Source: Thauera terpenica 58Eu (GTDB lineage Bacteria > Pseudomonadota > Gammaproteobacteria > Burkholderiales > Rhodocyclaceae). From it: DNA of 44,077 bases. Within the stretch, counting starts at the first letter, position 1. Each line of letters opens with the position of its first letter. The stretch covers positions 1 to 44,077 of the forward strand of contig NZ_ATJV01000056.1 in assembly GCF_000443165.1 (NCBI RefSeq), in the 5' to 3' direction. The position numbers and the translations under genes were made by a program. The notes below the pieces were generated by a model that worked only from the letters and a program-made list of their open reading frames with translations, did no database searches and was not told the DNA's origin. Shown here piece by piece: positions 1 to 44,077 of this stretch.

Positions 1-56
1 CAAACGCGCCGATGATAGTGAGGTCCGCCCTCGTGAAAGTAGGTCATCGTCAGACT
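1..56 (+). rRNA. rrf: 5S ribosomal RNA, 3' end (partial)
   Basis: The first 56 bases align by eye with the 3' half of bacterial 5S rRNA: the CGCCGATGATAGTG block, the GGTC...CCTCGTGAAAGTAGG helix, and a closing GTCATCGTCAGACT. The 5' half lies outside the window, so an rrn operon probably runs into it from the left. A strong terminator follows ten bases later, which fits the end of an rRNA operon. Confidence 0.88.
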
Positions 57-65
57 AATTATATG

Positions 66-105
66 AAAAACCCCCTTGTGCAAAAATGCGTACAAGGGGG
101 TTTTT
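66..105 (+). terminator. rho-independent terminator of the rRNA operon
   Basis: AAAAACCCCCTTGT pairs with ACAAGGGGGTTTTT around a short loop, giving a 14-bp stem whose right arm ends in a T run. It sits directly after the 5S rRNA end. It may also stop transcripts from the convergent maoC-like gene, because the left arm gives a T run on the other strand. Confidence 0.9.
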
Positions 106-188
106 GCGTCAACGAAAGAATACGTGGGTGAAAGAGCCATTGGTAAAAAAGAGAGGCCTGCGATGCACCTCCCTCCAACAGTACGCGC

Positions 189-638
189 TTAGCTGCGCAA
201 CGGGAGCATCAATTCAGCTTCACCATCGATCACCACGGTTTCGCCACAGGTGCACACGGTTGAAAAAACAACGCGCCGTTTCTCTGCCTTCAGTTCCTTT
301 ACTGTCACCGTCGCCACCAGCGTCTGTCCGATCCGCACTGGAGCCTTGAATTTAAGATTCTGCGAAAGGTAGATACTGCCTGGCCCGGGGAGTCGTGTGC
401 CGAATACCGCGGAGATCAGGCCGGCAGAGAGCATCCCATGTGCAATGCGACCGCCGAACATGGTACTGGCGGCGAACTCTTCGTCCATATGCACCGGGTT
501 GTTGTCACCGGATACGCCAGCGAACATCAGGATATCCGCCTCTGATACGGTGCGAGACAGACTTGCGCTCATGCCGACGCTGAGGTCCTCGAACTGATGG
601 CCGTACATTTCGCTGAAATTGCGTTTGCTCTCACTCAT
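189..638 (-). CDS. MaoC-family (R)-specific enoyl-CoA hydratase, PhaJ-like
   Basis: Predicted 149-aa hot-dog fold hydratase. The hydratase signature is visible as FAGVSGDNNPVH, with the Asp and His expected to be catalytic in the D-x-N-x-x-H pattern, followed by GRIAHGMLSAG as in PhaJ/MaoC proteins. The family hydrates trans-2-enoyl-CoA to (R)-3-hydroxyacyl-CoA, linking beta-oxidation to polyhydroxyalkanoate synthesis; that substrate is inferred. I chose the ATG at 638 because the protein then starts at the usual family position and an AGGACC ribosome binding site precedes it; the 68 codons open upstream look non-coding. It is monocistronic and converges on the rRNA operon. No phaC or phaA is nearby, so a role in other acyl-CoA metabolism is possible. 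Confidence 0.85.
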   Translation of the reverse strand: MSESKRNFSEMYGHQFEDLSVGMSASLSRTVSEADILMFAGVSGDNNPVHMDEEFAASTMFGGRIAHGMLSAGLISAVFGTRLPGPGSIYLSQNLKFKAPVRIGQTLVATVTVKELKAEKRRVVFSTVCTCGETVVIDGEAELMLPLRS

Positions 639-1036
639 TCTGCAGGTCCTGTTGAAAGGGTTTTTTTCGCCTGAGCAGGGGTGCCCGGAGAGCCAAATAT
701 AGCCCATCTGTCCGCTCAGCTGTCTGCACATGCGTTGCTGGGCCTTGATCTTGCGCGAGCTTGAGCGGCACACCGGGAGCTGCCAAGCAGCGCTCCGTGT
801 CCGCCTGTGGTGTCGTGTTAACATGGAAACACTGAGCGGCAACTGGCGACGCTGGCGGGTGTTTCAGATTCGCATCGTTGCGCTGCTGATCTCGATTCAT
901 CGCATGGTGTCCTTGGCGTGACGGGTTTAACGCCGGTGCTGGCGTTAGTCGGATAGTCTGTGTGCGTCTGTCGGCGTCCTGTGCGGACAGCATTTGAGTC
1001 TGTTCCGCAGTGGATCAGTTCAGTCTGGGGTAAAGC
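639..1036. other. 398-bp intergenic region between maoC-like gene and the sugar transferase operon
   Basis: No convincing gene. Short open frames here overlap each other and lack family-like sequence. The region must hold promoters for both divergent genes. The best regulatory candidate is the -24/-12-like element at 740-755; a second GG-N10-GC match at 767-780 has a poor -12 half. The string ATCTGTCCGCT at 706-716 resembles ATCTGTCCTCT upstream of the PEP-CTERM gene (27236-27246). Confidence 0.6.
740..755 (+). promoter_or_regulatory. candidate sigma-54 promoter for the sugar transferase-prsKRT operon
   Basis: GGGCCTTGATCTTGCG has the exact GG-N10-GC spacing of a -24/-12 promoter and a perfect TTGC -12 half. 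The -24 half (GGGCC instead of TGGCAC) is imperfect. It resembles the clearer element at 27278-27293, sharing GGCCT and TTGC at the same spacing. A start near 766 would give a leader of about 270 nt before the sugar transferase, which is long. If real, the operon encoding PrsR would be RpoN-dependent and possibly autoregulated. Confidence 0.35.
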
Positions 1037-2419
1037 ATGCTGAAGGTCTTCGTCCACTATTTCCCGTCTCACACGCTGCAACAGGTGCTTTTTGATGCCC
1101 TGTTGCTGTTTCTCGTCGTCCTGGTTGCGGTGATCTCCCTGGCTTCGCCCAGCGTGCCGGATTGGGCGGTATTTGTTCCGTCGGCGCTTGTCTTTGCGCT
1201 CTCCATGGTGGGCTTGAACACGGCGATGGGGCTCTATCGTCCGGTGATGAAGCGTAGCCACAAACAGGCTTTTGCGCGTGTGGGCCTGTCCTTGCTGGTC
1301 AGCATTCCGGTCGCTTACGGGATTTCCGGGCTCTTGCCGTGGGCCGAGCTGGCACCACATTCCTTCCAGTTGAGCGTGGTGTTGTTGCTTGCGACCCTGC
1401 TGCTGATGCGTGGCCTGGTGAATCAACGCCAGGCCTCAAGTCTGTTTTCCGCTCGCGTGCTCATCCTCGGCACTGGGCGGGATGCTGCGCAGGTGTACCG
1501 CGATCTGACCCGTCCTTTGCAGCGTAGCGTGAATGTCGTCGGCTTCCTGCGTGGAGGCGGTGATGAGAAGCTGGAGGTCGACGGACGTCAGGTGCTTCCC
1601 GCTCAAGGCTTGCTTGAGGCGGTGCACGCGATGAAGGTCAACGAAGTCATTGTTGCGGTGCGTGAGCGGCGCGGTGGCGTTCTTCCCATCCGCGAGTTGC
1701 TCGACTGCAAGCTGGCCGGTGTGCGCGTGGTTGATCTGACTTCATTCTTCGAGCGGGTCCAGGGTCAGGTCAGACTGGAGTCCTTGCGCGCAAGCTGGCT
1801 GATCTACGGTGACGGCTTCCGCCAGGGCTTGACGCGGACCTTCATAAAGCGAGTATTCGACATTCTGGTCGCGGCCTTGTTGTTGATCGTCGCGCTGCCA
1901 ATCATGCTGGTGACCTGCTTGTTGATCCTTGTCGAGGACGGTGCGCCGATCTTCTATCGACAGGAGCGTGTTGGACTTGGCGGCCGGGTGTTCCGTGTCA
2001 TCAAGTTTCGCAGCATGCGGCGTGACGCGGAGAAGGACGGCAAGCCACGCTGGGCGAGCACCAATGATGACAGGGTGACGCGCGTCGGGCGGGTTCTGCG
2101 CAAGATGCGGATCGACGAGTTGCCCCAATTGTTCAATGTGCTGGTTGGAGACATGAGCCTCGTCGGGCCACGCCCTGAGCGTCCCTTCTTTGTTGATCAG
2201 CTCGCACGCGAAATTCCTTTTTATAACGTTCGGCACTGTGTCAAGCCGGGCGTGACCGGATGGGCACAGGTCCGTTATCAGTACGGTGCCTCCGTCGATG
2301 ATGCGATCGAGAAGCTCCAGTACGACCTCTACTACGTCAAGAACCATACGCTGATTCTGGATACGCTCGTGCTGTTCGAGACGGTGCGTGTGGTGCTGAC
2401 TGGAGAGGGTGCGCATTGA
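1037..2419 (+). CDS. PEP-CTERM-associated sugar transferase (undecaprenyl-phosphate glycosylphosphotransferase)
   Basis: 460-aa inner-membrane enzyme expected to move a sugar-1-phosphate from a nucleotide sugar onto undecaprenyl phosphate, the first step of exopolysaccharide repeat-unit assembly. The N-terminal part has four or five membrane segments (about 13-125), then a Rossmann-like domain with the motif ILGTGRDA, then a membrane anchor (about 274-296) and the catalytic bacterial sugar transferase domain. KFRSMR (323-328), DELPQL (360-365) and SLVGPRPERP are the family's conserved motifs. Layout and neighbours match the EpsB-type sugar transferases of PEP-CTERM/exosortase systems (TIGR03013-like). 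It lies 32 bp before prsK and is probably co-transcribed with prsKRT. No other exopolysaccharide polymerisation genes are in the window. Confidence 0.9.
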   Translation: MLKVFVHYFPSHTLQQVLFDALLLFLVVLVAVISLASPSVPDWAVFVPSALVFALSMVGLNTAMGLYRPVMKRSHKQAFARVGLSLLVSIPVAYGISGLLPWAELAPHSFQLSVVLLLATLLLMRGLVNQRQASSLFSARVLILGTGRDAAQVYRDLTRPLQRSVNVVGFLRGGGDEKLEVDGRQVLPAQGLLEAVHAMKVNEVIVAVRERRGGVLPIRELLDCKLAGVRVVDLTSFFERVQGQVRLESLRASWLIYGDGFRQGLTRTFIKRVFDILVAALLLIVALPIMLVTCLLILVEDGAPIFYRQERVGLGGRVFRVIKFRSMRRDAEKDGKPRWASTNDDRVTRVGRVLRKMRIDELPQLFNVLVGDMSLVGPRPERPFFVDQLAREIPFYNVRHCVKPGVTGWAQVRYQYGASVDDAIEKLQYDLYYVKNHTLILDTLVLFETVRVVLTGEGAH

Positions 2420-2451
2420 AATGAGCCGCCCTCTGACGCGGGAAGCCTGAC

Positions 2452-4536
2452 GTGGCAGACCTTGCCTTTTGGGGCTATGGTTTTGCAGCCCTGACCTTCT
2501 CCGTCTTTGCGCTATACGTATTCTTTGCCTGGCGTGGGGGGCTTCCTGGGGGCGTCCTGCTGCTGGCGGTTGTCCTCTCCTGTCTATGGGCGGGCGTCGA
2601 GGCCGCCGGGGCGCACTTCCCCGCTGCAGCGGCGCTGCCAGTGCTGGGTGTGCTCGCGGACATTCTGCGCGCGGCGGCCTGGTTTGCCTTCCTGATCGTA
2701 TTGATGCGCCCTTTGTGGGGCGCGCGCGTGCAGTGGCCGGTCTATCTTGCGGGTGCAGTGGTTGCGAGCCAGTTTGTCGCACTCGCACTGGAGATATTTC
2801 TGCCTGTGGGTGCCCTCGCGATGCGGCCCATGCTGGTGGCCTGGCTCGCCCATGCGGTGGTCGGCCTGGTCTTCGTCGAACACCTCTATCGGGCGCTCCC
2901 TGGTGCTTCGCGCTGGGGTATCAAGCCGCTCTGCATTGCGCTGGGTGCAGGTTATATCTTCGAGCTCTACCTGTTTGCAGATGCGGCCTTGTTCAATCGC
3001 ATCGATGCCGACGTCCTCGCAGTACGGGGTGTGGCGCATGCCTTGCTCATTCCCCTGATCGGCCTTTCCGGCACGCGCAGCCCGTCATGGACCCTGCGCA
3101 TGGCGATGTCACGCGAGATGGTTTTTCACTCCACCGCACTCGCGGTCGCTGGCATCTACCTCCTGGTGATCGCGGCCGCGGCGTATTACGTGCGTTACTT
3201 TGGCGGCGACTGGGGTCGTGCGCTGCAGATGGCCTTGCTCTTCGCTGGCCTGGTGCTTCTCGGTGCACTACTTTTTTCGGGTTCGCAGCGCGCGCGCCTG
3301 AAGGTGTTTCTGAACAAGCACTTTTTTTCCTATCGCTACGACTATCGCAATGAATGGCTGCGCTTCACCCAGGCGCTGGCGTCTGCAGACAAGGGGCTGG
3401 ACCTCGGTCAGTCAGTGGTGAGGGCGCTGTCCGACCTGGTGGAGAGTTCGGGGGGGCTGCTATGGCTGCGTGACGGTTATGGCAAGTTTGCGCTTCACGC
3501 CCGACTGAATCGTCCCGCAGTCGAGGTGCTTGAGTCGGCGGACTCCGATTTCTGTCGGTTTCTCAGCGACCGTGAATGGATCGTCAATCTTGAGGAATAT
3601 CGCATTCGTCCACAACCCTATGGTGGACTGGTGCTCCCGGACTGGCTGTCAAGCCTGCCGGACGCTTGGCTGGTGATCCCGCTCAAGACCACTGACGCCT
3701 TGCTCGGGTTCGTCGTGCTGTCGACTCCGCGGGTGCCGTTCGAGGTGGACTGGGAGGTGCTCGACCTGCTCAAGACCGCCCAGCGTCAGGCCGCAGGCTA
3801 TCTCGAACGCATGCTCGACGCCGAGGCTTTGCTCGAGGCACGCAAGTTCGACGCCTTCAACCGCATGTCAGCCTTCATCGTGCACGACCTGAAGAATCTG
3901 GTGGCGCAGCTCTCGCTGATGCTCAAGAACGCCGAGCGCCATGGACACAAGCCCGAGTTTCAAAAGGACATGCTCGACACCGTGGCGCATGTGGAGGGGC
4001 GCATGCGTGGGTTGATGACGCAATTACAGGAAAAGCGTCCGATCGATCCGCCGCGAACGGTCGACCTTTCCCAACTCATGCGCCGCGTGTGTGCGTCCAG
4101 GCACGGGCAACTGCCGGTGGTCGAATTGGTGGATCCAGTCCCGCTCCAGGTGCAGGTCAGGGCGCACCCCGAGCGCCTTGAGAGAATCCTTGGGCATGTC
4201 GTGCAAAATGCACTGGATGCAACAAACGACGATGGTAAGGTGAGTGCACAGCTCCTTCTTCTGGATGGGGCCAAAGTCAGGATCGTGGTGACCGACACCG
4301 GTTGTGGAATGTCGCCCGAGTTTCTTCGTGACCGCCTGTCACGCCCATTTCAGACAACGAAACGCAGTGGCATGGGAATCGGCGTGTTCGAAACGCGCCA
4401 GTACCTGAACGAGATTGGTGGCGAGCTCCAGTTCGACAGCCAGGTCGGGCAAGGAACGCGCGTCACTATCGAGCTGCCGCGTCTGATGGGTGGTCGGTCG
4501 GAAATTGATGATGGAGCCAGTGAGATTCATGTCTGA
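2452..4536 (+). CDS. prsK: PEP-CTERM system sensor histidine kinase PrsK
   Basis: 694-aa membrane histidine kinase. The N-terminal half (about 1-290) has roughly ten hydrophobic segments, then a GAF-like region (about 305-455) and a kinase core. The H-box reads FIVHDLKN with the phosphoacceptor His at 478; the N-box is HVVQNALDAT, the G1 box DTGCGM and the G2 box GMGIGVF. The HDLKN form and the long polytopic N-terminus are typical of PrsK (TIGR02916-like), the kinase paired with PrsR in exosortase-encoding bacteria. The start is a GTG with GGAAG upstream. Its 3' end overlaps prsR by 8 nt, so the two are translationally coupled. The signal sensed is unknown. Confidence 0.93.
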   Translation: MADLAFWGYGFAALTFSVFALYVFFAWRGGLPGGVLLLAVVLSCLWAGVEAAGAHFPAAAALPVLGVLADILRAAAWFAFLIVLMRPLWGARVQWPVYLAGAVVASQFVALALEIFLPVGALAMRPMLVAWLAHAVVGLVFVEHLYRALPGASRWGIKPLCIALGAGYIFELYLFADAALFNRIDADVLAVRGVAHALLIPLIGLSGTRSPSWTLRMAMSREMVFHSTALAVAGIYLLVIAAAAYYVRYFGGDWGRALQMALLFAGLVLLGALLFSGSQRARLKVFLNKHFFSYRYDYRNEWLRFTQALASADKGLDLGQSVVRALSDLVESSGGLLWLRDGYGKFALHARLNRPAVEVLESADSDFCRFLSDREWIVNLEEYRIRPQPYGGLVLPDWLSSLPDAWLVIPLKTTDALLGFVVLSTPRVPFEVDWEVLDLLKTAQRQAAGYLERMLDAEALLEARKFDAFNRMSAFIVHDLKNLVAQLSLMLKNAERHGHKPEFQKDMLDTVAHVEGRMRGLMTQLQEKRPIDPPRTVDLSQLMRRVCASRHGQLPVVELVDPVPLQVQVRAHPERLERILGHVVQNALDATNDDGKVSAQLLLLDGAKVRIVVTDTGCGMSPEFLRDRLSRPFQTTKRSGMGIGVFETRQYLNEIGGELQFDSQVGQGTRVTIELPRLMGGRSEIDDGASEIHV

Positions 4537-5893
4537 AAAGCAGCGAGCGCTATTGATCGTCGAGGATGATCCCGCGCTGCAAAAGCAGATGCGGTGGGCC
4601 TTCGATACCCGCGAGACGATCGTGGCCGATGACCGGGAGAGCGCGATTGCGCAGTTGCGCCGCCACGAGCCCGCCGTGGTCACGATGGATCTGGGTCTGC
4701 CTCCGGCGCCCGACGACGTCACCGAGGGTTTCCAGCTGCTGCGCGAGATTCTCGCACTGGCCCCGGACACCAAGGTCATCGTGCTCACCGGCCAGCACGA
4801 TCGCGAAAACGCGGTTCGGGCTGTGGGGCTGGGCGCCTATGACTTCTTTGCCAAACCCTTTGAGCCGGAGCTGCTTGAGCTCACCATCGAGCGCGCCTTT
4901 CGCATGCATGACCTGCAGGTCGAGAATGCCCGCCTTGCCGCGGTGGGCAGCAGCCCCTTGTCGGGGCTGCTGACGCGTGATCCCGGCATGCTCAAGATCT
5001 GCCGCACCATCGAGAAGCTCGCCTCCGCCTCCGTTACGGTGGCCTTGCTGGGCGATAGCGGAACGGGCAAGGAAGTGCTGGCGCGTGCGCTGCACGTGCT
5101 GTCGCCGCGCGTCACTGAACGCTTTGTCGCCATCAACTGTGCGGCAATTCCCGACACGCTGCTCGAGAGCGAGCTCTTCGGCTACGAGAAGGGCGCGTTC
5201 ACCGGCGCAGTGAAACAGACCCTGGGCAAGATAGAAACGGCTCACAAGGGCACACTTTTCCTCGACGAAATCGGTGATCTGCCCTTGCCCTTGCAGGCCA
5301 AGCTGCTGCGCTTCCTGCAGGAGCGTGTGATCGAGCGCGTGGGCGGCAGGGACGAAATCCCGGTCGATGTGCGCATCGTCTGCGCCACCCATCGAGATCT
5401 GAAAGCACAGATCAAGGCCGGTCTGTTTCGTGAGGATCTCTACTACCGTCTCGCCGAAATCGTCATTGAAATCCCGCCCTTGAGTGAGCGTGAAGGTGAT
5501 GCGGTATTGCTTGCCCATGCCTTCGTTCAGCGCTATGCGCATGAAAACGGGCGTGGGTCGATGGCCTTGACCGAGGACGCGATCAATGCGATTGACGCCC
5601 ACCCCTGGCCGGGCAACGTGCGAGAGCTCGAAAACTGCCTCAAACGTGCAGTGATCATGGCAGATGGCAATCGCATCACGGCCGACGATCTCGGCCTGGA
5701 GACGGTCGAGGAAGACTTCGAACGACTCAACCTGCGACACGTGCGCGATGAGGCTGAGCGTAGGGCTGTGCTGCGTGTTCTGGCGCGCACCAACAATAAT
5801 GTTGCGCGGGCGGCCGAAATTCTTGGTATCAGCCGTCCCTCGCTCTACGATTTGATGAATCGCTTTGATCTGAAGAAGGAGAGTGGATCGTGA
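4529..5893 (+). CDS. prsR: PEP-CTERM system sigma-54 response regulator PrsR
   Basis: 454-aa NtrC-family activator. The receiver domain has the phosphoacceptor Asp54 in VTMDLGLP. The AAA+ domain has Walker A GDSGTGKE (175-182), the sigma-54 contact loop GAFTGA (222-227) and a Walker B in FLDEIGDLP. The C-terminus carries a Fis-type helix-turn-helix (ARAAEILGISRPSLYDLM). It should be phosphorylated by PrsK and drive RpoN-dependent transcription; in related floc-forming bacteria this pair is linked to PEP-CTERM gene expression. I chose ATG 4529 because the receiver fold begins right after it; the open frame reaches back to 4490. It overlaps prsK by 8 nt and prsT by 4 nt. A sigma-54 promoter at 27278-27293 is the obvious candidate target. 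Confidence 0.94.
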   Translation: MSEKQRALLIVEDDPALQKQMRWAFDTRETIVADDRESAIAQLRRHEPAVVTMDLGLPPAPDDVTEGFQLLREILALAPDTKVIVLTGQHDRENAVRAVGLGAYDFFAKPFEPELLELTIERAFRMHDLQVENARLAAVGSSPLSGLLTRDPGMLKICRTIEKLASASVTVALLGDSGTGKEVLARALHVLSPRVTERFVAINCAAIPDTLLESELFGYEKGAFTGAVKQTLGKIETAHKGTLFLDEIGDLPLPLQAKLLRFLQERVIERVGGRDEIPVDVRIVCATHRDLKAQIKAGLFREDLYYRLAEIVIEIPPLSEREGDAVLLAHAFVQRYAHENGRGSMALTEDAINAIDAHPWPGNVRELENCLKRAVIMADGNRITADDLGLETVEEDFERLNLRHVRDEAERRAVLRVLARTNNNVARAAEILGISRPSLYDLMNRFDLKKESGS

Positions 5894-8694
5894 ATGGCAC
5901 CACAAAGGGCAGGCAGGATTCAGCTTGGAGCATGGGCGCACGGAGTCTGGCGCTGAGCCTGCTTTCCGCGGCTTTGTTGAGCGCTTGTGGTGACAGCCCG
6001 GAGCAGATGATCGCCTCGGCCAAGAGCTATTTGTCCAGCAATGATTCCAACGCAGCTTCGATTCAGCTCAAGAATGCCCTGCAGGAAGATGGCAGTCTGG
6101 TCGAGGCCAGGTTTCTGCTCGGACGCATCCATCTTGAAAATGGCGATATACCTGCCGCGATCAAGGAATTGCAACGCGCCTTCGATCTCGGCTACCCGAA
6201 GGCAGAAGTCGTCCCCTTGTTAGCCCGGGCGCGCGTCCGCGGCGGTGAGTTCGAGCGCGTGCTGGCCGACTTTGCCGACGTCAAGCTTGAGGACGCATCG
6301 GCTCAAGGGCGTCTGCTCGGAGCCGTGGCCGACGCCCAACTCGGCACCACAAAAGTGGCCGATGCCATCGAGACTTATCAACAAGCGCTGGTGGTGCGCG
6401 CCGAGGATGTGGAGGCCGGCATTGGTCTGGCACGCGCCCGGCTCCTCAATCGCGAACCTGAGGCGGCAGAGGCAGCGATCCGGGCAGTCATCGCTCACAG
6501 CCCCGACAGTGGCGAGGCCCAGGCGACGCTGTCAGATGTCATGCAGGTGCAGGGCAAGCCCGAAGAGGCCATCAAGGCGCTGGAGGAAGCAGTGCGCCTG
6601 CGTCCCTCGGTGACGGCCTACCACTACGCGCTGGTATCCCAGCTGTTTCGTGGCGCGCGCCACGAGGAGGCCATAGCGCGTTTCGAACAGATGAAGAGAC
6701 AGGCGCCGAACCACACCTCCACCCGTTATCTGCAGGCCTTCATAGATGCGCGTGCCGATCGTCTGCCCGAGGCGCGCGACGGACTGATGCAGGTTCTCAA
6801 GGAAAGCCCGGACTTCCTGCCCGCGCAACTGCTGGCCGGCACCGTGTTGCTGCGCCTAAACGATCAGGCGCAGGCACGCACTTACCTCAACTCGGTCCTC
6901 AGTCGTGTGCCCGGGCAGGAGTTGGCGCGTACCTTGCTCATCAACTCGCACCTCGCCGCCGGTGAGGCGCCGCGCGCGCTCGAGCTCCTGCAACCCCTGC
7001 TCGAACGCCCGCTCACCGATCCGCGGCTGCTTGCACTGGCGGGGCAGGTGTACGTGGCCAATGGTGACTTTGAAAAAGCTGAGGACTTTTTCCAGCGTGC
7101 CGCCACGGCGGCACCTGAAGACCCCCAGGCGCGTGTGCGCCTTGGCGCAATGCGCATGGCAGGTGGCGATGCCGCAGGCGCCTTTGCCGATTTCGAGAGC
7201 GCTTCGGCGATGGATGACAACGCCATTCAGGCCGACCTCGCGCTCGTTGCCACTCACCTTCGCCGTGGCGAATTCGACAAGGCGCTCCAGGCCCAGGAGC
7301 GGCTCGAGCGCAAGGCACCGCAGAATCCGCTCGTACACAACCTGCGCGGTGGAGTCATGCTTGGCAAGGGCGACGTGCCGGGCGCACGCGCGGCGTTCGA
7401 CCAGGCTCTGGCGCTCAATCCGGACTATCTCGCGGCGGCGCTCAACCTCGCACGTCTCGACATCGCCGAGGGCAAGACTCCCGAAGGGCTTGCGCGCATT
7501 CGCGCGCTTGCCGATCGCGACGAAAAGAGCGTGGAGGCCCGCCTTGCGCTGGCTGACTTGCAACTCGCGACCGCGGCAACGCCCGCCGAGGTGTTCGCCA
7601 CCCTCGAGCGCGCCGAAGCGGCTGCGCCCGGAACGATTCCGCCGGCGCTGGCGATCATCTACCATCATCTGCGTAACGGCGAGATACCGAAGGCTCTTGC
7701 AGCGGCACAAAAACTCGCTGCGGTCTATCCGAACGACGTGCGTTCAATCGATGCCCTCGCGCGCGCTCAGCTCGCGGCCGGTGACACGCAACAGGCTATC
7801 TCGTCCCTCAACCGGCTGGTGAGCTTGCGCCCGCAGTCAACGCTACCTTTGATCATGCTGGCCGACGTGCAGCGCGGTGCCAAGAACGACGCCGCGGCAG
7901 AGCAGGCTTTGCACAAGGCACTTGCGATTGATCCCGACGCGATCGATGTACAGCAACGTCTGGTCGGTGTGATGGCTGACCGCGGTGAGCTTGAGGGGGC
8001 ACTGAAGATCGCACGGACGGTGCAGAAGCAGCATGCTGCGGACCCTGCCGGCTATGCGCTGGAGGCAGGGCTTCATGCGGCAGCCGGGCGCTGGGCTGAT
8101 GCCGTCACCGGCTACCGCCAGGCGCTCGAGCGCAAGGCGGGTGGGGAGGTCGGGATTCGCCTGCATGCAGCACTGATGCGTGCCGAGCGCACGAGTGAGG
8201 CCGACAAGTTCGCCGCCGACTGGCTGCGTCAACAGCCCAAGGACATGACCATGCGCGGCTACCTGGCCGAACGTGCGCTGGGCGAGGGGCGCCACGCCGA
8301 GGCCATGGGGATTTTTTCCAGAATGAACGAAATTTCACCCAATAACGCCCTGGTGCTCAACAACCTGGCGTGGGCAGCAAACCAGGTGAAGGATGCGAAG
8401 GCCCTCGAGTATGCCGAGCAGGCGCAGCGCCTGGCGCCGGACAATGCGGCCATTCTTGACACCCTGGGCATGATCCAGATCGACCGTGGCCAGACCGAAA
8501 AAGGTCTGGGCAATCTTGAGCGCGCGGTAGCGCTCGGTCCAGAGCTGGCCCCGCTGCGACTGAACCTGGCGAAGTCCTACGCGCGTCTGGCACGCAAGGA
8601 CGAGGCGCGCAAGGAGCTCAACACGCTACTGCCCAAGCTGAAGGAAGGAACGCCACTGCACAAGGAAGCCGTTGAACTCTTGAATTCACTCTGA
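5890..8694 (+). CDS. prsT: PEP-CTERM system TPR-repeat lipoprotein PrsT
   Basis: 934-aa protein made almost wholly of TPR helices (motifs such as AALNLARLDIAEGKTPEGLA and ALVLNNLAWAANQVKDAKAL). A signal peptide ends in the lipobox LSAC with Cys33 as lipid attachment site, so it is a predicted outer-membrane or periplasmic lipoprotein scaffold. The family (TIGR02917-like) is restricted to PEP-CTERM/exosortase genomes and probably assists export or assembly of polysaccharide or PEP-CTERM proteins; no molecular mechanism is established. The start is GTG in a GTGA overlap with prsR, with AAGGAGAG correctly spaced upstream; a later ATG (codon 15) is an alternative. A paralogue of nearly equal length lies at 30430-33204. 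Confidence 0.92.
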   Translation: MNGTTKGRQDSAWSMGARSLALSLLSAALLSACGDSPEQMIASAKSYLSSNDSNAASIQLKNALQEDGSLVEARFLLGRIHLENGDIPAAIKELQRAFDLGYPKAEVVPLLARARVRGGEFERVLADFADVKLEDASAQGRLLGAVADAQLGTTKVADAIETYQQALVVRAEDVEAGIGLARARLLNREPEAAEAAIRAVIAHSPDSGEAQATLSDVMQVQGKPEEAIKALEEAVRLRPSVTAYHYALVSQLFRGARHEEAIARFEQMKRQAPNHTSTRYLQAFIDARADRLPEARDGLMQVLKESPDFLPAQLLAGTVLLRLNDQAQARTYLNSVLSRVPGQELARTLLINSHLAAGEAPRALELLQPLLERPLTDPRLLALAGQVYVANGDFEKAEDFFQRAATAAPEDPQARVRLGAMRMAGGDAAGAFADFESASAMDDNAIQADLALVATHLRRGEFDKALQAQERLERKAPQNPLVHNLRGGVMLGKGDVPGARAAFDQALALNPDYLAAALNLARLDIAEGKTPEGLARIRALADRDEKSVEARLALADLQLATAATPAEVFATLERAEAAAPGTIPPALAIIYHHLRNGEIPKALAAAQKLAAVYPNDVRSIDALARAQLAAGDTQQAISSLNRLVSLRPQSTLPLIMLADVQRGAKNDAAAEQALHKALAIDPDAIDVQQRLVGVMADRGELEGALKIARTVQKQHAADPAGYALEAGLHAAAGRWADAVTGYRQALERKAGGEVGIRLHAALMRAERTSEADKFAADWLRQQPKDMTMRGYLAERALGEGRHAEAMGIFSRMNEISPNNALVLNNLAWAANQVKDAKALEYAEQAQRLAPDNAAILDTLGMIQIDRGQTEKGLGNLERAVALGPELAPLRLNLAKSYARLARKDEARKELNTLLPKLKEGTPLHKEAVELLNSL

Positions 8695-8831
8695 GTGCTC
8701 GCCAGCGCTTGTCACAGCACGGCCAATGCTCCTGGCCGCATTTGTCGGGTGCGGATTTCGGTGGCCTCGGAGCCTCTCAGGGCCATGCAGCGCTGGTGTG
8801 CCGCCCTGGAAGGTGATCGATCGAGCGTCAG

Positions 8832-9800
8832 ATGACAAAACCGTCCAAATCGATATCTTGCTGCTTGAACGCCTGCGCCGTGTTTCGGCGTCGGGCGAAG
8901 TGCGTGCTCGGCTTGCTGTGGGTGCTGCCGGCGCCGGCTGCATTGGCGATCGACGAGGCACGCATTGCGCAGGCCTTCGCTGAACAGGCGCGCTACCTGG
9001 CCGCCGAAGCGGTGAGCTACGAACACGGTGAAGGGGTTCCGCGTGACCAAGCCTATGCCGCCCGGCTGTACTGCGAATCCGCGCGTCTGGGCGATGCACA
9101 GGCGATGTACTCCCTGGGCTGGATGTATGCCAACGGGCGCGGCATCGAACGCAACGACGCCTATGCCAACACCTTGTTCGCCATGGCGTCCTTCGCAGGT
9201 GACGCACTCGCCGCTCGCATGCAGCGTGTGACCGGCAGCTACACCGGTGCGGTGCCGGATTGCCTGCACACTCCCGCTGCGATCTTGCAGCAGCGCTGGC
9301 CGGTCGACGCCCTCATTGCACGCCTGTCGGCCGAGCGTCAGGCGATCGCCCGCCTGCTCGCCGATCTGGCGCCGCAATACGGCATCGAGCCCGCGCTGGC
9401 GCTGGCCATCGGCCTGACCGAGTCGGCCCTGAATCCGCAGGCGCTGTCGCCGAAGAACGCAATGGGGGTGATGCAGCTCATCCCCGAAACCGCAGTTCGT
9501 TTCAATGTCAGTCGTCCCTACGACCCGGAACAGAACATCCGGGGCGGGCTGGCCTATCTGCGCTGGTTGCTGGCCTATTTCGAAGGCGACATCGCCTTCG
9601 TCGCGGCCGGCTACAACGCCGGTGAGGGCGCGGTCGATCGTTACCGTGGCGTCCCCCCCTACCGCGAGACGCAAGCTTATGTGGATCGCATCCTGCGTCA
9701 TGTGGGGCAGGAACTGCATCCCTTCGACAGCGCGGTGACCAAGCCCAGCCAGATGTTGCGCGGCTTGCGTCTGGCCGCGCAGGAAGACCAAGAGACATGA
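8832..9800 (+). CDS. secreted lytic transglycosylase with Sel1-like repeats
   Basis: 322 aa. A long signal peptide (hydrophobic CVLGLLWVLPAPAALA) is followed by one or two Sel1-like repeats (about 55-110, AARLYCESARLGDAQAMYSLGWMY split over two helices) and an SLT domain (about 175-300). The catalytic Glu is E197 in GLTESALNP; AMGVMQLIPETA and AGYNAGEGAV are the other SLT motifs. It should cleave glycan strands of peptidoglycan in the periplasm. The start has no good ribosome binding site, so it is tentative. It is 137 bp after prsT and overlaps the protease gene by ATGA, so these two are coupled. Peptidoglycan remodelling to fit an envelope-spanning export complex is conceivable, but there is no direct evidence. 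Confidence 0.87.
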   Translation: MTKPSKSISCCLNACAVFRRRAKCVLGLLWVLPAPAALAIDEARIAQAFAEQARYLAAEAVSYEHGEGVPRDQAYAARLYCESARLGDAQAMYSLGWMYANGRGIERNDAYANTLFAMASFAGDALAARMQRVTGSYTGAVPDCLHTPAAILQQRWPVDALIARLSAERQAIARLLADLAPQYGIEPALALAIGLTESALNPQALSPKNAMGVMQLIPETAVRFNVSRPYDPEQNIRGGLAYLRWLLAYFEGDIAFVAAGYNAGEGAVDRYRGVPPYRETQAYVDRILRHVGQELHPFDSAVTKPSQMLRGLRLAAQEDQET

Positions 9801-10606
9801 ACCACCAGTCCCCGCAGCAAGTGCAGTCCTCACACCGTCGCCGCATCCTCCACGCCGCTTGCGCACTCGGCCTGACAGTCGGTCTGTCCGGGCTCGTGCG
9901 CGCTGACCTGGTCGGCATCCTGCCGCATATCAAGCCTTCGATTGTCGCGGTAGGGACTTATCAGCGTACGCGCAGCCCGGCGTTCCAGTTTCGGGGCACC
10001 GGCTTCGTCATCGGTGATGGCTTTCTGGTCGCAACCAATGCCCATGTGCTGCCGGACACGATCGCGAGCGAGAACCGTGAAGCCCTGGTCATCGTCGTTC
10101 CTGGTGGGGGTGAGCAAGGTACGGTGAGAGCGGTGAGCCGGGTTGCCGACGAGCGTAGCCGCGATCTGGCACTGTTGCGCCTTGACGGCGGGCCAGCCCT
10201 GCCCGCGCTGGCGCTTGCCGCACGCGAACGCGTGCTCGAAGGGCAGGAGATCGCCTTCACCGGCTTCCCCATCGGCAGCGTGCTGGGCATGACACCGGTC
10301 ACCCACCGCGGCATTGTCTCCGCGATTACCCCGATCAGCATCCCCCAGGCCAACGCGCGCGACCTCAACCCGGCGCTCATCCGCAGTCTCAGCAATGACG
10401 TGTTTCGCGTCTACCAGCTCGACGCCACCGCCTATCCCGGCAACAGCGGCAGCCCGGTGTTCGACCCGCAGACGGGTGAAGTGATCGGCGTGATCAATAT
10501 GGTGTTCGTGAAGTCGACCAAGGAGAGCGTGCTCTCCGATCCGTCGGGGATCAGCTACGCGATTCCGGTGGAGTATCTGCACAAGTTGCTCGCCCAGCTG
10601 CGCTGA
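9797..10606 (+). CDS. secreted trypsin-like serine protease (S1 family, no PDZ domain)
   Basis: 269 aa with a signal peptide (RRRILHAACALGLTVGLSG, cleavage near the following Arg-Ala-Asp). The catalytic triad is visible: His83 in TNAHVL, Asp123 in SRDLALLRL and Ser217 in GNSGSPVF. The fold matches the protease half of DegP/HtrA but the protein ends without a PDZ domain. It acts in the periplasm or outside the cell on unknown substrates. The ATGA overlap with the lytic transglycosylase indicates co-expression. The gene ends 27 bp before the tRNA-Arg on the opposite strand. Confidence 0.88.
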   Translation: MNHQSPQQVQSSHRRRILHAACALGLTVGLSGLVRADLVGILPHIKPSIVAVGTYQRTRSPAFQFRGTGFVIGDGFLVATNAHVLPDTIASENREALVIVVPGGGEQGTVRAVSRVADERSRDLALLRLDGGPALPALALAARERVLEGQEIAFTGFPIGSVLGMTPVTHRGIVSAITPISIPQANARDLNPALIRSLSNDVFRVYQLDATAYPGNSGSPVFDPQTGEVIGVINMVFVKSTKESVLSDPSGISYAIPVEYLHKLLAQLR

Positions 10607-10633
10607 AGGCAAGGGAGCACGCACCAATCGAGG

Positions 10634-10708
10634 TGGCCTCGTCACCAGGAATCGAACCTGGATCTGGCGCTTAGGAGGCGCCTGTTCTATCCGTTGAACT
10701 ATGACGAG
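10634..10708 (-). tRNA. tRNA-Arg (anticodon CCT)
   Basis: On the minus strand the acceptor arm CTCGTCA pairs with TGACGAG, the anticodon stem GGCGC/GCGCC closes the loop CTCCTAA (anticodon CCT), and the T-arm is CCAGG-TTCGATT-CCTGG. A G discriminator and an encoded CCA follow. It decodes the AGG arginine codon. tRNA-Arg(CCT) genes are common integration sites in proteobacteria, but I see no attachment repeat or integrase next to this one. Confidence 0.95.
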
Positions 10709-10725
10709 ACTTGCAGCCGCGCATT

Positions 10726-12837
10726 CTAGCCGTTCGGGGGCTGCTCACCAATAGGCGAAGTGGTGATGACCGGCTTTGTTGTGCCGCTGCGCGGCGTGCG
10801 TTCGCTGCTGACGGACACCGCCTTGACGTCTTCGGTCGGCGGCGGATTACGCAGTGGCGGCAGCAGGAAATCCTGCGGCCGACGCAGGAAGCGGCGCATC
10901 AGCATCAGGCCAAGGCTGCGCCCCTGGGCGAAGCTGATGCGCCGCGCACGCATGGCAACGCTCAATGTCAGCGCAAAACTCACCGCCAGGTTGACCAGCC
11001 CGATCAGCAGCACACCGCTCAGTGCCAGCACCACTGCCTGAGTGCTCAGCTTGAATTCGAGCGCGCTCGAGGCATAGCCCAGGTAGGCGGAGGAAAAGGC
11101 AATGTGACGGATGTCGAGCGGCAGTCCGAACAGCACACCCAGTGCGGTCATGCCGCCGAGCATGAAGCCGAAGAACAGATTGCCCGCCAGGGCGCCCAGA
11201 TTGTTCTCGATGTAGCTGGCGATACGTTCCACGCGCGCCTTGCCCAGCACGCGTCGTGGCCAGCGTAGTTGCAGCAGGCGTTCGGGGATGCGATTGTAGG
11301 CCGACATGTTGTCGTAATAGCCGGCGATCAAGCCGGACAGGAACAGGCAGACGCCAGCGATGGCGGCAAAGAACAGCGCGCCGCCGAGTGGATCGATTTC
11401 CGCCAGTAGCTGATGCGCCTTGTCCGGGCTGACGAAGTGCCTCGCCGTGAAGTGGTGGATGGCCATCCCGACCAGGATCGCCGCCGGGATGGCGGTGCCG
11501 AGGTTGCCGAGGATGGCGGCGAGCTGGCTGCGTACCGTGCGGGCGATGAGATCGGCCAAGGCTTCGAGGTTGCGCGTGCTGCCGCGCGCTTCCCCGATCG
11601 AGGCGACGATGGCGTTGGCGGTCATCGCGGGCTGCTTGGTGGCCACGGTGCCGCCGAGGATATGGATGAGCACAAAGCCAATGCCGTAATTGAGGCAAAA
11701 GGCCAGGGCCTCATTGAGCGGCGCCATGCCCTGCTTGTCGAGCACGATCTTCATGCCCGCCATGAGCGCGATGATCAGACCGCCCAGCATCGCCGAGCCG
11801 AGGATGCTGAAGTATTCGCCGCGGGTGCTGGTGATGTATTTCTCGCCCGTCTTGCTTGCGCTCTCGGTCATGCGCAAGGACAGGATTTCGAGGTTCTGGC
11901 TCCAGTAGTCGCTGAGATGGTTCTTGCGACACTCCGCCCGCACCAGGGTCTTGAACAGGCGCACGATGCGCGGCGCGACGTCGGCAACGACGCGACGTGC
12001 GCGCAACTCCTTGAGCATCGCAATCAGCTCTTCGATGCGGTCCAGGTGCTGGCGCAGACGTTCGAGCTTGAAGGTGAGGGTGAGGCTGGTGCCGATCTTG
12101 GTGGCGCGCTTGCGTACGCGCTGCAAGACCTCGTAGCACTGCGCCAGCATCACCGTCAGGTGGCGATCATCGGTGAGCAGGGCCTTGGGTGTGACCCACC
12201 AGTCGCTGTAGTGCTCGATGTAACTGATCAGTTCGGCGTTCTGGGCGAGAAAGGGTGACTCGTACTCTTCCAGGTTGGGGTCGATGCGTACCAGCTCCGG
12301 GTCGAGGCCAATCGCCGACACGTGGTAGGACAGCACGCGCAAGGACTCGAGGATCTCGCCCACCGCCGCTGGCAGCGGGCTGGCGTCCTCTTCCACCATG
12401 GGCGTCTCGTCGCCAACAAGGGTGGCGATGAGCTCGAGCCAGACCGCGTCGCACACGCCAGTGACCCAGACCTCGTCATCCGGACGGTGAAAGACCGCCG
12501 ACAGCATATCCTTCAGGTAGGCGGTGTCGAGCACCTCGGGTAGCAGGCGATGCGAAATCCGGTTCGAGGTCTCGGAAAAGAACCCGGTCGAAGGCAGCAA
12601 GCCCGATGACACATACAGCGAGACCTGCTTGCGCTCGGCGAACACGCGCAGAAAGGCCGCGCGCAGGGAAGTGAGCAGCTCGGGGTTGCGCGCGAGACAA
12701 TGCATCAGCGTGCGCAGGTTCTCGGCCGCTTCGTCAATCTGGTGGGCCTGTTGCGGGCGCAGGCGATCGACCACAGCCACCCAGGGGGCTACCAGATCCT
12801 CGTCAGCCTGGCCAAAGCGCCTGAGGGTGCTTTCCAT
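10726..12837 (-). CDS. PF10136-type membrane protein annotated as 'site-specific recombinase'
   Basis: 703 aa. The N-terminal half (about 1-330) is soluble and helical (LRTLMHCLARNPELLTSLRA near the start); the C-terminal half has about six to eight membrane segments (for example SAMLGGLIIALMAGMKIVL and GIGFVLIHILGGTVA). This matches the family called 'site-specific recombinase' in Pfam PF10136, a label resting on weak historical evidence. No catalytic motif of tyrosine or serine recombinases is visible, so a role in recombination should not be assumed. It is a common single-copy gene in betaproteobacteria. It ends just beside the tRNA-Arg and is divergent from uup. The true function is unknown. 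Confidence 0.8.
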   Translation of the reverse strand: MESTLRRFGQADEDLVAPWVAVVDRLRPQQAHQIDEAAENLRTLMHCLARNPELLTSLRAAFLRVFAERKQVSLYVSSGLLPSTGFFSETSNRISHRLLPEVLDTAYLKDMLSAVFHRPDDEVWVTGVCDAVWLELIATLVGDETPMVEEDASPLPAAVGEILESLRVLSYHVSAIGLDPELVRIDPNLEEYESPFLAQNAELISYIEHYSDWWVTPKALLTDDRHLTVMLAQCYEVLQRVRKRATKIGTSLTLTFKLERLRQHLDRIEELIAMLKELRARRVVADVAPRIVRLFKTLVRAECRKNHLSDYWSQNLEILSLRMTESASKTGEKYITSTRGEYFSILGSAMLGGLIIALMAGMKIVLDKQGMAPLNEALAFCLNYGIGFVLIHILGGTVATKQPAMTANAIVASIGEARGSTRNLEALADLIARTVRSQLAAILGNLGTAIPAAILVGMAIHHFTARHFVSPDKAHQLLAEIDPLGGALFFAAIAGVCLFLSGLIAGYYDNMSAYNRIPERLLQLRWPRRVLGKARVERIASYIENNLGALAGNLFFGFMLGGMTALGVLFGLPLDIRHIAFSSAYLGYASSALEFKLSTQAVVLALSGVLLIGLVNLAVSFALTLSVAMRARRISFAQGRSLGLMLMRRFLRRPQDFLLPPLRNPPPTEDVKAVSVSSERTPRSGTTKPVITTSPIGEQPPNG

Positions 12838-12900
12838 CTATTGGCTCCTGCATGTCGGTCATGCGCGACACGCTCATATTTGTGCACCGCATTATCGGGT

Positions 12901-12914
12901 AATCCGCCCGGATT
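12901..12914. repeat. short inverted repeat AATCCG-CC-CGGATT
   Basis: A perfect 6-bp inverted repeat with a 2-nt spacer lies in the 139-bp divergent region between the PF10136 gene and uup. It could be an operator half-site pair, but short palindromes like this also occur by chance in GC-rich DNA. Confidence 0.25.
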
Positions 12915-12976
12915 GCGAGTGGGGGGCTAAAATTCCCATATTGCCTTCATGACCGCCTTGCGGACTACCCCACGCC

Positions 12977-14905
<1,929 letters not shown>

Positions 14906-14964
14906 GCACGGCGGCCTCAGGCGCCCGGGGTGTGGACAGGACGCGGGGGCGAGAAAGGCGGGCG

Positions 14965-15867
14965 CTAGAAGACGCCGAGCTGGCTGAACCAGGCGCTCGC
15001 AGCCGCTGCGCCAAGGAACACTGCGAGGTGGAAGGCCGCCAGCCACTGATAGCGGCGTGCGATCCTGTGCGGGTCAAGATCAGAGATCAGATACAGGCGC
15101 GGCTGGAGGGGCTTTCGCATCACGTGCGCCTCGGGTGCGGCCAGGATCTCGTTGCGCACACGGCCGACTTCGCGCTTTGCCGCCATGCGCGCAAGCTCCC
15201 ATTCGCGCACATCGAGTTCGCCGTTGCCGTCAAGGTCGAAGCGCTGCAGCAGCTGGGCCTTGTCCGCCTTCCAGGTCGCGAGCAGCTCGCCTAGCTGAGC
15301 GCGGCTGTCGAAGTCGGCACTGACGCTGCCCAGCGTGATGAATTCGCCCAGGGCGTAGACGCTGTCGTTATTGATCAGTGACCACTGCGTGCTGCGGGTG
15401 TCGCCACGTGTGCTGACATCACGCCGTCGCACCAGCATCTCGGCGCCTTCGGGGTCCACCGCGCACACGCCGCTGCCATCGTCGAGCAGGAAGGAGGCAT
15501 CGCTTTCGCTGGTATCGACCGTGTGCCACTTGCCGTCGGCGCGGCGGCGCTCGGTGAGGACCCGGTACCACAACACCGGCAGGCCATCGACCGGGGAATG
15601 AAGCGGAGTGCCGGCCAGCGCACGCGCGCGGCCACGCAGCTCTACATAGCCCTGGGCTGCGGACGCGATGCGGGATGTGGGTGTGTCCAGGATCAGGCGG
15701 GAGTGCTGCACCGAGCGCAACCAGCCGTAGAGTCCGCTGGCCAGCAGCAGGGCGAGGGCGGCGATGCTGCCCCAGGCCGTGTCTGCACGCAGCGCGGCAG
15801 CGATCACGCCGAGCTGCAGCAAGGGCAGCGCCGCGTCCAGTCGGGCGTGCTTGAGGCGGACCAGCAT
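14965..15867 (-). CDS. GIDE-domain membrane protein with an EF-hand loop
   Basis: 300 aa. Two N-terminal hydrophobic stretches (about 14-48) and one near the C-terminus (about 276-296) flank a cytoplasmic or periplasmic domain resembling the GIDE/MUL1 domain of mitochondrial E3 ligases (PVLWYRVLTERRR, DDGSGVCAVDP). It has no RING domain, so it is not a ubiquitin ligase. A canonical calcium-binding EF-hand loop D-x-D-G-N-G-E-L-D-V-R-E lies at 211-222. It follows lemA by 32 bp on the same strand. In other bacteria GIDE-like proteins sit beside lemA, suggesting a shared membrane role. Function is unknown; calcium binding is inferred from the loop alone. Confidence 0.75.
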   Translation of the reverse strand: MLVRLKHARLDAALPLLQLGVIAAALRADTAWGSIAALALLLASGLYGWLRSVQHSRLILDTPTSRIASAAQGYVELRGRARALAGTPLHSPVDGLPVLWYRVLTERRRADGKWHTVDTSESDASFLLDDGSGVCAVDPEGAEMLVRRRDVSTRGDTRSTQWSLINNDSVYALGEFITLGSVSADFDSRAQLGELLATWKADKAQLLQRFDLDGNGELDVREWELARMAAKREVGRVRNEILAAPEAHVMRKPLQPRLYLISDLDPHRIARRYQWLAAFHLAVFLGAAAASAWFSQLGVF

Positions 15868-15899
15868 GCCTTGGGAGAGTCGCCCTGGGTCGCGCAGGC

Positions 15900-16475
15900 T
15901 CAGGCGCTGAAGAGGGCCTTGAGGTCGATGTCAGCCTTCTCCGCGCTCGAGAACTGCAGCAGCGGTTGGCTGACGAAGGCGAACAGGCGGGCGATGATCA
16001 GGTCGGGGAATTGCTCGATGCGCACGTTGAGCAGGTTGACCGCCTCGTTGTAGAGCTCGCGTCGGTCGGCGATGCCGTTCTCCAGCGCGGTGATGCGGCT
16101 TTGCAACTGCATGAAATGTTCGTTTGCCTTCAATTCGGGATAGGCCTCGGCAACCGCGAAGATCTGCCCCAGGCCGGCCCTCAGCATGCTTTCGGCGGCG
16201 CCCAGTGCGCCGACATCATGCGCCTCGCGTGCCGCGGCCACGCGCGCACGCGCCTCGGTCACGCGGGCAAGGGTGGCTTGTTCGAAGTGCTTGTACTGGC
16301 GGCAGACTTCGACCAGCTTGGGCAGTTCGTCATGGCGCTGCTTGAGCAGCACGTCGATGTTGGCCCAGGCCTTGGCGACACCGTGCTTCAGATTGACGAG
16401 TCCGTTGTAGACCAACACGCCATAGACAAGCGCGACGACAGCGAGGCCGAGCAGCACTGCGGTAGAGATGCTCAT
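15900..16475 (-). CDS. lemA: LemA family protein
   Basis: 191 aa. One N-terminal membrane segment (about 6-25, ending in VYNGLVNLKHGV) is followed by the conserved LemA helical bundle: KAWANIDVLLKQRHDELPKL and, near the end, FPDLIIARLF (the family usually has FP-x-N-x-x-A). The active product is thought to be a membrane-tethered helical domain; its biochemical function is unknown. The start is the ATG at 16475, because the open frame further upstream lacks family-like sequence. The GIDE/EF-hand gene follows 32 bp later, so the two probably form an operon. Confidence 0.9.
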   Translation of the reverse strand: MSISTAVLLGLAVVALVYGVLVYNGLVNLKHGVAKAWANIDVLLKQRHDELPKLVEVCRQYKHFEQATLARVTEARARVAAAREAHDVGALGAAESMLRAGLGQIFAVAEAYPELKANEHFMQLQSRITALENGIADRRELYNEAVNLLNVRIEQFPDLIIARLFAFVSQPLLQFSSAEKADIDLKALFSA

Positions 16476-16563
16476 GGGTCTGACTCCATTGCGAATGTTT
16501 GATGTTACTCCGCTCGTGGGCCGTATGGTCTGCAGAGGCACACGCAGGCGATACGAATAAGGC

Positions 16564-17445
16564 TCAGTGCGCGCAGGCCTGGTGAGGCGGGGGTGGGGAG
16601 GATAGCAGACGTTCGCGGGCGTCCTCGGGGGCGCCGAGGCGCTTGAGCAAGGTCTCGCGCTGCACGCGCAGCAGGGCTTCGAGCTCGGCGATGTCGTCGG
16701 GCACACCGGGATCATCCCAGCCGCGTGCGAGGTGACGGGTGATGCGTGCAGCCAGCTTTATCGTACGGACACGGGGGTCATCCTGCAGGCTGTCGTCAAG
16801 CAGTTGCACCAGCAAGCCGGGCAGGCGCCATGCGCGGATCAGGCCGAGCTGGATTTCGCCCGCGGTGACGCCAAAGACCTGCCGCTGCGCATGGGCCGAG
16901 CGCATGCGGAGGTCAGCAGCCTGGAGCGCATAGACCTGCGCGGTGAGGGCGGGAGCGTGGATCCAGCACACGATTTCGGTGGCTTCGTGCAGGGTGGCGG
17001 CAACGGTGATTTCCTGCACATCGAGATCGTGCCGCATCACCGCGAATTCGCGCGCGAGTTCGGCCACTCGCCGCGCGCGCGCGATCGTCCTGAGCACACC
17101 GACCAAGGCCCGAGGGTGTTCCTTGAGGGCATCCTCCACGGTGGGCAAGTCATTGAAGATACGAAAGAAAGGCTCAAGGCCGATCATCATCACCGCGCGC
17201 TCGATGGTGGTGATGTCATGGTTCTGCGATTTTCGTCTGTGGGTCTCGAGATAAGTCAGCAGGCGCATCGTCATGAGCGGATCGTTGAGCACGATGGCGG
17301 CGATCTGGCGACTGCCGGCGCGGTCCGGGTCGACGCCCAGCGCATCGAGTTCGTGCACCGTGCGCCGCAGCACGGGGAGTGTCTGTTGGGAAAAGTGGGC
17401 GACGTAGGCCTCGACCGACGGCAGGGGGGCAAGCAGTTGGCTCAT
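16564..17445 (-). CDS. HDOD domain protein
   Basis: 293-aa soluble protein. The central region (about 15-220) matches the HDOD domain, a relative of HD phosphohydrolases that usually lacks full metal ligands: IAAIVLNDPLMTMRLL, TTIERAVMMIGLEPF and ATLHEATEIVCW are typical positions. HDOD proteins take part in signal transduction, often with two-component or second-messenger systems, as regulatory scaffolds. I chose ATG 17445 because the 60 codons open upstream are non-family sequence that runs into the divergent promoter region. The C-terminal tail is proline-rich. Divergent from acuI by about 150 bp; partner unknown. Confidence 0.82.
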   Translation of the reverse strand: MSQLLAPLPSVEAYVAHFSQQTLPVLRRTVHELDALGVDPDRAGSRQIAAIVLNDPLMTMRLLTYLETHRRKSQNHDITTIERAVMMIGLEPFFRIFNDLPTVEDALKEHPRALVGVLRTIARARRVAELAREFAVMRHDLDVQEITVAATLHEATEIVCWIHAPALTAQVYALQAADLRMRSAHAQRQVFGVTAGEIQLGLIRAWRLPGLLVQLLDDSLQDDPRVRTIKLAARITRHLARGWDDPGVPDDIAELEALLRVQRETLLKRLGAPEDARERLLSSPPPPHQACAH

Positions 17446-17534
17446 GGGCGCACGCAGCGAAATTCCAGTGGCAGGATTATCGGCTGGCGCGGCCCGAACT
17501 GAAGCGATGCGCCAGAGCGACTCATCTATGGCGC

Positions 17535-17540
17535 TATAAT
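17535..17540 (+). promoter_or_regulatory. candidate -10 element upstream of acuI
   Basis: TATAAT, a perfect sigma-70 -10 hexamer, lies 57 bp before the acuI ATG in the HDOD/acuI divergent region. The hexamer 17 bp upstream (CCAGAG) is a poor -35 match, so activity would need an activator or is weak. Confidence 0.35.
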
Positions 17541-17596
17541 TATCGCCAATTGTGCACAGACGTTCCGTGATATTCCACCGCAGGGAGAGCGCTCGT

Positions 17597-18592
17597 ATGA
17601 ATCCGTTCAAGGCCTTTGTGATCAATCAGGATGCGGACAGAAAAGTGCTTGCCAGCATGGCGACGCTGGCTCCCGAGCAGCTTGACGCCGGCGAAGTCAC
17701 GATTCGTGTGCATTATTCCAGCATCAACTACAAGGACGCGCTCGCCGCCACTGGCGCGGGCAGGATCATCCGGCGCTTTCCCTGCGTGGGCGGCATCGAC
17801 CTGGCGGGTGAGGTGGTCGAGAGTGCCGACGCCCGCTTCAAGGCCGGTGACCAGGTCATTGCCACCAGTTTCGACATCGGCGTTGCGCATCACGGCGGTT
17901 ACGCCGAGTATGCGCGCGTGCCGGCGCAATGGGTGGTGGCCTTGCCTGAGGGGCTGGACCTGTTCGAGTCCATGGCGTTGGGCACCGCCGGATTCACAGC
18001 CGCGCTCGGCATCGTGCGCATGGAAGACAACGGACTGGCGCCGGCCAATGGCCCGGTGATCGTCACCGGTGCGACCGGTGGTGTGGGCGGCCTCGCCATC
18101 GACATGCTGGCGCAACTGGGTTACCACGTCGTGGCGCTGACCGGCAAGGCGGAAGAGGGTGATTACCTGAGGATGCTCGGTGCGGCGGAGATCAAACTGC
18201 GCTCCGAGATCGACTTCGACAGCACGCGTCCGCTCGAGGCCGCACAGTGGGCGGGGGCAGTGGATAACGTCGGCGGGCAGATCCTGCACTGGGTGCTGGC
18301 GACGATGAAGCAGGCTGGCACCGTGGCCAGCATCGGCAACGCGGCGAGCTTCAACATCAGCACCACGGTGTTCCCCTTCATCCTGCGTGGGGTCAGTCTA
18401 CTGGGCATTGATTCGGGCTACATGGGCTTTCCCACACGCCAGCGCGTCTGGGATCGTCTGGCCACCGACCTCAAGCCCCGCCAGCTCGCGGCGGTGACGC
18501 GCACGATCGGGTTCGACGCCTTGCCCACCGCCTTCGACGACTTCATCCACGGCCGGGTCAAGGGGCGCACGGTCGTGCGCATCGGCGGCTGA
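17597..18592 (+). CDS. acuI: acrylyl-CoA reductase AcuI (YhdH/YhfP-family quinone oxidoreductase)
   Basis: 331 aa, zinc-independent medium-chain dehydrogenase/reductase. Conserved features are YSSINYKDALAATG near residue 40, the nucleotide-binding VTGATGGVGGLAIDML at about 155-170, and GIDSGYM-type residues near 275. YhdH/AcuI enzymes reduce acrylyl-CoA to propionyl-CoA with NADPH, and protect against toxic acrylyl-CoA. GGGAG sits upstream of the chosen ATG; an in-frame extension of 15 codons upstream is unlikely. prpE lies 1.3 kb downstream on the same strand, consistent with handling C3 acids. Substrate is inferred from family. Confidence 0.85.
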   Translation: MNPFKAFVINQDADRKVLASMATLAPEQLDAGEVTIRVHYSSINYKDALAATGAGRIIRRFPCVGGIDLAGEVVESADARFKAGDQVIATSFDIGVAHHGGYAEYARVPAQWVVALPEGLDLFESMALGTAGFTAALGIVRMEDNGLAPANGPVIVTGATGGVGGLAIDMLAQLGYHVVALTGKAEEGDYLRMLGAAEIKLRSEIDFDSTRPLEAAQWAGAVDNVGGQILHWVLATMKQAGTVASIGNAASFNISTTVFPFILRGVSLLGIDSGYMGFPTRQRVWDRLATDLKPRQLAAVTRTIGFDALPTAFDDFIHGRVKGRTVVRIGG

Positions 18593-18621
18593 GCCCGGAC
18601 ACAAGCCGTACAGGGGGGGCA

Positions 18622-19809
18622 ATGAGCACGCCTGACAGACTGCCCCGCATTCTGGTGGTGGACGACTCGCGCATGGTGCGGGCGTCCATCCTCAAGCACA
18701 TCCGCGGTCGTTTCGAGGCGCGCGAAGAGGTCGATGGCGAGGCGGGGTGGGAGGCCTTGCTGGTCGATCCGGCGATCGATCTGGTGCTGACCGACATCGG
18801 CATGCCGCGCCTTGATGGCTTCGCCTTGCTCGAGCGCATCCGGGCGTCCAGAGTGGCGCGGGTGCGTGAGCTGCCAGTGGTCATCATCTCGGGTGATGAG
18901 GACGAGCGCGCGCGTGCGCGTGCACTGGCGCTGGGGGCAAACGGTTTTGTCGCGAAGGGGGCGGGCAGCGTCGAGTTGCTCGCAACGCTGAGCGCGCTGC
19001 TCGAGCTCTCCCAGACGCGCGGTGAGCTCGAGCGTGGACGCGAAGCCTGGGCACGCCAGAGCCCGCAGGACCCCGACAGTGGCTTGCTCAGCCCCGCCTA
19101 TGTCGAGCATCGCGGCGCGCAAGCGCTGGCGGAGGCGCGCCGCTACCACACCGAGGTCGCGGCCATGGTGATCGAGCTTGACGGCTATGACGCCCTGCTG
19201 GAGCGCCACGGCCTGCACGTCATGCAACTCATCGCGCGCAAGCTCACGAAGATGGTGACCGCGCGTATCCGTACCGAAGACAACATCGCGCAACGCTCCA
19301 ATTCGCAGTTCGTGCTGCTGTCGCCAGGCATCGGCCTGGTTTCAGGCTGCGCCTTTGCCATGCGTCTGCGCAGCAGCTTCGAGAAGCTGGTGATGGCGTT
19401 TCGTGAGGAGCGCATCCGCGTCACCGTCACCATTGGCGTAGCCAGTTCGGAAGTCGACGGCCGGATCAAGGTCAGCGAGATGCTGGCGCTCGCGTCCGAG
19501 CGTGTGCTTCAGGGGCGCGCCCTGGGTGGCAACTGCGTGGTCGCGGATCGGGGGCGGGTGGACCCGCAGCTGCTCGAGCGCCAGCTTGCGCGGCAGTGCA
19601 GTGTGGATGCTGCGCTGCGTCAGTTGCGCGCGGGCTCGCCGGGTGAGGTCGAGGCACGTTTGCCCGAGCTCATTGCCACGCTGATGCCCTTGTTTGAGTT
19701 GATAGAATCGCGACTCCACTGCGGACTGCCTCTCAAGCAACTCCAACAATTTCAACTCGGGGCAGAAACCGGTGGTGGCGACGGAGAGGGTACCCAAACG
19801 ACCGTCTGA
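18622..19809 (+). CDS. response regulator with degenerate GGDEF domain
   Basis: 395 aa. A CheY-like receiver (about 9-130) has DDSRMVR and the phosphoacceptor Asp in VLTDIGMP, with KGAG at the conserved Lys. A GGDEF-like fold follows (about 155-295), but the signature position reads RSNSQFVLL, so the GG(D/E)EF active site is lost and no diguanylate cyclase activity is expected. The remaining C-terminal region is helical and unrecognised. It may act as a phosphorylation-dependent adaptor or c-di-GMP/GTP sensor. It lies 29 bp after acuI and 97 bp before prpE, so it may be part of one transcript. No cognate kinase is adjacent. Confidence 0.8.
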   Translation: MSTPDRLPRILVVDDSRMVRASILKHIRGRFEAREEVDGEAGWEALLVDPAIDLVLTDIGMPRLDGFALLERIRASRVARVRELPVVIISGDEDERARARALALGANGFVAKGAGSVELLATLSALLELSQTRGELERGREAWARQSPQDPDSGLLSPAYVEHRGAQALAEARRYHTEVAAMVIELDGYDALLERHGLHVMQLIARKLTKMVTARIRTEDNIAQRSNSQFVLLSPGIGLVSGCAFAMRLRSSFEKLVMAFREERIRVTVTIGVASSEVDGRIKVSEMLALASERVLQGRALGGNCVVADRGRVDPQLLERQLARQCSVDAALRQLRAGSPGEVEARLPELIATLMPLFELIESRLHCGLPLKQLQQFQLGAETGGGDGEGTQTTV

Positions 19810-19906
19810 GTCGAAAGCCGCCGCCCATGCCGAAGGCGCTTGCGTGCATCTTCGACCGGGCAGCACGTCACCTGCAGGACAGGGAATCAACCAGGGAGAG
19901 GATGCA

Positions 19907-21799
19907 ATGACCGACTACCAGCAGTTTTATCGCCGCTCGATCGATGACCGTGATGGATTCTGGGCGGAGCAGGCCCAGCTCGTGCACTGGAACAAGCCGA
20001 TCGAGCAGGTCTGCGACTACTCGCAGCCGCCGTTCGTGAAATGGTTCAAGGGCGGCGAGACCAATCTTTGCTACAACGCGGTCGACCGCCACGCTGCCCA
20101 GCGGCCCGACGACCGTGCGCTGGTGTACATCTCGACCGAGACCAACGAAGAGAAGGTGTACTCCTTTGCCGAACTGCAGCGCGAAGTGGAGCGCATGGCC
20201 GCGATCTACCAGGAGTTGGGAGTCAGGCGTGGCGACCGGGTGTTGATCTACATGCCGATGATCGCCGAGGCGGCCTTTGCGATGCTGGCCTGCGCACGCA
20301 TTGGCGCGATTCATTCGGTGGTGTTCGGCGGCTTCGCCGCAGGCTCGCTGGCCACCCGTATCGATGATGCAAAGCCGGTGCTGATGGTGAGTTCGGATGC
20401 GGGGATGCGCAACGGCAAGCCGGTGCCTTACAAGCATCTGGTGGATGAGGCCTGCACCCTGGCCGAGTTTCCCCCGGCCAGGGTGCTGATCGTCAACCGT
20501 GGCCTCGACAAGGGTTTCTCCAGAGTCGCAGGGCGTGACGTCGATTACGCCGAGTTGCGCGCGAAGCACATGGACGCCCAGGTGCCGGTCGAGTGGATGG
20601 AGTCGTCCGCGCCCAGCTACATCCTTTACACCTCGGGCACCACTGGCAAGCCCAAGGGCGTGCAGCGTGACACGGGTGGTTATTGCGTCGCCCTGGCGGC
20701 GTCGATGAAGCACATCTTTGCCGGCAACCCGGGCGAAACCATGTTCGCGACCTCGGACATCGGCTGGGTGGTTGGCCACAGCTACATCGTCTACGGTCCG
20801 CTCATCGGTGGCATGGCAACGATCATGTACGAAGGTACGCCGCTGCGCCCGGATGCAGGCATCTGGTGGCAGATCGTCGAGAAATATCAGGTCAGCGTGA
20901 TGTTCTCCGCACCCACCGCGGTGCGTGTGCTGAAGAAGCAGGACCCGGCTTTCCTCAAGAAATACGATTTGTCGTCGCTGCGGCAGTTGTTCCTGGCGGG
21001 TGAGCCGCTCGACGAGACCTCGCATCAGTGGATCATGGAAGAGCTGGGTATCCCGGTCATCGACAACTACTGGCAGACCGAGACCGGCTGGCCGATGCTG
21101 TCCATCTGCCGTGGCGTGGACGGCAGCCCGATCAAGCTCGGTTCGCCTGCTTTTCCGGTGTATGGCTACGACCTGCGCATCTTCCGCGAGGACGGCAGCG
21201 AGTGCGACGCCAACGAGAAGGGCATTGTCGGCATCATGCCGCCGCTGCCGCCAGGCTGCCTGTCGACCGTTTGGGGCCAGGACGATCGTTTCGTCAGCAC
21301 TTACTTCAGCCTGTTCACCGATCCGGTGGTGTACTCCTCGTCCGACTGGGGCATCAAGGACGACAAGGGCTACCACAGCATCCTTGGTCGCATGGACGAC
21401 GTCATCAACGTCGCCGGCCACCGTCTCGGCACGCGCGAGATCGAGGAGGCCGTGCAGGCTCACCCAGCCATCGCCGAGGTTGCGGTGGTCGGGGTTGCCG
21501 ACGCGCTCAAAGGGCAGATGCCGATGGCGTTCGCGGTGGTGAAGGACGCCAGCGTGGTCGATACGGCTGAAAAACGCGCCGCGCTGGAAAAGGAAGTGAT
21601 GAAGAAGGTCGACGCCAGCCTGGGTGCGATTGCCCGTCCGGCGCGGGTGCTCTTCATCGGTGGTCTGCCCAAGACGCGTTCAGGCAAGATGCTGCGCCGC
21701 TCCATCCAGGCGCTCGCCGAAGGGCGTGATGCGGGCGACCTAACGACCATCGACGATCCGAGCACGCTGGATCAGATCAAGGCCGCGCTGAAGGGCTGA
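19907..21799 (+). CDS. prpE: propionyl-CoA synthetase
   Basis: 630-aa AMP-forming acyl-CoA synthetase (ANL family). The P-loop motif is YTSGTTGKPKGVQRDTGG; the Q(R)DTGG form is characteristic of PrpE rather than acetyl-CoA synthetase. YWQTETGWP and GRMDDVINVAGHRLGTREIEE are further core motifs, and the catalytic Lys594 lies in TRSGKMLRRS. It activates propionate to propionyl-CoA in the cytoplasm. The ATG at 19907 follows GGGAGAGG and starts the family N-terminus (MTDYQQFYRRS); the longer frame to 19772 overlaps the preceding gene. A strong terminator follows at 21824. Confidence 0.93.
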   Translation: MTDYQQFYRRSIDDRDGFWAEQAQLVHWNKPIEQVCDYSQPPFVKWFKGGETNLCYNAVDRHAAQRPDDRALVYISTETNEEKVYSFAELQREVERMAAIYQELGVRRGDRVLIYMPMIAEAAFAMLACARIGAIHSVVFGGFAAGSLATRIDDAKPVLMVSSDAGMRNGKPVPYKHLVDEACTLAEFPPARVLIVNRGLDKGFSRVAGRDVDYAELRAKHMDAQVPVEWMESSAPSYILYTSGTTGKPKGVQRDTGGYCVALAASMKHIFAGNPGETMFATSDIGWVVGHSYIVYGPLIGGMATIMYEGTPLRPDAGIWWQIVEKYQVSVMFSAPTAVRVLKKQDPAFLKKYDLSSLRQLFLAGEPLDETSHQWIMEELGIPVIDNYWQTETGWPMLSICRGVDGSPIKLGSPAFPVYGYDLRIFREDGSECDANEKGIVGIMPPLPPGCLSTVWGQDDRFVSTYFSLFTDPVVYSSSDWGIKDDKGYHSILGRMDDVINVAGHRLGTREIEEAVQAHPAIAEVAVVGVADALKGQMPMAFAVVKDASVVDTAEKRAALEKEVMKKVDASLGAIARPARVLFIGGLPKTRSGKMLRRSIQALAEGRDAGDLTTIDDPSTLDQIKAALKG

Positions 21800-21823
21800 T
21801 ACTCGACGGCAGCATGCGCTTGC

Positions 21824-21865
21824 AAACAGACAGGCCCGCTGGTGATCAGCGGGCCTGTCTGTTTT
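21824..21865 (+). terminator. rho-independent terminator after prpE
   Basis: AAACAGACAGGCCCGCT and AGCGGGCCTGTCTGTTT form a perfect 17-bp stem around GGTGATC, followed by a further T. It ends the prpE transcript. Because the left arm begins AAAC, it could also stop transcription from the convergent acyltransferase gene, which ends at 21912. Confidence 0.92.
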
Positions 21866-21911
21866 GGTGCGCTCGATGAGCTGGGCACACGGTGTCAAAT
21901 GGGGTGTCGAT

Positions 21912-22667
21912 TCAGGTTTTTGCCTGTTCGTCGAAGCTCTTGCCGATCTCTTCGCGCACGACGCGCCACAGGGGCAGAAGCAGGCTGCGCATGTTGCGGA
22001 TGATCTCCTCGGTGCGCATCATCGACGGAACTCTAGTGCCTCTATGTGAGATGGGCGCTCCGATCTGGATCACCTCCACGCCAAGCTTGGCGAAGTGGGC
22101 GGCGAGGCGCGGTTCGGTGAGGACAAAAACCGTTTCGATCTGCTGCCGTTCGGCGAGCGCCACCGCACCCAGCAACAGACTCGTGGGGATATACGGAAAG
22201 CGTGGCTGCGCACCGGTGGAGAAGTCCGAGCTATTGATTGGCGCCTGCTCGTGCTCCTCGCCCTTGCGGCGCCGATATTGGCCGCGCACCGCGAGTCTGG
22301 AGATTTCCGCGATGCGTCCGCGCGCCAGCCGCGAGGGGTCGACGATTGAACGGTCGAGCAAAGCACCGCAAGTTTTCTCGAACGGGAGCAGTTCTTCGGG
22401 CTGCTCGGGATTGGTCAGCACGAGCCGTGTGCAGCCGACGGAGTCAAAAGGTTCATCGACCTTGCGCAGCAGGCAGTGCACGCTGTGTGCATCGTAGTGG
22501 TCGGTTTCGCGCCGATCGGGACGCAGGGCTTCGAATTTGAGGTTTTCGCAATAGACCTCGTGCCGGATGTGGAAGACATCTCCAAGCAAGGCGTCCGTCG
22601 TTGCGGCGCAGATGTTGAAATACTTCTTGAAACCCGTGCCGAGATTGATTGGTTCAATGATGGACAT
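21912..22667 (-). CDS. PEP-CTERM/exosortase-associated N-acyltransferase (N-acyl amino acid synthase-like)
   Basis: 251 aa. It matches the exosortase-associated acyltransferase family (TIGR03694-like), which shares the GNAT/autoinducer-synthase fold: FHIRHEVYCENLKFE (32-46), CTRLVL, the central block AEISRLAVRGQYRRR and the substrate-side VFVLTEPRLAAHFAKLGVE. Members linked to PEP-CTERM systems have been described as long-chain N-acyl amino acid synthases, so it probably joins a fatty acyl chain (from acyl-ACP or acyl-CoA) to an amino acid; the actual substrates are unknown. It lies 2 nt after the stop of the upstream permease gene, so the two are translationally coupled. Last gene of the permease-permease-acyltransferase operon. 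Confidence 0.9.
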   Translation of the reverse strand: MSIIEPINLGTGFKKYFNICAATTDALLGDVFHIRHEVYCENLKFEALRPDRRETDHYDAHSVHCLLRKVDEPFDSVGCTRLVLTNPEQPEELLPFEKTCGALLDRSIVDPSRLARGRIAEISRLAVRGQYRRRKGEEHEQAPINSSDFSTGAQPRFPYIPTSLLLGAVALAERQQIETVFVLTEPRLAAHFAKLGVEVIQIGAPISHRGTRVPSMMRTEEIIRNMRSLLLPLWRVVREEIGKSFDEQAKT

Positions 22668-22669
22668 GA

Positions 22670-23884
22670 CTAAGCGCCTTGGCGAAGCAGGGTTGCCACA
22701 GGTATGGACGAGATGCGCTTGGCAGGCAGTAGAGATGCCAGCAGCGTTGCAACAAAACCGGTCAGGAAAGCCGATAGCAGAGTGTGGGGGACGATGCGTA
22801 TCATGGCCGTGTAACCCACATTTGAGTTGGGAGGCGGGGGCATGGAAATTCCAATTTTCGACACAGCCATTGCGACGGCGATACCGATCGCCACCCCAAG
22901 CAAGCTGCCGAACAAACCAAGCATCAGATTTTCCGTGACGATCAGCCGGAATATATGACGATTCTGGTTGCCCAGAGCGAGCATCGTGCCGAACTCGGAC
23001 AGGCGTTCGAACGCAGTCATGTTGACGCTGTTTGCGACCGACAGCAACACCATCAATAGAATGATCGCCTGCAGGATGCCGAACTGGCGCTCATATAGCG
23101 TCAGCGTTTTCTCGTAGAAGTCGGAGAGCGCTCGCCAGTGCCTGGCCTCCAGCTTGCTGTCCTTGAGCAGCGCGGAAATTGCGTGATGGGCCGTGTCGGT
23201 GTCTTCGGTGCGGTGGAGGGTTGTGACCAGCAGATTCGCACCGGCGGTATCGAGCAGTTCCTGCGCGGCAGTGAGCGGAATGCGCACCGCACGGGAGTCG
23301 AACTCCTTTGAAAAGCTCTGAAACACACCGATCAGTTCGAAGTCCAGCGTGTTCATCGCTCCGTCGGCTGTGCTCAGCACGAGACTGACGCTGTCGCCCA
23401 CTTTCAGGCTCAGCGAATGTGCCACACCCTGGCCAATAACCATGCCGAATACGTCGTCATCTTTCAGGTGTCTGCCCGATATGATCTGGAGGAAGGTTCC
23501 GAGGCGCGCCTCCTTGTCGGGCTCGATTCCTTCGCCGATGATGCCCAGGTCACGTCTGCCGTTGTTGAGCAAGCCTGTGAAGCTCAGTCTCAGCGTCGCC
23601 TCCTTCACTTGCGGCAAGGCCTCCACGCGTTTGGAAAGTAGGTGCGGATCATCGATCAGGAAACGCTCGGGCTGGCGTGTCCCGCGCTCGATGAAGTCCT
23701 TGCGGAAGACCTGTACGTGTCCGGTCTGCGAGTGGATGATGGCCTCTCCCAGCTGCACGAAGATGTCCTGCACGAAGCCGCCTGACACGATCAGTCCACA
23801 GACGCCAAACACGATCGCAGTCAGCGTCATCAAAGTGCGAACTCGTTGACGCAGCAGGTTTCTGAGCGCAAGTCGGACTAGCAT
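22670..23884 (-). CDS. ABC transporter permease, FtsX/LolC/MacB type (second of two)
   Basis: 404 aa. Topology is the LolC/MacB pattern: one N-terminal membrane segment (about 17-40, TAIVFGVCGLIVSGGF), a large periplasmic MacB_PCD-like domain (about 42-265) and three C-terminal segments (FtsX domain, about 268-395) that include LLSVANSVNMTAFERLSEFGTM, the coupling-helix region. The family extracts lipoproteins or lipids from the inner membrane or drives periplasmic mechanotransmission. It is 3 nt after the first permease and 2 nt before the acyltransferase. No ATP-binding subunit is encoded in the window, so the ATPase must be elsewhere or shared. Confidence 0.87.
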   Translation of the reverse strand: MLVRLALRNLLRQRVRTLMTLTAIVFGVCGLIVSGGFVQDIFVQLGEAIIHSQTGHVQVFRKDFIERGTRQPERFLIDDPHLLSKRVEALPQVKEATLRLSFTGLLNNGRRDLGIIGEGIEPDKEARLGTFLQIISGRHLKDDDVFGMVIGQGVAHSLSLKVGDSVSLVLSTADGAMNTLDFELIGVFQSFSKEFDSRAVRIPLTAAQELLDTAGANLLVTTLHRTEDTDTAHHAISALLKDSKLEARHWRALSDFYEKTLTLYERQFGILQAIILLMVLLSVANSVNMTAFERLSEFGTMLALGNQNRHIFRLIVTENLMLGLFGSLLGVAIGIAVAMAVSKIGISMPPPPNSNVGYTAMIRIVPHTLLSAFLTGFVATLLASLLPAKRISSIPVATLLRQGA

Positions 23885-23887
23885 GCC

Positions 23888-25147
23888 CTACCTTTGGTGA
23901 CGCAGCGCGTCGACGATGTTCATCCGCGAAGCCTTCCAGGCCGGCATGATGCTGGCCAATAGCGTGGTGATGAACGCGAGGGTGAAGGCGTCCATCGCCA
24001 ATCCGGGCGAGATCGAAATGCGTCCGATGAAGCCGATATCCATACCCGGCGGTGGCGGCATGGGGATGCCAACGGCAGAAATGGCCATCGCCAGCAGCGC
24101 GCCCAGGCCCACGCCGAGCAGGCCTCCAATCGCACCCAGCAACGCGCCCTCGGTGAGAAACATCACCATCACGCCGCGCCGGCGCACGCCAAGGGCCATG
24201 GTCGTACCGATCTCGCCCGTTCGTTCTATGACCGCCATCGACAAAGTGTTTGAAATGCTCAGTATGACGATCAGTGCGATCAGCAGTCGCACGACATCGA
24301 CCTGGCGTGTGAATAGCTTGACGGTCTTGTTGTAGAAGTCGGCAAGTTCGTACCAAGGAATGACTTCGAACTTGTCCGCTGGCAAGGCCTGGCGCAGACG
24401 CTCCACCGCGCCATCGGTTCCGTCCGTTTCCTCGAGCAGCACGACCCAGCTGGTTGCGCCCTCCACCCGCATCAGCTTGCGGGCTATGTCTATCGGTACT
24501 CTCAGCGCTGCGTCATCGTATGCCTTGGCGGTGGTGGCGAAGGTGCCGACGACCTTCAACTCGACTGCGTTCAGGCCACCCTTGGCTGTGTTCGCAAGCA
24601 AAACGATGGTGTCGCCAGGTCTGGCGCCCAGGTTGGCCGCCAGACCTTGCCCGAGAATGGCTGACTGCTCCTCGCTTGAGGCCAGGTTGTTACCCGCCAC
24701 GATCCGGACCGAGCGCGCAATGGGAGCTTCGAGTTCGGGCTCGATGCCTTCTCCGGTGAAGCTCAAAGCCGTATTGTCGCCAAGCGAAATCAGGCCGTTG
24801 AAGACAAGCCTTGGGGCTACCGTGCGCAGGCGCTCCACTCCCGCGTGTTTGGCTACGCCTGAATCAGCAGGCAAAAGATACTGGTAGGGGTCGCCGAGGC
24901 CCTGGCGGAAATAGCCCGGACGAATCACCTGTACGTGGCCGAGCTGAGAGTGAATCGTGGACTCGCGCATATTTCCGAGTAGCCAGTGGATAAACCCGCC
25001 CGCGAGCAAAAAGGTGACCACTCCGCCAGAAATGATGAGGAGCGCCAAGGCCGCCCTTCGACGCTGGCGAAAGAGGTTGCGGAGCGCCATCAGGAGGGTG
25101 AGCCTGGCGTGGTTTGTGGCTTCGTCGAGCATCGTGTCGCGTGTCAC
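23888..25147 (-). CDS. ABC transporter permease, FtsX/LolC/MacB type (first of two)
   Basis: 419 aa with the same plan as its neighbour: an N-terminal membrane segment (about 33-55, ALALLIISGGVVTFLLAGG), a periplasmic domain, and a C-terminal FtsX domain with SNTLSMAVIERTGEIGTTMALGVRR, a textbook coupling region. The two permeases are clearly paralogous (compare SQLGHVQVIRPGYFR with SQTGHVQVFRKDFIE) and probably form a heterodimer like LolC-LolE. The start is uncertain: GTG at 25147 or ATG at 25132, neither with a good ribosome binding site. Only about 55 bp separate it from the divergent ThiF gene, so both promoters must be compact or overlapping. Confidence 0.86.
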   Translation of the reverse strand: MTRDTMLDEATNHARLTLLMALRNLFRQRRRAALALLIISGGVVTFLLAGGFIHWLLGNMRESTIHSQLGHVQVIRPGYFRQGLGDPYQYLLPADSGVAKHAGVERLRTVAPRLVFNGLISLGDNTALSFTGEGIEPELEAPIARSVRIVAGNNLASSEEQSAILGQGLAANLGARPGDTIVLLANTAKGGLNAVELKVVGTFATTAKAYDDAALRVPIDIARKLMRVEGATSWVVLLEETDGTDGAVERLRQALPADKFEVIPWYELADFYNKTVKLFTRQVDVVRLLIALIVILSISNTLSMAVIERTGEIGTTMALGVRRRGVMVMFLTEGALLGAIGGLLGVGLGALLAMAISAVGIPMPPPPGMDIGFIGRISISPGLAMDAFTLAFITTLLASIMPAWKASRMNIVDALRHQR

Positions 25148-25202
25148 AGATAACCGGAGCTATCATAGCCGTTGGGACAACCTCACAGAAGGAGAATCGC
25201 GG

Positions 25203-26093
25203 ATGCAGGGCGATTTTGACTACGACACCGCCTTTTCCCGCAACCTGGGCTGGGTTACGGAAGCCGAGCAAGGCTTGCTGCGCGGTAAGCGGGTCGCCAT
25301 CGCCGGAATGGGGGGGGTGGGGGGCGTGCACTTGCTGACGCTGGCCAGGCTGGGGATCGGCGGCTTCAACATTGCTGATTTCGATCGGTTCGACCTGGCC
25401 AACTTCAATCGACAGGCGGGGGCTCTGGTTTCCACCATCGGTCAGCCCAAGGTCGAGGTCTTGCGCGGGATGGCCGAGGATATCAATCCCGGGTTGAACC
25501 TCAGTATTTTCGCCGATGGTGTTGACGCCGCCAACCTTGACGACTTTCTCGAAGGTGTTGATCTCTACGTTGACGCGCTGGATTTCTTCGCCTTCTCAGC
25601 CCGACGAGCCGTATTCTCTGCCTGTCGCAATCGAGGCATCCCGGCGATCACTGCTGCGCCGCTGGGCATGGGTACGGCGGTGTTGGTGTTTACCGAAGAC
25701 AGCATGTCCTTTGATGACTATTTCGGTCTTGCAGGTTGCACCGAAGAGGAGATGGCCGTGCGCTTCCTGCTCGGGCTCTCGCCCGGCATGTTGCAACGCA
25801 GCTACCTCGCGGACCCCTCACGGGTGGACCTGCGTGCCCGCAAGGGGCCGTCGACGATTGCGGCCTGCCAGATCTGCGCAGGCGTCACCGCGGTTGATGC
25901 ATTGAAGCTGCTGCTTGGTCGTGGTGAGGTCTTGAAAGCGCCCTGGGGGTATCAGTTTGATGCTTACCGCAATCGCCTCAAACGTACCTGGCGCCCGGGC
26001 GGGCATCGCAATCCGCTTCAACGTATAGGGCTCTGGCTGGGACGCAGGCAGTTACAGCGTATGAAGAACACCTCCGAGGCTGGGCATGAGTGA
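25203..26093 (+). CDS. ThiF/MoeB/E1-like adenylyltransferase
   Basis: 296 aa, one ThiF domain. The nucleotide-binding loop is G35-M-G-G-V-G-G41, followed by ADFDRFDLANFNRQ (58-71) with the conserved Asp and the NRQ arginine needed for adenylation. One C-x-x-C (ACQIC) is visible late in the protein; the second pair expected of zinc-binding MoeB/ThiF is not obvious, and no rhodanese domain follows. E1-like enzymes adenylate a C-terminal or small-molecule carboxylate. No ubiquitin-like, ThiS or MoaD partner is in the window, so a small-molecule or peptide substrate is possible. AAGGAG precedes the ATG. It overlaps the nitroreductase gene by 8 nt. The P-loop is coded by runs of eight and six G separated by one T. 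Confidence 0.88.
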   Translation: MQGDFDYDTAFSRNLGWVTEAEQGLLRGKRVAIAGMGGVGGVHLLTLARLGIGGFNIADFDRFDLANFNRQAGALVSTIGQPKVEVLRGMAEDINPGLNLSIFADGVDAANLDDFLEGVDLYVDALDFFAFSARRAVFSACRNRGIPAITAAPLGMGTAVLVFTEDSMSFDDYFGLAGCTEEEMAVRFLLGLSPGMLQRSYLADPSRVDLRARKGPSTIAACQICAGVTAVDALKLLLGRGEVLKAPWGYQFDAYRNRLKRTWRPGGHRNPLQRIGLWLGRRQLQRMKNTSEAGHE

Positions 26094-27177
26094 TTCAAGT
26101 CTGCTCCAAGACATACTTCAGCGCGCGCGCTGGGCGCCGAGCGGCGACAATACGCAGCCGTGGCGCTTCGAGCTGGTGGACGCGGCGCACCTTGCCGTGC
26201 ATGGGTTCGACACCCGCGATCACGTCCTCTACGATTTCGATGGTCGTGCCAGCCAGCTTGCGCATGGTGCACTGCTCGAGACGATCCGGCTTGCGGCGAG
26301 TTGCCATGGCATGCGGGTGGAATGGCGCGTACGTCCGGATTGCCCGGAGACGACCCCGATTTATGATGTCCGCCTGGTGCCGGACGCCACCATCGAGCGC
26401 GATCCGCTGCAGGCCTTCATCGAAACCCGAGTTGTGCAGCGCCGCCCCATGCGCTTCAGCGCTCTTGCGCCCGGGCAGCGCGAGGCACTCGCGCGCGCGG
26501 TCGGCCCGGAATATCGCCTGCGATTTTTCGAGACCTTTGCCGACCGGCTCCGCGTCGCGCGTTTGCTGTGGGCGAATGCTCACATCCGGCTTACGACGCC
26601 TGAGGCCTTTGAGGTGCATCGCAGCATCATCGAGTGGGGCGTCCAGTTCAGCGAGGATCGTATCCCTGATCGGGCGGTCGGCGTCGACCCCATGACCTCA
26701 CGCTTGATGCGCTGGGTGATGCAGAGCTGGCAGCGGGTCGACTTTTTCAACCGTTACCTGCTCGGCACGGTGGTGCCACGCATTCAGCTCGACTTCCTGC
26801 CCGCACTTGCATGTTCCGCACATGTCTTGATGCAGCCCCTGCGCAGGCCTGTTGAACTGTCTGACTACCTCAAGGCCGGAATTGCGCTGCAACGCCTGTG
26901 GCTGGCAGCCGAGGAGCAGGGTATGCACCTTCAGCCCGAGATGACGCCGGTGATCTTTCGCTGGTATGCGCAGGCTGGGCGTTCGCTCTCGGCGCGACAA
27001 GGTGCTGACACAGCGGGCTTGGCACTCGCACGAAATTTCGAGGCGATCGTGCCCGCTGCTGTGGACGATCCGTTCGTGTTTTTTGCTCGCGTCGGGGTTT
27101 CCGATTTGCCGAGTTCGCGCTCCGTGCGTAAGCCGCTCACTGAGCTGATGTGGTCGGATGTGCACAGGGATGGGTGA
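26086..27177 (+). CDS. nitroreductase-family flavoprotein
   Basis: 363 aa. The N-terminal motif RARWAPSGDNTQPWRF (13-28) and the C-terminal RKPLTELM fit FMN-dependent nitroreductases, but the protein is longer than the usual 200 aa, with an extended middle like the Acg-type or tandem forms. Members reduce nitro groups or quinones, or act as oxidases and dehydrogenases in natural-product pathways (for example azoline oxidation). The 8-nt overlap with the ThiF gene indicates coupled synthesis. Together with the nearby acyltransferase and permeases it suggests redox tailoring of an activated or acylated product; this is inference. No dedicated terminator was seen downstream. Confidence 0.83.
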   Translation: MSDSSLLQDILQRARWAPSGDNTQPWRFELVDAAHLAVHGFDTRDHVLYDFDGRASQLAHGALLETIRLAASCHGMRVEWRVRPDCPETTPIYDVRLVPDATIERDPLQAFIETRVVQRRPMRFSALAPGQREALARAVGPEYRLRFFETFADRLRVARLLWANAHIRLTTPEAFEVHRSIIEWGVQFSEDRIPDRAVGVDPMTSRLMRWVMQSWQRVDFFNRYLLGTVVPRIQLDFLPALACSAHVLMQPLRRPVELSDYLKAGIALQRLWLAAEEQGMHLQPEMTPVIFRWYAQAGRSLSARQGADTAGLALARNFEAIVPAAVDDPFVFFARVGVSDLPSSRSVRKPLTELMWSDVHRDG

Positions 27178-27225
27178 GCGGCGAGGTGTCGGTTTTTTTT
27201 ACACTATGGCCTCGGAAACCCCTTT

Positions 27226-27236
27226 TTGAATTTCAA
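27226..27236. repeat. TTGAA-T-TTCAA palindrome upstream of the PEP-CTERM gene
   Basis: An 11-nt inverted repeat lies about 43 bp upstream of the -24 element, followed directly by ATCTGTCC (27236-27243). The region 27220-27300 is strikingly AT-rich for this genome. Either could be an activator site or a bend site (TAACGTGTTGTAT at 27246-27258 is a partial IHF match). Function is not shown. Confidence 0.3.
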
Positions 27237-27277
27237 TCTGTCCTCTAACGTGTTGTATTTAAATAGATTAAAATATC

Positions 27278-27293
27278 TGGCCTGGTAATTGCT
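27278..27293 (+). promoter_or_regulatory. sigma-54 (-24/-12) promoter of the PEP-CTERM gene
   Basis: TGGCCTGGTAATTGCT matches the consensus TGGCAC-N5-TTGCW closely: GG (27279-27280) and GC (27291-27292) are exactly 10 bp apart, with perfect TTGC at -12. Transcription should start near 27304, giving an 83-nt leader that includes the hairpin GACCTT-cttc-AAGGTC (27325-27340). RpoN promoters need an enhancer-binding protein, and PrsR in this window has the required GAFTGA loop. Confidence 0.82.
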
Positions 27294-27386
27294 TATAGAT
27301 GTGCGAGCGATTCGGTAGTGCTGAGACCTTCTTCAAGGTCAAGGGCGCCAGACGCCAGCAGTAATTTTTTTGAATCGGAGGACACA

Positions 27387-28403
27387 ATGAACATGAAGAA
27401 GACAACGCTCGCTATGGCTCTGCTGGCCGGTCTTGCAATGGGCGTTTCAGGGCAGGCTTCTGCCAGCGTCTATGCAGGTTCGTCGCTGGACATCAGCAAC
27501 CTCACCATCGGGTTTGTGAACGCGAGCAGCGGCGCGCTGATCACCAACCTGAATCCGCAGTTCACTTTCAACGTCGAGGACTCCGCGACGCTGAACAGCA
27601 ACACGCAAGCGTTTGCCGCAGGCTGCTCCAGCCTCGTCGGCAATTGCGGTACTTCCCCTGGGCCAGTGTTGACGGTGAATGCAGCGAACGCACCCGGTTC
27701 CACCGTGGTCCGTGCTAACTCGAACTATTCGCTGATGGGCCAGTATACCGGCACCTTTGCGAACTCGAACGTTGAAATCACGACCGCGCAGCTGGTCAAT
27801 GGTATTCCGTCGCACGCTCGGCAAGTAGCCGAGGCGGAAGTCTTGGGCAAGGGTCAAGCCCAGGCCTCGGCGAACATCCAGTCGAACACGACCTGGACCT
27901 TCACCTTCGACATCACTGAAACGGCGAACATGGCTCTGAGCTTCATCGCCAACCCGGAGATGAAGGCCGACGTGTCGCTGGTGCCGCCTTACACGGCCGG
28001 TATTGCGCAGACCAACATCACAACCAACTTCACCTTGAATCGTCTGTCCGGCGGCGCCGGCGCGAGTCCTTTCGTGAGTTGGTCGCCGAACGGCGTCAAC
28101 GGCGACGCCATCTGCGTGAACGTGCTGGGTTGTGCTGAGGTGGATAGCGAGAGCCTCAACGAAACGCTCGGTGTTGGTCCGCTTTCTTCGACGCTGACGC
28201 ATAGCTTGGGCACCCCGGGCAGTGCATTCAGTCTGAACATTGCCGGTCTGAAGGCGGGCCGTTATGCGCTGACGCTGGCTGGGACGACGAGTGTGAACGT
28301 GACCCAGGTCCCGGAACCCGGCACCTTGTTGTTGATTGGTGGTGCCCTGGCTGCGCTCGGCGTGGGTGGTGCTCGTCGTCGCGCTGGTGCGATGGCTGCC
28401 TGA
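27387..28403 (+). CDS. PEP-CTERM sorting-domain surface protein
   Basis: 338 aa. A signal peptide (MNMKKTTLAMALLAGLAMG, cleaved near ASA-S) and a C-terminal tripartite sorting signal are both clear: VPEPGT (308-313), a hydrophobic segment LLLIGGALAALGVGG, and the basic tail ARRRAG. Exosortase should cut near the PEP motif; the processed protein is exported and usually linked to extracellular polysaccharide in floc or biofilm. The mature part is Ser/Thr/Asn-rich and beta-rich, as in many members, with EDSATLNSN near residue 65. CGGAGGA precedes the ATG. Transcription should start at the sigma-54 promoter at 27278-27293. No exosortase gene is in the window. Confidence 0.93.
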   Translation: MNMKKTTLAMALLAGLAMGVSGQASASVYAGSSLDISNLTIGFVNASSGALITNLNPQFTFNVEDSATLNSNTQAFAAGCSSLVGNCGTSPGPVLTVNAANAPGSTVVRANSNYSLMGQYTGTFANSNVEITTAQLVNGIPSHARQVAEAEVLGKGQAQASANIQSNTTWTFTFDITETANMALSFIANPEMKADVSLVPPYTAGIAQTNITTNFTLNRLSGGAGASPFVSWSPNGVNGDAICVNVLGCAEVDSESLNETLGVGPLSSTLTHSLGTPGSAFSLNIAGLKAGRYALTLAGTTSVNVTQVPEPGTLLLIGGALAALGVGGARRRAGAMAA

Positions 28404-28452
28404 TCGACTTCGGTCGGCGGGCTGTGCCCTCAGGGATGGGGGCACGACACAT

Positions 28453-28487
28453 AAAAAAACCGCAGGCTTGAGGCCTGCGGTTTTTTT
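28453..28487 (+). terminator. rho-independent terminator after the PEP-CTERM gene (likely bidirectional)
   Basis: AAAAAAACCGCAGGC and GCCTGCGGTTTTTTT form a 15-bp stem around TTGAG, with T runs on both strands. It lies between the convergent PEP-CTERM gene and the glycosyltransferase-PrsT2-sulfotransferase-membrane protein group, and should end both transcripts. Confidence 0.93.
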
Positions 28488-28529
28488 ACGTCTGACGTGT
28501 GTGCTCGGTTGGCGCCCGGGAACCCTCTT

Positions 28530-29105
28530 TCAATGTTCTGGGTTGAGGCTGGGCTCGAGATCGTGGTCGATCTTGCTGATGGCGATACCCATCAGGACAA
28601 AGTGAATGCTGACGTAGAGTTTCAACACCCCGGCGACGAAGGCAAACAAAGGGTTGGATTGCAATGCCGTTGCGATAAGCGTGAGGATCACGCTCATGCC
28701 CAGCATTGCGCTGTTCCCGCGCTTGAAGACGAAGTAGATCGGAGACGGGAAGCCGGTTTGTAGCGCCTGCCAGGTGCGACGACCACTGTAGAAGAAGAGC
28801 GCGAAAGCGACAATCCACAGCGGGGACGCACGCTCGATCGGGTCGCCAAAGAGGGTTGCCAGCGCAAATGCTGCCGGCACGATGTGCGTGGCGACATGGA
28901 GTCGCATGATGCGCGTCCCGTCCGCAGAGATTTGCGCAATCTGTCTGCCCGACAGTCGCCACGCATGGATCAGGAGCGTGCCCAGCGTCAATGCGGAGAG
29001 CGCAGCCGCGCCTGCCTGCAGGCCTGGGGCCAGATCAAAAATCTTCGCAGCAAGCGTGGCAATCGTCGCGCTGGAAGCAATCACCGATAGCACCGCGAGT
29101 CGCAT
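28530..29105 (-). CDS. hypothetical polytopic membrane protein
   Basis: 191 aa with five to six hydrophobic segments (around 4-22, 30-48, 67-86, 95-112, 132-150 and 153-176), short loops and a polar C-terminal tail (KIDHDLEPSLNPEH). I do not recognise a family; no catalytic motif stands out. It lies 43 bp after the sulfotransferase gene on the same strand, and is the last gene before the shared terminator. It could anchor or transport a product of the preceding enzymes. AAGAAGGG about 10 bp before the ATG supports the start. Confidence 0.7.
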   Translation of the reverse strand: MRLAVLSVIASSATIATLAAKIFDLAPGLQAGAAALSALTLGTLLIHAWRLSGRQIAQISADGTRIMRLHVATHIVPAAFALATLFGDPIERASPLWIVAFALFFYSGRRTWQALQTGFPSPIYFVFKRGNSAMLGMSVILTLIATALQSNPLFAFVAGVLKLYVSIHFVLMGIAISKIDHDLEPSLNPEH

Positions 29106-29148
29106 GGCTAAGCCCTTCTTTCGGGGTTGATGCGTGGTTCAGAAGGCC

Positions 29149-30381
29149 TCAGCGCGGTGGGGCGACATCAAAGCGCTGCATGTAGGTGGCGAAGCGTTCG
29201 CGAATGCCACCGGCGCTGAGGCCGAAATCTTCCGGGCTGTACTTGTGGCCCCGGCTCTTTTCGCGATCGGCCACAAGAAAGCTCGCCATACGCTGTTCTG
29301 CCGCGGGGCTGAGCTCAAGCCCAAAGTAATCGTAGATGCTGTGCACGGTCTGCATCGGATCGGCCGTCAGGCCTTGGTAGGGCAGGTCGAGGAAGCGCGC
29401 TGGCGGATGTGAGGGCCTTGCCTCCAGATACGCATCCATGTCGGTCGCGAGGCGATCGAGAATTTGTTCGCCGAGCTGTTGCGGGTCAATCCGTGCCGAG
29501 CAGATGCCGCGAAACGCCGCGTTGAGACTGGCCCAGGATGACACAGCCTGCACCGGGTCGCGATGCAGGTGCACCAGGCAGGCGTCCGGATAGACCTGCA
29601 GGATCGCGTCAGTCGCCGCGAGATGATCGGGAGATTTGAGCAGCCAGCGTGTCGCCGGATAGCAGGACTGAAGGGTTTGCAAGATGCGCTTGTGGTGCTG
29701 GTAAGTCGGCAGGTGTTCGACGCTGTTGAGCCACTGCGAGAAGGCGGGGACATTGAACATCCCGGCGAGCGCCTGCGTATCGAAACCCTGCATCAACAGC
29801 GGAGTACATTCTTCCGGACCGTCAAGGTGGAACTCGTGGATGTTCTCCAGCTGCGGCGCCAGATGGCGTTGAAAGTGCATCAGCAACTGCCCGGTCCGTC
29901 GTCTCGGATCCTGCTCGGGGCGTCGCACGCGCGCGGGGGGGATCTGGGAGACCGTGGCTTCCCAGTTGCTCAGGTAGCGGTGTGCCGGGTCGCACGCGAG
30001 GAGGTTGAACAGGAAGGAGGTACCGCAGCGCGGGAGCCCCAGGATGATGAGCGGTTGCTCAGTGCTGGCGCGTAGTATTTCCGGCCGTTCCTGCCACAGC
30101 TGGGCGAGGCGACCGCGGTTGCTCAACAAGCCGGCCAGGAGCTGCGATACGTAGTAACGCCCGAATGGATGGAGCTCGGCGGTGTCGTTGAGCGCATTGA
30201 CGAGACGCTCAAGCGCTTCAAGCGTTGCGCCGTCGAGGCTGGGCGATGAGCACGATTTCGCGGTCTTTTCCAGCAGCGCTGATGATGACAGCTTGGCCGC
30301 GCTCGCCTTGCTGTCGATGAGGGTGGAGGCGAAGTTCCAGCCCCTCACCAGCAGGCTGCGATACGGTTCATGCGTGCTCAT
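29149..30381 (-). CDS. sulfotransferase
   Basis: 410-aa soluble protein of the PAPS-dependent sulfotransferase_3 type. The 5'-phosphosulfate-binding loop is LGLPRCGTSF (114-123) and the 3'-phosphate motif is HRDPVQAVSSW; LLKSPDHL and the C-terminal REKSRGHKYSPEDFGL are family hallmarks. It should transfer sulfate from PAPS to a hydroxyl or amine of a carbohydrate, lipid or other small molecule; the acceptor is unknown. It lies between the PrsT-like lipoprotein gene (48 bp upstream) and the small membrane protein gene (43 bp downstream). A place in a PEP-CTERM locus suggests sulfation of an envelope glycan or lipid, which is inference. Confidence 0.88.
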   Translation of the reverse strand: MSTHEPYRSLLVRGWNFASTLIDSKASAAKLSSSALLEKTAKSCSSPSLDGATLEALERLVNALNDTAELHPFGRYYVSQLLAGLLSNRGRLAQLWQERPEILRASTEQPLIILGLPRCGTSFLFNLLACDPAHRYLSNWEATVSQIPPARVRRPEQDPRRRTGQLLMHFQRHLAPQLENIHEFHLDGPEECTPLLMQGFDTQALAGMFNVPAFSQWLNSVEHLPTYQHHKRILQTLQSCYPATRWLLKSPDHLAATDAILQVYPDACLVHLHRDPVQAVSSWASLNAAFRGICSARIDPQQLGEQILDRLATDMDAYLEARPSHPPARFLDLPYQGLTADPMQTVHSIYDYFGLELSPAAEQRMASFLVADREKSRGHKYSPEDFGLSAGGIRERFATYMQRFDVAPPR

Positions 30382-30429
30382 GGGTTCGGGTTTCCTGACG
30401 AGCGGCGGGAACTTGGCTGGCAGCGAGGC

Positions 30430-33204
30430 TCAGTTGCGGGCGTCGAGCTCGGCCACGAGCTTGCGGGCATGTTCTGCGACGGGTGAGCCACTTCCCTCCT
30501 TCAGAACTGTGCCCAGTGTTTCTCGGGCATCCTTCATCTTGCCTTGGGCGATCTGAACGCGCGCGAGATTGAGCGCAATCTGCATGTCCTTGGGGCTTGC
30601 TTTACTCGCTTCAGTGACGAAGCGCGCGGCCTGGGCAAAATCCTTGCGTTCGAGATAGAGCATGCCGAGCGTATCGAGAACATGGGGGTCCTCGGGCGCG
30701 AGCTCAAGCGCCCGCCGTGCCAGACGGAGTGCTTCCTCCGGATTTTGCGCCCGGCTGAGCCAGGCGATGTTGTTGATTGAGGGGATGTGGTTCGGCTCTA
30801 GCTTGAGGACCCGCTGATAGGCTGCGACCGCTTCGGCTTCCTGGCCAAGGCTGAGGTGTGCTCCGGCCAGGTGAAGGAGCGCCGCAATGTCGCCCGGGTG
30901 GGCGTCGATCCAGGTGTTGAGTCCGCTGAGAGCAGCTTCATAGTTCTTCTGTCCCCATTGCGCACGTACCAGTTCGAGCGCAAGTTCGGTGTTCGGCGTT
31001 TTGGCGAACGCACGACCGAGATTGTTTTCAGCGGCGACGAAGTCGCCTGTGACGAGGGCGTGCCAGCCGCTTGTGGCGAGCACTTCCGGCAGTTCACCGA
31101 AGTCCTGCAGCAGTTTTTTGGCAGCTGCTGCAGCCTTGTCGAACAGCTTGGCATGAGTCAGAAAACGAACCTCGCCGATGCGCGCGGGCAGATAGCGCGG
31201 ATCAAGCTTGAGTGCTTCGTCCAGTGCGCGCTGCGCGCTGAGGAATTGACCGCCATGCAGCAGGCTTTCCGAGAGCATGAAGCGTGCCCGCGCAGACTCA
31301 GGAGCGACCCGGACGAGGTGTTCGAAGCTGGCTCTCGCCGCCGTTGCATCATTCTTGGCTAGCGCTGCGCTGCCTCTGAGCTCGAGAAAGAGGGGGTTTG
31401 CGGCCAGTTGTGCATCGCTCAGGTTGCGCAGGACTTCGAGTGCCTTGTCGGGTGCGTCCGCGTTGAGGTGGCGCCTCGCGAGGAGTGCTCTAGCCGTGTC
31501 GGCGGCGGGGTTTGCCTTGATGAGCTTCTCGAGCGTGAGGTTGGCTGCTTCCGCGTTGCCGAGAGCATGCTCTGCCGCGACCAGCAGCAGCGCTGAGGCC
31601 TCGTCCGTCGGTGAGCTGAGAGTGATAGGTCCGACCAGTTCGCGGACGCGTTCGTAGTTGTGATCATTGAGTTCGAGCTTGGCCATGTTCAGACGAGCGC
31701 TGCGGTTGGTCGGCTGTTGGTCGAGTACCTTCTGCAGCTTGATCCGGGCTTGTGGCCACTGCCCGCTTGCGAGGTCGATTGCAGCATCGAGCCCGAGTGG
31801 ATCGATTTGATCCGGGTAGGCGCTGAGCAAGGTCTTCACGCGCGCACGCGCGTCGTCGAAATGGTCGTCACGGAAGGCCTGCAAGGCCAGGATGAAGGCG
31901 GACTGGTATTCGTCGGCCTTGCCGGGGGGCAGTTCCGGCACGGCTGCACCCGCCATCAGTTGAGCGAGCATCAGCAGGCTGACGACAGAGCGTGAATCCG
32001 GGTGCAGGACTGCCAGCCGCTCGGCATAACCGAGGCCACTACGTACGTCGCCTTCGAGCAGTGCTGCGGATGCCAGCATTTGAAGCGTGATGACATCGTC
32101 AGGCTTGCCTTTCAGTGCTGCTGCAAGCGCCGAGCGTGCGGCGGCGAACTCGCCCTTGCTGATCTCGGCAAGTCCAACCAGAACGTTCGCTTCGCGCGTG
32201 CCAGGGGCTGCTGAGCGGATGAATTCCGCATGCGTCAGCGCCTGCTCGGGTTGATTGAGCATGAGCCGCGTGGTTGCGAGGTACAGGCGACTGGGCAGAT
32301 AAGCCGGGGCTTCAGTGATGCTGGTTTCGAAGGCGACAGCCGCTTCGTTGAATTTTTGCTGATTGAAATACAGCAGTCCACGCAGATAGGCGACGTAAGG
32401 GTGTCCAGCTTGTCTGCTGAGCGCATCGAGGTCGGCTTCAGCTGGCTTGAATTTGCCTTGCTGCAAGCGTGCATGGGCGCGTCGGGCAAGTTCGAGACTG
32501 CGGTAGGTACGTGCCGAAATGGCCTTGTCGTAGGCATTTTCTGCAGCCTCGAAGTTGCCTTGCTCAAGTTCAAGGTCACCAAGCAGCGACCACCCGTCGG
32601 CGAGGTCGGGCGTCTGTGCGAGGGCTTTCTCAAGCAGGGTGCGTGCGGGCTCGAAATCCGCGCGCAAAACATGTAGCTGTGCCATCCCCAGCAGAACATC
32701 CGGATTGTCGGGGTCGAGTCCCTCGGCGCGCTCGAACTGAATCCTGGCTTCGTTGGCGTCGCTCTTGAGCAACAATGCCGCGCCGCGCAGGCTCAGCAGC
32801 GTGGCCTGTGTTGACTTCGAGGCATCGTTCGGGAGGGTGGAAGTCTCGGTCAGCAAACGATCAGTGTTGCCTTGCTGGAGAAGGGCGCGGGCAAGCACCG
32901 GTAGCGCTTCGGCCCGTGGTATGCCAAGACCCATTGCGAGCAGGGCATCCCGCTCCGCTTTCTGCCACTCGCCAAGTTCAAGTGAGGTTTTTGCCAGCAA
33001 CCAGCGCGCGTCCCGATTCTGCGGGTCTTGCTGAAGGGCGTTGCTGAGTTCGATGGATGCTGCGGAAAAGGATTTGTCGGCAAGGTGCTGGCGCGCCTTC
33101 TCGACTTGTTCAGTCGGGCTTTGATCTTGAGCACAGGCACCCAGCAACAGCATGCTGCTGAGGGTAAGAGCTCGAAAAGGCTTGTAAAGGCGACGGTTCT
33201 GCAT
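30430..33204 (-). CDS. second PrsT-like TPR-repeat lipoprotein
   Basis: 924 aa. The signal peptide (SSMLLLGAC) gives a lipobox with Cys24; TPR helices fill the rest (for example ALKLDPRYLPARIGEVRF and AAYQRVLKLEPNHIPSINNI). Length, lipobox and repeat pattern match PrsT at 5890-8694, including the ending NNIAWLSRAQNPEEALRLA against NNLAWAANQVKDAKALEYA, so the two are paralogues at clear distance. It is probably a periplasmic or outer-membrane scaffold serving the sulfotransferase/glycosyltransferase group rather than the core regulon. It starts 146 bp after the glycosyltransferase stop and may have its own promoter (33298-33306). Confidence 0.9.
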   Translation of the reverse strand: MQNRRLYKPFRALTLSSMLLLGACAQDQSPTEQVEKARQHLADKSFSAASIELSNALQQDPQNRDARWLLAKTSLELGEWQKAERDALLAMGLGIPRAEALPVLARALLQQGNTDRLLTETSTLPNDASKSTQATLLSLRGAALLLKSDANEARIQFERAEGLDPDNPDVLLGMAQLHVLRADFEPARTLLEKALAQTPDLADGWSLLGDLELEQGNFEAAENAYDKAISARTYRSLELARRAHARLQQGKFKPAEADLDALSRQAGHPYVAYLRGLLYFNQQKFNEAAVAFETSITEAPAYLPSRLYLATTRLMLNQPEQALTHAEFIRSAAPGTREANVLVGLAEISKGEFAAARSALAAALKGKPDDVITLQMLASAALLEGDVRSGLGYAERLAVLHPDSRSVVSLLMLAQLMAGAAVPELPPGKADEYQSAFILALQAFRDDHFDDARARVKTLLSAYPDQIDPLGLDAAIDLASGQWPQARIKLQKVLDQQPTNRSARLNMAKLELNDHNYERVRELVGPITLSSPTDEASALLLVAAEHALGNAEAANLTLEKLIKANPAADTARALLARRHLNADAPDKALEVLRNLSDAQLAANPLFLELRGSAALAKNDATAARASFEHLVRVAPESARARFMLSESLLHGGQFLSAQRALDEALKLDPRYLPARIGEVRFLTHAKLFDKAAAAAKKLLQDFGELPEVLATSGWHALVTGDFVAAENNLGRAFAKTPNTELALELVRAQWGQKNYEAALSGLNTWIDAHPGDIAALLHLAGAHLSLGQEAEAVAAYQRVLKLEPNHIPSINNIAWLSRAQNPEEALRLARRALELAPEDPHVLDTLGMLYLERKDFAQAARFVTEASKASPKDMQIALNLARVQIAQGKMKDARETLGTVLKEGSGSPVAEHARKLVAELDARN

Positions 33205-33297
33205 GCGGCTTTCCCTGGTGTGGGTTGTGCTGCGTGTGGATGAAGTTGTGCCAGCGCTACGGCACGACTCGTCCTCAGCAACCTGAATTCATACGGG

Positions 33298-33306
33298 ATT
33301 GTAGCA
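33298..33306 (-). promoter_or_regulatory. candidate extended -10 promoter for the PrsT-like gene
   Basis: On the minus strand TGCTACAAT matches an extended -10 element (TGn-TATAAT with one change). A start near 33291 would give an 87-nt leader before the PrsT-like gene. No good -35 hexamer is visible. Confidence 0.38.
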
Positions 33307-33328
33307 AAGCGGAAAAAGCCCGGAGACC

Positions 33329-33354
33329 TTGCTTTGACCAGTTGCTTTGATCAG
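33329..33354. repeat. 13-bp tandem duplication across the glycosyltransferase stop codon
   Basis: TTGCTTTGACCAG is followed at once by TTGCTTTGATCAG, a direct tandem repeat differing at one base. The second copy contains the stop codon of the glycosyltransferase gene (minus strand). It is probably a replication-slippage duplication. Confidence 0.8.
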
Positions 33355-34562
33355 TGCACGAGGTCGAGCGTGTTCAGAATCACGGGAAGGATGTCGCTCA
33401 GGTTGGACCGGGAGCATGAGGTCCGGATGCGTCCTGCCTGCTCACGATAGCCGGGGTGATGAAGCAGGCGGTCGACGGCCAGGGTGACGAGTTTCGCTGA
33501 ACTGCGGTCGGCCCTGATCGTGAGGCCGGCGCCGAAGGCCTCGATCGCCCGCATGTTGAGGAACTGATCCATGTTGCGCGGGATGCCGAGCACGGGGACC
33601 CCGTTTGCCAAGGCCTGATTGGTCGTTGGGCTGCCGCCATTACAAACCACAAGATCGGCCATTGCGCACATCAGGTCTCCCGGGAGGTAATCCGCGATGT
33701 AGGCCCGTGAGCTCTTCAGCTCGCTCGTTAGCGTGCGCCCCGCTGTGCTGATCACGATGTTGCAATCGAAGTGTTCGAGTGCCGGCACAAGGGCCGAAAG
33801 AGCCGACGGTGAGCCTGAGCTGCCCATCGTGACGTAGACGAGGGGTCGTCCGTCTGCAGGGGGCGCGGAGAACTTCGCTGAATCGGGAGACCAGGCGAGG
33901 GGGCCGATGAATAGCGCCCCCGAATGAGGGTGTACATCGGGGAACAGCGGTGGCGGATTGGCGAAGAGACGTAGATCTGCGTCGGTGTAGCACTTGCGCA
34001 GGTCGCCCTCGAAGCCAGGCAGCCCGTAACTGCGACGCAGGCGCTCCATGGGTCGGGCGTGGATTCTGAAGGCCAGCGGCGCCACGTGGCGAAACAGAGC
34101 CTGGCTCAGGCCAAGCGGTGCGAACTGGGTCCACGGAAAGACCGGCAGGATGGGGGCTAGTGGGGTCTCCGGGCTCCAGTAGGCGTCACAGATGGTGGCA
34201 TAAGGAAGACGTTCGAGCCGGGCGCTGACCGAGAGGGAGAGCCTGAAGTCGCCGATTATGGCGCCAGGGCGGACCTCCTGGATAAGTTTGCGGTCATCTT
34301 CAACGTATTGCTGCAAGGTCTTGAAGGTATAGAGCGGTTTGCCAGAGTCCAGTCGTTGCGCGAATTCCGTTGGGGGCTGGGTTTCCAGATCCATTACCCG
34401 AAAGGGGGCGTCTGCAGTCATCCAGGCGTAGGCCTGCGGGCGGGCAAGGACAACGTCGTGCCCGAGCTGGTGCAGGGCGCGGGCCAGCAGCAAGGGGCGA
34501 CCGACATGGGCGAGGGTGGAGCCTTCGCCCATCAGGAGTATGCGCATGGGAGAGGATGGCAT
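33351..34562 (-). CDS. GT1/UGT-like glycosyltransferase
   Basis: 403 aa with the two-domain GT-B fold. The N-terminal part begins RILLMGEGSTLAHVGRPLLLARAL, the acceptor-side nucleotide-sugar fold; the C-terminal part has YVTMGSSGS, YIADYLPGDLMCAMADLVVCNGG and GVPVLGIPRNMDQFLN, the donor-binding block of MGT/UGT-type enzymes. The usual His in the HGG motif is Asn here (VVCNGGSPTTNQAL), as in some archaeal and bacterial relatives. It probably glycosylates a lipid or small molecule. The start may be 34562 or ATG 34547; neither has a clear ribosome binding site. First gene of the probable group with PrsT2, sulfotransferase and membrane protein. Confidence 0.82.
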   Translation of the reverse strand: MPSSPMRILLMGEGSTLAHVGRPLLLARALHQLGHDVVLARPQAYAWMTADAPFRVMDLETQPPTEFAQRLDSGKPLYTFKTLQQYVEDDRKLIQEVRPGAIIGDFRLSLSVSARLERLPYATICDAYWSPETPLAPILPVFPWTQFAPLGLSQALFRHVAPLAFRIHARPMERLRRSYGLPGFEGDLRKCYTDADLRLFANPPPLFPDVHPHSGALFIGPLAWSPDSAKFSAPPADGRPLVYVTMGSSGSPSALSALVPALEHFDCNIVISTAGRTLTSELKSSRAYIADYLPGDLMCAMADLVVCNGGSPTTNQALANGVPVLGIPRNMDQFLNMRAIEAFGAGLTIRADRSSAKLVTLAVDRLLHHPGYREQAGRIRTSCSRSNLSDILPVILNTLDLVH

Positions 34563-35000
34563 TGGGGCGATGGCCTGAGTTGCGCACGCGCTTCAGTGAT
34601 GGGGTTGCAGTGGGCAAGCCGTCTTGGATACGCCGACGCGTCAAGTTGCGGCCATGTCCCAGTCGCAAGCGCTGGGTGACAGCTAGCCAAGGTGGGGTAC
34701 GGGTGAACCTCATTGTAGAAGCGGACGATGCAGTAAGCGAGGTCCGGACTGGCCAGCAGCTCATGGCGGGCGGCGCGGGCATGCTCACGACCGCGATCTG
34801 AAGGGAAGAGCACAGCCGGTAGCGGGGACAGGGGTGTGATCGCCCTGTGCAGACGACGACTGCGTTACGACTGTGTTGCCGGTCAGCGCAGCGTCTGTGC
34901 GATCTCCCCTCCGCGTGTTCGTCGCTCCCGGAGCGTGGTGGCCTGCGCCGGGCGCAACGCGGGCAGGGGGTTCATACTGCCCAATACTGGGTCAGCGGGC
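34563..35000. other. 438-bp intergenic region between proB and the glycosyltransferase gene
   Basis: No supported gene. A minus-strand frame carries FYNEVHP (near 34700-34717), which recalls the C-terminus of IS3-family transposases, but nothing around it extends the likeness. The promoter of the glycosyltransferase group should lie here; I found no strong sigma-70 or sigma-54 match on the minus strand. Confidence 0.6.
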
Positions 35001-36116
35001 TCAGCATGCCACCATATTGTCCCGGTGAATGAGTTCCGGTTCGTCAATATAGCCGAGCAGCTCCTTGATGGCAGCGGTTGGCTTGCGTGCGATCTTGCGG
35101 CACTCGCTGGCGTTGTAGTTGACCAGGCCACGCGCGACTTCCTCGCCCGCGATGCTGCGGCAGGCCACGGCTGCGCCTCGTTCGAAATCCCCGCGCACTT
35201 CCAGCACCCCGACCGGCAGCAGGCTGCGCCCGCTCTTCAGGGCGGACACGGCGCCATCGTCGATGATGAGATCGCCCGCGAGCTGGAGGTGATCGGCAAT
35301 CCACTGCTTGCGCGCCTGCAGCCGGGTGCTGGTGGCGTAGAGCAGGGTGCCGATGGCCTCGCCCTGCGCCAGGCGCAGCAGGGCGTCGGTTTCGTGACCG
35401 CTGGCGATGCAGGTATGAGCGCCGCTGCGCGCCGCGCGCTGGGCAGCGCGGATCTTGGTGATCATGCCGCCCTTGCTGATGCCGGTGCCCGCACCGCCGG
35501 CCATGGCTTCGTAGCGGCGGTCTTCGGCTCGCCCCTCGGAAATCAGCGTTGCGGTCGGATCGCGGCGCGGGTCGGCAGTGTACAGGCCTTGCTGGTCGGT
35601 GAGGATGATCAGCGCCTCGGCTTCGATCAGGTTCGCCACCAGCGCGCCCAGGGTGTCGTTGTCGCCGAACTTGATCTCGTCGGTGACGACGGTGTCGTTC
35701 TCGTTGATGATCGGCACGACGCCGAGCTCGAGCAAGGTGGTCAGCGTGCTGCGGGCGTTGAGATAGCGGCTGCGGTCGGCGAGGTCCTCGTGCGTGAGCA
35801 GGATCTGGGCGGTGTGCAGGCCGTGGCGGGAGAAGGCCTTCTCGTAGGCTTCGACCAGGCCCATCTGGCCGACGGCGGCCGCGGCCTGCAGCTTGCTCAT
35901 CGCCTGCGGGCGTTTGCTCCAGCCCAGGCGCTGCATGCCGGCGGCGATGGCGCCCGATGACACCAGGGTCACTTCGTACCCTGTGGCGCGCAGCGCGGCG
36001 ATCTGGCGCGCCCAGTCGTCGAGTGCGTCCTTGTCGAGGCCGGCGCCGTTGTTGGTGACGAGGGCGCTGCCGACCTTCACCACGAGGCGGCGGGCGTTGC
36101 GGATCTTGGTTCTCAT
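35001..36116 (-). CDS. proB: glutamate 5-kinase
   Basis: 371 aa, the first enzyme of proline biosynthesis (ATP-dependent phosphorylation of glutamate). The amino-acid kinase domain has [38 protein letters not shown] and the GTGISKGGM loop; the last 100 residues form the PUA domain of full-length ProB. I chose ATG 36116 because the enzyme family starts there ([16 protein letters not shown]). It follows obgE by 97 bp, the usual order in betaproteobacteria. proA is not adjacent. Confidence 0.95.
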
Positions 36117-36213
36117 CTGTGTTGCAAACCTTGGGTCAACAGAGATTGGGGGCAAAGGTGGTGCTTCAGGGCGGCGTGCGACTACGCAGTGCGCGCCGCA
36201 CGCCGTTGCCGCC

Positions 36214-37425
<1,212 letters not shown>

Positions 37426-37447
37426 TCAACCTTGATCGAAAAATAAA

Positions 37448-37476
37448 AAAAGCCCTACCACAGGGATAGGGCTTTT
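37448..37476 (-). terminator. rho-independent terminator after rplU-rpmA
   Basis: On the minus strand AAAAGCCCTA pairs with TAGGGCTTTT, followed by TTTATTTTT. It lies between rpmA and obgE, so obgE expression depends on read-through or on its own promoter in the short gap. Confidence 0.88.
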
Positions 37477-37502
37477 GTACTGCACAAGCGCGTGACGCGA
37501 GA

Positions 37503-37766
37503 TCAGGCCGCTTCGGGCACGATGATCACGGTACGGCGCCTGGACGGGCCCTTGACCGCAAATTGCACGACACCGTTCTTGAGTGCGAACAGGGTGTGGT
37601 CCTTGCCGATGCCGACGTTGTCGCCGGGGTGGTATTCGGTGCCGCGCTGGCGAACGAGAATGTTCCCTGCGAGCACGAACTGACCACCGTAGCGCTTGAC
37701 GCCAAGGCGTTTTGATTCCGAGTCGCGACCGTTGCGCGAACTACCACCAGCTTTTTTGTGTGCCAT
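37503..37766 (-). CDS. rpmA: 50S ribosomal protein L27
   Basis: 87 aa. The N-terminus [20 protein letters not shown] and [17 protein letters not shown] are the L27 signatures; full length. The N-terminal tail reaches the peptidyl transferase centre. It lies 19 bp after rplU on the same strand. Confidence 0.97.
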
Positions 37767-37785
37767 GTCGGATTACCTCCTTCGC

Positions 37786-38097
37786 TTAGGCCGAAATCGC
37801 TTCGATGCGAAGCTCGGTGTAATTCTGACGATGCCCCTGATGCTTCTGGTAGTGCTTGCGGCGGCGCATCTTGAAAATCTTGATTTTGTCGTGGCGACCG
37901 TGGGAAACCACGGTCGCCGTGACGGAAGCTCCGCTGACCACTGGCGTGCCGATCTTGACCGACTCGCCTTCACCGACCATGAACACCTGGTCGATGGTGA
38001 TTTCGGAACCCACGTCGGCCGGTATCTGTTCTACCTTGATCTTTTCGCCAGTGACAACGCGATACTGCTTGCCACCGGTTTTTATCACCGCGTACAT
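37786..38097 (-). CDS. rplU: 50S ribosomal protein L21
   Basis: 103 aa, full length. [14 protein letters not shown] and [21 protein letters not shown] are typical of L21. It binds 23S rRNA in the large subunit and is the first gene of rplU-rpmA, driven by the sigma-70 promoter at 38136-38164. Confidence 0.97.
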
Positions 38098-38135
38098 GGT
38101 GTTGCTCCAGTTGATGGGTTTTCAAACAATCGAGA

Positions 38136-38164
38136 ACTTTAACCAGCGGTTCCGAGAAAGTCAA
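38136..38164 (-). promoter_or_regulatory. sigma-70 promoter of rplU-rpmA
   Basis: On the minus strand TTGACT (-35, 38159-38164) and TAAAGT (-10, 38136-38141) are 17 bp apart, giving a leader of about 30-35 nt before the L21 start. Close to the consensus in both boxes. Confidence 0.75.
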
Positions 38165-38223
38165 TGCCGTTCAATGGTATGGGCGACGCCTGCAGGCGGC
38201 AAGGTCGGTGTGGAGGGCATCCC

Positions 38224-39930
38224 TCACGCCGGGCTGCCCGCCGCCAGCGTTTTCACCAGGGCGGTGATGGCCTGTTGCTCGCTGCGGTACCTCGCCTGCT
38301 CGGCGATGCGCGCCCACAAGCCGTCGCGCTCCATGGCGTCGATGACCTGCTTCTTGAGGCCACAAAAGGCAATGGACTGGCCTTGAGCATGGAAGCGCTC
38401 CATCAGTCCTGCCAGGGTGTAGAGGCCGGTGGCGTCGATGTCGTTGATGCCGGCCGCCGACACCAGCACGATGCGCACGTCAGGCTGGGCGCGCGCGGCA
38501 CGCAACATGCCGTCTTCGAAGGGCGCCGCAGTGACGAAGCTGAGTGCGCTATCGAAGCGCAGCACCACCAGTTGTGGATGGGGGTGAGGCAGGCCGAAGC
38601 GCTGCAGGTCGCGATAGCTGCCGTCGGCATGCAGGCCAAGCAGGGCGACACGTGGGCGCATGCCGCGATACACCATCAAGGCCAGGGTAAGGATGAGGCC
38701 GGTGAAGATGCCGTTCTGGATATTGGGGGCGAAGGCCAGCGTGGCGGCAAAGGTGACGGCTGCGCCTGCGCCATCGTCGCGGTTGGTACGCCAGGCGCGG
38801 CGCAGCACCTTGAGGTCCAGCAGTCCGCCCACTGCTTGCAGGATGACCGCGGCCAACGCAGGCTTGGGCAGATGCCACAGCAGTGGCGTCAGGTAGAGCA
38901 GGGTGAGCAGGATCAGGCCCGCGGTGACCACCGACGATAGACCGGTGCGCGCGTTGCTGGCGTAGTTCAAGGCCGAGCGCGAGAACGATGCGCTCACCGG
39001 CATGCCGCTGGTGAAGGCGGCGGCAATCTTGCCCATACCCTGGCCAATCAGTTCCTGATCCTGGTCCCAGGCCTGGCGGGTGCGTCCGGAGATGAGCTTG
39101 GCGCTGGAGGCGGCCTCCATGAAGCTCACCATCGCCACCACGAAGGCGGCGGGCATGAGCGTCATTGCCAGATCAGGTTGCAGCGGTGGCAGGCTCAGTG
39201 CAGGCAGCGACTGCGGGATATGACCGATGACCTCACCACCATTGGCCTCGAAGCCGAGCCAGGCGGACAGGGCGGTTGCGCTCGCCACCACCAGTGGCAC
39301 GCTGGGCACACGGGGTGCGAACCGTTTGAACAGCACCAGCGCCGCAAGCGCACCCAGGCCAAAGGCGGCCGATGGTACGTGGAGCATGCGGCCGTCGATG
39401 AGCAAGTGGGCGAAATCGAGCACCAGAGGTCCGGTCTGCGCCATCGAGACGCCGAACAGGGGCGGAATCTGCGTCAGGCAGATGATCAGCGCCGCGGCGT
39501 TCACAAAGCCCATCAGCACCGGTACGGACAGCAGGTTCAGCAGCCAGCCCAGGCGCAGTACACCGAGCGCGAGCTGAATCAGGCCGGACAGCAGCGCCAG
39601 CAGCAACGCGAGGGCGAGGGCGCGGGTGGGATCGCCGCCGGCGAGCGGCAGGATGCTGGCGCCGACCAGGAGCCCGCTCAGCGCCACCGGTCCGGTGGAC
39701 AGCTGGCCGCATGAGCCGAACAGCGCAGCGACCACCGCCGGCAGCAGGGCCGCATACAGGCCCACCTGCGGGGGCAGGCCGGCCAGCTTGGCGTAGGCGA
39801 GCGACTGCGGAATCATCACCAGCGCCACTGTCAGGCCCGCAATCACGTCGCCACGCAGCCCGCCGCCGCCCCAGTGGCGTGGCCAGCCGAGGAAGGGCAA
39901 CAAATGTTCAAGGCGGGCGCGATCGGTCAT
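38224..39930 (-). CDS. SulP/SLC26 family anion transporter with STAS domain
   Basis: 568 aa. The membrane domain (about 20-420) has 10-14 segments with DVIAGLTVALVMIPQSLAYA and GLYAALLPAVVAALFGSCGQLSTGP, the SulP signature region; a cytoplasmic STAS domain follows (about 445-560, with VSAAGINDIDATGLYTL). Substrates of the family include sulfate, bicarbonate and dicarboxylates; none can be assigned here. The presence of a sulfotransferase some 8 kb away makes sulfate worth testing, but the two are not linked by position. I chose the ATG at 39930, as upstream codons are proline-rich and non-family. Confidence 0.9.
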   Translation of the reverse strand: MTDRARLEHLLPFLGWPRHWGGGGLRGDVIAGLTVALVMIPQSLAYAKLAGLPPQVGLYAALLPAVVAALFGSCGQLSTGPVALSGLLVGASILPLAGGDPTRALALALLLALLSGLIQLALGVLRLGWLLNLLSVPVLMGFVNAAALIICLTQIPPLFGVSMAQTGPLVLDFAHLLIDGRMLHVPSAAFGLGALAALVLFKRFAPRVPSVPLVVASATALSAWLGFEANGGEVIGHIPQSLPALSLPPLQPDLAMTLMPAAFVVAMVSFMEAASSAKLISGRTRQAWDQDQELIGQGMGKIAAAFTSGMPVSASFSRSALNYASNARTGLSSVVTAGLILLTLLYLTPLLWHLPKPALAAVILQAVGGLLDLKVLRRAWRTNRDDGAGAAVTFAATLAFAPNIQNGIFTGLILTLALMVYRGMRPRVALLGLHADGSYRDLQRFGLPHPHPQLVVLRFDSALSFVTAAPFEDGMLRAARAQPDVRIVLVSAAGINDIDATGLYTLAGLMERFHAQGQSIAFCGLKKQVIDAMERDGLWARIAEQARYRSEQQAITALVKTLAAGSPA

Positions 39931-40198
39931 GGCGGGTGTGATCGGAGGGGGGCGAGTGGGAGCAGGGGTGGATGGAGGAGGGAGGCAAGCAGGTGATGCG
40001 ATGGCGCGCGGCATCGAAGCGTCATGGTAGCAAACGTGTCCGAGTAGCCCGCGCCGGCTCTCGTGCAGGGCGCAAAATAAGCGCGAGTGTGCATTTCGTC
40101 ACGCTGCCCAGTTCGGGGAGCGTATTGCCGCCGTCTGCGGGACGTCCGCCTCCGTGCGTGGTTGCTATGATTCGCGGGTCCCTACAAAGGCTTCCCTC

Positions 40199-40960
40199 AT
40201 GGCTTTCTCAGCCGAAACCTGTGTCGCCATGCATATCGGAAATCGCGCTGAGCAACAGGATCGCGTCAGCCTTTTTGCGCATCCCAAACGGCCCGGCATG
40301 ATGATGGCCGTGCTGGCTGATGGCATGGGTGGTCACAGCGGCGGGGCGATGGCTGCGGAGCAGGTCATCATGCGGGCGAAGCAGAATTTCGAGTCTTACG
40401 CGCCGCTGCATGAAGCGCCCCAGGAGTTGCTGTCGAGCATCATCGATGAGGCCCACACCATCATCAAGTTGACTCGATTCACCAGCGAGAAGGATCCGCA
40501 CAGCACCGCGGTCACCTTCTTGCTGCAGCAGGGCAAGGCCTATTGGGCGCATTGCGGTGACTCGCGCCTGTATTACTTTCGTGACACCCAGACGGTCGCG
40601 CGCAGCGGCGACCACTCCCTGGTTGGGGAGTTGATGCGCAAAGGGCGTCTCGACGAGGCCGGCGCGCTCAAGCATCCGCAGCGTAACGTGCTGCTGTCCT
40701 GTCTCGGCAGCGAGCGTGAGCCGCGCATCGAATATGGCTGTGCCGACAAGCTTGATGCGGGCGACAGCTTCCTGCTGTGCTCCGATGGCCTGTGGGCCTA
40801 TTTTACCGATTTCGAGCTGGCCTCCACCCTCCGCGCACACACCCCGCGCGCTGCAGCCGAACGCCTGATTCAGCTGGCGAGGGAGCGTGGCGGCGGCTGC
40901 GGGGACAATATTTCCCTGGTCATCGTCAAGCTCGTCGCGCCTCCATCTTCAGCGCGCTGA
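40199..40960 (+). CDS. PP2C-family serine/threonine phosphatase
   Basis: 253-aa soluble phosphatase of the PppA/Stp type. Metal-binding and core motifs are intact: ADGMGGHSGG, AHCGDSRLYYF, CSDGLW and GDNISLVIV. It should remove phosphate from Ser/Thr proteins; no partner kinase or FHA protein is adjacent. AAAGG precedes the chosen ATG; a 15-codon longer form (40154) is less likely. It is divergent from the SulP gene. Confidence 0.92.
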   Translation: MAFSAETCVAMHIGNRAEQQDRVSLFAHPKRPGMMMAVLADGMGGHSGGAMAAEQVIMRAKQNFESYAPLHEAPQELLSSIIDEAHTIIKLTRFTSEKDPHSTAVTFLLQQGKAYWAHCGDSRLYYFRDTQTVARSGDHSLVGELMRKGRLDEAGALKHPQRNVLLSCLGSEREPRIEYGCADKLDAGDSFLLCSDGLWAYFTDFELASTLRAHTPRAAAERLIQLARERGGGCGDNISLVIVKLVAPPSSAR

Positions 40961-40986
40961 ACCCACCGACTGCGGCCGGGCGCACG

Positions 40987-41018
40987 CGAGCCCGCGTACG
41001 TGGACGCCTGCGGGCTCG
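40987..41018 (+). terminator. weak hairpin after the PP2C gene
   Basis: CGAGCCCGC and GCGGGCTCG pair across a 14-nt loop and are followed by TCCATTTGTGTT. The T tail is poor, so it is a weak terminator or only a hairpin. Confidence 0.4.
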
Positions 41019-41171
41019 TCCATTTGTGTTATTGCTCGTTGCGCGAATGACGGTAATATCGTTGCGGTGCCGGTCGCCCAGCACATAGGGCGGGACCACA
41101 TAACAACAGGCGACTCCGGCGAGTTGCGTGATTCCTGCATTTACATGCCAAGCAATAGGGAGAAACAGCCT

Positions 41172-42296
41172 ATGCCTCTGATCATCGGAGTGCTAGCGGA
41201 GACTGCTGAGGGCGAGCGACGTTTTTCGGTCGTGCCGGATGTGGTGAAGAAATATCAGGGCCTGGGGGCCACGGTGGTCTTGCAAAAGGGCGCGGGGGTG
41301 CCAGCGCACTTTGCCGACGATGCGTTCGCTGAAGTCACGTTTGCCGATACCGCCGCCGAAATCTGCGCGCAAGCGGATGTGGTGTTCTGCGTACAGCCGC
41401 CGCCTGCGGAGATCATCGACACGATGAAGTCCGGCAGCGTGCTGCTGGGCATGCTGCAGCCGTGGGCGAGCGCCGAGCGCGCGCGCCAGCTCGCCGAGCG
41501 CCAGATCACCAGCTTCGCACTCGAGTTGCTGCCACGCATCTCGCGGGCGCAGAGCATGGACGCGCTGTCCTCGCAAGGTGCGGTTGCGGGTTACGAGTGC
41601 GCGCTGATCGCTGCCGATCACAGCCCCAAGTTCTTCCCCATGCTGACCTATGCAGCGGGCACCATCCGTCCGGCCAAGGTGCTGGTGATCGGCTGCGGGG
41701 TGGCGGGCCTGCAGGCCATCGCCACCGCGCGCCGCATCGGCGCCATGGTCGAGGCCTACGATGTGCGACCGGATACGCGCGAGCAGGTCGAGTCGCTCGG
41801 CGCCAAGTTCGTCGACACCGGCGTGTCTGCCGCGGGCGCTGGCGGCTATGCGCGTGAGCTGACCGACGAAGAAAAGGCGAAACAGGCTGAACGCCTCGGC
41901 AAGGCCGTCGCCCAGGCCGATGCGCTGATCACCACGGCTGCAGTGCCGGGCAAGCGTGCGCCACGCATCATCACCGCAGACATGATCGCCAGGATGAAGC
42001 CGGGTGCGGTGGTCGTCGACATGGCGGCTGAAACCGGCGGCAACGTCGAAGGCACGGTGGCCGGCGAGAAGGTGTGGATCAATGACGTACTCATCATCGG
42101 GCCGGTCAACATCCCCAGCCGCATGCCGGTGCACGCGTCCGAGATGTATGCCAAGAATCTGTTCAACTTCATTTCGCCCTTCATCAAGGACGGTGCGCTG
42201 GCGCTGGACTGGGAAGACGAGGTGATGGCCGGTGCCTGTCTGACTCACGCGGGCGAAGTTCGCCACGCCGGGGTCAAGCAGGTTCTGGACCTCTAA
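41172..42296 (+). CDS. pntAA: NAD(P) transhydrogenase subunit alpha, part 1
   Basis: 374 aa, soluble NAD(H)-binding domain I of the proton-translocating transhydrogenase. RRFSVVPD, the Rossmann loop VIGCGVAGLQAIATARR, YDVRPDTREQVESLG and the RQD-loop-region SRAQSMDALSSQ are visible. The complex transfers hydride between NADH and NADP+ using the proton gradient, the main NADPH supply route in many bacteria. ATG 41172 follows AGGGAGA. pntAA, pntAB and pntB are separate genes, the split form known from Rhodospirillum and common in betaproteobacteria. Confidence 0.95.
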   Translation: MPLIIGVLAETAEGERRFSVVPDVVKKYQGLGATVVLQKGAGVPAHFADDAFAEVTFADTAAEICAQADVVFCVQPPPAEIIDTMKSGSVLLGMLQPWASAERARQLAERQITSFALELLPRISRAQSMDALSSQGAVAGYECALIAADHSPKFFPMLTYAAGTIRPAKVLVIGCGVAGLQAIATARRIGAMVEAYDVRPDTREQVESLGAKFVDTGVSAAGAGGYARELTDEEKAKQAERLGKAVAQADALITTAAVPGKRAPRIITADMIARMKPGAVVVDMAAETGGNVEGTVAGEKVWINDVLIIGPVNIPSRMPVHASEMYAKNLFNFISPFIKDGALALDWEDEVMAGACLTHAGEVRHAGVKQVLDL

Positions 42297-42307
42297 GGGA
42301 GACGACC

Positions 42308-42610
42308 ATGGAAGGATTTGCAGCGCTGTATATCTTCATGCTGGCCGCGTTCACCGGTTACGAGGTGATCTCGCGTGTGCCGGTGATTCTGCACACACCG
42401 TTGATGTCGGGCTCGAACTTCGTGCACGGCGTGGTGCTGGTGGGTGCGATGGTGGTGCTGGGTCATGCCGACCCGGAGGACCCGGTGCAGCTGGTGATCG
42501 GATTCGTCGCGGTATTTCTCGGTGCGGCCAATGCCGCGGGCGGCTATGTCGTCACCGAGCGCATGCTGGCGATGTTCAAGGGTGGCAACAAGAAGCAGGG
42601 GAGCGCATAA
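42308..42610 (+). CDS. pntAB: NAD(P) transhydrogenase subunit alpha, part 2 (membrane)
   Basis: 100 aa with three to four membrane segments (LYIFMLAAFTGYEVISRVP, VHGVVLVGAMVVLG and VIGFVAVFLGAANAAGGYVV). It is the small membrane subunit of the split transhydrogenase, forming part of the proton channel with PntB. It starts 11 bp after pntAA and abuts pntB directly. Confidence 0.94.
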   Translation: MEGFAALYIFMLAAFTGYEVISRVPVILHTPLMSGSNFVHGVVLVGAMVVLGHADPEDPVQLVIGFVAVFLGAANAAGGYVVTERMLAMFKGGNKKQGSA

Positions 42611-43987
42611 ATGGCGAACTGGTTCATCAACGCGTCCTACTTCGTCGTGGCCGTCGTCTTCATCATCGGCCTGAAGGCGATGAGTTCGCCGGTTACGGCC
42701 CGCAAGGGCATCGTGTGGGCAGGTTACGCCATGGTCGCTGCGACCGTGGTCACCTTCTTTACTCCCGGTCTGGGCAACGTCGGTCTGATGGTGCTGGCAA
42801 TCGTCGCCGGTGGCTCGGTGGCATGGTGGAGCGGCAAGACGGTCAAGATGACCGACATGCCGCAGATGGTCGCCATCTACAACGGCATGGGCGGTGGCGC
42901 AGCGGCGGCGATCGCGGCGCTCGAATTTGCCCGTGGCGAGGTGCATGGTCCGGTCGTGGCCACGCTGGCGGTGGCGGGGGCGCTGATCGGCTCGATCGCT
43001 TTCTCCGGCTCGTGCATCGCCTACGCCAAGCTGCAAGGCATCATGAAGAACGCCTTCCGCTTGCCGCAGCAGAACCTGGTGAACATCGTGATGGCCGCGC
43101 TCACCGCGCTGCTGGGCCTGGTGATCATCATCTCTGATGTGCCGTCCTCGGCCATGATCATCCTGTTCTTCGTGTTCGCTCTGGCGCTGGGCGTGATCCT
43201 GACCTGCCCGATCGGCGGCGCGGACATGCCGGTGGTGATCTCGCTGCTCAACGCCTTCACCGGTCTGGCGGTGGGTCTGGAGGGTTACGTGCTCGCCAAC
43301 CCGGCGCTGATCGTGGCCGGCACGGTGGTCGGTGCCGCGGGTACGCTGCTCACGCAGCTGATGGCCAAGGCCATGAACCGTCCCATCACCAACGTCATCT
43401 TCACCCCGATCAGCGGTGCTGCCGCTGGCGAGGGCGAGGCGATCGAAGGCACGATGAAGGAGTTCTCCGCGCTGGATGCGGCCTCGGTGATGCGCTACGC
43501 CTCCAAGGTGGTGATCGTGCCGGGTTACGGCATGGCGGTGGCGGGTGCCCAGCACAAGGTGTGGGAGATGGCGCAGCTGCTTGAAGAAGGCGGCGTGGAA
43601 GTCGCGTTTGCCATCCACCCGGTGGCGGGCCGCATGCCTGGCCACATGAACGTGTTGCTGGCCGAAGCGGGTGTGCCTTACGACAAGATCTTCGACCTCG
43701 AGGAGATCAACGCCGAATTCCCGCAGGTGGATGTGGCGCTGGTGATCGGCGCCAACGACGTGGTGAACCCGGTCGCACGTACCGACAAGACCAGCCCGAT
43801 CTACGGCATGCCGATCCTGAACGTCGATATGGCGCACAACGTCATCGTGGTCAAGCGCGGCAAGGGTGCAGGCTACTCGGGCATCGAGAACGCGCTGTTC
43901 TACAAGGACAACTGCCGCATGCTGTACGGCAGCGCGCAAGAGGCCATCGGCGAGGTCATCACTCACGTGAAGGCGCTGGAGTCCTGA
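42611..43987 (+). CDS. pntB: NAD(P) transhydrogenase subunit beta
   Basis: 458 aa. About nine membrane segments (about 5-270) form the proton channel; the C-terminal NADP(H) domain III follows with VIVPGYGMAVAGAQ, the NADP-binding GYGMA loop, and ALVIGANDVVNP and KRGKGAGYSGIEN later. It begins directly at the pntAB stop. All three subunits are intact. Confidence 0.96.
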   Translation: MANWFINASYFVVAVVFIIGLKAMSSPVTARKGIVWAGYAMVAATVVTFFTPGLGNVGLMVLAIVAGGSVAWWSGKTVKMTDMPQMVAIYNGMGGGAAAAIAALEFARGEVHGPVVATLAVAGALIGSIAFSGSCIAYAKLQGIMKNAFRLPQQNLVNIVMAALTALLGLVIIISDVPSSAMIILFFVFALALGVILTCPIGGADMPVVISLLNAFTGLAVGLEGYVLANPALIVAGTVVGAAGTLLTQLMAKAMNRPITNVIFTPISGAAAGEGEAIEGTMKEFSALDAASVMRYASKVVIVPGYGMAVAGAQHKVWEMAQLLEEGGVEVAFAIHPVAGRMPGHMNVLLAEAGVPYDKIFDLEEINAEFPQVDVALVIGANDVVNPVARTDKTSPIYGMPILNVDMAHNVIVVKRGKGAGYSGIENALFYKDNCRMLYGSAQEAIGEVITHVKALES

Positions 43988-43992
43988 GCATG

Positions 43993-44021
43993 AACCCGCT
44001 GGCCGAGCGGCTGGCGGGTTT
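43993..44021 (+). terminator. hairpin after pntB
   Basis: AACCCGCTGGCC pairs with GGCTGGCGGGTT (two G-T wobbles) around GAGC, followed by TGATTAAAG. The stem is long but the T tail is short, so termination is likely though not certain. Confidence 0.6.
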
Positions 44022-44046
44022 GATTAAAGCTTCGAGCCGATCGGGC

Positions 44047-44077
44047 CGTAAGCAGGAGGACCATCCTCCTGCTTACG
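44047..44077. repeat. perfect 14-bp inverted repeat at the window edge
   Basis: CGTAAGCAGGAGGA and TCCTCCTGCTTACG pair without mismatch around CCA, ending at the last base of the window. Whether it continues beyond cannot be seen. It has no T tail in view. It could be a terminator, a REP-like element or the end of a mobile element. Confidence 0.85.

Follow-up and report, generated by a model that had tools for sequence, protein, structure and literature searches.

Bacterial acyl-oxazolones and N-acyl-dehydrotyrosines are made by small enzyme sets, of which TyzABC and TrzAS (mycobacteria, Rhodococcus) and, as cited, OxzAB (P. rubra) have been studied biochemically (PMC10404671, PMC12856293). 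These systems join an N-acyltransferase, a ThiF cyclase and an Acg-type flavin oxidase, adjacent or fused, with conserved ATP-site residues. Clusters with the same three-gene logic (NasY, ThiF and nitroreductase) have been proposed for the kyonggic, thalassotalic and stieleriacine acids; those of Massilia kyonggiensis and Thalassotalea show gaps of <10 bp or overlaps (PMC12479983). The 2025 tryptazolone paper names the physiological role of bacterial acyl-oxazolones as a major unresolved question (PMC12856293).

The window analysed in this work, a stretch of 44,077 nt from Thauera terpenica 58Eu (GCF_000443165.1, contig NZ_ATJV01000056.1), harbours a five-gene cassette of this kind at 21912..27177 (Table 1). 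The preliminary description had reported five genes in a tight divergent arrangement, and ORFs, families and arrangement were all confirmed, with gaps of 2 nt (NAS1-PermA) and 3 nt (PermA-PermB), an 8-nt overlap of ThiF and NTR and divergent starts 55 nt apart. The thiF ORF opens at 24957, and its sensible start is the ATG at 25203, with AGAAGGAG just upstream. The 55-nt divergent region contained no sigma-54 promoter site matching the patterns tried. Compared with OxzAB, TyzABC and TrzAS, the cassette has an acyltransferase of the exosortase family TIGR03694, ThiF and NTR as separate genes, and a linked Lol-like exporter. Exosortase-linked N-acyl amino acid synthases of the same acyltransferase family, in a PEP-CTERM context, were reportedly described by Craig, Cherry and Brady in 2011; we know of nothing in that work on ThiF, NTR or a Lol-like exporter.

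Table 1. Features of the cassette and its surroundings (positions in the window; model scores with curated cut-offs in brackets)
Feature	Position	Strand	Evidence
prsK	2452-4536	+	TIGR02916
prsR	4490-5893 (mechanical ORF start)	+	TIGR02915
Second prsT	5890-8694	+	TIGR02917
NAS1, exosortase-type N-acyl amino acid synthase, GNAT / autoinducer-synthase-like	21912..22667	-	TIGR03694 (NCBIfam) 251 bits (111.95); Pfam Acetyltransf_5
PermA, LolE/LolC-like Type VII ABC permease	22670..23884	-	MacB_PCD + FtsX; lolCE model 97 bits (362, not reached)
PermB, second LolC/E-like permease of the pair	23888..25147	-	FtsX + MacB_PCD; lolCE model 104 bits (362, not reached)
Divergent intergenic region, 55 nt	25148..25202	.	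Read from sequence
ThiF/E1-like cyclase, OxzB/TyzB/TrzS-type	25203..26093	+	NF006077 478.9 bits (266)
NTR, flavin-dependent oxidase, nitroreductase superfamily, Acg/TyzC type	26086..27177	+	Rv1355c-family 116 bits (476); Acg-family 100 bits (199); fold match 2YMV
PEP-CTERM protein, EDSAP-1 family, likely exosortase substrate	27387..28403	+	NF041538 238 bits; PF07589; scanned as ORF 27318-28403, ATG 27387 (preceded by GGAGG) taken as start
PrsT-like TPR protein of the XrtA/PEP-CTERM system	30430..33204	-	TIGR02917 523 bits

The N-acyl amino acid synthase expected of an oxazolone-type cluster is present as NAS1. ThiF belongs to the PRK08223/PRK14851 family; its scores against PRK14851 (307 bits) and the Rv1355c-family model (PRK07877, 66 bits) lie below cut-offs set for whole proteins, as is to be expected of a query that corresponds to a single domain of a fusion. 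ThiF matched MoeB/ThiF structures, its Asp127 aligning with MoeB Asp130, and the adenylation residues G35/G37/G38/G40 (glycine-rich loop), R70, K83 and D127 were invariant in 21/21 sequences. The family models and invariant residues thus indicate the intact adenylation site of a ThiF-type cyclase.

Searching the PDB with the NTR sequence gave nothing at E 0.01, and the fold search with its AlphaFold model (pLDDT 85) gave as best match 2YMV, an M. smegmatis Acg homologue (E 3.7e-12), reported as the closest homologue for the TrzS oxidase domain. NTR residues R168 and Q283 were invariant in 21/21 sequences and, judged by offset, are possible equivalents of TrzS R540/Q651. Hence an Acg-type flavin oxidase adjoins and overlaps ThiF in the window, and the two were fused, in the OxzB/TrzS architecture, in nine of 41 ThiF loci. 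Counting against this picture, a strong NTR was absent from four ThiF loci with the exporter (L034, L049, L058 and L062).

E1-like and nitroreductase-fold enzymes also occur together in azole RiPPs, and one might suppose that the substrate of ThiF is a small protein or peptide, in sulfur-carrier or RiPP-type chemistry, that NTR acts on a peptide and that NAS is unrelated. We consider this extremely unlikely: no beta-grasp, YcaO or precursor family was found among the larger ORFs scanned (E 0.001; some scans only at E 1e-20 or 1e-15), ThiF falls in the family given above, an NAS lay within the fetched stretch of 35/41 ThiF loci, and the window ThiF has a single CxxC (222-225), whereas MoeB has two zinc CxxC pairs.

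The enzyme set is therefore of the known kind that makes acyl-oxazolones or N-acyl-dehydrotyrosines (OxzAB, TyzABC and TrzAS, with the kyonggic acids as a proposed case), and the cassette probably converts a fatty-acylated amino acid to a reactive cyclic compound. We infer substrates and products from the homologues: NAS1 would couple an amino acid, probably an aromatic one, to a fatty acyl group; ThiF would activate the carboxylate at the expense of ATP and close the oxazolone ring; and the Acg-type flavoprotein, with O2, would introduce the alpha,beta double bond. This would yield an N-acyl oxazolone or, once the ring has opened, an N-acyl dehydro-amino acid of the kyonggic/thalassotalic acid type. 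Given these biochemically studied and proposed precedents, the earlier statement that no pathway with this set was known to be characterised does not stand as far as the enzymes are concerned.

It is quite possible, if somewhat short of probable, that the ring is a transient activated form on the way to the open N-acyl dehydro-amino acid as end product, and that the exporter ships this stable amphiphile. The same trio of genes is present in producers of kyonggic, thalassotalic and stieleriacine dehydro acids, for which no corresponding oxazolones were observed; for stieleriacine, the source reports dehydro acids and no oxazolones, which counts against a ring product (PMC12479983). On the other hand, oxazolones were detected in M. 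tuberculosis, M. smegmatis, Rhodococcus RHA1 and, as cited, P. rubra, and acid lability can mask them (PMC10404671, PMC12856293).

The new part is the linked permeases and exporter, since the chemistry has known precedents. Both permeases have FtsX plus MacB_PCD domains with lolCE as the nearest models, and a profile of 12 PermA relatives matched LolF/LolE best in the PDB, followed by LolC. In the same genome, a LolD-like ATPase, a LolA-like carrier and a DUF1302 protein are grouped on contig C49 beside a second NAS, ~17 kb from xrtA (G000:C49:14072-14848, 338 bits, over the cut-off). The exporter is consequently divided between two contigs, which counts against the reading of export by one dedicated machine. 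The C49 ATPase (223 bits) did not reach the LolD cut-off of 308, and no NCBIfam model matched the LolA-like protein at 1e-5; profiles tied the ATPase, LolA-like, DUF1302 and NAS copies of this genome to Pfam-assigned relatives. Among the relatives' loci, Pfam LolA_like was seen in L056 only, FHA+ABC in L046 only and FeeM in L057 only. The DUF1302 protein is a candidate barrel, judging from Pfam DUF1302 in L041 and the strand-rich model predicted for the protein of a second relative (pLDDT 74, pTM 0.70). The exporter resembles LolCDE-LolA in having a pair of Type VII ABC permeases, a LolD-like ATPase and a LolA-like periplasmic protein; it differs in that its permeases and ATPase fall under the lolCE/LolD cut-offs and a DUF1302 protein accompanies it. 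In YbbAP-TesA the partner is a periplasmic hydrolase, whereas here the partners are a carrier and an outer-membrane protein.

Two other assignments were rejected. The cassette permeases are not the housekeeping Lol system, as a canonical LolC/E sits elsewhere in the genome (contig C60, 480 bits). The only ABC ATPase profile match in the window (12977-14905, 110 bits), with two ABC stretches and ABC_tran_CTD, was discarded as the permease partner. The ABC transporter of the T. aminoaromatica floc mutant, tmz1t_1376, was not tied to the Lol-like exporter.

From the observed gene content, family membership, physical linkage and co-occurrence, we think it rather probable that these bacteria with exosortase XrtA produce N-acyl (dehydro)amino-acid or oxazolone lipids that are shipped to the outer membrane by a dedicated Lol-like machine, taking the activities from homologues and the cargo and transport direction from gene context. 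The machine would extract the lipid from the inner membrane and pass it to the periplasmic LolA-like carrier, which would deliver it to the DUF1302 outer-membrane protein. The pathway outlined in the preliminary description thus held in part: relatives of ThiF act with ATP on the carboxylate of N-acyl amino acids, relatives of the flavoprotein oxidise, and the permeases are of the lipid-extraction ABC type, but its export step was incomplete, with the ATPase, carrier and DUF1302 protein on another contig. Against export, actinobacterial tyrazolones and tryptazolones were found mainly in the cells (PMC10404671, PMC12856293). The terms exosortase, PEP-CTERM and permease do not occur in the main text of PMC10404671 (transporter occurs once, for mmpL9), nor do exosortase and permease in the main text of PMC12479983; the passages of PMC12856293 contain no exosortase or Lol-like exporter, and no description of the linked exporter was found among the matches listed in the open-licence literature.

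Next, we analysed co-occurrence. The permease set comprised 27 matched genomes less G058 (one 374-bit match), and the LolA-like set 34 less 8 under 235 bits; XrtA was over the cut-off in 60 genomes (89 matched), TIGR03694 in 28 (58 matched) and ThiF in 41 (43 matched). Alignments held 12/15 PermA seeds (A1), 9/12 ATPase genes (A2), 9/12 LolA-like genes (A3), 11/15 in the DUF1302 cluster (A4), 19/25 (A5), and the window plus 21/80 (A6), 20/29 (A7) or 20/46 (A8). The permease and DUF1302 families occurred in an identical 26 of the 250 genomes of the order. The LolA-like family was present in 25 of the 26 permease genomes, with one genome alone on each side, and the fetched DNA of 25/26 held a LolD-like ATPase of at least 380 bits; in G029, the fetched stretch stops inside the DUF1302 gene. 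An NAS was found in the fetched stretches of 22/26 exporter genomes, including 8/9 without ThiF; the remaining four (G111, G218, G092 and G224) count against a tie between exporter and synthase.

The preliminary description had called for a check of co-conservation, and this was carried out: in 80 permease-centred loci, the best-scoring of 242 and biased to near relatives, the layout NTR-/ThiF-/PermB+/PermA+/NAS1+ was found in 14 by a distance-and-strand test, and four of the five genes, NAS1 not in place, in 10 more. The ThiF-PermB gap, from mechanical ORF starts, was 60-83 nt in 11 of the 14; these starts overlap in L101, L104 and L121. In 20 of the same 80 loci, no NAS, ThiF or NTR exceeded the thresholds within the fetched flanks, several of which were short; five of these are titled Zoogloea and three Accumulibacter. 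All eight roles lay inside one 19.5 kb stretch in 6/40 relatives' loci (L037, L041, L046, L050, L051 and L056).

The cassette is associated with the XrtA system, with xrtA in the same genome and the EDSAP-1 PEP-CTERM gene adjoining, and in loci read gene by gene (by eye) the permeases lie beside PEP-CTERM-like or eps-type genes. All 26 exporter genomes have XrtA. The exporter might then be an accessory sorting system of the XrtA machinery for lipoproteins or PEP-CTERM proteins, with NAS, ThiF and NTR nearby merely because XrtA genes cluster; the closest solved permease relatives do move lipoproteins. Moreover, among the 60 XrtA-positive genomes ThiF was present in 17/26 with the exporter and 22/34 without it (p=0.59, Fisher, ignoring phylogeny). 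We therefore rejected presence/absence as proof of a permease-ThiF tie; exporter and ThiF, being uncorrelated, look like separate modules of one biology. Even so, we judge the sorting alternative unlikely, as ThiF lay at most 11 kb from a permease gene in all 17 genomes with both, whereas in 11 of them xrtA lay on another contig or at a distance of >60 kb. In the window, as in the 14 loci with all five genes, NAS1 comes directly after the permeases on the same strand, and the ATPase/LolA/DUF1302 half of the exporter has its own NAS neighbour.

Under the preferred reading of lipid synthesis and export, a five-protein envelope transport module, found within 250 genomes only with XrtA and tied physically to the synthases, would provide a destination for these lipids and would broaden Lol-type trafficking beyond lipoproteins to include small lipids. 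The role of oxazolones and the NAS-exosortase link, for which we know of no mechanism so far, could then both be tested with deletion mutants of culturable bacteria, for instance Thauera. A bolder proposal, which we hold to be highly doubtful, is that the acyl-oxazolone, a reactive ring-activated lipid, serves the XrtA system as an envelope reagent: NAS/ThiF/NTR would make it, the Lol-like machine would move it, and at the outer membrane it would acylate or anchor exopolysaccharide or the proteins sorted by the exosortase. If true, it would provide the missing lipid partner in exosortase sorting for the bacteria that have the module; as only 26/60 XrtA genomes have the exporter and 39/60 a ThiF gene, it cannot be a universal anchor. 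An N-acylated amino acid is without a free alpha-amine for sortase-type transfer, which speaks against such a reagent. Beyond the order, the permease family was present in 2/247 phylum genomes (the T. terpenica genome and one weak match) and ThiF in 5/247, T. terpenica included.

ORF calling and reading of the sequence bore out the five reading frames and spacings of the preliminary description: an N-acyl amino acid synthase (NAS1), a LolC/E-like permease pair (PermA and PermB), a ThiF protein and a nitroreductase-fold flavoprotein (NTR). The ThiF frame opens mechanically at GTG 24957; because a start there would overlap the divergent permease gene, ATG 25203, with AGAAGGAG immediately 5' of it, is taken as the probable start.

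Features of the window, of the rest of the T. terpenica 58Eu genome (G000; C49 is another of its contigs) and of related loci (L numbers)
Feature	Position	Strand	Match or context
NAS1	21912-22667	-	TIGR03694, 251 bits
PermA	22670-23884	-	MacB_PCD and FtsX; nearest model lolCE
PermB	23888-25147	-	MacB_PCD and FtsX; nearest model lolCE
ThiF	25203-26093	+	NF006077, 479 bits
NTR	26086-27177	+	highest-scoring models: Rv1355c family, 116 bits; Acg family, 100 bits; neither reaches its whole-protein cut-off
PrsT-like TPR proteins	5890-8694; 30430-33204	+; -	
Sulfotransferase	29149-30381	-	Sulfotransfer_3; flanked by PrsT and by a 191-aa protein that matches no family
Glycosyltransferase	33351-34562	-	weakly like TIGR01426
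ATPase, LolA-like, DUF1302	G000:C49:31.9-34.8 kb		clustered beside NAS2-type gene
xrtA	C49:14072-14848		about 17 kb from this cluster
NAS2-type N-acyltransferase (own genome)	L083:7095-7886	+	NAS2 profile, 202 bits; convergent with DUF1302 gene, 6 nt between
Family of about 530 aa	L131:7038-8633; L139:7197-8738; L143:7176-8741; L153:7050-8615		adjoins permease pair

The earlier view that no characterised pathway has this gene set failed for the enzymes. According to two papers (PMC10404671, PMC12856293), M. tuberculosis TyzA/B/C acylates tyrosine, cyclises the product with ATP through a ThiF homologue and desaturates it with O2 through a flavin oxidase belonging to the nitroreductase superfamily. 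The same papers describe equivalent chemistry on tryptophan by TrzAS, with a ThiF-oxidase fusion, and cite OxzAB of P. rubra as the earliest case. Kyonggic, thalassotalic and stieleriacine acids are proposed products of clusters combining NAS, ThiF and nitroreductase. The window ThiF retains the adenylation residues (invariant in 21/21 aligned sequences), and its Asp127 aligns with MoeB Asp130. The structure nearest to the predicted flavoprotein model (pLDDT 85) was 2YMV (E 3.7e-12, 18% identity), reported as the homologue closest to the TrzS oxidase. ThiF and oxidase are fused in 9 of the 41 ThiF loci, as in TrzAS, and are separate, adjacent genes on one strand in 14, including the window. 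The enzymes are further members of a known pathway type. By homology, NAS would acylate an amino acid, ThiF would close the ring with ATP and the flavoprotein would desaturate it with O2.

These 41 loci come from the genomes, among 250 of the order, with ThiF NF006077 above cut-off (0/14 control genomes). The 40 others were fetched, some as short stretches where the contig ends, and mapped with profiles built from the same data. NAS was present within the fetched stretch of 35/41 loci, in two kinds: NAS1 (TIGR03694-like) and NAS2, a second family whose single scanned member was FeeM (PF21926). In two more distant loci (L069, L071), a weak NTR-like gene adjoins ThiF and a strong NTR lies beside a glycosyltransferase about 8 kb from it.

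Co-conservation of the five genes was checked in permease-centred loci with named records (best 80 of 242). All five occurred together, in the divergent layout of the window by a distance-and-strand test, in 14 of these 80, including Pseudothauera, Thauera, Azoarcus and Denitromonas. Ten more had NTR-ThiF opposite PermB-PermA with NAS1 not in place, and two had ThiF opposite PermB-PermA-NAS1 without NTR. ThiF lay within the stretch in 46 of the 80, while 20 showed no NAS, ThiF or NTR above the thresholds used. The family of about 530 aa occurs in 12 loci, and by eye looks like an FAD-linked oxidase; its four loci in the table are without NAS, ThiF and NTR over threshold.

Three further genes repeatedly accompany the permeases in the ThiF loci: one for a LolD-like ATPase (FHA-bearing in L046, the single ATPase scanned by Pfam), one for a member of the LolA_like family PF17131, and one for a DUF1302 protein. 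These three all lay within the PermA stretch in 25 of the best 80 of 242 permease-centred loci. The permease and DUF1302 families occupy an identical set of 26 of the 250 genomes, 25 of them with the LolA-like family; the fragmented genome G126 is without it, and G005 has LolA-like alone, on a 6.5-kb contig ending inside PermB. The window by itself is without three of the five exporter parts, all of which the genome carries on C49; housekeeping LolC/E is separate. All eight roles stand in a single 19.5-kb stretch in 6/40 relatives (L037, L041, L046, L050, L051 and L056).

XrtA was above cut-off in 26/26 exporter genomes and 39/41 ThiF genomes, versus 60/250 overall, and a machine that sorts XrtA-related proteins is a less likely but serious alternative. 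Within XrtA genomes, ThiF and exporter were independent (ThiF in 17/26 with and 22/34 without exporter, p=0.59), and TIGR03694 showed a weak tie (exporter in 15/24 with and 11/36 without it, p=0.014), both uncorrected for relatedness. Gene position is more telling than presence or absence. ThiF was less than 11 kb from a permease gene in 17/17 genomes with both (in G107 this is PermB, PermA being elsewhere), while xrtA was more than 60 kb away or on a different contig in 11 of these 17. Nine exporter genomes have no ThiF; in 8 of them (all but G224) the fetched stretch contains a NAS, as it does in 22/26 exporter genomes overall. From this proximity and NAS linkage, the likeliest cargo of the exporter is the NAS product, and ThiF and NTR would be optional tailoring enzymes. 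Alongside the observed families, layout, linkage and co-occurrence, genomic context and the Type VII ABC mechanism suggest that the permease machine would pull the product from the inner membrane, the LolA-like protein would receive it and the DUF1302 protein would be the delivery point. No description of the exporter or its exosortase tie was found in the open-licence literature searched, most of it screened as listings; any novelty would lie there, the enzymes being of known type.

Family model scans placed an EDSAP-1 PEP-CTERM protein whose start is put at 27387, a sulfotransferase and PrsT beside the cassette, and prsK, prsR and a second prsT further away; the window therefore reads as exosortase territory from its PEP-CTERM and prs genes. 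PrsT pairs also occur in relatives' loci (e.g. L047, L055, L067, L068). The sulfotransferase is a possible further tailoring enzyme. The glycosyltransferase family, which may put a sugar on the pathway product, reached at least 200 bits in 13/41 ThiF loci and lies about 60 nt or less from the ThiF-NTR gene(s) in L036, L039, L043, L046, L053 and L059.
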